Positions 1-35,067 of a stretch of 35,067 nt of DNA are shown here, in pieces. Position numbers and translations under genes: made by a program. Within the stretch, counting starts at the first letter, position 1, and each line of letters begins with the position of its first letter. The stretch is taken from positions 1 to 35,067 of IMG/VR virus record IMGVR_UViG_3300025146_000040. One strand, given 5' to 3'. The notes beneath the pieces are model-generated. The model ran no database searches. It was given only the letters and a program-made list of their open reading frames with translations, and was not told the origin of the DNA. The stretch is from a virus.

Positions 1-614
1 GTGTTGGCCGCATCGCGGCTGAGAAACAGATCGGTCGATCCCGAAAAATCAGCCGCACTATTCCACGCGAACGAGACATCGCTTGCCGCCGTAAAGTTGC
101 TGGGCGCCGTCCGTACAATACGATTTCCGCCTGCCACGAACATAAACGTGCTGGTGCCAGATCGAAAGACGCCCGTTCCTGTATCAGCGGCAAACGTCAG
201 ACTCGGCGTGTCTACCGCGCCATCTGGCACCAACATCCTGATGCCACTCAGGCTCAGCGCCGTCACCCCCGTGTTCGACGAGACCACCGCCGTGTTCGCG
301 GTGTCGTCTAGGTTGATCGTCAGGTCTTCGTCGCTGCCGTCGCCCAGGCCTAGGAGTGTGAGCGCCCCGTCGCCATCAGACGAGAGCCGCACGCCGGCGG
401 GGTTGAGGTTGAGCGAGTCGCCCGCCTGGAGTTGTATGATGTCGGCGGCCGCGCGCTCGAAGCAGGCATCCTGATTGGTCGCATCGACACAGAGCGTGGC
501 GGCGGCGCCCGTGAGTTCCGCCCCGCGCTCGATGAAGACCTGCGCCCGTGCGGCCAGCGACAGCCCCGCCAGCACGGCGAGGCTCAGCACGACGGTCTGG
601 CGCCAGGACTTCAT
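1..614 (-). CDS. Fibre-like virion protein with signal peptide (3' end beyond window)
   Basis: An open minus-strand frame runs from ATG 614 to the window edge without a stop, at least 204 residues. It starts 2 nt after the stop of the 617-979 gene. The first ~25 residues (MKSWRQTVVLSLAVLAGLSL, then AARAQ) form a Sec signal peptide with a likely cut after ARA or AQ. The rest is Ser/Thr/Asp/Gly-rich, with repeats such as SLTFAADTGTGVFRSGTSTF that resemble the 'tail-spike/fibre' beta repeats of phage adhesins. Two Cys lie near residues 42 and 50. No catalytic motif is visible. Placement at the end of the head gene cluster suits a receptor-binding or decoration protein, but a signal peptide on such a protein is unusual. 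Family assignment is inference. Confidence 0.75.
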   Translation of the reverse strand, partial: MKSWRQTVVLSLAVLAGLSLAARAQVFIERGAELTGAAATLCVDATNQDACFERAAADIIQLQAGDSLNLNPAGVRLSSDGDGALTLLGLGDGSDEDLTINLDDTANTAVVSSNTGVTALSLSGIRMLVPDGAVDTPSLTFAADTGTGVFRSGTSTFMFVAGGNRIVRTAPSNFTAASDVSFAWNSAADFSGSTDLFLSRDAAN

Positions 615-616
615 CG

Positions 617-979
617 TCAGTTATTCCGGTCGAGGTAGCAGTGGATCTTCAGCACCCCGCTCGTGCCGCCCGTGCGAATCGCGCGAAACGCCGCCATGAA
701 CGCGGCGCCGCGGACGGTCAGGAGATCGCCCACGTCGAGGAGTTGGCCCTCGGTGCTGGTCGGGTCCGTGCCGTCCCAGCGGAACCGGACTTGGGCCGTT
801 TCCAGCCGCATCTGGCAGGCGGTCTGCGGGGGCCGACCGGCGGGATTCCGAATCGCGGCCGTGATCCCGAGGGCGGTCGTGGCGACCGTCACGCTTTCGT
901 ACGTGACGTGATCTTGCGCCCACGCGGGTGGGGCCAGCAGCAGCGCCCCCGTCAGCGCGAGCGCGCACATCCGTCGCAT
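617..979 (-). CDS. Small exported protein of the structural cluster
   Basis: A 120-residue protein starting at ATG 979, preceded by a good SD (AAAGGAG, 6-nt spacer). The N-terminus MRRMCALALTGALLLAPPAW, then AQ, is a classic Sec signal peptide with an AWA|Q-type cleavage site. The mature part (~100 residues) is beta-rich and contains phrases such as RNPAGRPPQTACQMRLETAQ and HCYLDRNN, with one Cys pair that could form a disulfide after export. I do not recognise the family. It sits between a small membrane protein (997-1344) and the fibre-like gene, and is translated with them. A longer in-frame extension to 1282 exists, but the SD and signal peptide support 979. Confidence 0.75.
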   Translation of the reverse strand: MRRMCALALTGALLLAPPAWAQDHVTYESVTVATTALGITAAIRNPAGRPPQTACQMRLETAQVRFRWDGTDPTSTEGQLLDVGDLLTVRGAAFMAAFRAIRTGGTSGVLKIHCYLDRNN

Positions 980-996
980 GGCAGACTCCTTTACGC

Positions 997-1344
997 TTAC
1001 GGGCTCGGCGGGGCGGCCTGGGCCGACGCCGGAACCGGGGGTTGGACCGGGGCGGCCTGGGCGCGGGCGCTGGCTTCGCGCACGGCCGCGACATACCGCG
1101 CCTGCTCGCGCACGCTGGCGTAATCGCGCACGAACCACCCGACCGCCGCCAGCGCGAACAGCGTCACGAGGCCCCACTTGACGCCGAGGAGCACGCCCTC
1201 TTGGACGCTCCGCACGACGCGGGTCCCGAACGACTCCGTCAGCCGCATCTGGGCCAGTATCGGCTGCCCGCCACCCCGCCACGGGGGGCCCTCGACTGGC
1301 GATGTGGTGGCCTGGAATTCAGCGGCGTCCATCGTGTCCTTCAT
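997..1344 (-). CDS. Small membrane protein of the structural cluster
   Basis: A 115-residue protein from ATG 1344 (an alternative ATG at 1332 has AAGGA just upstream). It has a polar N-terminus of ~45 residues, one transmembrane helix at about residues 50-70 (VLLGVKWGLVTLFALAAVGW), a short charged stretch and a Pro/Ala-rich tail. This is the topology of a bitopic anchor. It starts 3 nt after the stop of the 1348-2346 gene and ends 17 nt before the next start, so it belongs to the same transcript. No known family is recognised; it could be a holin-like or a virion-assembly membrane factor. Confidence 0.65.
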   Translation of the reverse strand: MKDTMDAAEFQATTSPVEGPPWRGGGQPILAQMRLTESFGTRVVRSVQEGVLLGVKWGLVTLFALAAVGWFVRDYASVREQARYVAAVREASARAQAAPVQPPVPASAQAAPPSP

Positions 1345-1347
1345 GCG

Positions 1348-2346
1348 TCACGGTCCCAGCTTCAACACCGGCATGAGGATGTCGGCGGTGGTCAACGCGC
1401 CGGTCGTGGTGGCAGGATTGGCGGCCACGCACGCATTCGCCGCCGTCCCGATCGTGACCGCCCCGAGGTTGTAGACGTCAATGGCCTCGTCATCAATCGG
1501 ATCCCCCGCGACGAACGCGATCCCGGAGGCATCCCCTGAGCACACCCCAATCCGATACATGCCGGGCCCCAGCGTCACATCCGTCACGTTGAGCGTGAGA
1601 TCCGCGGTCGCGGTGAAATCCGCGCTCGTGCCTTCCGTGAGTTGCGCCCCCGCATCGGCGTCTTCGTAAATCGCCACGCCCAAGAGGTCGTCGCCCGCCG
1701 CGATGTCCCCGCCCTGCGTCCCCCTGGCGTACACATTAGCGACCGTAATCCACTGGGGCACGTAGACCCGGTAGACGTACATGACGTTGTCGGCCATCGT
1801 CAGGTCATTGTCGGTCGCGGCAATCCCGAACGGCGGCATGATGAAGACCCCGCCGGTCACGTCGGCGGCGATGTTCGTCATCGGACGGTAGGTGCCCACG
1901 AGATCGTCGGCCCAACTGATGGTGAGGTCAGCCGTGATATCCGCCACCGTCAGCGTGAGTTCAGACGCATCAGCGGTGGCACCCTCAAACCGCAGGCCGT
2001 TCGACACCCCCCAGATCGAATTCGCCACATCAAGATCGTTGGTCGCGAGCGTCGAAAAGAGGAGCGCGGCGGACGCGCTCCCGAACGTGGGGAGGGTCAG
2101 CGTGGTATCCGCCGTCACGCTGGGGACGGCGAGCGTCAGTTCGAAGGCGTCATCCGCCAGCCGATCGGTCCCGCCCTCGAACTTGATGGGACTCGCCCCG
2201 CGGAACGTCCAGACGCCCGAGACAACGGTGTCCTGCAGAGGCAGAAACGCGCCGCCGATACTGACATCTTGGGCGCCGGAATAGGCCGTGGCCCCAAGCA
2301 GCAGTCCAGCAAGCAGCGACACGAAAGGCTTTCGCATGGCGTTCAT
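1348..2346 (-). CDS. Exported beta-rich protein, possible head/tail decoration
   Basis: A 332-residue protein with a signal peptide (MNAMRKPFVSLLAGLLLGAT, then AYSGAQ) and a probable cut near SGA|Q. AAAGGA lies directly upstream, too close to ATG 2346 but 10 nt from the in-frame ATG at 2337, so the true start may be the fourth residue. The mature protein is rich in Thr, Ala and Asp, with repeated 'LTLxVxDxTADxT' phrases (ASELTLTVADITADLTISWA; SVTADTTLTLP; ADLTLNVTDVTLG). This suggests a repetitive beta structure like phage fibres or baseplate decoration. Two Cys near the C-terminus could form a disulfide. The family is not identified. Confidence 0.75.
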   Translation of the reverse strand: MNAMRKPFVSLLAGLLLGATAYSGAQDVSIGGAFLPLQDTVVSGVWTFRGASPIKFEGGTDRLADDAFELTLAVPSVTADTTLTLPTFGSASAALLFSTLATNDLDVANSIWGVSNGLRFEGATADASELTLTVADITADLTISWADDLVGTYRPMTNIAADVTGGVFIMPPFGIAATDNDLTMADNVMYVYRVYVPQWITVANVYARGTQGGDIAAGDDLLGVAIYEDADAGAQLTEGTSADFTATADLTLNVTDVTLGPGMYRIGVCSGDASGIAFVAGDPIDDEAIDVYNLGAVTIGTAANACVAANPATTTGALTTADILMPVLKLGP

Positions 2347-2380
2347 GTCCTTTGTTCAGCGATCGCGGAGACCGCCTCGG

Positions 2381-3601
2381 CTATGGGAGTCTGGTCACCT
2401 CGACCCACTGGACCCGCGCCTCGCTCGACGTCGTGTCGTTCCCGTAGAGGAAGGTCAGGAACGGATTGAGCTGGGTGCCGGCCGTCAGGGTCGTCCCATT
2501 GTTCCCGAGCGGGATTTCGGTCCAGGTCGGGAAGTCATGCACCGTCTGGGAATGCGTGTACGCGCTGGAGTAGTACGCCGAGGGCACGCCCGCCTTGCTC
2601 ACGCAGACCTTGAGCGCCCGCGTTTCCCCGTCCGCCCAGTTCACGCCGGAATCATCGGAGGTCGCGCCGGTTTCGATGTGGAAGATCGACCCGTCTTCCG
2701 AGTTGTAGATCCCCGCGAGGTTGTAGAGCGTGTAAGAGGCCGGCGTGGCGTTGTCGACGAACGCCTCGTTCTGGCGCCAGCCGATCGCGACAAAGTCGGT
2801 CGAGCTGATGTCCGGCAGCAGGATGCTCGCGGCGAAGCACCCGCCCTGCGTGCCGGCCACGAGCACGCCCATGTCCGTGCCCTCAGCCACGCCGAAGATC
2901 ATTTCGACGCCTTCGGCATCGGTCGCCCCGTCATCGGCCGAGAGGTCGAGCACCCCATCCGCGATGAGCCAGGACGACGCCGTCTTGCCCAGTTCCTCGC
3001 GGTATTCGATGATCCCGAGCGGGGAGCCATAGACGACGTTGTCTTCGTCGTCGGTGATGGACTTCGCCGTCATGTCGTCCTGATGGATGAAGTAGCCCTG
3101 ATCGAAGCTGTCCCGGATCGTGAAATCCCGCCACGCCGTCACGGCCGGCGAGAACGACTGGATCTCCATCCAGAACCCGATCTCGCACTCCCACATCCGC
3201 CCGCTGGTCGTATTGATGGCGGGCCGATAGAGGGGCGTCGTGCAGCTCGAGCCGGACACTTGGTCGGCGGTGCCGAACCGCGCGGGCGCCCCCGTCCAGA
3301 CTTTGGCGCCGTTGGGGTGCGGCCGGCTGGCGGTCCCCCCGATCCCGCGCGCGACATTCCAGATCGTCGTGGAACTGCCCACGGCGCTGAGAATCCGCAT
3401 CCGCTCGCGCTCGACATACAGGTCGTGCCCCGCCGCGACGGTCGTGCCGCTGGCGAGGGTGACCGTCGCCGCCTCGGCGGTGGAGACGGCGGCCGCCAGC
3501 GTCGTCGAATTCAGGGTCGTCTGGGCAACGCTCAGCGTGGCCGTCAGCAGAATAGCCAGGGTCATCGCCAGCGACCGCCAGATCGTTGAAGGCTTGGTCA
3601 T
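2381..3601 (-). CDS. Exported virion-cluster protein, 406 aa
   Basis: Start chosen at ATG 3601 (MTKPSTIWRSLAMTLAILLT), with AGGAG about 10 nt upstream. The first 28 residues are a Sec signal peptide ending LSVAQ. The frame is open further upstream, but there it is only the shadow of the coat gene. The mature part starts with a short region (residues ~30-115; LYVERERMRILSAVGSST, RGIGGTASRPHPNG) that looks like phage structural proteins with a 'tail needle/spike head-binding' style. A long beta-rich jelly-roll-like domain follows (RDFTIRDSFDQGYFIHQDD, VALKVCVSK-like strands, ending VQWVEVTRLP), as in carbohydrate-binding or lectin folds. Function is inferred only from position next to the coat gene and from composition. 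Confidence 0.75.
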   Translation of the reverse strand: MTKPSTIWRSLAMTLAILLTATLSVAQTTLNSTTLAAAVSTAEAATVTLASGTTVAAGHDLYVERERMRILSAVGSSTTIWNVARGIGGTASRPHPNGAKVWTGAPARFGTADQVSGSSCTTPLYRPAINTTSGRMWECEIGFWMEIQSFSPAVTAWRDFTIRDSFDQGYFIHQDDMTAKSITDDEDNVVYGSPLGIIEYREELGKTASSWLIADGVLDLSADDGATDAEGVEMIFGVAEGTDMGVLVAGTQGGCFAASILLPDISSTDFVAIGWRQNEAFVDNATPASYTLYNLAGIYNSEDGSIFHIETGATSDDSGVNWADGETRALKVCVSKAGVPSAYYSSAYTHSQTVHDFPTWTEIPLGNNGTTLTAGTQLNPFLTFLYGNDTTSSEARVQWVEVTRLP

Positions 3602-3693
3602 GATGCGTGCGCTCCTGCGTGTGTGACGTGTCTCATGGGCTGAGGCGTCAGGAGACGCCCCAGCCCGTCCGGTTGCCTCTCCGCCGTCCCGCG

Positions 3694-5058
3694 CTACGAC
3701 GCGAGGCGGCACCCCAGCGACTCTCCGCGCAGATCGGCCACCCCGAAGATGACATCGATCCGCGTCAGCCATTGGCCCGACCGCGTCTCGAAGTCGCGGA
3801 CGAACCGCATGGCCAGCCCCGTCTGCTCGTCGCTGATGAGCCCGACCATGTCCTTGCCCTTCGGGCGCGGCAAGTCGGCCATCGCCAGGGTGATGACATC
3901 CCGGTGATGGGCGATGCCCTGCGGCGTCTGCGTGCTCGCCGCCCCGACGACGCTGATGACGGCGTTGTTGGCCGGCGCCGCATCGACGGTCTGGCGCGCG
4001 CCGGAGGTCGTGAGCCCTGGGCTGATCCCGATCGTCTTGTTGCCCGAGCCGTCGGCCGTGACGGGGCCGGTCACCCGCTGTTGCTGGAGCTCCCCGGTGC
4101 TCATGTAATTCGACGGGTTGACGTGATTCGACCCCGCGAGGGTGAGAATGTCGCCCTCGTTGATCACGCTGGTCGTCGCCGTCCAGCCGTCCGTCACCAG
4201 GCTGGTCCCACTCTGGCCGGCCCCGTTCACCAGGGGGGTCCCGGCGAACGCCCCGACGGTGTGCGTGTAGACGTTCTGGCTCATCTGCCACGTGAAGCCG
4301 CCGAACATCCCCATGCGGCCCTTCCGGTACTGCCGCGCGATCTCCTGCGACGCCTGGAACAGCCCCTTGGCCGCATCCACGATGTAGGTCTGCATCCGGC
4401 TGGAGATCGTCATGTAGCGGTGCTCGTCCTGCGGCGCCGCGTTGTCGTCCAGCTTGCTGCCGGCGAGCCCGTACGTCAGCAGCGCCGTGGGGATGGTCCC
4501 CGGGGTCCCGACCGAGTACGGGATCACCTTGGCCGCCTTCTCCATGCACTTCTGGTCGATATACGTGGCGATGCGCGAGACGGCCGGCGCGAGGCACTTG
4601 TCGGAGAAGTTGTCGAGCGAGAGCGTCAGGTCCTTGTTGCTCACTTCCAGGTCGACGCCGAACTCGGTGTCGAGGGTCACCGTGACGGAGGTTTCCTCGA
4701 TCGCCTCAGTCACCATCGCAGACCCCGTGCGCCCCAAGTACCGCGGCGGCTTGCGCACCCGCACGCTATCGCCGTTCCGGCTCGACGCGCCTTCGCCGGA
4801 GAAATAGCTGTCGTACTTGCGGTTGATCGACTTGCAGAAGACGAGGTTGTTCGCCAGGAGCCGCAACGATTCCTTGGTGATGGTGTCCGAGGTCAGGAGG
4901 GTGTTGGCGAAGAACAGGGTCGAGCCGGCGGCGAGCCAGGAGTCGACCAGCCACGTCAGCGCCAGGCCCACGAGTAGGGCGAGTCCAATCCGAGCGGCCC
5001 GAGCGGACGCCGGCAGGTCGTCCCACCAGCGCGAGGACGCGCGTGTACAGATGGTCAT
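3694..5058 (-). CDS. Major capsid protein, P22 coat family, with N-terminal membrane helix
   Basis: 454 residues (P22 coat is ~430). From residue ~51 the protein matches the P22-type coat pattern: ANTLLTSDTITKESLRLLAN, then RKPPRYLG, VTVTLDTEFGVDLEVSNKDL and DKCLAPAVSRIATYID. It would form the icosahedral shell around the scaffold encoded just upstream. The oddity is the first 50 residues, which contain a strong hydrophobic helix (IGLALLVGLALTWLVDSWLA, residues ~24-44) not expected in a coat protein. Normally these proteins start close to the ANTLL motif, but no ATG/GTG/TTG with an SD occurs there. Near 5058 the best SD (GGGGAG) instead precedes a three-codon mini-ORF at 5072 that stops just before the coat ATG. 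The family call is firm; the start is less so. Confidence 0.9.
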   Translation of the reverse strand: MTICTRASSRWWDDLPASARAARIGLALLVGLALTWLVDSWLAAGSTLFFANTLLTSDTITKESLRLLANNLVFCKSINRKYDSYFSGEGASSRNGDSVRVRKPPRYLGRTGSAMVTEAIEETSVTVTLDTEFGVDLEVSNKDLTLSLDNFSDKCLAPAVSRIATYIDQKCMEKAAKVIPYSVGTPGTIPTALLTYGLAGSKLDDNAAPQDEHRYMTISSRMQTYIVDAAKGLFQASQEIARQYRKGRMGMFGGFTWQMSQNVYTHTVGAFAGTPLVNGAGQSGTSLVTDGWTATTSVINEGDILTLAGSNHVNPSNYMSTGELQQQRVTGPVTADGSGNKTIGISPGLTTSGARQTVDAAPANNAVISVVGAASTQTPQGIAHHRDVITLAMADLPRPKGKDMVGLISDEQTGLAMRFVRDFETRSGQWLTRIDVIFGVADLRGESLGCRLAS

Positions 5059-5076
5059 GATCAGTCGTCCATGTCG

Positions 5077-6249
5077 TTACTCCCCGCGAGCCGCTTTGGC
5101 GTCGAGCGCCTCGTTCCGCAGCCGGATGAAATCGGCCGGAGACAGGCGCGGGTCTGTCAGCGAGGCAGCCAGCGAGGCTGTGCGCGCGCCCCCGACCGGC
5201 TCAGGCGGGGGCGGCGCACTGGTGACAGATGAAGTCCCTGGGGACGGAGCCGACGGGGCGCCACCCAGCGACGCTTCGACGCGAGCCAGCCGACGGCTGA
5301 CCTCGTGAGCGTCGCCGACCCAGCGGATGTCCGCGTCGGTGGGCCCGACGCGAACCGGCTGCAAGAGGCCGGCGATCTCACGGCACGCCTCGGGATGGCT
5401 CCCGAGGTAATACAAGAGGTCCCCCGCCAACGGGGACCGTTCGACGAAGTCCCACATCGCCGGGTTCAACGGTAAATCGCTCTGCAAGACCTTGGCGTCG
5501 AAGTCCTCGCCGTACTTGACGTGCGCGGCTTCCTTGCTCGCCAGGAACGCGGCCTCGCGCGTCGCCTGCTCCTGCGCCTGGTGCGCGCGCCACGCCGTCC
5601 GGCGCTGCTCCGCGAGGATCGCGGCGACGGTCTCGCCGGCGACCCGCTCGGCCTCCTCGCGCGTGAGGAGCCCGCTCCGCTTGACGCGCCAATCCTGCCG
5701 GGCGTCGCTGTAGTCTTCGTACGTCGTGTCGGCATGCTCGGCCATCGCCGCCCAGGCATCCCACGTCGGAAAGGTCTCAGGAGGGGCGGCGGCACGGGCG
5801 GCGCCGCCGGCGGGCGCGGGCGCCGGGGCCGGGGCCGGGGCCGGGGCCGGACGTCGCGCTGCGTCGAGTTCGGCCGCCAAGCGCTGCGCCCGCGTTTCCG
5901 CCTCGCGCGCCTTCCGCTCGGTTTCGCGCAGGTCCCACGCCATCTGCGCCAGCCGCGACTGCGGATCGCCCTTGACTTTCTTCGGGCGCTCGCCGGGCTG
6001 GTCGGGGGCCGGCGCGGCGGCCGGCAGGGGCGCAGGGGGCGGGGCCTCTAGAGACGGCCCCTGCGCCAGCGCCGGCGGCGGCGGCGTCTCTGGCGTCGTC
6101 AGCACCCCGCCGAGCGTGGCGGCAATCTGGGTTGGGGTCTCCTCCGTGAACAGCGTCACGCGGTCGACGGTCACCGAGCCGTCGTCATTCAGCACCGCAT
6201 CGGGCGGCGGCGCGGGCGGCGGCGGGGCGGCGGGGGTGTTCTGGTCCAT
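5077..6249 (-). CDS. Scaffolding-like protein
   Basis: About 390 residues from ATG 6249; a longer GTG-start frame to 6345 would run through an intrinsic terminator, so 6249 is preferred. N-terminal ~100 residues are Pro/Ala-rich and disordered. A charged coiled coil follows (RLAQMAWDLRETERKAREAE...), then an Ala-Pro repeat encoded by a GGGGCC hexamer repeat, a second helical part (LLTREEAERVAGETVAAILA) and a short C-terminal helix (SPADFIRLRNEALDAKAARG). High charge, helical repeats and position between portal and coat genes are typical of internal scaffold proteins of P22-like phages. The call rests on context and composition, not on a specific motif. Confidence 0.75.
   Translation of the reverse strand: MDQNTPAAPPPPAPPPDAVLNDDGSVTVDRVTLFTEETPTQIAATLGGVLTTPETPPPPALAQGPSLEAPPPAPLPAAAPAPDQPGERPKKVKGDPQSRLAQMAWDLRETERKAREAETRAQRLAAELDAARRPAPAPAPAPAPAPAGGAARAAAPPETFPTWDAWAAMAEHADTTYEDYSDARQDWRVKRSGLLTREEAERVAGETVAAILAEQRRTAWRAHQAQEQATREAAFLASKEAAHVKYGEDFDAKVLQSDLPLNPAMWDFVERSPLAGDLLYYLGSHPEACREIAGLLQPVRVGPTDADIRWVGDAHEVSRRLARVEASLGGAPSAPSPGTSSVTSAPPPPEPVGGARTASLAASLTDPRLSPADFIRLRNEALDAKAARGE
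5822..5850. repeat. GGGGCC hexanucleotide repeat within the scaffold gene
   Basis: Four perfect GGGGCC units (5825-5848) plus partial units. On the coding strand this gives an alternating Ala-Pro tract. The repeat is GC-only and could change length by slippage; because the unit is 6 bp, the reading frame would be kept. Confidence 0.85.
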
Positions 6250-6264
6250 CGGGGTCTCACCAAC

Positions 6265-6302
6265 AAAAAAGGCTCGGCCGCGCATCAGCGCGATCGAGCC
6301 TT
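6265..6302 (-). terminator. Intrinsic terminator upstream of the scaffold gene
   Basis: On the minus strand AAGGCTCG...CGAGCCTT pairs perfectly (8 bp, with a further CGCGC/GCGCG inner stem), followed by six T (plus-strand A run 6265-6270). It lies between the 6364-6597 gene and the scaffold start at 6249, inside the late operon, so it probably works as a partial terminator or marks a transcript boundary. Confidence 0.8.
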
Positions 6303-6363
6303 CAGGAAGTACCAGCCTCGGCGGGCTGGGGGCCTGTTCAGGCACGCGACACGAGCACGACGC

Positions 6364-6597
6364 TTATTCCATCAGGCCCTCTGAGTCGGTCGGCCGGATC
6401 CGTCCAGTCGCCCTATTGTCAGCCTCCGCCCGCCGCTTGTCAATCCGAATGCGCTCCACGGGTCCCGGGACGGTCAACTCCCGAGGCTCGCCCTCGTGCC
6501 AATGAATCTGGCTCGGCCCGGTATACCGACGCGCCGCGAGGCGCCGCCGCAGTTCCCGCCAGCCGTCGGCGAAGGAGCCGACGTGCCGGTCGCTCAT
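6364..6597 (-). CDS. Small conserved-looking protein downstream of portal
   Basis: 77 residues, start ATG 6597 overlapping the portal stop by 4 bp (ATGA), so it is translationally coupled to the portal gene. The sequence is polar and basic in its middle (WRELRRRLAARRYTGPSQIH, ERIRIDKRRAEADNRATG), with no Cys or membrane helix. I do not recognise it. Its place between portal and scaffold suggests a head-assembly accessory role. Confidence 0.65.
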   Translation of the reverse strand: MSDRHVGSFADGWRELRRRLAARRYTGPSQIHWHEGEPRELTVPGPVERIRIDKRRAEADNRATGRIRPTDSEGLME

Positions 6598-8858
6598 CGC
6601 TGGTCCACCCGCGCCGGCTCGCGCTCGGCGGCCCGGTCTGCCCGCACGGCATGGAGTTCGTCGAGAATCAGCTTCGCTTGCGCCAGGAGTGACCGCGCCT
6701 CCCGCTCGGCCGTCTGCTGGTCGATTTCGCCTTGCAGCTTCGCAATCTCGACGGCGGCCTCGTGCAACGCCTGGTCGTGCTTCTGATTGACTTGGAGCTG
6801 GGCAATCCGCTCTTTCGAGTCCAGTTCGAGCACCTTGAGATCGCGCTCGATCTGCGCCTTGACGGCCTGCGTCTCGAGTTGCCGCTTCGCTTCCTCGAGC
6901 GCCGTCGTCAACGCCTCGTGCTGCTGCATGAGCAGCGTCACTTGCTGTTTCACTTCAGGCGGAATCGGCGGGCGGTCCTGCGGCCCGCGGTCGCGCACCT
7001 CGGGCGGCAGGGTCTTTTCGATGCGCGCCGCGACGTCGTGCAGTCCGAGGGCTTTGAAGAACAGATCCCCGATGAGCGGGAAGAGCTGCGGCGCGGCCCG
7101 AATCGTCTCCTGCAACACCTCGCGGACCTGCTCCCGCTTGGTCGTGAAGCCGGGGCCCGCTTGCGCCTGCACGTCATAAGTGCCGACGCCCATCCGATGA
7201 ATCCGCGACTCACCCGTCTTGGTGTCCAGGTACTCGGCGTTGAGTTTCACCGTGCGTGGCTGATCGTCGGCGCCGATGATGCGGGCAATCCGCTCGGTGT
7301 CGTAGTAGGACGGAATCAGGTCGATCAGGATCCGCCCGAGATGCGAGAGCGTGATGTCGCGGAAGTTCGCCTGATAGTGTCCCGTCCCCAGGTCGGTCTG
7401 GCGCTGACGGGCCGAGATGGCCCGCCCCGACTCCTGCGGCCCCGCTTGACCGAGGCTCGCGTCGTAGAACCGGGTCGACACTTTGACGTCATTGTCGGCC
7501 TGCACGATCGCCGCCACGAGTGGGCCGATGTTCGCGACGGCGGGATTCCGGAACGGCGGCGGCACCAGGTTCCCCGCGATGCTCATCTCGTTGTAGAGCA
7601 GGACGCTGTAGTTCTCGACGTTGGCGTTCTTCCAGAACCGCTCCTGCCCCTTGAGTTGGCTGGCCGTCGCGATGAGCGGGTTCTTGGGGATGAGCCCGAC
7701 GGCTTCAATGAGCGCCGTCATCTGGTAGTCGTAAATCTGACACGATTGTTTCGCGCCCCGCACGATCCCCCGCAGGTCGCGGTCGCCATTGACGAAGAGC
7801 TCTTCCCCGATGACCGGGACCACGGGGATCCAGCGGCCTGGCAATTCCTGCTCTCTGAGGATTTCCACCCCGTTCAGGAGGCGCCAGTGGAGTTGGCGGA
7901 TCTCGAGGTCGCGCCGATTCCTGGGCGTCGGCTCGAGCTGCACCCCGACCGCCGCGAGCTGCGCCTGCAACTGGGGGACGTGGGCCTCCGCGATGACCCA
8001 CGGCTGGCCCTTGGAGTCCATCAGCAAGACGACCGGCATGAACTGCCGGTCGATGTGGTAATGCTCGGCGAGCCGGACGTGGCCGCTGGGGAACCAGTAC
8101 GGGACGTGATCGCCGATGCTCGCGAAGTCGTCCAAGCCCGTCACGGCCGACTCCTCGCCGTATCGGGCGACGTACTCATCGACCGGCCAATCGCTCACGA
8201 TGAAGTAGTCGAGGGCGTCGGAGTAGTCCGGCTCTTCGCACGCCGGATCGGCGTAGACGGCGAAGGGATTCAGCACGCGCTTGATCCGCAAGTCCTGGTG
8301 AAACAGCCCAGGGTCGAAGGCGTGGAACGGGCGCTCCCGAAACCCGACGCGCGTCAGATTCGGCTGCTGGACGTATTCCGGGACGACGCGCACGTAGCCG
8401 CGGCCGATCCGCACCGCCCCTTCCACGGCCCAGGTGTACGCGAGCCGCGCCCGGCTTTGCCCTTCGATATTACGGATCAGCCCTTGGAGCACTTCGGCCG
8501 TCTCCGGGTCCGCCCCCTGATCCTGCGGCTGCACCTCGATGCCCGTGGCGCTATCGCGGTGTTGGTTGACGATGCTGTAGATGGGCTGGGACAGCCGGTC
8601 GACCGAGAAATAGGGCCGCTCGGACCCCGGGCGCGAGCGCTCCGCGATGGCTTCGGGGGCCCAATGCGCCGTCCCGCTGATGTCGGCGGCGAATTCCGCG
8701 TCGGCGAGCATCCGCGCCCGCATCGGGCCTTCCGCGGTCGCGAACCGGAGGAAGAGCCTCCGGGCCTGGGTCAGCGCCGCCTCGTGGCGGTCGCGGGTCT
8801 CCGGGTCCACGGGCGCCTTGGGGCGCCGGCCGCGCGTGTGCACGGTCTGGTCAGCCAC
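6594..8858 (-). CDS. Portal protein, P22-like
   Basis: About 754 residues (P22 portal 725). Start GTG 8858 chosen because AAGGAG lies 7 nt upstream; the frame extends to 8885 but without an SD. Portal-family signatures are present: PYFSVDRLSQPIYSIVNQHR near residue 70, the following VQPQDQGADPETAEVLQGLI stretch, and a helical barrel-like C-terminus with long coiled-coil segments (LMQQHEALTTALEEAKRQLE...IERDLKVLELDSKERIAQLQ). As in P22, it would form the dodecameric ring at one capsid vertex through which DNA is pumped by the terminase. It overlaps the preceding 8851-9117 gene by 8 bp and the following gene by 4 bp. Confidence 0.92.
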   Translation of the reverse strand: MADQTVHTRGRRPKAPVDPETRDRHEAALTQARRLFLRFATAEGPMRARMLADAEFAADISGTAHWAPEAIAERSRPGSERPYFSVDRLSQPIYSIVNQHRDSATGIEVQPQDQGADPETAEVLQGLIRNIEGQSRARLAYTWAVEGAVRIGRGYVRVVPEYVQQPNLTRVGFRERPFHAFDPGLFHQDLRIKRVLNPFAVYADPACEEPDYSDALDYFIVSDWPVDEYVARYGEESAVTGLDDFASIGDHVPYWFPSGHVRLAEHYHIDRQFMPVVLLMDSKGQPWVIAEAHVPQLQAQLAAVGVQLEPTPRNRRDLEIRQLHWRLLNGVEILREQELPGRWIPVVPVIGEELFVNGDRDLRGIVRGAKQSCQIYDYQMTALIEAVGLIPKNPLIATASQLKGQERFWKNANVENYSVLLYNEMSIAGNLVPPPFRNPAVANIGPLVAAIVQADNDVKVSTRFYDASLGQAGPQESGRAISARQRQTDLGTGHYQANFRDITLSHLGRILIDLIPSYYDTERIARIIGADDQPRTVKLNAEYLDTKTGESRIHRMGVGTYDVQAQAGPGFTTKREQVREVLQETIRAAPQLFPLIGDLFFKALGLHDVAARIEKTLPPEVRDRGPQDRPPIPPEVKQQVTLLMQQHEALTTALEEAKRQLETQAVKAQIERDLKVLELDSKERIAQLQVNQKHDQALHEAAVEIAKLQGEIDQQTAEREARSLLAQAKLILDELHAVRADRAAEREPARVDQR

Positions 8859-9117
8859 GGGGGCGCTCCTTGACGAGCGTGGCACGGAAGCTTTCGCCGA
8901 CGCGCAGACTGAACGGCCTCGTCGTCACCGAGAGCAGGACCGGCGGCAGCCCCGGCTCGCGCGTCAGCCGCAGCCAGCGAGGCTCCCCGCCGAAGGACAG
9001 CGGATACCACGCCGCCTCGACGGCCCAGAAGCGCCGCAGGTGCGCCGCGCACGCCTCACAATACCGGGCGACGAACGCCTCGGCGTCTCGCCGGTGAAAT
9101 TCGGGCAGGACGAGCAT
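8851..9117 (-). CDS. Small protein upstream of portal
   Basis: 88 residues, MLVLPEFHRRDAEAFVARYC then EAC, overlapping both neighbours (the 9056-9481 gene by 62 bp, portal by 8 bp). It has a CxxC pair (YCEAC) at about residues 19-22, followed by aromatic-rich sequence (FWAVEAAWYPLSFGG) and a basic C-terminus. There is no known family match. Overlap with both neighbours and good spacing make a real gene likely, but the large upstream overlap lowers certainty. Confidence 0.55.
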   Translation of the reverse strand: MLVLPEFHRRDAEAFVARYCEACAAHLRRFWAVEAAWYPLSFGGEPRWLRLTREPGLPPVLLSVTTRPFSLRVGESFRATLVKERPRG

Positions 9118-9481
9118 GTCGGACTCCCAACCGTTGCACCAATTCGGTGACCAAGAACTGCGTCAGATAATTCAGTGCCTCCGAGCGCAACTCACGCTCC
9201 GCGAACCCGCGATGTTCGAGGAGAAACAGCGCGCCGTGGACCGCCTCGTGCGCCAGAATGCCCAGCGCGATCGCGCCGGTCGGCCGAAAGCCCGCCGGCA
9301 CCCAGAAGAGAATTTCGTGCGCGCCAGCGCGGCTTCTGAATTCCACGCATTTCGCCCCGGCCATGTGGAACTCGCGGGTGTCATGGTCCCGATCGCGAAG
9401 GTACCGCTGGAGACGGCTGAATGGCCCGCGCAGCAGGGTGTAGTGGCCATGAAACACCGGGTCCGTAAACCGCATCCGCAT
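9056..9481 (-). CDS. HExxH zinc metalloprotease-like protein
   Basis: 141 residues. Start ATG 9481 overlaps the previous stop (TGATG). The motif GILAHEAVHGALFLLEH contains HExxH (H78-E79-xx-H82), the zinc-binding signature of zincin metallopeptidases. A conserved-looking helix SEALNYLTQFLV follows about 20 residues later; its Glu101 is a possible third ligand or structural residue. The fold resembles small phage 'peptidase-like' proteins whose role is unknown. Its position next to portal makes a link to head maturation or host-wall processing possible, but that is inference; no signal peptide is present. Confidence 0.65.
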   Translation of the reverse strand: MRMRFTDPVFHGHYTLLRGPFSRLQRYLRDRDHDTREFHMAGAKCVEFRSRAGAHEILFWVPAGFRPTGAIALGILAHEAVHGALFLLEHRGFAERELRSEALNYLTQFLVTELVQRLGVRHARPARISPARRRGVRRPVL

Positions 9482-9780
9482 CAGTGGACCGGCCCGGGAC
9501 GCCGCAGACCGAGGTACTTCCGGATGATCGGGTCCGGGTCGCCCGCATACCAGCGCTCGATCAGCAGCCACGCCCCGGCGATGTCCTGTTCGGTGTACCC
9601 GGCGTTCTTGAGGACGGGCCGCGCGAGCGCCATGAACTGCAGCCAGCCCCCGTCGGCAATCTCCGTCAGCGGGACGTGCGCCCGCAAGGCCGTCACGATC
9701 GCGAACGACCGGATCGTGTGCCCGAGCGCCCGCAGGTAGGCGCTCATGTCCGTGTGGCTGGCGTCGTCGAGGCGGCTCAT
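9481..9780 (-). CDS. Small helical phage protein
   Basis: 99 residues from ATG 9780 (MSRLDDASHTDMSAYLRALG); an upstream in-frame extension to 9921 covers the preceding gene and looks like shadow. The protein is helical and soluble: LTEIADGGWLQFMALARPVL, GYTEQDIAGAWLLIERWYAG, DPIIRKYLGL. This size and helix pattern are common in phage genes between terminase and portal, but I cannot assign a family. Its stop codon overlaps the start of the HExxH gene (TGATG), indicating coupling. Confidence 0.65.
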   Translation of the reverse strand: MSRLDDASHTDMSAYLRALGHTIRSFAIVTALRAHVPLTEIADGGWLQFMALARPVLKNAGYTEQDIAGAWLLIERWYAGDPDPIIRKYLGLRRPGPVH

Positions 9781-9815
9781 GCGTGGCGTCTCGCACAGGG
9801 TAGCATAAGACGCCG

Positions 9816-10154
9816 TCAGCGGGGCGGCGTCGTCAGGGCGTCCGGGAGGGTCAGCGGCCCATTGAGCCAGCCCACCAGAAAGATGGCGTCCGGTCCTGCG
9901 GCCTCGACCACGACCGGCCACGCCTCGCCCGGCCGCACCACTTCAGCCGGCGGACCGAACCCCGCGCCCACGCGCGCCAGATGCGTGACCCGCGCGCCCC
10001 ACCGCTGCTGAATCGCCGCCCACAGATCCGCCGCGCTCGCCAGCGGCACCCGCTCGACCATGAGCGCCGGCGGGGGCGGGAAGTTCGTCAGCAAGACCGT
10101 TGCCGTCGCGGCGGTCGGTCGCCGCAGGGCCGCCGCGAGCCCGAGTGCGTCCAT
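9816..10154 (-). CDS. Hypothetical protein downstream of terL
   Basis: 112 residues starting at ATG 10154 with an excellent SD (AAGGAGG, 6 nt upstream), 12 nt after the terL stop. Composition is Ala/Pro/Val-rich with beta-strand-like segments (TATVLLTNFPPPPALMVERV; FGPPAEVVRPGEAWPVVVEA; AIFLVGWLNGPLTLPDAL). No motif, signal peptide or membrane helix is recognised. It could be a head-completion or capsid-linked protein by position. Confidence 0.65.
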   Translation of the reverse strand: MDALGLAAALRRPTAATATVLLTNFPPPPALMVERVPLASAADLWAAIQQRWGARVTHLARVGAGFGPPAEVVRPGEAWPVVVEAAGPDAIFLVGWLNGPLTLPDALTTPPR

Positions 10155-10166
10155 CTCAGCCCTCCT

Positions 10167-13100
10167 TTATCGGCCTTGCCAGGATCGCCGCGGCATCCCC
10201 TCGTCGTCTCGCGCCTGCGCCGCCTGCTGGGCCTCGGCGGACGGGGCCACGGGGGCGGCGAACGTGTAGGCCAGCGCATCCGCATCGTCCGGCGAGGCTT
10301 CGTTCCGCTTGGCGATGGAGTCCTTCGACTCGATGACGAGCAACTGCTGCCGGTTGCTGTGATAGCCCGGCACGCCGAGCTGATGTTCCAGGGTCTCGTC
10401 CTTGGCGGGAATCGCCCCGGTTCGTAGCCACTCTTTCATCTGGGACCACATATACGCCCGGTAGTTGTAGGCGTACGGGTCGGGTGGCCACAGCGCCCCG
10501 CCGTTGACTTCCATCACGTTGGAGTAGCCGAGCGCCTTGAGCCCGACGACATACGGCCCGCCGAACGCCGTGTCGACGAACATCATGTCGACCTTCCGCT
10601 GGGGGTCGCGCTCAGCCAGCAGGGTCGCCAGCACGGTGAGAAACGCCGTCCGGTCGTGCCGCGTCTTTTCCCCCGGCACCCGAATCGGGGGGATCGACCG
10701 CGCGTCCGCCCCACGCCGGAAGCGCACGACGTTCCACGCGGACCCGCCCCCCGACACGTCCACGCCCGCAATCAACGGCTCGCCGGGCAGCGTGAAGACC
10801 TGGCGCGTCTGCGCCGCCCAAATCCGCTCGGTGTCGATGTACTGGAGTTCGGACGCCCGCGGCGGCAGGCCCTTGACCCGGACCCGGACGAAATCGCTGT
10901 CCTCCCCGTAGGTCTCCATCCACTCCTCGATGAGCGCCAGATTCGCCGTCTCCGTCGTGCGGGCGTCGATGACGGAGGGCGACCACCGGCCACGGTCCCG
11001 CCCGAACACCGCTTCGTAGAACTTCCCCCGATTCCGCGTCGCGTTCCCGAAGAGGAAGACCATCGGCTCGCCGCGCGCCAGGCCCCCTTCCTCCACCTCG
11101 TGGATGATGTCGGGCACGCCGCTGTTGCCGCTCCACACGCACACGCCATCGCGCCGCGTGAAGACGAGGTGGTGCGTCGGTAATTCCACGCAGTAGATCA
11201 GCCCGTCATACTCGATGCGCTGCGGGAGGCGCCCCTGCCGGAACGTCATCGGGGCGCGTTGACGGGAGCGCGTGATCGCGAACCCGTCGCGCGAACTGCG
11301 GATGGGGCGTCCGGCGATGGCGCTCCGCGAGGCCATCAGCCGCCGTGTGGAGAGGGTGCTCGTCGCCCCGCTTTTCAGGCACAGTTCGTGGAGCGCATCA
11401 GCCAGCGCCGGTGAGGATGTATAGATCACATCCAGTTTGGGCGTTTTGTGATATCCATCGCCCGCGACATAACTGTCGAGAAAGAGTCCAATCTGTCGCG
11501 CGCTGAGATCGCGCAGGAACGAGGGTAGCGTGCGCGTGAGGCACGAGGCGCCAAACGGCGCGAGGTATTCGGCCAGCGCGCGATCATGAAACCGCAGGTT
11601 CCAGGCCGAACCATTCGCCCGGTACGCGCGTCCGATGAATCCGAGCGCCGCGGCCAGCCGTTGCACAGGCGCCACGTCTCGATTGGAAATGCCGATGCTG
11701 ATATATTCGCGCTGGCTGAAGCGGTTCACCCGCGAGACGAGGTTCCCTTCCGAGAAATACCAGCCGAGAAAGGCGACCCACGCATCCATCCGCACGAGGC
11801 GCGCGGGGAACTGTTTCCGGTCGGAGACGAACGCGGGAATCGTGAACCACTCCACGTCAGGCGCACCCCAGTCAATATGCCGCTGGAGCGCATCGCGAGG
11901 CCCAATCGACTCGGCGGCCACCCAACGAAACGGCCCATAGGCGCCGCGTCGGTGATTCCACCGTTTGGCCCACATCCGGTGATGCGGCGTCACGCACCAT
12001 GACGCATTCTGCCGTCGGTGCTGGAGCATGAGCCCACGCCGATGCGCCCAATGCACGGCCTTCGGGCGCATATAGGTCGCCAGTCCAGTCTCCTGCGACA
12101 TCGTCACGCAGTCGTCGTCTGGACGCACCGCCCCCACACGAATCCACCCACGCCGCGTCAGGATATCGGTGTCGGCGCTGAAACAGTCCTCATCGTTGAT
12201 GTAGAAGCTCGTGCTGGTCGCGCTGTGCTGGCCGGCGAAGGCTTCGGAGTTCTCCGGCTTGCAGGTCTGCGGAGAGCAGAACCAGCTCTCCGGGAAGGCG
12301 GGATGATACATCCGCGCCTGATTGATCCCGAACCACTGGCCCACGAGGTTCAGCCTGCGCCAGCGCATCACCGCCGCCCAGGTCCGCGTCTTGAGCTGAA
12401 TCGACGTATTCGCGGTCACCGTGCCGATGGCGTAGGGCCGCGTACTCATGATCCAGTTAACGAGGACGGCCGCCAGGACCGAGTTGTGCGTCACAATGAA
12501 GTCGTTCGTCAAATACAGGCCGTCCGGATTGGCTACGGTGATGCACTGGCACTCGGCTGGTTCGACCGCCTCGATACGGTCAATCCATCGTGCCAGGTAG
12601 CGAGGCTCACAGGTGTCGCGCACGCGCGCCTGCTTCGCCGGCAAAGAGAACGGCTGCACCGCTCCGGGCAACCGGATCTGCACATGATGCATCGGTCGGA
12701 TGCCCTTCCCGGTTGGCGCCTTCACGCGAACAAACGCCTTACCTCCAAGCGACCGCACGAGCCACGCGACATCGTCAGCGAGACGCGAGGAACAGGAATC
12801 AAACTCGACTTGCCCGTCCGCCTGCGCGTACCCATCACTGTCAAGTAGCCCGCGGAGGACCTCTGCCCGCACCGCTGGGGTGTTGTACTTCAGCACATCC
12901 GGGACATATCGGTCGGGTTGCGCGAGTTCTGCGAGTCCCAACCCGCGCAAGTGATGCACGAGGCCCCCGATCGCGACCGACACCCCTTCACCCTCACCCT
13001 CGCGACGGACACGCCCGGGCTGATAGCCCCGCGCTCGTGCATGGCCGCAGAACAGGTCCACCTCATGCGCGGCCACGCTGAGTCGTCCAGTGCGACGGAC

Positions 13101-13805
13101 CCCGTCACCCAGCCACACGCCCACGATATACGGGTCGCCGACAACACGCTGGAAAGGCCACGCGGCTGGGCCCTGCTGCGGGATCTCCCAGACCCGCGTG
13201 GTGGCCACGCCATTCGCTCGGCGGACGCCGCAGTCCACCAATGCCTCGGTACTCAGCGTCTCCCACTCAGGAATGAACCGCCGACCGCGGCGCGCGCGAT
13301 AGCCATCGCGACGCCGACCGCCGCGCCCACGGACCGTCCAGAGATGGTCTGCCGACACGCGCGTGCTCGTCCTGTCGTCAAACACCACCCGATACATCGG
13401 CAGGAGGCCTCGCGGATGGACCGCCACGATTGTGGTGGGCTGCCCGTCGGCGCCGAATACTCGATCGCCAGGCCGCAAGTCGCCCCAGCGTCGGATGCCG
13501 GCAGGCGTCAACGCCTCACTCTCCACGTCTCCCGCTCCGCCCACCCCATGACCTTTGGATACCGCTTTGCGAATCGGCAACACGGGCGTCCGCCCGTCGA
13601 AGCGCCGCGCCCGCACCTCCTCCCCGACCCAGCGCAGGACCTCCGCCTGCCACGGCTGGGGGCCGTCGAAGCCTTCGAGGAGCCCGGGCTGGCGCCACGG
13701 GAACAGATGGACCATGAATCCCAACGGATCGGCGTAGAAGAGCCGGATCGTCTCGACGATCTCGCCCGAGAGCGTCGCCGGATCGACGCGGGGCGCGGGG
13801 ATCAG
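10167..13805 (-). CDS. terL: Terminase large subunit containing two inteins
   Basis: A 1212-residue precursor; the extein after removal of both inteins is ~507 residues, normal for TerL. The ATPase part has a P-loop region KGHGVGG|S, split by intein 1, and a Walker B YINDED|S, split by intein 2. The C-terminal RNase H-like nuclease shows the acidic set GVDVSGGG, FVDTAFGG and SPDDADALAY. The P-loop Lys is at the first position (K-x6-S), as in lambda gpA-type 'deviant' Walker A, not before the Ser. No ATG/GTG sits at the start: SD AAGGAG is 8 nt from CTG 13805, which overlaps the upstream stop as CTGA, so a CTG start is proposed. The protein would pump DNA into the prohead through the portal and cut concatemers. 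Confidence 0.93.
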   Translation of the reverse strand: MIPAPRVDPATLSGEIVETIRLFYADPLGFMVHLFPWRQPGLLEGFDGPQPWQAEVLRWVGEEVRARRFDGRTPVLPIRKAVSKGHGVGGAGDVESEALTPAGIRRWGDLRPGDRVFGADGQPTTIVAVHPRGLLPMYRVVFDDRTSTRVSADHLWTVRGRGGRRRDGYRARRGRRFIPEWETLSTEALVDCGVRRANGVATTRVWEIPQQGPAAWPFQRVVGDPYIVGVWLGDGVRRTGRLSVAAHEVDLFCGHARARGYQPGRVRREGEGEGVSVAIGGLVHHLRGLGLAELAQPDRYVPDVLKYNTPAVRAEVLRGLLDSDGYAQADGQVEFDSCSSRLADDVAWLVRSLGGKAFVRVKAPTGKGIRPMHHVQIRLPGAVQPFSLPAKQARVRDTCEPRYLARWIDRIEAVEPAECQCITVANPDGLYLTNDFIVTHNSVLAAVLVNWIMSTRPYAIGTVTANTSIQLKTRTWAAVMRWRRLNLVGQWFGINQARMYHPAFPESWFCSPQTCKPENSEAFAGQHSATSTSFYINDEDCFSADTDILTRRGWIRVGAVRPDDDCVTMSQETGLATYMRPKAVHWAHRRGLMLQHRRQNASWCVTPHHRMWAKRWNHRRGAYGPFRWVAAESIGPRDALQRHIDWGAPDVEWFTIPAFVSDRKQFPARLVRMDAWVAFLGWYFSEGNLVSRVNRFSQREYISIGISNRDVAPVQRLAAALGFIGRAYRANGSAWNLRFHDRALAEYLAPFGASCLTRTLPSFLRDLSARQIGLFLDSYVAGDGYHKTPKLDVIYTSSPALADALHELCLKSGATSTLSTRRLMASRSAIAGRPIRSSRDGFAITRSRQRAPMTFRQGRLPQRIEYDGLIYCVELPTHHLVFTRRDGVCVWSGNSGVPDIIHEVEEGGLARGEPMVFLFGNATRNRGKFYEAVFGRDRGRWSPSVIDARTTETANLALIEEWMETYGEDSDFVRVRVKGLPPRASELQYIDTERIWAAQTRQVFTLPGEPLIAGVDVSGGGSAWNVVRFRRGADARSIPPIRVPGEKTRHDRTAFLTVLATLLAERDPQRKVDMMFVDTAFGGPYVVGLKALGYSNVMEVNGGALWPPDPYAYNYRAYMWSQMKEWLRTGAIPAKDETLEHQLGVPGYHSNRQQLLVIESKDSIAKRNEASPDDADALAYTFAAPVAPSAEAQQAAQARDDEGMPRRSWQGR
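11124..12185 (-). mobile_element. Intein 2 of TerL, in the Walker B motif
   Basis: 354 residues inserted between INDED and SGVPD. It begins with Cys (CFSADTDILTRRGWIRVGAV, block A) and has block B CVTPHHRM (T66, H69), so it is a class 1 type intein. Degenerate LAGLIDADG-like motifs (FLGWYFSEGN, LFLDSYVAGDG) show a homing-endonuclease domain. It ends CVWSGN|S: the penultimate His is replaced by Gly. The +1 nucleophile is Ser. Spliced, it would restore a Walker B (DED-S) and allow terminase activity. Unlike intein 1, its splice domain has a Cys nucleophile, so the two did not arise by duplication. Confidence 0.92.
12483..13535 (-). mobile_element. Intein 1 of TerL, class 3 type, in the P-loop
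   Basis: 351 residues (boundaries by alignment to the DnaB intein here). It begins AGDVESEALTPAG, i.e. Ala not Cys/Ser, and ends FIVTHN|S. The class 3 WCT triad is present: W66 in SADHLW, C331 in QCITVANP and T349 in VTHN. A LAGLIDADG endonuclease domain is present (VGVWLGDGV, GLLDSDGYA). The exact first residue (A146 of the open frame, or a neighbouring G) is uncertain by one or two residues. Known class 3 inteins use the block F Cys as first nucleophile. Insertion is in the nucleotide-binding loop of the ATPase. Confidence 0.9.
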
Positions 13806-14065
13806 TGGACGGGCTCCTTGGCGGGGTGGCCCAGATCGCCCGACGCGGGCCCGTCGATCACGGTCGAGCTGACGATCCCGAAGATCTCCGCGATCTGGCT
13901 GCACGTCTGCCCGACCGCGCCGATGTGCCGCCACGGGAACGTCAACGTGCGGTCGCCGCACGCCGCACACATCAGCCGGACCACCGCGAGATCCCCGTCG
14001 AACGACACCACGATCGTATCGTGGTGCCGCGCGCCGTCTGCCGCCGGCGTCGCGTCGGTCATCAT
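13802..14065 (-). CDS. Small CxxC protein between terminase genes
   Basis: 86-87 residues; ATG 14065 overlaps the terS stop (ATGA) and a second ATG at 14062 has SD GGGAGG 6 nt upstream. A single CxxC pair occurs (LMCAACGDRTLTFPWRHIGA), followed by QIAEIFGI, an HTH-like helix. It may be a small DNA-binding or packaging accessory protein. Its end overlaps the proposed CTG start of terL. The function is unknown. Confidence 0.65.
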   Translation of the reverse strand: MMTDATPAADGARHHDTIVVSFDGDLAVVRLMCAACGDRTLTFPWRHIGAVGQTCSQIAEIFGIVSSTVIDGPASGDLGHPAKEPVH

Positions 14066-14709
14066 CGGCCTCCCGTCTTCAATCGCTGGGCGAGGGCATC
14101 TGATGCCCCCGTCGGCTCCGGCGTGATATCAATCGCCGGCGGCACGCGAGGCGCCTTGGCGGCCCGCAGGATCGCCCGGATCTCCGCCATCTTACTCGCG
14201 AGCGCCTGCCAGTCCACCCCGCCCGTGTCGGCCCCCTGCTCGCCGACCAAGTGGAGGTGGCGCATCAAGAGCTCGAGCGGCTTGATTTTGTCCCACAGCC
14301 GGATCTTGACGACATCCTCCTGCGCGCCGTCGCCCGCCGTGAGGTTCCGCTTGAGCACCTCGACGCTGCTCACCGCCCGGCGCGCGTGCTCCGGCCACTG
14401 GTGCACCGTCTTGAGTGCGCCCTTCGGCGTAAACAGGTCGCCGATGTCCGAGTACGCGAGCCGCGCGCACTCGCGGAGCACCCGCTGGGGGTCGATCAGG
14501 TCGCGGATGCGGATGGCTGCCGCACGCCGGACCTGAGGGGCCCGCCCCCCGTGGAGCCGACACACGCTCCCGCCCAGGATCGCCGCCTGCCGACAGCGCT
14601 GGCCCGTCGACTTCGTCTTCGCGTAACACTGCCCGCTCACGCGCTCGCGGGCCAGCCCCACCGGGGCGTACTGCGCATCACGGGGGGTGCCAGGCTTGCG
14701 CCGCGCCAC
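14062..14709 (-). CDS. terS: Terminase small subunit with zinc-type N-terminus
   Basis: 215 residues from GTG 14709. The N-terminus has a C28...C39...C50-x2-H53-G-G zinc-like motif (CYAKTKSTGQRC, CRLHGG). The middle and C-terminus match the helical part of terminase small subunits: DPQRVLRECARLAYSDIGDL, then KGALKTVHQWPEHARRAVSS and KIRLWDKIKPLELLMRHLHL. The usual N-terminal HTH of that family is absent; a segment like it occurs in the distant 32718-33725 protein. An IS element lies 5 bp upstream of the start codon and has displaced its native upstream region. It is coupled to the downstream small gene by an ATGA overlap. Confidence 0.8.
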   Translation of the reverse strand: MARRKPGTPRDAQYAPVGLARERVSGQCYAKTKSTGQRCRQAAILGGSVCRLHGGRAPQVRRAAAIRIRDLIDPQRVLRECARLAYSDIGDLFTPKGALKTVHQWPEHARRAVSSVEVLKRNLTAGDGAQEDVVKIRLWDKIKPLELLMRHLHLVGEQGADTGGVDWQALASKMAEIRAILRAAKAPRVPPAIDITPEPTGASDALAQRLKTGGR

Positions 14710-14726
14710 GTTACCAATGACGGCGT

Positions 14727-14751
14727 AAAGCCCCCGGCTTCAGCCGTGGGG
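14727..14751 (+). repeat. IS left-end hairpin with guide AAAG
   Basis: The guide AAAG at 14727-14730 is followed by a hairpin, CCCC-CGGCT-TC-AGCCG-T-GGGG, the subterminal structure recognised by Y1 transposase. The target TTAC lies 12 nt upstream. Confidence 0.85.
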
Positions 14752-14809
14752 ATATAAGCCGCTTCTCTGAATGCTGATATACAGCTAAGCGTGGTATACT
14801 ACTCAATGC

Positions 14810-15211
14810 ATGAACCTTTCGACCTACAAATCGAACCGCCACATCGTCTACTCCAGCAAATACCACGTCGTCTGGTGCCCGAAGTACCGGCGCAAGGTGC
14901 TGGTCGGGGTCGTCGCGAAACGGCTGGAGCGCGTGCTGAAAACGCTCTGCGCCAAGATGAAGGTCGACATCCTCGCACTGGAGATCATGCCCGACCATGT
15001 GCATCTCCTCTGCGAGGTCGACCCACAGTTCGGCGTCCATCGGCTCGTGAAGCGGCTGAAGGGCAACACGTCGCACACGTTGCGGCAGGAGTTCCCGTCG
15101 CTGAAGTCGCGCCTGCCGACGCTCTGGACGCATTCGTACTTCGTGAGCACGGTCGGCGGAGCGCCGCTCTCGGTGATAAAGCAGTACGTCGAGAATCAGA
15201 AGAATGTCTAA
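14810..15211 (+). CDS. tnpA: Y1 transposase TnpA of the IS200/IS605 element
   Basis: 133 residues. The HUH motif is MPDHVHLL (H63, H65) and the catalytic Tyr is Y126 in VIKQYVENQ, both as required for single-strand transposition by cleavage at the TTAC target and TCAC right end. Typical early motif KYHVVWCPKYRRKVL is present. The start ATG 14810 follows a TATACT -10-like box at 14795. It overlaps tnpB by 8 bp, and the order tnpA-tnpB in the same direction is that of IS605-type elements. No disruption is seen. Confidence 0.95.
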   Translation: MNLSTYKSNRHIVYSSKYHVVWCPKYRRKVLVGVVAKRLERVLKTLCAKMKVDILALEIMPDHVHLLCEVDPQFGVHRLVKRLKGNTSHTLRQEFPSLKSRLPTLWTHSYFVSTVGGAPLSVIKQYVENQKNV

Positions 15212-16319
15212 GAAGACGTTCCGCTATCGGCTGTATCCCACGGCCGCACAGCGCGACGTGCTCGATGGGCAACTCCGGCTTTGCTGCGAGCTGTACAACG
15301 CTGCCCTTCAGGAGCGCCGAGATGCGTGGCGCATGGCTCGCGTGTCGGTGAGGTTCGCGGGACAGTCGGCGCAGCTCCCGGCCATCAAGGTCGACCGTCC
15401 CGATGTGGCGGGTGTCTATTCGCAGGTGCTGCAGGACGTGCTCCACCGCGTCGACAAAGCGTTCGGCGCGTTCTTCGGCCGCGTGCGCCGTGGCGAGAAG
15501 GCCGGGTATCCGCGCTTCCGTGGCCGGAGTCGGTTCGACTCGCTCACGTACCCGCAACTCGGCTTCGCCGTCGAGGGCCGACACCTGAACCTGTCGAAGG
15601 TCGGTGCGGTCAAGATCAAGCTGCACCGGCCTATCGACGGGACGATCAAGACGCTGACGATCAAGCGGGAGGCCGGAAAGTGGTTCGCCTGCTTCAGCGT
15701 CGATGTTGAGCCCGCGCCACTCGCCTTGTCGGTGGAGTCCATCGGCGTCGACGTCGGACTGACCCACTTCGCGACGTTGAGCGACGGCACGCAGATTGCG
15801 AACCCGCGCCACGCCCGTAGGGCGGAAGCGCAGATGCGCCGAGCGCAGCGCCGAATTGCTCGCCGTCGCCGTGGTAGCGCCGGGCGGCGCGAAGCCGTCC
15901 GCCTGTTCCAACTCGCCCAAGCGCATGTGCGGGCTCAACGGGCCGACGCGCACCACAAGCTCTCGCGGTTGCTGGTGAATCGCTACGGTCTCATCTCGGT
16001 CGAGGATCTGAACATCAAGGGACTGGCTGGCGGAATGCTCGCCAAGTCGGTCCACGATGCCGGTTGGTCGTCCTTCATCGACAAGCTTGCGTACAAGGCT
16101 GAAAGTGCCGGGCGCATTCTCCAGAAGGTCGACCCGCGCGGCACGTCGCAGCACTGCACGTGCGGTGCCCACGTACCGAAGACACTGAGCCAACGCTGGC
16201 ACCTGTGTCCGGAGTGTGGGTTGTCGGCCGCTCGTGATCATGTGTCTGCTCAACTCGTCGATTGGCTCGGACTGAGCCTTCAAGACCCAACGTGGGCGGT
16301 TGCGCCGTGCGTGTCTTGA
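15204..16319 (+). CDS. tnpB: RNA-guided nuclease TnpB
   Basis: 371 residues, within the usual TnpB range. It has an N-terminal helix-turn-helix (YRLYPTAAQRDVLDGQLRLC), then a RuvC-like nuclease with all three acidic residues: D183 (GVDVGLTHFATL), E267 (ISVEDLNIKGL) and D345 (SAARDHVSAQ). A zinc ribbon is formed by HCTC (C318, C320) and CPEC (C335, C338). TnpB proteins are guided by a right-end RNA (omega RNA) and help the IS persist by cutting donor sites from which it excised. All catalytic residues are present, so the enzyme is probably active. Confidence 0.95.
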   Translation: MSKKTFRYRLYPTAAQRDVLDGQLRLCCELYNAALQERRDAWRMARVSVRFAGQSAQLPAIKVDRPDVAGVYSQVLQDVLHRVDKAFGAFFGRVRRGEKAGYPRFRGRSRFDSLTYPQLGFAVEGRHLNLSKVGAVKIKLHRPIDGTIKTLTIKREAGKWFACFSVDVEPAPLALSVESIGVDVGLTHFATLSDGTQIANPRHARRAEAQMRRAQRRIARRRRGSAGRREAVRLFQLAQAHVRAQRADAHHKLSRLLVNRYGLISVEDLNIKGLAGGMLAKSVHDAGWSSFIDKLAYKAESAGRILQKVDPRGTSQHCTCGAHVPKTLSQRWHLCPECGLSAARDHVSAQLVDWLGLSLQDPTWAVAPCVS

Positions 16320-16369
16320 GAAGCCCCTGGCTTCAGCCATGGGGAGTAGTCACCCTCGCGACCTCATCG
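16200..16369 (+). ncRNA. Probable omega RNA of TnpB, ending at the IS right end
   Basis: In IS605 elements the guide RNA scaffold covers the 3' end of tnpB and the right-end hairpin, and the guide is the host sequence next to the right end. Here the scaffold would include the 16324-16344 hairpin, and the guide would begin at 16354 (cctcgcgacctcatcg). The 5' boundary is approximate. Because the left flank is TTAC, the predicted target is TTAC followed by this guide, which is exactly the empty insertion site. Inferred from family knowledge; no promoter is visible. Confidence 0.45.
16324..16344 (+). repeat. IS right-end hairpin
   Basis: CCCC-TGGCT-TC-AGCCA-T-GGGG, preceded by the guide GAAG (16320-16323) that pairs with the cleavage site TCAC (16350-16353). 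It also supplies the stop codon that now ends the minus-strand gene truncated by the IS. Confidence 0.85.
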
Positions 16370-16851
16370 ACGAACCTCCCCGTCGCGCACACGCAGCCCG
16401 CGAAACACCCGCGCGCCCAGTGCGCACCCTCGACGTGCCCGCATCGCCGGCAGGTCACCGCCATCGCCTCAGCGCCCACCACAGGAGCGTCAGCCGGCGC
16501 CACCAGGACAGCCGAGCCCGAGTCGCGAGCCGCCACGCGCCCACGATCGTCGGCCTCACCATCCACACGTCCAGCGTGCTCGGCGCGTGGTCGGCCTCGA
16601 GGTCGTACTCTCGCACCATCCGGAGGCTGATCCCGAGTGCCTCGCCGCCGCGGTCCGGCGACCGCCGCGAGCAGCTCGTCGACGCTGCCCGACCATCGTC
16701 GCACCTGCGGGTGGCCATCGGTGAGCACCTCCTCCAGCCGCGCCGTCGCCCAGCGCGTCACGCTCTCCCCCGCCGCCTTGGCCGCCGCCTGGGCGCCGCG
16801 ATACACCGCCTCGTCCGTCAACCAGACCGGGTAGCGCTTCACACGGGGCAT
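16333..16851 (-). CDS. RHH-like/zinc protein gene, 3' end interrupted by the IS
   Basis: An open frame from ATG 16851 (an upstream GTG at 16860 is in frame), 172 residues. The first part (MPRVKRYPVWLTDEAVYRGA, then SVTRWATARLEEVL) resembles a ribbon-helix-helix DNA-binding protein. The end has a cluster CRRCGHVEGAHWARGC, then FAGCVC, a typical small phage zinc protein pattern. Residues ~83-132 look like non-coding translation, and another frame is better there (see the 16455-16619 gene). This could be two real genes joined by chance, or a frameshift. The last residues and the stop come from the IS right end. Confidence 0.5.
   Translation of the reverse strand: MPRVKRYPVWLTDEAVYRGAQAAAKAAGESVTRWATARLEEVLTDGHPQVRRWSGSVDELLAAVAGPRRRGTRDQPPDGARVRPRGRPRAEHAGRVDGEADDRGRVAARDSGSAVLVAPADAPVVGAEAMAVTCRRCGHVEGAHWARGCFAGCVCATGRFVDEVARVTTPHG
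16455..16619 (-). CDS. Possible small membrane protein overlapping in another frame
   Basis: 54 residues, MVREYDLEADHAPSTLDVWM, then VRPTIVGAWRL and LSWWRRLTLLWWALRR, with a Trp-rich hydrophobic segment that suggests membrane association. The frame differs from the 16333-16851 frame; its end overlaps an internal ATG (16464) of the zinc-type segment by 10 bp. That layout fits a three-gene arrangement (RHH, membrane, zinc). Support is only from sequence character and overlap; a frame error in the RHH gene could also join them. Confidence 0.35.
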   Translation of the reverse strand: MVREYDLEADHAPSTLDVWMVRPTIVGAWRLATRARLSWWRRLTLLWWALRRWR

Positions 16852-16863
16852 TGACAGCACGAT

Positions 16864-16902
16864 GATATCACGGGGATATCACGGGGTCTGGATATCACGG
16901 GG
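16864..16902. promoter_or_regulatory. Three direct repeats upstream of the minus packaging operon
   Basis: GATATCACGGGG occurs at 16864-16875, 16875-16886 and 16891-16902 (starts 11 and 16 bp apart), just upstream of ATG 16851. Placement suits operator sites for autoregulation by the RHH-like protein encoded directly downstream. No clear promoter is recognised around them. The units are direct repeats, but each contains the palindrome GATATC. Confidence 0.65.
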
Positions 16903-16963
16903 TGCCCGCCGCGCGTCAGGTCTAGCCCCGCGTGGGTCCCCGCGCTGTGCAGCCGTTGAGCAT

Positions 16964-17080
16964 CGGCCAAGATCTTGGCCGGGCGGCTAAGATCTTGGCC
17001 GGTGCGAAAGTGGAGGGAGTTCCCGAGTGAATCCGGGCGAAAGCGAAGATCTTCGTGAGAAGCGGCCAATGGGTTGGCCG
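16964..17080. promoter_or_regulatory. Four operator-like inverted repeats in the divergent control region
   Basis: Half-site CGGCCAA-N4-TTGGCCG: perfect with centre GATC at 16964-16981; one mismatch at 16984-17001, exactly 20 bp from the first; perfect with centre TGGG at 17063-17080. A shorter CGAAGATCTTCG palindrome lies at 17044-17055. The region separates the leftward packaging operon and the rightward small operon, with no gene from 16852 to 17197 apart from these elements. It looks like a phage switch region. I cannot identify -35/-10 boxes in it. Confidence 0.75.
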
Positions 17081-17197
17081 ACGCTCGCGGCCGGCGCCCG
17101 CGTGGAATCAAGAGGTTAGCGGCGGCATCCGACATGCAGGAGTACCGCGCGGAGGACGACACCGATGAGGCCAGGAGACCTTAAGGAGACGCGGATT

Positions 17198-17566
17198 ATG
17201 CTGACCGTCAAGATCGTCCCGAACGACAAGGGAAATCCGGTAGGGAAACTGGCGGACGCGGAGCTGCACTTCGGCGATCACCCGCTCGCGCAACTCGTCG
17301 GAGATACTACCAAGGAAGCTGACGCGCGTAGGCTTGCCGATGAACACAATCCGCTTGCCGGCCTGAAGCTGATCGGCTTCGCCATCTGGGAGCGGAGGGC
17401 CGGGGGCGGACGCAACGTGACCTTTCCGGCCCGGCAGTACTCCGTCAACGGCGAGCGCCGCAGCTTCGCGCTATTGCGCCCGGTCGCCGAGACGCCCGCG
17501 CATGAGCACATCCGCGATCTGATCCTGGCGGCGTATGCCGAGTACGAGTCGACGCTCACTGTCTGA
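17198..17566 (+). CDS. First gene of the plus operon; SpoVG-like fold possible
   Basis: 122 residues from ATG 17198 (SD GGAG 9 nt upstream; the frame also extends to ATG 17165). The middle and end (LKLIGFAIWERRAGGGRNVT, FPARQYSVNGERRSFALLRP, then IRDLILAAYAEYE) follow the order of strands and C-terminal helix seen in SpoVG-type nucleic-acid-binding proteins. That is a weak resemblance, so the call is tentative. It is the first of four genes in the only plus-strand operon that belongs to the phage, transcribed away from the operator array. Confidence 0.65.
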   Translation: MLTVKIVPNDKGNPVGKLADAELHFGDHPLAQLVGDTTKEADARRLADEHNPLAGLKLIGFAIWERRAGGGRNVTFPARQYSVNGERRSFALLRPVAETPAHEHIRDLILAAYAEYESTLTV

Positions 17567-17575
17567 GGCTGCCCC

Positions 17576-17604
17576 GTGGGGCCGTGGCGCTGGCACGGCC
17601 CCAC
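17576..17604 (+). other. Strong hairpin between first and second plus-operon genes
   Basis: A perfect 11-bp stem, GTGGGGCCGTG / CACGGCCCCAC with a 7-nt loop (GCGCTGG), 9 nt after the stop of the first gene. No T-run follows, so it is not a classic intrinsic terminator. It could protect the upstream mRNA or attenuate the downstream genes. Confidence 0.6.
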
Positions 17605-17639
17605 GCATGACTATCAGCGCGCGGGCGAAAGGCGGGACG

Positions 17640-17852
17640 ATGACACAGCAGACGATTCGGTATTGGGACGGCGCGCAGTACGTGACGGTCGCGGGCCGGC
17701 TGCTGGGGACCGAGCCGAGGCGGGAGGCCGGGCGGGAGGACGTGGTGTGCTACCGGCTCAGCGACGGACGGCTCCTCGCTGGCGTGCGGCAGACAGACCG
17801 CGAGGATCTGACGCAGGTCGTCATCCTCGCGCGCGGGAGGACAGCATCATGA
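17640..17852 (+). CDS. Small hypothetical protein, plus operon gene 2
   Basis: 70 residues, MTQQTIRYWDGAQYVTVAGR through VVILARGRTAS. ATG 17640 chosen for the GGCGGG sequence upstream; the longer frame to 17535 includes the hairpin region. The chain has a compact beta pattern with RLLGTEPR and CYRLSDGRLLAGVRQTD. Unknown function. Its TGA overlaps the next gene's ATG (ATGA), so it is coupled to the zinc protein that follows. Confidence 0.65.
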   Translation: MTQQTIRYWDGAQYVTVAGRLLGTEPRREAGREDVVCYRLSDGRLLAGVRQTDREDLTQVVILARGRTAS

Positions 17853-18130
17853 CCGATCCACTGAGACCCTGCGAGTGGTGCGGCGACACGACGGCGGAGC
17901 GCGTCTCCTGGCTCATGGACCCACGACGCCCAGCGATCTGCTGGGCGTGCTACAACACGGCCGCGCAGAAATACGCAGACGTGCGGGCGCTGCTCCACGC
18001 CGTAGCGCCCGGCTTCTTGGACGACGTCGAACCGGACACGGTCGGCTACTGGATCGGGGAGGGGCGGAGCGTCCACGCGATCGCGCGGATCCTGCTCGGC
18101 CTGCCGGATGCGGATGGGGGAGAAGCATGA
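17849..18130 (+). CDS. Small zinc-finger protein, plus operon gene 3
   Basis: 93 residues from ATG 17849, overlapping the previous stop by 4 bp. Two CxxC pairs, CEWC and CWAC, about 21 residues apart, make a zinc ribbon. A helical region follows (CYNTAAQKYADVRALLHAVA, HAIARILLGLPDADGG). It could bind nucleic acid or act as a small regulator of the phage operon. The next start again overlaps this stop (ATGA). Confidence 0.65.
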   Translation: MTDPLRPCEWCGDTTAERVSWLMDPRRPAICWACYNTAAQKYADVRALLHAVAPGFLDDVEPDTVGYWIGEGRSVHAIARILLGLPDADGGEA

Positions 18131-18357
18131 ACTGCCGCTTTCGCATCGTCGGCCGGCTCGACGCCGCCTCACGCGTCCAGGCCGGCACCGTCACGATCTC
18201 CCGCACCGCAGGAACGTTCGCCGTAAGGCCCCGGCGGCGGCGCCGGGAATACCTGTTGCCCCTCTCCACGGTCGCGGAGATGGTCTGCCAGCGGATCCTC
18301 CGCGCCGAGGTGGCCGAGCAACGGGCAATCAAGAAGGCTCGGACGACTGCCCGCTAA
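18127..18357 (+). CDS. Small basic protein, plus operon gene 4
   Basis: 76 residues, MNCRFRIVGRLDAASRVQAG then a basic stretch VRPRRRRREYLLPLST and a C-terminal helix with many Arg/Lys. ATG 18127 overlaps the previous stop, and SD GGGGGAG lies upstream. It has a plausible nucleic-acid-binding composition. It ends the plus operon, just before and partly inside the large terminator hairpin. Confidence 0.6.
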   Translation: MNCRFRIVGRLDAASRVQAGTVTISRTAGTFAVRPRRRRREYLLPLSTVAEMVCQRILRAEVAEQRAIKKARTTAR

Positions 18358-18417
18358 TCGCCTCGTGGCGGGGGGCCTGCCCCGCGCTCACCCCGCCACG
18401 AGGCGCCTGGGCAGTCG
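18344..18417. terminator. Large two-tier hairpin between convergent operons
   Basis: An inner perfect 15-bp stem, CGCCTCGTGGCGGGG (18359-18373) with its complement at 18391-18405, plus an outer 9-bp stem, CGACTGCCC (18344-18352) with GGGCAGTCG (18409-18417). It lies exactly where the plus operon (end 18357) and the minus operon (end 18441) meet. The plus side has a TTTT run at 18423. It is probably a bidirectional terminator. Confidence 0.75.
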
Positions 18418-18440
18418 CCCCGTTTTACCAACCGGCTTTC

Positions 18441-18629
18441 CTAGAGCCGTTTGTCATCGCCTTCATCACCAGATTCGTAGGCTTCCTGGACTAATTTGAG
18501 TTCGGCAGGCGTCAGCGACCCCCGTCGGCGAAGTCGATACGCGCCGACCACCGCAAGCGCGACCGCAAGTCCCACGAGCACTAATATGACCCAGCCCAGG
18601 AGTGCCGCCGCCGCCAGCAGTTTCGTCAT
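18441..18629 (-). CDS. Small membrane protein
   Basis: 62 residues from ATG 18629, with SD GGAGG 6 nt upstream. One long transmembrane helix (MTKLLAAAALLGWVILVLVG, continuing LAVALAVVGAY) is followed by a basic RLRRRG and an acidic cytoplasmic tail. It overlaps the upstream zinc protein by 4 bp (ATGA) and is the last gene of the minus operon. The topology fits a small holin/antiholin-like or a phage inner-membrane factor; no family is assigned. Confidence 0.65.
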   Translation of the reverse strand: MTKLLAAAALLGWVILVLVGLAVALAVVGAYRLRRRGSLTPAELKLVQEAYESGDEGDDKRL

Positions 18630-18973
18630 GGCCTGCCTCCAGTTCCAGCTTGTTCTGCCCGCCACGCCGCCCAGCTGTCGTCCGTGGCCTTGTGGTGCAG
18701 CCAGCGCGGATGATCACCCTTCGGCGCAAACGGTGGCTTGCCGTGTCGGCAACGCGAGCAGCGCGTTCCCACGCCCAGTCCCCACCTGCCAGACAGATGT
18801 TGCCCGCAGAAATATAAACCACAGCCTCGGTCGCCGCCCTTCGGCTCCCCGCCGCAGACATACGACAGCCCACGGTCGATTTCGCGCCGGCATCGAGGAT
18901 GGTCGCACCAGGCCGGCACGCCGTACCCGATGTCGCGGCCCCAATGGGCATCGTAGCCAATGGACCAGCTCAC
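18626..18973 (-). CDS. Conserved phage-type zinc protein
   Basis: 115 residues, MSWSIGYDAHWGRDIGYGVP then CDHPRC and IDRGLSYVCGGEP, CGLYFCGQH and CSRC. The layout of two C4-type clusters with a 'GLSYVCGGEP..GG..GCGLYFC..H' phrase is one I recognise from unnamed small proteins in many tailed phages. It likely binds zinc through at least two sites. Its role in phages is not known. The gene overlaps both neighbours by 4 bp. Confidence 0.75.
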   Translation of the reverse strand: MSWSIGYDAHWGRDIGYGVPAWCDHPRCRREIDRGLSYVCGGEPKGGDRGCGLYFCGQHLSGRWGLGVGTRCSRCRHGKPPFAPKGDHPRWLHHKATDDSWAAWRAEQAGTGGRP

Positions 18974-19221
18974 CGGAACGCCTCCGCCTGCGGCTTCCAG
19001 GACGCCGCGACGGATCGTTGGATCGCCTTCCGCCGCCGCGTGATTGTGGACGGGTCCCGGTTGGGCCGCGCCGCGACCGACGCCGGCTCAGCGAACCGGG
19101 CGGGGTGGTCCCCCCCGATCTCAGCCGGCGAGAACCCGCGCGCGACCGTCGAGCACGGCCCGCAGTTCGGGTTGGCGCACCGCACAAAGCAGCAGCCGCG
19201 CAGGGGCTCAGGCGACCCCAC
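18970..19221 (-). CDS. Small Cys-rich protein
   Basis: 83 residues from GTG 19221 (SD GGGAGG). The N-terminus has four Cys (GCCFVRCANPNCGPC) in a possible metal-binding cluster, followed by a basic, disordered-looking C-terminus ending KPQAEAFR. Overlap with both neighbours (14 bp upstream, 4 bp downstream) supports a real gene. No known family. Confidence 0.55.
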   Translation of the reverse strand: MGSPEPLRGCCFVRCANPNCGPCSTVARGFSPAEIGGDHPARFAEPASVAARPNRDPSTITRRRKAIQRSVAASWKPQAEAFR

Positions 19222-19897
19222 GGTGCCTCCCTAGGTCTTTCTGCGCAGCCGGCCGCGCCCCGATGTGCGAGGACGCCCGCGCCGCGATCACATGCGCGTG
19301 CGCCAGCGTGGCCACCGCCGCCTTGACCCGGGCCCACGCCTGCCGCTCAGCCGCCGAGCCGCCCTCCGCTTCCTCGACCACCCGCACTGTCACGTCCACG
19401 GTGTGCAGCGTCGGCGCCTGCCCCTCGGTGACTCGCGTCTGCTCGGCCGCCTTCAGCTCGCGCGTGAACTCCCGCACGGTCCAGCCTTCCGTCTGCGCCT
19501 TGTCGAGCCACCGCTCCTGCTCCGGGGCCTCGAGCTTCGTCACCGCCGCCGCATGCGTGATCGACGGCGAGAGGTCGCGCGCCCGCCCCTTGACCTTCCG
19601 GCTCACCGTCGCCCGATTCTCCAAGGTGTGATGCGCCAGGCCCGTCACGCTGAGGAGCTGCTCGCGCTGCGCCCGCCAGTCCTCTCGGCTGTCCAAGTAT
19701 TCAATCAGGTCGCCGACCCAGTACGGTGAGCCCTCTTCAGAGGCCGTCGCGTACTGAAAGGCTACCTGCCACCCGCTCGCATCGGGCCGCGGGCCGACCA
19801 TCGGCACCGCCGCACGCGCCCGCAGTTCAAAACCGCCTATCTTGAGTGGCCGGTCATCGAAGAATCTCCCGTTGGCGGGAAGTGTGGGTCGTCGCAT
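19208..19897 (-). CDS. HTH DNA-binding-like protein
   Basis: 229 residues from ATG 19897, with SD GGAGG 7 nt upstream; the frame continues into a Val/Ala/Gly repeat, but that is the tandem-repeat tract. The order 'WVGDLIEYLDSRED...LLSVTGLAHHTLENRATVSR...DLSPSITHAAAVTKLEAPEQ' resembles ParB/KorB-like HTH proteins of phages and plasmids. It is probably a DNA-binding protein or regulator of replication. The C-terminal third is helical and basic. The family is inferred from pattern. Confidence 0.65.
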   Translation of the reverse strand: MRRPTLPANGRFFDDRPLKIGGFELRARAAVPMVGPRPDASGWQVAFQYATASEEGSPYWVGDLIEYLDSREDWRAQREQLLSVTGLAHHTLENRATVSRKVKGRARDLSPSITHAAAVTKLEAPEQERWLDKAQTEGWTVREFTRELKAAEQTRVTEGQAPTLHTVDVTVRVVEEAEGGSAAERQAWARVKAAVATLAHAHVIAARASSHIGARPAAQKDLGRHRGVA

Positions 19898-19911
19898 CCT
19901 CCGGCCTCCGT

Positions 19912-20049
19912 TCAGCGTTTCGACCCCGACCGCGACCGCGACCGCGACCACCACCGCGACCCCGACCGCGACCACGACCCCGACCGCGACCACGACCACG
20001 ACCCCGACCGCGACGCCGAATAGCCCGCGCAGAGCCCGGCGCTCGTCAC
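19912..20049 (-). CDS. Possible RS/SW-repeat small protein
   Basis: 45 residues, starting at GTG 20049 with a 4-bp GTGA overlap to the upstream stop. After a short head it is only Ser, Arg, Gly, Trp and Lys (SRSGSWSWSRSGSWSRSGSR...), encoded by a 6-bp tandem repeat. Such repeats can code for RS-type, RNA-binding-like peptides, or they may be translated by chance. The overlap is the main support. Confidence 0.35.
   Translation of the reverse strand: MTSAGLCAGYSASRSGSWSWSRSGSWSRSGSRWWSRSRSRSGSKR
19921..20016. repeat. Hexanucleotide tandem repeat tract
   Basis: About 16 copies of CGACCN (N variable), ~96 bp, between the 20046-20345 gene and the HTH gene. On the minus strand the frames are open: Val/Ala/Gly-rich in frame with the HTH gene, and Ser/Arg/Trp-rich in the frame coupled to the upstream gene. 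Confidence 0.85.
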
Positions 20050-20345
20050 TGCTGCTCCCTCGGGAGTGTCGGAATCTCCACCGCATCCACGATCGCCCCA
20101 CGCCCGATGATGACGCGTCCGCGTGGGAACGGCTCCACCTCGCGGAACGTCCCCGTCGTGAGGGCGTCCGTGAATCGCCCCGTGTCGGCAATCCACGCCG
20201 CATCTTCCAGCACCAGCTCGTGCTCGGTGACGGCCACCAACCGCCCCGTGTCGATCATGGTGACCGTGCGGATCAGGTAGTTCGCGCCGATGCGCCAACC
20301 AGGCGCCGCCTGCGTCGTCTTTGGTGTCTTCGTCCTACGTGTCAT
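20046..20345 (-). CDS. Conserved phage-type small protein
   Basis: 99 residues from ATG 20345 (SD AAGGAGGAG, 6 nt upstream). The phrase GANYLIRTVTMIDTGRLVAV, then TEHELVLEDAAWIADTGRFT and VIIGRGAIVDAVEIP, is a pattern I know from unnamed small proteins in many tailed phages (an Sm-like/SH3-like beta barrel by appearance). It is probably a core phage protein of unknown role. A five-codon mini-ORF (MTKEE) lies just before it. Confidence 0.75.
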   Translation of the reverse strand: MTRRTKTPKTTQAAPGWRIGANYLIRTVTMIDTGRLVAVTEHELVLEDAAWIADTGRFTDALTTGTFREVEPFPRGRVIIGRGAIVDAVEIPTLPREQQ

Positions 20346-20389
20346 CACTCACTCCTCCTTAGTCATGTCTCCTTCTTTCTGTTGGTGTG

Positions 20390-20508
20390 TTCGCCGCGCC
20401 CGCCGGCTCCCCAACGACGTCGTCGAGTAGCTCAACCCCGCGGGCTTGCGGCGTCCCGTGCCAGGGACACCCTCGCGCCGTTTCCTTGCACGAAGCAGGC
20501 GCGGCGAA
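20390..20508 (-). ncRNA. Candidate structured RNA or leader between two genes
   Basis: An 11-bp closing stem, TTCGCCGCGCC (20390-20400) with GGCGCGGCGAA (20498-20508), encloses 97 nt with smaller stems: GTCCC/GGGAC, and palindromes ACGACGTCGT and CCCGCGGG. It fills the 177-bp gap before the 20046-20345 gene and could be a leader or cis-regulatory RNA. No known class is recognised. Confidence 0.4.
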
Positions 20509-20522
20509 TGCTCGTGTCCGCT

Positions 20523-20936
20523 CTAGCCTTCAGGCTCAATGTCTAGTTCGGGCGGCTCCTTGAGGTCCGCGTCCCCAGCGTCGCCCTCCTCCCTCGTCAT
20601 CCGCACCCGCAGCTTCTCGGCCCCAGGAATACGCGCCAGCTCGACGCCGCCGTGCCGGTAGACGGCAAGCCCTTCCCCCACCATGACCTGCAGGGCGGTC
20701 GCATCAAGGCTCTTCTCTTCGGTGACGGCCGCGTTCTTCTGCGCCCGACACTCGGCAATCGCTTCGCAGAGATTATCGAGCTTACGCGAACGGACCTGCT
20801 CCATGCCAGGAAGGACCTGGCTGCGCGGCCCCTTCCGGCCGGCGAGCGCCTTGCGCGTGCCCGCTGACGCGCCGGCCCTGAGCTTCGTGCGTGCCGCCGG
20901 CGCCGCTTTCTTCGACTTTGACTTCTTCGACATCAT
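20523..20936 (-). CDS. Conserved phage-type coiled-coil protein
   Basis: 137 residues from ATG 20936 (a second ATG follows at 20933). It has a basic, disordered N-terminal ~45 residues (SKKSKSKKAAPAARTK), then helical VRSRKLDNLCEAIAECRAQK and a short beta end VYRHGGVELARIPGAEKLRV. I have seen this pattern in unnamed small proteins of tailed phages next to replication genes. The start overlaps the upstream stop (ATGA). Function unknown; the basic N-terminus fits nucleic-acid contact. Confidence 0.7.
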   Translation of the reverse strand: MMSKKSKSKKAAPAARTKLRAGASAGTRKALAGRKGPRSQVLPGMEQVRSRKLDNLCEAIAECRAQKNAAVTEEKSLDATALQVMVGEGLAVYRHGGVELARIPGAEKLRVRMTREEGDAGDADLKEPPELDIEPEG

Positions 20937-21337
20937 GCCTCTCTCTGCCGTGCTGACCGCTGACGCTCGTAATCAGCCCGGCACGGCTTGCAGACTGATT
21001 CTCGCCCAAAGACTCTAATAGTTGATGGACTGAATTGCTCAAATGGTAATGGTCGGCGACATCTCCCGCACAGCGCCTCGGTATTTGGATTGCCGCCAGA
21101 TCGGAGCACGCGCGTTCGGGCTTCGAGCAGCATGTGGTAGCTACGATCTTGGCAGACGACGAGCTGCGTTTCTGTGTGGTGATGAACCTCTACTAGAGTC
21201 GAAAGCGTATGCCCGACGGCCGCTTCAGCTCGTAGCCGACGAGATCGGCACACTTCCCCACCCACCCTGAAGACTCGGCGCTTTGGTCCTTGCAGATATG
21301 CCGCGCGAGAGTCGTCGAACATCAATGGACGAGACAT
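20933..21337 (-). CDS. HNH-like/zinc-ribbon protein
   Basis: 134 residues from ATG 21337 (TGATG overlap with the RuvC gene's stop). The segment VHHHTETQLVVCQDRSYHML matches the pattern of phage HNH nucleases (VHH...LVVCQDxxYH) but is shorter than usual. It is followed by a zinc ribbon, ALCGRCRRPLPFEQFSP...SVCKPC. Usually an Asn-rich stretch (DGNxxNN) lies between; here it is missing, so activity is uncertain. It may be a degenerate or minimal HNH protein in the recombination module. Confidence 0.6.
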   Translation of the reverse strand: MSRPLMFDDSRAAYLQGPKRRVFRVGGEVCRSRRLRAEAAVGHTLSTLVEVHHHTETQLVVCQDRSYHMLLEARTRVLRSGGNPNTEALCGRCRRPLPFEQFSPSTIRVFGRESVCKPCRADYERQRSARQREA

Positions 21338-21804
21338 CAGCCGATCATCCCAGAGTGCAACCGGCGGCAGTATTCCGCGATCAAAAGAGCATCTGCGTTT
21401 ACGTGGGTCACTTTCACCTTCGGAAAGAGCTGCGCGGCCCTGGCTTTGGTTTTGTTCTTATCTCCACCAGAGAGACAACTAAGCGCCTGTTGCCAGCGAC
21501 GCGGCACGACGATGTCGAATGGAATGCCGGCAGCGAGTAGGCCCATCTGCATCGCGCGGTAGCCGCCGATGTAGGAGCCCGCCGAGCTGACGCCCATCTT
21601 CGGAAAGACCTGCGCGAACTCGAGGACCGCGAACACCTGGCCGGCGCTTTCGTTCTCGACCATCTGCAACAGCGAGAGTAGCTCCGCGTCAGTCGCCGGC
21701 ATCTTGTCGACGCGCACGACGCCGCGGTGATCGCTGCCGGCGCCGATGTCCTTCAGGACCGCGATCGCGCCGCTCGCCCCGTTGTCAATCCCGATGAATC
21801 GCAT
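21337..21804 (-). CDS. RuvC-like Holliday-junction resolvase
   Basis: 155 residues from ATG 21804, 1 nt after the upstream stop. RuvC-fold acidic residues are visible: D7 (FIGIDNGASGAIAVL), E62 (FAVLEFAQVFPKMG) and D138 (HVNADALLIAEY). The phrase 'IPFDIVVPRRWQQAL' and the basic KNKTKARAAQLFPKVK precede the last motif, as in phage RuvC-like resolvases. The enzyme would cut branched DNA before packaging. The gene sits between an acyltransferase-like gene and the HNH-like gene in the replication module. Confidence 0.8.
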   Translation of the reverse strand: MRFIGIDNGASGAIAVLKDIGAGSDHRGVVRVDKMPATDAELLSLLQMVENESAGQVFAVLEFAQVFPKMGVSSAGSYIGGYRAMQMGLLAAGIPFDIVVPRRWQQALSCLSGGDKNKTKARAAQLFPKVKVTHVNADALLIAEYCRRLHSGMIG

Positions 21805-21805
21805 G

Positions 21806-22309
21806 CTAGCCCCCGAACATAAAGAGTGGCGCGTCATCTAGTGCGTCGCACGCATCTGGACACTTGTCCGGAGGTAACGGCATCGCCCACAGCCCGCCCT
21901 TCGTGTACCCGACATGCGCAAACCCGGCCTCGAAATACGACCAGGCGATGCATGGACGACTGCGAACTTTCCGCGACGCGACTTTGAGCGGGTCGACGAA
22001 GGTGACCATTCCGAGCGCAGGAATCTCCGGCCACTTGGCGCGGGTCGCCGCGCATGCCTCACGGATGAACTCGCTTGCCAGTCCTGGGCATTCTTTCCGA
22101 AACAGCGAATTCACGAATGCGCCGGCCCATTGATGGCGCACGTATTCCGCGAACGGCCACGAAGTCACCCATACTGCGCCGGCTGTTTTCAACACGAGAC
22201 ATCTGCCTGGCGGCACGAACTGTGGCGATCCGGGCGTTTGCCGGTTGTAATGCCGGTCCGCTATCCCCGCCGCTTCCGAATCAGCGCGATGCGACCGGAT
22301 CCAACGCAT
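21806..22309 (-). CDS. Mom-like or GNAT-like acyltransferase candidate
   Basis: 167 residues from ATG 22309, seven nt after the DnaB stop. The phrase HYNRQTPGSPQFVPPGRCLV...WVTSWPFAEYVRHQWAGAFV...FRKECPGLASEFIREACA...ALGMVTFVDPLKV...AGFAHVGYTKGGL is one I associate with phage proteins described as Mom-related, in the GNAT acetyltransferase fold, involved in DNA base modification. The match is by pattern only, so the call is tentative. A role in protecting phage DNA would fit the methylase remnant elsewhere in the window. Confidence 0.5.
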   Translation of the reverse strand: MRWIRSHRADSEAAGIADRHYNRQTPGSPQFVPPGRCLVLKTAGAVWVTSWPFAEYVRHQWAGAFVNSLFRKECPGLASEFIREACAATRAKWPEIPALGMVTFVDPLKVASRKVRSRPCIAWSYFEAGFAHVGYTKGGLWAMPLPPDKCPDACDALDDAPLFMFGG

Positions 22310-22315
22310 GATCCT

Positions 22316-24775
22316 TCACCGCCCTTTGGCTCTCGCCCGGATGATCGCCCGCGTCTTCTCGGCCTGCCGCTCCGCTGCGTCCTCCGCGCGTGCGTCCTCG
22401 ACCGTCTGTTCCCCCGCATCGGTGAAGAGTTGGATATCCCGATCCAGAGACAGGTTGATGGTGCCGGTGGGTCCGTTGCGCTGCTTGTCCACGATCGCGC
22501 TCGTCAACCCGCCCGCCTTATGATCTTTCCGGTGCAAAAAGCACACGACATCCGCGTCCTGTTCCAGCGCCCCGGAATCGCGGAGGGCTTCGAGGCTCGG
22601 CCGCACGGGCCCGATCCGCCTGAGCTGCGACAGCACGATCACGGGCACGCCAAGCTCGCCGGCCATCCACTTGAGCCGCTGCGAGACGTCCCCTAATTCC
22701 TCATTCCGTGTCGCCCCGCGCCGGTCGAGGCTGCCGCGGATGAGTTGGATGTAATCGACGATCACTAGCCCAAGACCTGTGTCACTCCGCTGGCGCCGGC
22801 AGGCCGTGCGGATCTCCTGGACGGTGATCCCGGTCTGGTCCATGACCGACAACGGCAAATCACCCAACGTCACCAGCGCAGACGAGAGCCCGTCGTAGTC
22901 TGAGTCCGAGAGATAGCCCGTCTGGATTTTCGTCAAGGGCACGCGCGCGAGGCTTGAGAGCATCCGCCGCTCGAGCTGTCGCCGGCGCATCTCTAGCGAG
23001 AAGATCGCGACGTGCCGCCCCTGCCGCGCCGCCGCGACCGACGCGTTCAGCGCGAGGGCCGTATTGTGCGTCACGACGTAGTGATCCGTCAGATACAGCC
23101 CCGAGGGATGACTGACGGCGATGCACTGCATCGGCGCCTCACCGCAGGGTTCCACTGAGACAATCGTCAGCCGCGATCGCCGACCATTCGGCCGCGCCTT
23201 CCGCGCCTTCCGCGCCAAACTAAACAGGCCCGGCGCATCGCGATGACTGATGATGAGGACATACGCCGGGCGGCCGACGCGCTTCTCTCCGCGATACGAG
23301 TACGTCGGCTGCGCTTTAATCCGCAGCGTGCAGACCGCCCCGAGCGACCACGCGAGGGCCTGGACATCCCTCGCGAGCCCTTCACTGGCCGAACTGAAAC
23401 ACACCGCCCCCTGCGCCCACCCATCCGAATCCAGCAACCCGCGTAAGAGCGCAAGCCGGTCCGCGTAGCGCCCCCCGAAGTACGGCCCTGGAATCCGTTT
23501 TTCATACGAATGCCGGCCCATCGCACCCAAGGTCCGCAATGCCACCGTCACCGCATTCGGACGCTGACCGCGTCGGACGACCGAAATGCGATAACTGGCA
23601 CTGCCGGGACCCTCGCGCCGCACCACCAGGTCTGGTGGTAGGCGCGCCCGCACCGCCTTTACCATGTCAGGATCGGACGTGGAGAACCGAGGCGTCCGAT
23701 TGACAAGGCAGCCATTCCCCAGCAGATACCCGAGTAACCAGGGATCTAACGGCCACGGCCGATCGGTGCCGTGGGCGCCGCTCGTGAGTGGCACCGACAG
23801 GCGACCGCGATACCGAACCCGATTCAGAAGGCCACCGATCTCCCGCGTGGTTCGGATCGCCATGCGCCGCACACGACGAGACGTATAGGTCTCCCATAGA
23901 TGATCTCCACACGTCTCCACCGAGCGCCCATCGATGAACGTGACGCGATACCTCGGCTTCGTGCCCTGCGGGAATATCCCGGTCACGTGCGACGCGCGCC
24001 CATCGACGGAGGCCACCACGTCTCCCACACGAAGATCCCCGAGACGAGCCCAGTCCCCAGAGGCCCGCAAGACCTGCGCAGAGAGCGGTTGTGCTTTCCC
24101 GATCGATGGGCGGGCCGCCACGATGATCAGGTCTCCCGACTGCCAGCCCTGCGTCAACTCGTTCATGCTCGCAAAGCCGGTGTCCACACCCAGAAGTTGC
24201 CCTTTGTGGGCGACCAGCGCTTCGAGGTCCGCAAAGACCGAGTGGGAGCGGTCCCGGATGTCCACCAAGCCGCAGCGGTCGCCGGCCATCTGCACGTCGA
24301 GCAGTGCCCGGTCAGCCGACTGCACAATCTCGGCCGCCGTCAGCGCGGCGTCGTACGCCTCCGTCACGATCTTGGTGCCCGCCTGCACCAGCGACCGCAG
24401 CAGGAACTTTTCGCGCACAATGCCTGCGTAGTAACGGACGTTCGTCGCGTGCGGCAACCCGTCGACGAGGCTGGAGAGATACGCCGGCCCGCCCACGTCC
24501 TCAAGCTCGCCAGCGCGACGCAACTCGTTCTTGAGCGTGACGAGGTCAATAGCCTCCCCGCGGTCGACCACCCGCGCCATCGCCTTGAACACCCGCTGAT
24601 GGGCGTCACGGAAGAACATCTCGTCGCGCAGCACCTCCGCGAGTTGGTCGAACACGTCTGCGTGGAGCAAGACCGAACCGAGGACCGCCCGTTCCGCTTC
24701 CAGGCTCGTCGGTAAGGCGCGCTCAGGACTCTCCGGCTCCGCGAGTTCGGCTGTGGTGGGCCGTCGTCGCGTCAC
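22316..24775 (-). CDS. dnaB: Replicative DNA helicase DnaB, with a class 3 intein
   Basis: 819 residues; 475 after splicing, the size of DnaB. Start GTG 24775 chosen because it overlaps the upstream stop (GTGA); further upstream is shadow. The N-terminal domain (PTSLEAERAVLGSVLLHADV) and linker are typical, and the RecA-like motor has the P-loop ARPSIGK|T broken by the intein. Further helicase motifs are VIVDYIQLI (Walker B), IVLSQLRR, and the late ALEQDADVVCFLHR. It would unwind DNA at the replication fork as a hexamer. A possible loader (24772-25263) lies directly upstream. Confidence 0.95.
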   Translation of the reverse strand: MTRRRPTTAELAEPESPERALPTSLEAERAVLGSVLLHADVFDQLAEVLRDEMFFRDAHQRVFKAMARVVDRGEAIDLVTLKNELRRAGELEDVGGPAYLSSLVDGLPHATNVRYYAGIVREKFLLRSLVQAGTKIVTEAYDAALTAAEIVQSADRALLDVQMAGDRCGLVDIRDRSHSVFADLEALVAHKGQLLGVDTGFASMNELTQGWQSGDLIIVAARPSIGKAQPLSAQVLRASGDWARLGDLRVGDVVASVDGRASHVTGIFPQGTKPRYRVTFIDGRSVETCGDHLWETYTSRRVRRMAIRTTREIGGLLNRVRYRGRLSVPLTSGAHGTDRPWPLDPWLLGYLLGNGCLVNRTPRFSTSDPDMVKAVRARLPPDLVVRREGPGSASYRISVVRRGQRPNAVTVALRTLGAMGRHSYEKRIPGPYFGGRYADRLALLRGLLDSDGWAQGAVCFSSASEGLARDVQALAWSLGAVCTLRIKAQPTYSYRGEKRVGRPAYVLIISHRDAPGLFSLARKARKARPNGRRSRLTIVSVEPCGEAPMQCIAVSHPSGLYLTDHYVVTHNTALALNASVAAARQGRHVAIFSLEMRRRQLERRMLSSLARVPLTKIQTGYLSDSDYDGLSSALVTLGDLPLSVMDQTGITVQEIRTACRRQRSDTGLGLVIVDYIQLIRGSLDRRGATRNEELGDVSQRLKWMAGELGVPVIVLSQLRRIGPVRPSLEALRDSGALEQDADVVCFLHRKDHKAGGLTSAIVDKQRNGPTGTINLSLDRDIQLFTDAGEQTVEDARAEDAAERQAEKTRAIIRARAKGR
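23063..24094 (-). mobile_element. Class 3 intein in the DnaB P-loop
   Basis: 344 residues between GK and T of the Walker A motif. It begins AQPLSAQVLRASG with Ala, and ends YVVTHN|T. The class 3 WCT set is present: W67 (CGDHLW), C324 (MQCIAVSHP) and T342 (VVTHN). LAGLIDADG motifs (LGYLLGNGCL, GLLDSDGWAQ) mark an endonuclease domain. The site and class match DnaB inteins known from mycobacteriophages. It is clearly related to TerL intein 1 (shared GDLRxGD, block F and ends). Confidence 0.93.
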
Positions 24776-25263
24776 GCCCGCATCTCCGCGGCGCGCCGCC
24801 GGGTATGTTGCTGATCCGTCGCGCACGGGGGCACATGGCGGCAGTCGGCTGGCGCGTCGGCCTCGAGTTCGAGATCTGTCGGGGTTCCTGCGTCCGCGTA
24901 GCGGTTGACGTTCGCCACAAACAGCGCGAATGGATGCCTGGCTTTGACGAGGTATGGATCGTCGTCCCACACGTAGTTCAGCCAGCGCGCCGCGATGGGC
25001 TCCGGCCCGCCGAGCAGTTTCAAGAGCCGTTTCAGGTTCGGCCGGTCCCGCGTGTATTGCCAGACGTACGGCGTCTTGTGCCGCGCCGCCCAGGTCGCCG
25101 AGAGCGCCTCCTCGAGCTCCCGCAGGATCTTCCCGATGCCCGCCTCCCCATTCAGGAGCCGCCCCAATTCCTCCGTCACCTCGTAGGTCTTCGCTTGCAG
25201 CTCGCGTAACGTCTCATAGAGCCGCTTCAGCTTCTCGGAGGTTCTCTTGTCTGGTTCAGGCAT
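24772..25263 (-). CDS. Phage replication-associated protein, possible helicase loader
   Basis: 163 residues from ATG 25263, with SD GGAGG 5 nt upstream; longer frames to 25356 lack support. The N-terminus is a coiled coil (KRTSEKLKRLYETLRELQAK). The C-terminal helical domain has TPYVWQYTRDRPNLKRLLKL, then IAARWLNYVWDDDPYLVKAR and HPFALFVANVNRYA. This resembles the small helical domain found in phage replication proteins beside DnaB. Being directly upstream of, and coupled by GTGA to, dnaB makes a loader or partner role attractive. It is inference from context and pattern. Confidence 0.6.
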   Translation of the reverse strand: MPEPDKRTSEKLKRLYETLRELQAKTYEVTEELGRLLNGEAGIGKILRELEEALSATWAARHKTPYVWQYTRDRPNLKRLLKLLGGPEPIAARWLNYVWDDDPYLVKARHPFALFVANVNRYADAGTPTDLELEADAPADCRHVPPCATDQQHTRRRAAEMRA

Positions 25264-25279
25264 CAGCCCCTCCTCGCCT

Positions 25280-25633
25280 TCACCGCCCATGTCCCCGATC
25301 GTCCTCATGTTCCCGTTCGGCCTTCGACAACCCCATCGAGTCCCGCGTGCCATCACACTTCGGATAGTCCGCGCAGCCCCAGAACATCCCCCAACTGCTC
25401 CTCCGCGACTTCATGGGCCCGCCACAGGTCGGACACTTGACGTCCTCGGGTTTCCGTGTGTTTGGGTCAGGCATCGGTCCCTCCCGGAGCAGGATCGCTA
25501 TTACGCCTTCGATCCGCCCGCCGCCTCTCACGACCCGGTAGGTTTCGCGGTCCTCGCCCTTTCCGTCATGCAGGTCAACGGAAAATTCGTCGCCGTCCTC
25601 CACGACCTCGACGTGCGTCCTATCAGCGCTCAT
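25280..25633 (-). CDS. Topoisomerase-type zinc-ribbon protein
   Basis: 117 residues from ATG 25633 (SD AGGAGGAG, 8 nt upstream). The first half (MSADRTHVEVVEDGDEFSVD...TYRVVRGGGRIEGVIAILL) is acidic and beta-rich. The second half has a C4 zinc ribbon like those at the ends of bacterial topoisomerase I: KCPTCGGPMKSRRSSWGMFW then GCADYPKC. Such ribbons bind single-stranded or structured DNA. It lies beside the replication genes, consistent with DNA binding. The first half may be a separate gene: an internal ATG (MPDPNTRKPEDVKCPTC) has GGAG upstream. Confidence 0.7.
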   Translation of the reverse strand: MSADRTHVEVVEDGDEFSVDLHDGKGEDRETYRVVRGGGRIEGVIAILLREGPMPDPNTRKPEDVKCPTCGGPMKSRRSSWGMFWGCADYPKCDGTRDSMGLSKAEREHEDDRGHGR

Positions 25634-25844
25634 CGTGTGCCCTCCTCCTCGCCTCCCGGTGTCGCCGCACCTGCCGCCGCTCGAACTCGACCAGCGCCGC
25701 ATACGTGACCGCGTTCCGCGCCAGCCGCCGCTCACGCCGCACCCACCACGCCGCCCCGTTGTACACGAGGCACCCCAGGGCCAGCACGCCCAACGCCGCG
25801 TGCCAGCCCGCCTTGAACCGCTCAGCCTCGCCACGGGAGAGCAT
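25623..25844 (-). CDS. Small single-span membrane protein
   Basis: 73 residues from ATG 25844 (a TTG directly before it is in frame; no SD seen). One transmembrane helix (GWHAALGVLALGCLVYNGAA) is followed by a long Arg-rich, helical cytoplasmic tail (RRERRLARN...FERRQVRRHREARRRAHD). Basic-tail bitopic proteins of this type are common near phage lysis genes. Overlap of 11 bp with the zinc-ribbon gene. No specific family. Confidence 0.6.
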   Translation of the reverse strand: MLSRGEAERFKAGWHAALGVLALGCLVYNGAAWWVRRERRLARNAVTYAALVEFERRQVRRHREARRRAHDER

Positions 25845-25881
25845 CAACGCGTGGGTCGCATCACTGGCGCTGCAGCATCAG

Positions 25882-26121
25882 CTACTCGTCGCGCCCGAGC
25901 AACTGCTTGAGTCGCACCACCTCGGCCGCGCCGTACGTCGCATTGGCCGCCACCTGCTGTTCGAGCATGTCGGCGATTTCCGCCACCGACGGACCTTCGC
26001 CGGTCATCCCGCGCACGGTCGCGGCAATCCCCGTGATCAGCCCGACGACGACCGGGATCGCCACATTGGCGTGAGTGAGCACCTGCGTCAGCAACGCGAG
26101 CGCTTCCAGGGTCGGATTCAT
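25882..26121 (-). CDS. Small membrane protein, holin-like candidate
   Basis: 79 residues, MNPTLEALALLTQVLTHANV, then AIPVVVGLITGIAATV as one transmembrane helix and an amphipathic soluble C-terminus (MLEQQVAANATYGAAEVVRL). ATG 26121 overlaps the stop of the upstream lipoprotein (ATGA). Membrane helix, small size and neighbours suggest a lysis accessory role. It is not clear whether it is a holin or an antiholin. Confidence 0.6.
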   Translation of the reverse strand: MNPTLEALALLTQVLTHANVAIPVVVGLITGIAATVRGMTGEGPSVAEIADMLEQQVAANATYGAAEVVRLKQLLGRDE

Positions 26122-26612
26122 CGGCGGGCTCCTCTCAACTTGGCGACGGCCACGAGCGTCGTCACGACTGTTTCCTGGGCAGCGACAGTCAGGTCTAACA
26201 GCGGTTGCGTGACCATCGAGATCGGCACTCCGGCTACCACGATCGAGAGGTCGCGACTGACTAACCGAAGAATCGCCAACGCCTGATCCAGCGGCTCGTC
26301 AGCCGACGACCCTGCCGTGAGGAGCGCGTCGGCCGCGCGGAGAGCGTTCGGCAGGAACTCGAGCCGGCTGTTGACGCGCAGGAGTTGCGACTGGATGGCC
26401 AGCGCCGTGGCCGGCGGAATGGCGCCAGCGTCCGTCAACTGCCGCACGGCTCCCTGCACATGGCCGATGGCGACCGCCACCGCCAAGCCGGACTCGCCGA
26501 TGAGGGTGACAGGCTTGGTCGGACACGAGGCGGCCGTCGACAACAGGGCCGCCACGAGCAGGGCCGCGAACGAGACCGCCGCCCGATGCCGTGGATGGAC
26601 ACGCATACGCAT
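26118..26612 (-). CDS. Putative lipoprotein of the lysis cluster
   Basis: 164 residues from ATG 26612 (SD AAGGAG, 6 nt). The signal peptide AAVSFAALLVAALLSTAASC ends with a lipobox-like AASC, so Cys30 could be lipidated. The mature part is helical, Ala/Leu/Val-rich (LAVAVAIGHVQGAVRQLTDA; ALAIQSQLLRVNSRLEFLPN) and ends basic. It may be the outer-membrane part of a spanin-type pair, or simply a phage lipoprotein. The location between holin-like genes supports a lysis role but does not prove it. Confidence 0.65.
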   Translation of the reverse strand: MRMRVHPRHRAAVSFAALLVAALLSTAASCPTKPVTLIGESGLAVAVAIGHVQGAVRQLTDAGAIPPATALAIQSQLLRVNSRLEFLPNALRAADALLTAGSSADEPLDQALAILRLVSRDLSIVVAGVPISMVTQPLLDLTVAAQETVVTTLVAVAKLRGARR

Positions 26613-26624
26613 AATCGCTCCTTG

Positions 26625-26882
26625 CTACCAGAGCCAGACGACCGCGGCCACGACCACCGCGCCCACAGTCGCCACCGCGAAGTTGCCGACAAACCCGGCC
26701 ACCAACGCCTGCACGTAGCGCCAGATGGCCTTCGAGACATTGAACTGACCCACGAAGTCCCCGGGGTCCTTCGTTGCCGCGAATGCGGTGAGGTCGATCA
26801 GCACCGCGCCCCAGAGGCTCGCTAGCGCCGCCGCCGAGATCGGATTAGCCGTGATGAACGCACGCAAGGCATCGAGAGTCAT
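26625..26882 (-). CDS. Holin-like membrane protein
   Basis: 85 residues from ATG 26882 with a perfect SD (GGAGG, 6 nt). Two or three hydrophobic segments: ISAAALASLWGAVLIDLTAF, then after a loop VQALVAGFVGNFAVATVGAV and VVVAAVVWLW. That is the topology of class I/II holins. It is directly downstream of the glycoside hydrolase and a small coupled ORF and upstream of a lipoprotein, as in lysis modules. Confidence 0.7.
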   Translation of the reverse strand: MTLDALRAFITANPISAAALASLWGAVLIDLTAFAATKDPGDFVGQFNVSKAIWRYVQALVAGFVGNFAVATVGAVVVAAVVWLW

Positions 26883-26885
26883 TGG

Positions 26886-27029
26886 TCACCTCCGCCCAAT
26901 ACTGGTTGGGCTATCCTTGAAGACCGCGCACGCGAACTCGTCACGTTCTCTATCGACGACGTGGATACGCGTGACACGTACTGTGCAGAACGCTGCCGTC
27001 GCCTCCCGCCCAGCCCGAATCGGTATCAC
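26886..27029 (-). CDS. Small coupled ORF between hydrolase and holin-like gene
   Basis: 47 residues, starting at GTG 27029 with a 4-bp GTGA overlap to the hydrolase stop. The sequence VIPIRAGREATAAFCTVRVT, then RIHVVDRERDEFACAVFKDS, is a mix of beta-like and charged residues. Its last codons carry the SD of the next gene, showing the tight packing typical here. No family; could also be only an unread gap. Confidence 0.45.
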   Translation of the reverse strand: MIPIRAGREATAAFCTVRVTRIHVVDRERDEFACAVFKDSPTSIGRR

Positions 27030-28207
27030 CGCCTCACCTCGACGATGTACTCCCGCCCGTCCGGCAGCGTCCGCGAATAGACCCGCAGGAGATCTGGCCG
27101 TTCGAGTTCTGTTCGGTGCCGGTACGCCCCGCGCTGAAATTCGAGCGGCACCGAGCGCGCGCCGAGCGCCCACGCGACCGCGCAGTCGAGCTCTACACCC
27201 GTCCAGAGCTGCGAGGACTTCCCGCGGGCCGAGTGATAGCACGAGCCAGCGCACAGGAGCGCCGCCGCACGAGCCGCGTCGTACGCGTGCGTGGGGGTGC
27301 TGTCCTTGTCCGGGAATCGCTGGTTCTCGTTGGCCGTGACGGGAATGCCGTAGCGGTCCGCGATCTCCATCGCATTGTGACCGACCTTGCGCGGCCACTC
27401 CGGCAGGTCGTTGGTGTGATACGACGAGAAGCCCCACGGGGAAGCGAACGGCGGGACCTGCGGCGGCCAGAGGTCGGCCCGCGCAGACCCGCGCGATGCG
27501 ATGTGATGCTCCGGCCTGGTCAAGCGGCTCCACGGAATCTGATAATTCGCCTCGTGATCGCCCTCGTTCACAAGTTCGAGCAACGTGGTCTCGGGAGGCG
27601 CGACGTCACGCAACCGCGCCCAGTGCGCCAGCCTCGCATCGTCGTCCTGGAAGATCGTCGTGTAGCCCGAATGCATCCGCCCAGTGAACGCCGTCAACTC
27701 GACGTAGAGGCCCCACTGCGCGCAGAGGCGCAGGAACTCTAATAGCCGTGTGTCGTAGTCGGGATGCTCGCTCGGAATCAGCCGACCGATCCCGGCGTCC
27801 TCAAGGTCGTAGGCCGTCCAGACACGCAGCGTGTTGAAGCCGCAGTCGCGCCGCTGCTGGAGGATCGGCTGAATGTCCTCGCCGCGCACGTAGCGATTCA
27901 ATAGGTTAAAGTCGGAGCACTCGATCATTGTCCACGGCTGCCCGCCGACCGTGAAGAACTGGCCCTCGATGCCGAGCGGCGCGAGCGCGGGCGCAAGGCC
28001 GAGCATCCGCCCCAGCTCAGCTAAGTGCTTCACGCTCGCGGCCCCTGGGCTCATCCCGGCGCCAATGTCGTAGCCAGGGCGCGCGAAGTGCACGAGCGCA
28101 TCGCCGTCCACGTCCGGAAACGGTTCACCGGCCCGCGCGTAGAGCGCCGCCGCCTGACGCTTATATTCCTTCCACCAGGTGGGTTCGTCCGGGTACGGAT
28201 AGGCCAT
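27026..28207 (-). CDS. Glycoside hydrolase, clan GH-A type (TIM barrel)
   Basis: 393 residues. The pattern is that of GH5/GH-A enzymes: RDCGFNTLRVWTAYD (barrel strand), LCAQWGLYVELTAFTG, then acid/base candidate E215 in LLELVNEGDH and nucleophile candidate E294 in VTANENQRFPD, plus Tyr/His-rich SSYHTND. An extra ~80-residue N-terminal segment precedes the barrel. No signal peptide. Being next to holin-like genes, it may be the endolysin replacement or a virion depolymerase that digests host polysaccharide. The substrate cannot be read from the sequence. Confidence 0.8.
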   Translation of the reverse strand: MAYPYPDEPTWWKEYKRQAAALYARAGEPFPDVDGDALVHFARPGYDIGAGMSPGAASVKHLAELGRMLGLAPALAPLGIEGQFFTVGGQPWTMIECSDFNLLNRYVRGEDIQPILQQRRDCGFNTLRVWTAYDLEDAGIGRLIPSEHPDYDTRLLEFLRLCAQWGLYVELTAFTGRMHSGYTTIFQDDDARLAHWARLRDVAPPETTLLELVNEGDHEANYQIPWSRLTRPEHHIASRGSARADLWPPQVPPFASPWGFSSYHTNDLPEWPRKVGHNAMEIADRYGIPVTANENQRFPDKDSTPTHAYDAARAAALLCAGSCYHSARGKSSQLWTGVELDCAVAWALGARSVPLEFQRGAYRHRTELERPDLLRVYSRTLPDGREYIVEVRR

Positions 28208-28210
28208 TGC

Positions 28211-28516
28211 TCACACCTCCGTCACTGTCGGATCGTCGTCCTCTCGATGGTGGCCATTGTCGCCGCAGTCGCCCAAGCACCGGTTGAACGACCCGCGCCC
28301 GCAACAGGAATCGCACGGCTCATTGTCTTCTGGGTCAAGGCAGCAGCATGTGTCTTCGCCACACTCGTGACCGTCGACGCCATCGCCACCGCACTGCTCG
28401 CATGGGTCAAAGACTCTCTCGCAACAGCCGCACTGCTCGCAGAGCGTTTTGTTGTTCGACGTCAGGAACGCGCGGAGACTTTCACGGTTGGGGAACAACC
28501 GCGGGGTTTCGGCCAT
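28211..28516 (-). CDS. Cys-rich protein with DnaJ-type zinc knuckles
   Basis: 101 residues with about 17 Cys in its middle and end: LCEQCGCCERV, DPCEQCGGDG, CGEDTCCCLD and CDSCCGRGSFNRC. The CxxCxGxG form of CEQCGGDG and CDSCCGRG resembles the zinc repeats of DnaJ chaperones, but no J-domain is present. It could bind two or more zinc ions and interact with unfolded protein or DNA. ATG 28516 is 3 nt from the next gene's region and 45 nt after the RNase H stop. Confidence 0.7.
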   Translation of the reverse strand: MAETPRLFPNRESLRAFLTSNNKTLCEQCGCCERVFDPCEQCGGDGVDGHECGEDTCCCLDPEDNEPCDSCCGRGSFNRCLGDCGDNGHHREDDDPTVTEV

Positions 28517-28561
28517 CGCTCTAGCCCTCCAATGCTTCCCGTCAACGGGAAGATACTCCCC

Positions 28562-28969
28562 CTAGAATACCCCCGCTTCAATCTTGTGGCCCGCCTTATT
28601 CTCTTCCCGTGGAATCCAGGTGAGCGTCAGCCCGATGACATGTCGAAGCGTCGCAATCCGTTGCTTGATTCGCAGGACATACGCCCGATCGTTGCAGTTC
28701 TTTCCGACTCTCTTGCTCTTCACCCACGCGAGGGTGTTCCGGCTGTCCGTCCGGATCTCGACAGAGGGCACCTCGTGGAGCACGCACCACTCCAGCGCGT
28801 ACTGGACCGCCAGGAGTTCGGCGATATTGTTCGAGCCGCCCGGCAGAACCCGCGCGGCCAACACAACCCCGTCGGCATCCGTGACGAGTGCGGTCATTTG
28901 CCGCCGCGACAGCTTCCGCTGTTCGTTCCCTTTGCATCCGCCGTCTGTATACAGAATTTTCGTCGTCAT
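28562..28969 (-). CDS. Ribonuclease HI-like protein
   Basis: 135 residues from ATG 28969 (MTTKILYTDGGCKGN); a GTG/ATG 15 nt earlier is also possible. RNase H catalytic residues: D9 (YTDGG), E51 (NNIAELLAVQYAL) and D75 (IRTDS). The fourth position, usually Asp in 'NxxAD', reads NKAGH, so His may replace it. The enzyme would cut RNA in RNA:DNA hybrids, for example primers. It lies at the downstream side of the large non-coding gap. Confidence 0.85.
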   Translation of the reverse strand: MTTKILYTDGGCKGNEQRKLSRRQMTALVTDADGVVLAARVLPGGSNNIAELLAVQYALEWCVLHEVPSVEIRTDSRNTLAWVKSKRVGKNCNDRAYVLRIKQRIATLRHVIGLTLTWIPREENKAGHKIEAGVF

Positions 28970-29104
28970 CGTTCCAGCCATCACGCGCGCCCGCGCTCGC
29001 GCGCTTGTTTCTCAATACCACCAGAGCAGGATCTGGGATCCGATCCCCTTTCTGCTCTCTGTGTGTCGGAGGGGGCGTGCGGGGCCGAAGGCCACGTCAC
29101 GACC

Positions 29105-29145
29105 GGGTGGGGTCGATAGACCCCACCCCACCCCACCCCACCCCT
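29105..29145 (-). other. Hairpin followed by G-quadruplex-type tract
   Basis: GGGTGGGGTC (29105-29114), loop GATA, then GACCCCACCC (29119-29128) is a perfect 10-bp stem. It merges into five CCCCA/T units (29121-29145). On the minus strand this reads as five runs of four G separated by T, a strong quadruplex motif on the strand transcribed toward RNase H. Confidence 0.75.
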
Positions 29146-29391
29146 ACGAGGCGCAGGCGACCGGTTTCAGCCGTGCAAAGAACTGTGCAAGTCATCCGGC
29201 GCGGGCCGGAGCCCCCGCCGCGCTCCACCGTTGACAGTATTTGCGCCGAGGGCTTATTGCTGCAGCCCTCATGGCGACCCGTCGCATCGCGCCCCGTCAA
29301 CCGGCGCTAGGTGCTGTGGACTTAACCCGCGTAGCACCACGGTCCGCGACGCCACCGCGGTGGGTGACCGTCTCAGGCGTGCGGGTGAGGG

Positions 29392-29420
29392 TTGACCGCG
29401 AATTGTGGGAGGGATACAAT
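29392..29420 (+). promoter_or_regulatory. Sigma70-type promoter pointing right
   Basis: TTGACC (29392-29397), 17-bp spacer, TACAAT (29415-29420). It matches consensus at 5/6 in each box with ideal spacing. It points against the local genes, so it would make an antisense or small RNA through the methylase remnant and helicase genes. Confidence 0.65.
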
Positions 29421-29451
29421 CAGGACGCCGGCCTGGAAATGGCCTGCGTTT

Positions 29452-29471
29452 AGTTGTGACCACCCACAACT
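29452..29471. repeat. Small inverted repeat downstream of promoter
   Basis: AGTTGTG, loop ACCACC, CACAACT: a perfect 7-bp stem about 31 bp after the -10 box, placed like an operator or early RNA hairpin. Confidence 0.5.
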
Positions 29472-29591
29472 TGCAGCGACCGGCGGGGCTCTCACCTCGC
29501 GGGCCGGCAACTAACTCACCCCGCTAGTCTTCACAGTTCAGCCTCCCGCGTCAATGGTCTTCTGAAAAAGAGCACCGTCTCGAAGTCGATT

Positions 29592-29780
29592 TTAGGACTG
29601 CCCTTCTTTTCCGCCAGCCTTCTGAAGAACGATCTTGAGCGTCCCCATCTCGAACAGTTCATCGAAGATGCGAGCCACGAGCCCCCGCGCCATCTTGGCC
29701 GGATGGGCAAACGCAGCCTCGCCGATCAGGCCCTTCCAGCCGGCGTCGTAGCAGCCCTGCCACTCAACCACGGGGGTCAT
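29592..29780 (-). pseudogene. N-terminal remnant of a phage DNA methylase
   Basis: 62 residues from ATG 29780 (overlapping the helicase stop, ATGA). The segment WKGLIGEAAFAHPAKMARGLVARIFDELFEMG, seen here in pieces, is the usual N-terminal phrase of phage DNA methyltransferases (GLI...FAHPAKxARGL..RI). There it is followed by a D-P-F-G-G SAM-binding motif, which is missing here: the frame ends in QKAGGKEGQS. So the gene seems to have lost its catalytic part. It may be a pseudogene or a short retained peptide. Confidence 0.6.
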
Positions 29781-32506
29781 CTCGCCCTCCGCGCGCGCGC
29801 CAAGTCAATGAGATTCGACGCCTGCCCCATCGTCATCTTCGGAGTGTGCGCCACGCCCAACCGGCGCAGGAGCGCAAGTTGTTTCTCACTCGCCGGTCGG
29901 GCTTTCCACGGCGCCTCTTTGTCTTTCAGCGCCACGACCTGGCGCCGCTCCTGCGAGATAAACGCTTCCGCCAGCACGGCCGCGGCGTCGGCCGTCTCGA
30001 TGTTCGCCGCAAGCGTCCGCTGCCGCACGCCAGCAATGCCGCCGCCGCCGGACGGCCGAAGGGTGAGGGAGATCTCCCACGTTCCGATCAAGTCCTTCGC
30101 GATCTGGAGCGTTTCGGCGCCATCGCCCCACGGATACTGTAGTCGGAAGACCTCTTCGCTCGTGCGTATCCAGTCGAGCGTCAAGCCGACGCCGAAGGTC
30201 CCGAGCGGCTGCACCTGCCAGACATCGATCCTCGTCGCCACCGCGGCGAGCTGCTCGAGTGTGAACCGCCCGCGCTTGAGCGTCGCGTCGAGATCGAACC
30301 GCGGATTGAGCGCGAGGAACGCGGCGAGATCGTGGTCGAGTTGCGTAAGGGTCTGCCCCTTCGGGATCAGCCCTGGCGGCAACCCGTAGAGCACCGGCGC
30401 CGTCTGCAGCGAATGCCGGCGGCAGACGTCCACGAGGTCGATCACCACGCAGGCGGTCTTGCCCGGATGTTGCCGCAGGCCGCGCCCGACGGCTTGCTCG
30501 TACAGGGTGGCCGATTGCGTCGGGCGGGCCATCAAGACGCACGCCGTCCGCGGGAGGTCGACCCCTTCCAGAAAGACCGCGCAGTTCGACAACACCGTGA
30601 TCTCGCCCGCGGTGTACCGTCGCAAGGCGTCCCGCCGCTCGTCTTTCGGCGTCTCGCCACTGATGGCTACCGCCGCCACCCCCGCCGCCCGGAACTCTGC
30701 CGCGAGCGCATGCGCGTGCGCCACGTCGACCGTGAACGCGATCGTTGAGAGCCCGTCCGCGTGCTCGCGCCAGCCGGCGACAGCCAGGCGGTTGCGGATC
30801 TCCTGATTGACCGCTTCCGCCAGGTCCTTCTGATTGAAGTCGCCGTGTGACGTGCGCACGTCGTCGAGCGAAGTTTTTGACTCGATGACCCACGGCGTGA
30901 TCGGCACGAGATACCCGTCGTCGATCGCCTTCTTGAGATCGTAGCTGTAGGTGATCGATTGAAAGACGCAGCCAAGGCCGATCGCGTCGCTCCGATTCGG
31001 CGTCGCCGTGACGCCGATGAGTAGTTGATCCTTCGGCGCCGTCAGCTCCCAGTTTTCGAGCGCCTTCGTCATCACCGCCACGTCGTCATGCTCGACCGCT
31101 TCGATCTCCGTCGAGTCGCTGGCATCCGCCGGCGGCAGAAACCCGAGATGCACGAGCGCCGTCCGGTAGCTGGCCGCCGCGGCATGGTGGCAATTCGACA
31201 CCGCGAAGCCGTTGGCAATATAGGTGTGGAGTCCTTCTACTTCGAGGTCGTAGACGCGACCGCCAGGACACAGGCGCTCAAATTCTCCATCACGGCCTGA
31301 TTCGAGAACCTCAACACGGTCCACCCGCGCCCACGTAGAAATGTGTCCTTCCGCGCGTCCTGCGCCTGTCGCTCTCTGGCGTGGTGACTGTCGCCGTCCA
31401 CTTCGATCGCGATCTTGAGCGCCCGGCTCGCGATGTCGAGTTTGTAGTGGTGAGGCTGGTAGCCGTGTCCGGTCCTGAGGATCACTTCGGTCGGCCACCC
31501 CAACGCTTCCGCCAGAAGACGTTGCGGCAATGGCACGGGCCGCCCGTTGCCTCCCCGGGGTGTGGGTTGATGTTTTCTCGCGCGCAGGGTCAATTTCATT
31601 TTCTCGCGCGTGGCCTCGCACCTCATTGGATTCCGCGCCTTCATGCGTTCGGACGCGTAGCGGCGATTGGTCCTGACCATCCGGCGAGAGGATTCCTGCG
31701 CGCACCATTGGTCGCGATGCTGGCTCGTGCAGAACGTCCGCGTCGACCGGCGCCAGGTGTCTATTGTTTGTTTGGTCGTCAACGCTACCGGGCACCCGCA
31801 CACATGGCAGGTAGCGTTTACTGGCGTCGGCATGGTGTCCTATCATACACCCCACAGCGACGGCTGCGGCCCGCGCCCAGCCGTCGCACGTCCATATTTT
31901 ATGTGTGGGCGTGCAGACGAGTGGCCCGTGGTCGGTGTGGATTCGCACGAGTGACGACGCCGTTTTCGATAGCACGCGGACGATCCGCTGCGACGACAAT
32001 GCCAACGTCGCTGGATCGAACGCTGTCACCGATTCGCCGACGCGCAACGTTTCGATCGGCCGCCCATCGACCAACGTGCCTGGCGGAAAACACTCGTCGA
32101 CGATGACGATCCGAAATCGGTGCTTCGCGAGCAGCCGGTGCATCCGCCGGAACTTCATGGCGGAGAGCGTCTGGATGCTCGCGATCACCACATCGCTGTA
32201 CCGGTTCGCGTGCAGGTCGGCCTGCTCGATATCGACGATGAGTCCGGGGTTCGCGCCTGAAATCCGCGCTCGGGCTTGATGCAGAAGTTCTTCTCTATGG
32301 GCGATGACGAGCATTTTCCGTTCGTTTGTGGGGAAGCCTTCCAACCACGCCTTCATCGCTGGCCATCGGGGTAGCGCAGCAAAGCAGGTTGTCTTTCCTG
32401 TGCCAGTCGGGGCTTTACAGAGCAGTCGGTTCTGGCCCTTCGCGTGCGACTCGCAAATCGCGCGCAACATGTCTTCCTGATAAGGCCGGAGCACTTGCAC
32501 GCTCAC
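29777..32506 (-). CDS. SF2 (DEAD/DEAH-type) helicase with an intein in motif II
   Basis: 909 residues; 609 after splicing. Start GTG 32506 (GTGA overlap); a second GTG follows six nt later. Motifs: Walker A CKAPTGTGKTT (30-40), motif Ia VIAHREELLHQ, motif II VDE|CHH broken by the intein between E138 and C439, motif III VTATPN (499-504), motif VI QAVGRGLRQHP (671-681). The form is that of type III restriction-type/phage SF2 helicases. It would act in replication or recombination with nearby nucleases. A complete endonuclease gene lies inside the intein in another frame. Confidence 0.9.
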   Translation of the reverse strand: MSVQVLRPYQEDMLRAICESHAKGQNRLLCKAPTGTGKTTCFAALPRWPAMKAWLEGFPTNERKMLVIAHREELLHQARARISGANPGLIVDIEQADLHANRYSDVVIASIQTLSAMKFRRMHRLLAKHRFRIVIVDECFPPGTLVDGRPIETLRVGESVTAFDPATLALSSQRIVRVLSKTASSLVRIHTDHGPLVCTPTHKIWTCDGWARAAAVAVGCMIGHHADASKRYLPCVRVPGSVDDQTNNRHLAPVDADVLHEPASRPMVRAGILSPDGQDQSPLRVRTHEGAESNEVRGHARENEIDPAREKTSTHTPGRQRAARAIAATSSGGSVGVADRSDPQDRTRLPASPLQTRHREPGAQDRDRSGRRQSPRQRATGAGRAEGHISTWARVDRVEVLESGRDGEFERLCPGGRVYDLEVEGLHTYIANGFAVSNCHHAAAASYRTALVHLGFLPPADASDSTEIEAVEHDDVAVMTKALENWELTAPKDQLLIGVTATPNRSDAIGLGCVFQSITYSYDLKKAIDDGYLVPITPWVIESKTSLDDVRTSHGDFNQKDLAEAVNQEIRNRLAVAGWREHADGLSTIAFTVDVAHAHALAAEFRAAGVAAVAISGETPKDERRDALRRYTAGEITVLSNCAVFLEGVDLPRTACVLMARPTQSATLYEQAVGRGLRQHPGKTACVVIDLVDVCRRHSLQTAPVLYGLPPGLIPKGQTLTQLDHDLAAFLALNPRFDLDATLKRGRFTLEQLAAVATRIDVWQVQPLGTFGVGLTLDWIRTSEEVFRLQYPWGDGAETLQIAKDLIGTWEISLTLRPSGGGGIAGVRQRTLAANIETADAAAVLAEAFISQERRQVVALKDKEAPWKARPASEKQLALLRRLGVAHTPKMTMGQASNLIDLARARRAR
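31193..32092 (-). mobile_element. Intein in the DEAH box of the SF2 helicase
   Basis: 300 residues starting with Cys (CFPPGTLVDGRPIETLRVGE), with block B CTPTHKIW (T61, H64) and block F/G VYDLEVEGLHTYIANGFAVS ending in N, then +1 Cys. The penultimate residue is Ser instead of His. The splicing blocks are intact at both ends, but the central ~165 residues have no LAGLIDADG motif and look like shadow translation: that DNA codes for a nuclease in another frame. Insertion between E and C of the DE-C-H motif. Confidence 0.88.
31237..31833 (-). CDS. Homing-endonuclease gene nested in the intein, in another frame
   Basis: 198 residues from ATG 31833 with AGGA 4 nt upstream. An N-terminal zinc cluster (CHVCGC, C35, C44) is followed by a NUMOD-like middle (NPMRCEATREKMKLTLR...RGGNGRPVPLPQRLLAEALG) and a PD-(D/E)XK/EDxHD nuclease domain: HHYKLDIASRALKIAIEVDG then DSHH...DARKDTFLRGRGW and VLRFSN. 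The acidic/His set E144, D146, H150 and D163 fits the Vsr-like/DUF559 homing nucleases. It lies wholly within the intein (codons ~225-423 of the helicase frame) but is shifted by +1. It presumably drives movement of the intein. Confidence 0.85.
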   Translation of the reverse strand: MPTPVNATCHVCGCPVALTTKQTIDTWRRSTRTFCTSQHRDQWCAQESSRRMVRTNRRYASERMKARNPMRCEATREKMKLTLRARKHQPTPRGGNGRPVPLPQRLLAEALGWPTEVILRTGHGYQPHHYKLDIASRALKIAIEVDGDSHHARERQAQDARKDTFLRGRGWTVLRFSNQAVMENLSACVLAVASTTSK

Positions 32507-32697
32507 AGAGACGCCTTCCCGTAATTGGCGCGCGGCTCGCGCGCAGACCGGTAGCTGTTGTCTCCTTTTGAGACACCTTTCGCAATGACGATTAGGCGGC
32601 CGTAGCGCCGTCCTGTTCGCTCGATGAGGCCGCCCCGCGTGCCGTTCTTTCGCTGGCGGGCCGGCTGGCGCCCTTCTAGGGGCGTTCTTGAAGTCAT
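32503..32697 (-). CDS. Small protein like the start of phage AP2/HNH proteins
   Basis: 64 residues from ATG 32697; GGGGAGGAG lies just after the upstream stop, about 11 nt away. The phrase GGLIERTGRRYGRLIVIAKG resembles the 'DLTGQRFGRLTVxE' start of many phage AP2/HNH homing proteins, but the domain stops soon after (...NYGKASL). It is either a truncated homing protein or a small peptide. It is coupled to the helicase by GTGA overlap. Confidence 0.5.
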   Translation of the reverse strand: MTSRTPLEGRQPARQRKNGTRGGLIERTGRRYGRLIVIAKGVSKGDNSYRSAREPRANYGKASL

Positions 32698-32717
32698 ACC
32701 GTCTTCGGCTCCTCCCC

Positions 32718-33725
32718 TCAGACCGTCGTCGTTTTCTTCACCAGCCGAACCCCCGGCCACCTACCAATAAACTCCCCTAAGTCGCGGGCCTGCCGATTCA
32801 ACTCCACCTGGTCGAACGTCGCGCACGTCGCCGGAATACCCAACGCCGTCCTGGTGCGGGGGTCGAGCAGCGCCGCCATGAACGCCTCCGGGTCGTAGAC
32901 TTCGGCGCTCTTCGTCGTGCGGTCGATGCCCACCTTCGCCACGTTCGGCGTGACGGTTGGCACCTGCACGTCGAGCGGGGCGTCTTTGACGGCCGCCCGC
33001 TGGTCCCGTAGGGCATTGGCTTCGAGCTTGCCCTTAATGGCCGCCTGAATCTTCGGCATCGACAGCAGCCTCGGCGCCTGCATCGCCGGGTCTTTGTAGC
33101 CGGCCTGTTGCGCCGCACGCACCGGATCGCGATACGGCCCGGTGTAGTAGTCGACGAAGCTCCGCTCGCGCTCGCTCAGATCTCCCGAGGCCGCTTCCGC
33201 GTCGAGCGCCTGCTGTTCCAGCCGCGCCAGTTCCGCCGTCCGCTCCTGCTGCGCCTGCGCTTCCGCCTCCCGCCGCAGCCGGTCCTGCTCCGCCTGGGCC
33301 GTCCGCCGCGCCATCTCGGCGAACGTGTTGTGCTGCCGCTGCCAGATCGTCGCCGCCTCGTCGAGCGCATCCGTCGCCCGTTTGCGCGCCGTCACCAGTC
33401 GCCGCTGAAAGTTGAACAGCGTCGACGTGATCTTCCAGTGGTCCTCGACGATCTTCTTGTCGGTCGACGACTGCCGGATCTCGACTTGAATCAGGGCATC
33501 GGCGTCGGCGTGCGCTGGCGTGGCCGATGCCCGCGCGCGCTGGAGGGTCGCCTTCGCCGCAACCTCCAGCGTCCGCGCCGTCTGAAAGAACGGCGTCAAG
33601 CTCGCAATGAACTCCCGGATCGTCATCGACTCGGCGCGCGTGGGCACCAGTTCCGGGATCGCCTGAATCAGCGCCGCATCCGCATCGATCACGTCCGCCA
33701 CCGTCCCCGTCTTGCCTTTTGCCAT
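32718..33725 (-). CDS. Coiled-coil protein with a terminase-small-like HTH
   Basis: 335 residues. The N-terminal domain (MTIREFIASLTPFFQTARTL...HWKITSTLFNFQRRLVTARK) and long coiled coil (105-180) resemble phage proteins in recombination modules. At 183-230 is a region strikingly like the HTH of terminase small subunits: LSERERSFVDYYTGPYRDPV then RAAQQAGYKDPA and RLLSMPKIQAAI (compare 'AAixAGYs...A..RLL..P.v.a.i'). C-terminus (VAKVGIDRTTKSAEVYDPEA...) unknown. The gene is far from terL, while the terS beside terL lacks this HTH. It may bind DNA through the HTH. Confidence 0.75.
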   Translation of the reverse strand: MAKGKTGTVADVIDADAALIQAIPELVPTRAESMTIREFIASLTPFFQTARTLEVAAKATLQRARASATPAHADADALIQVEIRQSSTDKKIVEDHWKITSTLFNFQRRLVTARKRATDALDEAATIWQRQHNTFAEMARRTAQAEQDRLRREAEAQAQQERTAELARLEQQALDAEAASGDLSERERSFVDYYTGPYRDPVRAAQQAGYKDPAMQAPRLLSMPKIQAAIKGKLEANALRDQRAAVKDAPLDVQVPTVTPNVAKVGIDRTTKSAEVYDPEAFMAALLDPRTRTALGIPATCATFDQVELNRQARDLGEFIGRWPGVRLVKKTTTV

Positions 33726-33790
33726 CGTGTCCTCCAGTCCCCGCCGGCAGGTCCCGCTGCCGCGCGTTCACTCAGTCTATCGACTTCACA

Positions 33791-33967
33791 CTAGGAGGTC
33801 AACCAGCGGAACAGCAGCGCGCCGAACACCGCCCCCATCGGCAGCCCAGCCAGTGCGGCGAGCCGGCAGGACGGGCAGAGTCGCGTCAGCCGGCCGAGGC
33901 AGATGAACTCCTGGCAGTAGGGGTTCCGGCACTTCCGCATCCACGACAGGCGCGATTCGCGTTTCAT
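33791..33967 (-). CDS. Small zinc-ribbon membrane protein
   Basis: 58 residues from ATG 33967, coupled by ATGA to the gene before it. Two Cys pairs form a zinc knuckle (RKCRNPYCQEFICLGRLTRL then CPSC), followed by a hydrophobic segment LAALAGLPMGAVFGALLFRW that would span the membrane. The mix of zinc finger and membrane helix is unusual in so small a protein. Function unknown. Confidence 0.6.
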   Translation of the reverse strand: MKRESRLSWMRKCRNPYCQEFICLGRLTRLCPSCRLAALAGLPMGAVFGALLFRWLTS

Positions 33968-34131
33968 GACGGTCGCCTCGCTCTGCGCCTTCTTAGGAAT
34001 CGCACGTCCATTCTGACGATCCCGAGCACGCGGTCGAGCACGCGGCCGTGCATCGGACACCGGCTCGTGTCGTCCAGGCTGGTCGCCACATGCTGAAGAA
34101 AGCAGGGCCAGCACAGCGGGCGCGCGCTCAC
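33964..34131 (-). CDS. Tiny zinc-type protein coupled at both ends
   Basis: 55 residues from GTG 34131: SARPLCWPCFLQHVATSLDD then RCPMHGRVLDRVLG and a basic end FLRRRRARRPS. CxxC and CPMH suggest a zinc site. It overlaps the HNH gene's stop (GTGA) and the next start (ATGA), each by 4 bp, which is strong support for translation. Below the usual ORF-length cut-off, so easily missed. Confidence 0.6.
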   Translation of the reverse strand: MSARPLCWPCFLQHVATSLDDTSRCPMHGRVLDRVLGIVRMDVRFLRRRRARRPS

Positions 34132-34625
34132 GCCCGCATCTCCGCGAGGAGTTCCAACGCCGCGCGCTGCTCAGCCGTGAACAGAAGCCAATGCTGCGGC
34201 CCGCCTTCTTCCCGCGCGATCTCGAACCATCCCGTCTCGAATGGCTTCAATTTAGGATAGACCGCGCTCGCGTCAACCTCCCAGGCAATGGGCCCGTTCA
34301 TCCCCTCTGGGGTGAGCGCCACGGCCCGGAGGGTCCCGGCGTGCCTACTGACGGCGCCGTCTTGGTGGCGATGACGGCAGAGCAGAATTAACCCGTTCGC
34401 TCGTGACCGGTCGCCGGCTGGGTTGCCGCCCTGGCTTTTGTGTACTTGATGACTGACTTCGGTGGCCAGCCCCAACCGCCGGCACCCGCACAACGGGAAA
34501 CGACAGAAGCGATCGCGCCTCCGCGCCAGCGCCTTCTCGCGGCGCTCGTGGCTCTGCCGGTCGAGGCGCGTCTGCGTCTGGGCGATCTTTCTGGCCGTGC
34601 GTGACGGCTTCCAGTGTGGTCCCAT
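34128..34625 (-). CDS. HNH endonuclease
   Basis: 165 residues; ATG 34625 chosen for SD GGGGAGG 6 nt upstream rather than TTG 34640. The HNH domain is CRFPLCGCRRLGLATEVSHQ, then VHKSQGG and ANGLILLCRHRHQDG: Cys pair, His dyad region, Asn and the final HRH. An Arg/Lys-rich N-terminus (RTARKIAQTQTRLDRQSHER) would contact DNA. Phage HNH proteins of this type act in recombination, packaging or homing. It lies between the PD-(D/E)XK nuclease and two tiny zinc genes. Confidence 0.8.
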   Translation of the reverse strand: MGPHWKPSRTARKIAQTQTRLDRQSHERREKALARRRDRFCRFPLCGCRRLGLATEVSHQVHKSQGGNPAGDRSRANGLILLCRHRHQDGAVSRHAGTLRAVALTPEGMNGPIAWEVDASAVYPKLKPFETGWFEIAREEGGPQHWLLFTAEQRAALELLAEMRA

Positions 34626-34715
34626 GCTCAGCCTCCCCAAGCACCATGCGGAGCGCCTGCAGCCGCGTCAGCGGATACGGCCGGAGACAGCAGTCCCGCA
34701 GCCACGTCACGAGCC

Positions 34716-35067
34716 TTACGCACAGCATTGCTTGACGATCTCGTAGGCGCGGTCCAGATCGCCTCGGTTCGTGTGCTCGTACGGACGAAACTGTCCGTTC
34801 GGCCGCAGATAGAGGGCGTAGCGTTTCCAGGCAGACGCCGGCAACGGATACCGCGCGCTTGCGAGGAGGGCTTGAAGGGCCGTTTGAAGCGGCGTCGCCT
34901 TGTCGAGCCGCCACCCCTTGTCCAGCGTCTTGATTTCGAGGATGGCGTGAGCCCCGAAGATGCGCCCGACGCGGTCAGGCCGACCGCCAAATCTGAGCGT
35001 CGGATGCACCGCTGGTTCCTCAATCGCGTCCCACTCCGGGCGCAAGAACTGCGTCGCCGCCGCGTAG
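34716..35067 (-). CDS. PD-(D/E)XK nuclease, RecB/Cas4-like, N-terminus beyond window
   Basis: 116 residues visible; the frame is open to the window edge (…YAAATQFLRPEWDAIEEP), so the TTG at 35045 is not the start. The nuclease core GGRPDRVGRIFGAHAILEIK, then TLDKGWR, shows D (PD), E and K of the PD-(D/E)XK motif, preceded by 'EEPAV'. This is the pattern of phage RecB-like exonucleases. With the nearby coiled-coil protein and HNH nuclease it would make a recombination module. The C-terminus (YEIVKQCCA) is complete. Confidence 0.82.
   Translation of the reverse strand, partial: YAAATQFLRPEWDAIEEPAVHPTLRFGGRPDRVGRIFGAHAILEIKTLDKGWRLDKATPLQTALQALLASARYPLPASAWKRYALYLRPNGQFRPYEHTNRGDLDRAYEIVKQCCA

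Follow-up and report, generated by a model that had tools for sequence, protein, structure and literature searches.

The record IMGVR_UViG_3300025146_000040 derives from an uncultured P22-like tailed phage. The whole stretch analysed, a linear DNA of 35,067 bases, is referred to as the window. Its minus strand carries the late genes in the order terminase, P22-type portal (6594–8885; PF16510, E 3.2e-112), scaffold (5077–6345; phrog_8865, E 1.3e-8), P22-type coat (3694–5058) and a cassette of putatively exported proteins. Window coordinates refer to the minus strand unless stated otherwise. The terminase is interrupted by an intein-like insert bearing LAGLIDADG. Three probable inteins are present in this one phage (10167–13970, 22316–24970 and 29777–32506); LAGLIDADG/intein-like inserts occur in the terminase and DnaB-type helicase genes, and a helicase-like gene matches an intein splicing domain. 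Two plus-strand genes within the minus-strand late region (14810–16319) resemble an IS200/IS605-type TnpA and TnpB pair.

Five genes lie between the coat gene and the left edge of the window. Together with the coat gene they make up the six genes named in the original prediction, all of which are present among the open reading frames at their minus-strand positions. The genes starting at 3601, 2346, 979 and 614 had been assigned signal peptides, and each indeed encodes a hydrophobic core preceded by a basic n-region and followed by a cut site. The first (2381–3601) encodes a predicted exported protein with four cysteines, a tail-type N-domain and a putative ConA-like lectin-type C-domain; its signal peptide (3524–3601) is predicted to be cut between SVA and QTT. 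The second (1348–2346) has two cysteines, an N-terminal part with homologues in the relatives L004, L019 and L020, and a signal peptide (2272–2346) with a predicted cut between SGA and QDV. The fourth (617–979) is a small domain with two cysteines (signal 917–979, predicted cut between AWA and QDH). The fifth (1–614) is fibre-like and truncated by the window end (signal 543–614, predicted cut between ARA and QVF) and matches the virion structural family phrog_6005 (E 7.1e-6). The third gene (997–1344), matched by neither Pfam nor PHROG, encodes a small single-span membrane protein. Its predicted helix, likewise anticipated, lies near residues 50–72 (1129–1197) with the N-terminus inside and is followed by an Ala/Pro-rich tail; it is not a cleavable signal.

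Signals were called with a simple home-made rule, not with SignalP. This caller flags all five cassette genes of the window. Its only other hits in the window are the coat extension and three of the 35 remaining genes, two near 25.6–26.6 kb and one a poly-Val artefact. The earlier claim that every gene from the coat onward carries an export signal or membrane helix is true of the five post-coat genes in the window because the window ends there. The near-identical contig L005, whose proteins are identical to those of the window over the overlap, extends past the left edge. It completes the fibre-like gene (9634–10656, 340 residues), where the run stops: the following nine genes have no signals (0/9); these include the head-closure gene (PHROG Hc3, E 7.3e-81) and one for an adaptor-like protein. 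In the window and L005, the caller finds no signal in the scaffold, portal, terminase or head-tail genes.

By this simple rule, cassette signals have small residues at −3 and −1, a basic n-region and a hydrophobic core. In the window and its relatives, a cut directly before glutamine is possible in 34 of 35 signal peptides, with Ala, Ser, Thr or Gly before the cut; the script also counted L054:15017, which is unconvincing. Glutamine after the signal peptidase I cut has been described as the 'Q-rule' for Bacteroidetes proteins (PMC5837995). It is also found after the cut site in L045, L048, L054, L076, L106, L116 and L117, which have normal coats and widely differing GC content. Glutamine at +1 may point to Q-rule hosts and could help in host prediction. 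The cysteine count is even in 29 of 30 mature exported proteins, and an even number is favoured in bacterial exported proteins (PMC7678975). Among cysteine-containing proteins of the same phages, 28 of 29 exported proteins have an even count versus 8 of 19 non-exported late proteins (p = 3e-5, a value that is too small because many of the exported proteins are homologous). Even counts also span unrelated families with differing cysteine positions.

Homologous domains that lack a signal occupy the same genomic place in other phages (L082, L016 and L013) and begin where the mature exported forms begin. Furthermore, post-coat genes carry signals in 20 of 55 cases in contigs with an extended coat versus 21 of 278 in the others, and pre-coat genes in 7 of 62 versus 8 of 206; both comparisons are made by contig and ignore kinship. 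Misplaced upstream start codons, or N-termini that GC-rich DNA has made hydrophobic by chance, are a very improbable explanation. One overcalled start was found, in a gp10-like gene of L014. Against such an artefact stand the glutamine at +1, the even cysteine counts, the recurrence of the pattern in diverged phages and the lack of signals in the nine genes directly after the cassette. The cassette signals are supported as present, recurrent and, by their predicted features, functional in appearance. Use of host export and oxidative folding by the fibre/lectin cassette is well supported by the same predictions.

The N-terminal domain of the protein encoded by 2381–3601 matches a tail protein family (phrog_1101, E 3.5e-5), and no Pfam match was found for this gene. 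Its C-terminal part models as a ConA-like/legume-lectin sandwich with modest TM scores (Foldseek against legume lectins, E 5.6e-6; TM 0.3–0.6, mean pLDDT 72). Cys255 and Cys333 are invariant across 12 homologues. The domain encoded by 617–979 either stands alone or, in L011, L012 and L015, is fused to this lectin-type domain; its homologue in MW202577 is not exported. In L019, two signal-bearing proteins end in a C-terminal Peptidase_S74 fibre chaperone. The lectin-type fold, the tail and virion matches and the S74 domains together identify the cassette as a predicted fibre/lectin/decoration set and not as random membrane genes. The original prediction that host export serves fibre or surface-type proteins is borne out by recurrence, glutamine at +1, paired cysteines and these fibre domains. 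Searches of isolated phages found no homologue of gene 2381–3601, of its relatives in L004 and L054 or of L016:10569–10907, one weak match only for 617–979 and partial low-identity matches only for the L013 relative.

Position and domain matches make the cassette proteins candidate virion parts. They could instead be secreted phage effectors derived from structural domains. Such effectors would cover the surface of the host or be released from it, and might serve to block superinfection or to bind extracellular glycans, for instance; the coat anchor would then be a separate matter. The genuine look of the export signals and the lectin-type fold fit this explanation, virion membership of the exported proteins is read from genes, and the L044 lineage uncouples the anchor from exported genes. 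However, in every relative the genes lie inside the late structural operon, between the coat and the head-tail genes. They match tail and virion structural families, the set includes S74 fibre chaperones, and signal-less homologues occupy the same place. Secretion as effectors is possible but unlikely.

The coat protein consists of an N-terminal extension (residues 1–50; 4909–5058) and a P22/Sf6-type core (3694–4908). It matches PF11651 with 109.6 bits (cut-off 24; E 2.2e-31), and the Pfam domain begins only at residue 51. The AlphaFold model of the core has the HK97 fold of the P22/Sf6 kind (Foldseek, Sf6 coat E 3.6e-24, P22 coat E 5.7e-19). A transmembrane helix had been proposed at residues 24–44; the 19-residue hydropathy peak of the extension is at 24–42 (KD19 1.87), and AlphaFold places a separate helix at residues 17–48. 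The usual charge pattern of the extensions is basic residues before the helix, an uncharged core and neutral or acidic residues after it. At the coat junction there is no cut site of the Ala-Gln type; a small residue precedes the Asn-Thr of the core, but it is distant from the helix. The earlier grouping of coat and cassette needs refinement: the coat segment is of the membrane-anchor type, whereas the cassette signals, 997–1344 excepted, are of the cleavable type.

For comparison, P22-type coat loci were collected in two scans, each yielding 80 loci. Nearly all parsed coats start at a Met that aligns with residue 50 of the window coat; a few start slightly upstream or at the next Met. A start Met directly before the N-arm is thus near-universal in the coats examined, though not family-defining, and the window coat with its 50 extra residues departs from it. 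Hydrophobic extensions of 30–58 residues occur in ten distinct coats, namely those of the window, L108, L044 (the same as L082 and L112), L004, L011, L012, L019, L020, L021 and L022. On the coat tree, a quick search with many open forks, three changes are required to explain the extension, and the coats of the window and L108 form a pair (SH-aLRT 91). Between related coats the extension retains 8–16 of 29–44 aligned residues, versus 74–88% in the first 100 core residues. Hydrophobicity is retained while the sequence drifts, like in signals and anchors.

Chance and misplaced starts also bear on the coat. Shuffling yields an open membrane segment in 0.6% of cases for the window extension and in 0.3–6% per shuffled extension across the set, and possible GTG/TTG starts lie near the normal position in some clade-A coats; both would fit an artefact. 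Shuffling alone gives an anchor in a single phage weak support; the case depends on the absence of a normal Met and on the paired coat of L108. In the window coat, the 12 codons that precede the canonical start include no ATG, GTG or TTG. An ordinary start codon near the coat core is absent in five of the nine extended coats checked (window, L012, L020, L021 and L044); in these five the extension is therefore translated unless a rare codon is used. An internal start that would yield an anchor-free coat was considered and rejected: these five lack ATG, GTG and TTG, such a start is possible in L022, L011 and L019, and a CTG start is possible. Cysteine parity of the coat was not counted as evidence of export although it is even in eight of nine distinct extended coats, because the cysteine columns are shared with non-extended coats. 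Judged from the predicted features, the coat anchor is well supported and most probably translated.

In five relatives from clade A (L004:7680–7702, L020:7841–7866, L021:4339–4361, L022:5664–5689 and L011:8478–8506), a GC-rich hairpin of about 6–12 base pairs ends immediately 5' of the start codon of the coat gene. It shows some compensatory changes (92% of cells paired) and possibly serves translational control. It was not seen in the window. GIY-YIG-like homing endonuclease genes directly follow the coat gene in L004 (9063–9869), L082 (6456–7280) and L108 (about 5680–6330), which belong to three extended-coat lineages. In L015 the coat gene is apparently split by an HNH-type endonuclease insert, probably an intron (4840–5674).

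The extension charges predict that the coat domain is translocated across the membrane, whereas the packaging proteins are cytoplasmic. Scaffold, portal and terminase lack signals, so capsids would be filled in the cytoplasm, and a translocated coat domain cannot form DNA-filled capsids. The extension could be read as a hydrophobic segment resembling a scaffold or delta domain, which lies inside the procapsid and is later removed or buried, with the downstream export being independent. The P22 coat N-arm binds scaffold (PMC9962691), which is in favour of this reading, as are the separate AlphaFold helix, the cytoplasmic scaffold, portal and terminase and the conflict between predicted topology and packaging. 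The signal-anchor features (basic, uncharged, then neutral or acidic) and the fast drift under retained hydrophobicity argue against it. An internal scaffold-like segment with unrelated export is unlikely.

Searches with gene 2381–3601 returned relatives at 32–63%. In L004, L011 and L012, and in L019–L022 where the sequence allows, the coat is extended and signal-bearing genes fill the interval to the head-tail genes, interspersed with a few small non-exported genes. The layout, which the original prediction proposed to look for in related contigs, is repeated even in relatives whose coats are only about one third identical. In L013–L016 exported genes are present with a normal coat, and the L044 lineage has the coat anchor, with no exported genes among the 6 kb examined. 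A link between anchor and exported genes was considered (Fisher p 0.001 by contig) but is not established, because the coat tree offers only three independent pairs. Scans of genome collections for the host detected no closely related prophage and yielded just a coat match of 25% in Solidesulfovibrio. A literature search yielded nothing describing an exported cassette together with an anchored coat.

We favour, tentatively and at somewhat less than an even chance, that host-export modules were added in two forms to the N-termini of otherwise standard structural genes. In the first form, accessory fibre, lectin and decoration-type proteins with cleavable Sec/signal peptidase I signals would leave the cytoplasm, be cut before glutamine and form disulfide bonds as they fold in the periplasm; they may join finished virions at cell lysis. 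In the second form, the anchor occupies the usual place of the coat start Met, and therefore nearly every coat molecule would be made with a membrane segment. The anchor may tether procapsid assembly to the inner membrane and then be clipped off or buried. Alternatively, it may hold the coat on the cytoplasmic face, be removed, or serve, close to the N-arm, as an internal helix that works like a scaffold. Where each protein resides, how the exported parts join the virion and what becomes of the coat anchor are inferences in this model. The presence of the anchor at three places of the coat tree makes membrane-associated assembly a reasonable suggestion; periplasmic loading is conjecture. The conflict between coat topology and packaging, the missing Ala-Gln site at the coat junction and the L044 anchor without exported genes speak against this model.

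A bolder version would be a tailed HK97-fold phage with a membrane-protein coat, whose capsids form on or around the inner membrane, possibly with lipid and hundreds of coat helices retained in the particle, and whose fibres would be added from the periplasm. To our knowledge, a tailed phage with a membrane-associated shell is not a known body plan, and we consider this version quite improbable. The usual view is that tailed-phage virions are built wholly in the cytoplasm, the export machinery being needed mainly for lysis and host-modifying proteins. If the favoured model is true, there is a second route to the virion, in which some parts mature outside the cytoplasm and assembly takes place at the membrane.

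The cassette signals resemble Q-rule substrates of Sec and signal peptidase I in the glutamine after the cut (34/35); the rule was described for host proteins of Bacteroidetes (PMC5837995), whereas here it concerns phage late genes. With the head module of P22/Sf6-type podophages the window has the coat family and fold, portal, scaffold and gene order in common. The coats of these relatives and isolates start at the aligned Met without an anchor; the window adds the anchor and the exported cassette. Both additions are absent from the isolated-phage homologues examined, in agreement with the original view that standard P22 biology does not explain the pattern. Known Peptidase_S74 tail fibres are made in the cytoplasm; the two exported L019 proteins have the same C-terminal domain but differ by bearing Sec signal peptides. 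HK97-type coats with a delta domain likewise have an N-terminal extension, but that domain is a scaffold and not a membrane-type helix like that of the window coat. In tailed phages, a preformed shell is filled with DNA in the cytoplasm. Inovirus coat proteins, on the other hand, enter the inner membrane by an N-terminal signal before assembly, and the window coat is similar to them in its N-terminal membrane signal and different in its unrelated fold and particle.

Follow-up and report, generated by a model that had tools for sequence, protein, structure and literature searches.

A palindrome array with a recurring half-site between divergent genes of a P22-like podovirus: a candidate cis-regulatory cluster

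The window analyzed here is a whole virus record (IMGVR_UViG_3300025146_000040; 35,067 bases) of GC-rich DNA, in which the late genes run leftward (Table 1). The portal matches phrog_156 (E = 2.6e-82), is P22-like, and shares ~30% identity with other portals. Overall, the phage is a P22-like podovirus with a bidirectional control region, i.e., the gap at 16852–17197 between an RHH-like ORF starting at 16851 on the minus strand and a short plus-strand operon starting at 17198. The original prediction gave this divergent region as ~340 bp, and its length indeed comes to ~346 bp if the first plus-operon gene begins at ATG 17198, which, rather than 17165, is the start common to the relatives of this gene. 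Close relatives of the phage were absent from viral_contigs when searched via the RHH-like ORF, TerS, or the ParB-like gene, and the DNA of 16300–17600 yielded zero matches among phages.

Table 1 Features of the control region and of the late genes.
Feature	Position	Strand	Description
Portal	6594–8885	leftward	late gene
TerL	10167–13970	− (leftward)	late gene
TerS	14062–14709	leftward	late gene
RHH-like ORF	16333–16851	−	N-terminal ~70 aa RHH-like; rest of frame may be non-coding
Direct repeats GATATCACGGGG	16864–16902 (starts 16864, 16875, 16891)	+	three exact copies in the RHH-like ORF start region
A + B as a single inverted repeat	16960–17005	+	22-nt arms, 2 nt between
Palindrome A, CGGCCAAGATCTTGGCCG	16964–16981		perfect 18-bp dyad; read directly and by pattern search
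Palindrome B, CGGCTAAGATCTTGGCCG	16984–17001		one mismatch; centre 20 bp from A
Short palindrome C, CGAAGATCTTCG	17044–17055		AAGATCTT core in common with A and B
Palindrome D, CGGCCAATGGGTTGGCCG	17063–17080		arms perfect, same as A/B; different centre
Weak sigma-54-like −24/−12 element, CGGCATCCGACATGCA	17123–17138	+	candidate promoter of the plus operon
AAGGAG	17183–17188	+	probable ribosome-binding site (SD) of the plus gene
First plus-operon gene	17198–17566	+	SpoVG-like fold, 122 aa

Within this gap lies an array of inverted repeats, for which three near-perfect palindromes, two of them 20 bp apart, and a related shorter one had been predicted; all of these were confirmed (A, B, and D, and the shorter C). 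The dyads are centered at 16972.5 (A), 16992.5 (B), 17049.5 (C), and 17071.5 (D), i.e., with spacings of 20, 57, and 22 bp, the first of which is about two helical turns. The half-site CGGCCAA is common to A, B, and D around a variable N4 centre, and a record-wide scan showed that it is not randomly frequent: at ≤1 mismatch, A, B, and D were the sole sites in the 35-kb record (3 vs a mean of 0.03; 0/100 shuffles). Likewise, AAGATCTT occurred 3 times in the record, always within the array (0.17 expected), and the A–B pair was reproduced in 0/100 shuffles. At ≤3 mismatches the count was not unusual (6 sites vs 3.68 expected), and exact inverted repeats with an arm of 7 and a spacer of 2–8 were ordinary (31 vs 26.7 in shuffles), three such repeats falling within 130 bp in 5/30 shuffles. 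Since arm-7 inverted repeats are common in this record, the dense symmetry from which regulator binding had originally been argued proves nothing alone, and the non-randomness of the array rests on the common half-site, not on inverted repeats as such.

The palindromes may also be considered at the level of RNA, i.e., as a 5′ leader of the plus operon in which two strong hairpins (A/B and D) would act on transcription or translation. Consistent with this, the plus strand of 16950–17110 folds with a z of −4.97, and A/B as plus-strand RNA forms a 21-pair stem with a 4-nt loop (−40.5 kcal/mol, vs −32.1 kcal/mol for the minus strand), the plus-strand form being more stable because both departures from perfect pairing are G·U there. 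A sigma-70-like site at 16838–16866 (1 found vs 0.2 expected, with a consensus chosen by us) could transcribe this leader. We nevertheless consider a leader RNA quite improbable: every copy of the site, and hence each arm, is itself palindromic, whereas a simple RNA stem would need no such symmetry, and two wobbles are few. In addition, no GC-rich stem with a trailing T run, as in an intrinsic terminator, was detected in 16700–17300, and Rfam returned nothing at gathering level for 16300–18400, the single match at E ≤ 5 being a sub-threshold snoRNA.

The RHH-like ORF was one of the regulators initially proposed for the palindromes. Its match to Pfam PF07704 (E = 0.12) is below the cut-off, and its model, a beta-alpha-alpha arrangement of low confidence (pLDDT 60), had no meaningful match in the PDB. 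This ORF fits the adjoining GATATCACGGGG direct repeats better than it fits the palindromes; the three repeats are present in the divergent region, as predicted, but outside the palindromic segment at 16964–17080, and they may represent a candidate autoregulatory site of the putative RHH protein, i.e., a better candidate operator at its own start. Omega (ParB of pSM19035), an RHH protein, binds contiguous heptads 5′-WATCACW-3′ in 7–10 copies, according to PMC9499535. Compared with these heptads, the GATATCACGGGG repeats are alike in containing TATCAC beside an RHH-like ORF, and differ in their start-to-start distances of 11 and 16 bp and in their number (three); the likeness concerns the direct repeats and not the palindromes. 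At the C-terminal end of the same frame, a small cysteine-rich frame (16333–16500, minus strand; CRRCGH..GAHWARGCFAGC) has a 70% identical stretch in locus L038, at another place relative to TerS.

The other proposed regulator was a plus-operon gene. The first gene of this operon has 35 viral relatives (at least 35 records with the family), 27 of which were aligned with it (alignment A1, 28 members). The model built from A1 (pLDDT 76.6) predicts that the product has a SpoVG fold: the best VIA matches were the SpoVG structures 2ia9, 2i9z, and 2i9x (Z of 10.3, 9.6, and 9.2, vs 4.1 for the next row; rmsd of 4.2, 4.0, and 3.8 over 87, 85, and 82 residues). By Foldseek alone, SpoVG came second with a weak E of 1.3. 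At the sequence level, identity to the SpoVG structures is 12–13% with an insertion added in the window copy, 0/28 A1 members matched the Pfam SpoVG model at E = 1, the family had no Pfam or PHROG match at E = 0.001, and the best hit of the alignment in a PDB sequence search was unrelated (E = 0.55).

These two neighbors are the basis for a phage-encoded repressor, in which the RHH-like or SpoVG-like product, bound as dimers to A, B, and D, would silence either or both of the divergent promoters. The array does sit between divergent genes, and both neighbors could bind nucleic acid, given the SpoVG fold and the low-confidence RHH-like topology. The DNA motifs bound by SpoVG homologues differ, and one of these motifs is a palindrome (PMC3688583); in other bacteria, SpoVG proteins bind both DNA and RNA (PMC3688583 and PMC4959528). 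We still regard such a repressor as unlikely. For the RHH-like ORF, there are direct repeats at its very start, and for the SpoVG-like gene, the palindromes were absent from the 420 bp upstream in 35/35 relatives (read by eye), while 1/35 of the relatives’ records contained one unrelated site, elsewhere.

Searches in other viruses yielded few candidates. The pair pattern was retrieved from two stretches of viral_contigs (L039 and L040), which were rejected as true arrays on reading as repetitive coding sequence; the exact 18-mer was found in one stretch (L041), within an ORF, and a search for the AAGATCTTGGCC pair found none. The 131-bp array compared with phages and plasmids gave only noise (E ≥ 0.4). 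In the literature library searched, the 16-mer GGCCAAGATCTTGGCC was absent and CCAAGATCTTGG appeared in one unrelated paper.

Among 84,980 species genomes, the close-pair pattern was found in two. In a Vicinamibacteraceae metagenome-assembled genome (MAG; G001), the identical 18-mer occurs twice, 21 bp apart (contig C391, locus L043), and three AAGATCTT pairs are present in 4.8 Mb, on contigs C28, C391, and C431 with cores 32, 21, and 21 bp apart, vs none in 5 other Acidobacteriota. The exact 16-mer was detected in 3/396 genomes of Acidobacteriota, four times in G001 and once in each of two others, while a reversed control pattern was detected in 2 of the 396. The two single copies, in G342 (L048, at an apparent ORF end) and G329 (L049/L064), were set aside as compatible with chance, the control having also been found in two genomes. 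At ≤2 mismatches G001 is not special (8 sites vs 1–9 in seven others), so that the enrichment is one of the exact element. The centre GATC was left unconstrained in the genome scan, yet it is present in both G001 sites, as in A and B. In the second genome, a Schekmanbacteria MAG (G002; L042, 572–587 and 689–805), GGCCAA-N4-TTGGCC occurs just three times, within a single cluster; the centres are 77 and 21 bp apart (20 and 79 in the phage), and two of the sites are exact reverse complements of each other. Hence a pair spacing of 20–21 bp is found in the phage, in the C391 and C431 pairs of G001, and in G002.

The C431 pair lies between genes for glycogen phosphorylase (minus) and a PEP-CTERM protein (plus, Pfam), and the C28 pair lies upstream of a Na/Ca exchanger gene at a contig end. 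The C391 pair follows a gene with a PEP-CTERM-like end (judged by reading) and borders on an SBBP-like ORF, within which it seems to lie, behind a signal peptide. A sigma-54 activator gene lies ~3 kb from the array in C391 (L063) and ~2 kb from it in L042, and both G001 and G002 encode sigma-54, a family also matched in 4/14 control genomes. These chromosomal pairs also weigh against a phage-encoded repressor: G001 has the pair, but matches the RHH N-terminus at no better than E = 0.07, and its SpoVG-type gene (E = 3e-53), a further member of the family of the plus gene, lies on contig C89, separate from the palindrome pairs, where the pieces read contained no AAGATCTT or GGCYAA-N4-TTRGCC site. 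By tblastn, translations of the window had no other convincing match to C89 (next best E = 0.003).

The copies may alternatively reflect a short dispersed palindromic repeat, REP/PATE-like or a hairpin element, spreading as DNA with no regulatory task. Several copies are present in G001, one apparently within an ORF, and the pairs form long near-perfect inverted repeats, including exact reverse complements in G002. The phage itself carries an IS200/IS605 element in its late region (~14725–16350, i.e., ~14.7–16.35 kb; TnpA with Y1_Tnp at 14810–15211 and TnpB at 15204–16319), whose ends are alike and of hairpin type (AAGCCCC.GGCTTCAGCC.TGGGGA, by eye), and IS200/IS605-type elements recognize hairpins. 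We judge a dispersed repeat rather unlikely, however: the 4.8 Mb of G001 contain just three pairs and the 5 other Acidobacteriota contain none, no similarity is seen (by eye) around the pairs beyond the sites themselves, and D and G002 retain the half-site with a different centre. Where REP-like elements would have many extragenic copies per genome, we found 3 sites in the phage, 3 pairs in G001, and 3 sites in G002. The TnpB was also tried as a host marker, with nothing found at E = 1e-60 in 149 genomes from the same class as G001.

A packaging, replication, or partition site bound by TerS or by the ParB-HTH-like protein encoded at 19208–20203 appears very improbable. The array is upstream of the TerS gene, where packaging-type sites often lie, and the 19208–20203 product has a weak ParB-HTH match (E = 0.039); yet L008 and L038 have TerS beside the SpoVG-like gene without palindromes, and the chromosomal copies adjoin no phage genes in the stretches read.

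Sigma-54-type −24/−12 elements were scored between each array and the next start codon, in a post hoc test with a matrix, consensus, and start codons chosen by us. In the phage, CGGCATCCGACATGCA (GG-N10-GC) scored 13.5/17, a level reached in 15/500 shuffles when measured from B and 4/500 when measured from D; 3.6% of 197-nt stretches of the window scored ≥13.5, as did 4/34 upstream regions of array-less relatives (L038 omitted), and a strict scan of the phage region returned no site scoring ≥9. Downstream of the G002 array (L042), TGGCACCTAAGTTGCA is near-perfect (16.5/17; 0/500 shuffles). Elements scoring 14.0 were found in G001 toward the PEP-CTERM gene on C431 (L062, 13/500 shuffles), where the −12 reads GT rather than GC and was therefore missed by the strict scan, and toward the PEP-CTERM-like gene on C391 (L063, 12/500 shuffles); 2.6–3.6% of G001 DNA stretches reach 14. 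No element was found at the third Vicinamibacteraceae locus L061 (474/500 shuffles as good), nor at L064 (29/500), on the glgP side of L062 (427/500), or on the RHH side of the phage region (307/500). The window stretches, the relatives, and the G001 stretches serve as nulls harder than the shuffles; overall, the element is strong in G002 and weak in each other case taken singly. Palindromes A, B, and D end 42–142 nt before 17123, and the A–B dyads, 20 bp apart, are in helical phase.

This layout resembles the upstream activating sequence (UAS) of sigma-54 enhancer-binding proteins (NtrC/AtoC), with paired dyads whole turns apart followed by a candidate −24/−12 element and a start codon, and with activator genes near two related chromosomal arrays. 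It differs in the weakness of the phage −24/−12 element and in a CGGCCAA half-site that matches no confirmable motif. The PEP-CTERM box has an activator site, spacer, sigma-54 motif, and start codon in the same order, its motif 1 being a 17-nt sequence ending in TTTACA that the authors report from Proteobacteria only (Haft et al. 2006, PMC1569441). The phage spacer of 42 nt and the 59 nt to the start codon fall within the published ranges (32–92; mean 71; PMC1569441), and a PEP-CTERM gene (Pfam) or a PEP-CTERM-like gene (by reading) is near one G001 pair each. The differences are the CGGCCAA dyads in place of the TTTACA motif, which is absent from 16852–17198 of the phage, and longer spacers in G001 and G002. 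A direct identity with the PEP-CTERM box and its activator PrsR was rejected on the missing TTTACA and on the curated cut-off, by which neither activator is PrsR (427.5 bits vs 502.6 for that of L063).

Taken together, these patterns suggest a cis-regulatory cluster whose dyads are candidate binding sites of a dimeric regulator, probably of host type. We consider this tentative reading, of which a sigma-54 UAS is the most specific version, plausible though slightly short of probable. From the sequence patterns we infer protein binding, the host origin of the regulator, activation, and the use of sigma-54. The presence of the same pair on a bacterial chromosome favors a host-type regulator over a phage protein, and the sigma-54-like elements suggest activation. 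A dimeric, probably host-encoded regulator would bind A and B as neighbors on a single face of the helix, and D, perhaps C as well, would add further sites for it. Possibly, in the most specific candidate form, for which the phage offers weak support, A, B, and D would bind dimers of a sigma-54 enhancer-binding protein, and looping from these to the weak −24/−12 promoter at 17123 would turn on the short plus operon headed by the SpoVG-like gene. Of the original prediction, binding by a dimeric regulator thus gains from the dyad sites, the recurring half-site, the two-turn spacing, and the lack of further sites in the record; its repressor and genetic switch do not: activation is suggested instead, and the window proteins scanned (a subset of ORFs) gave no family match to an integrase or a CI/Cro-like protein. 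More speculatively, and in our view unlikely in this full form, the phage may have taken up a double site recognized by an enhancer-binding protein of Acidobacteriota, perhaps one belonging to an envelope or PEP-CTERM regulon, so that the operon would read the signalling state of the host.

Little is known of gene control in phages of uncultured bacteria, and a rare 18-bp double site common to a phage and an acidobacterial chromosome offers a concrete handle on its binding protein. If the binding protein is a sigma-54 activator, the phage would couple a short operon to signalling in its host, and the site would be useful as a host marker; if nothing binds, the array is an ordinary dispersed palindrome.

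Elsewhere in the record, three minus-strand genes carry intein-like insertions: TerL (LAGLIDADG_3 above the cut-off, Hint_2 below), a DnaB helicase at 22316–24970 (LAGLIDADG_3), and a SNF2/ResIII-type helicase at 29777–32506 (Intein_splicing below the cut-off). A 12-bp tandem repeat at 19909–20031 gives the ParB-HTH-like ORF a low-complexity N-terminus.
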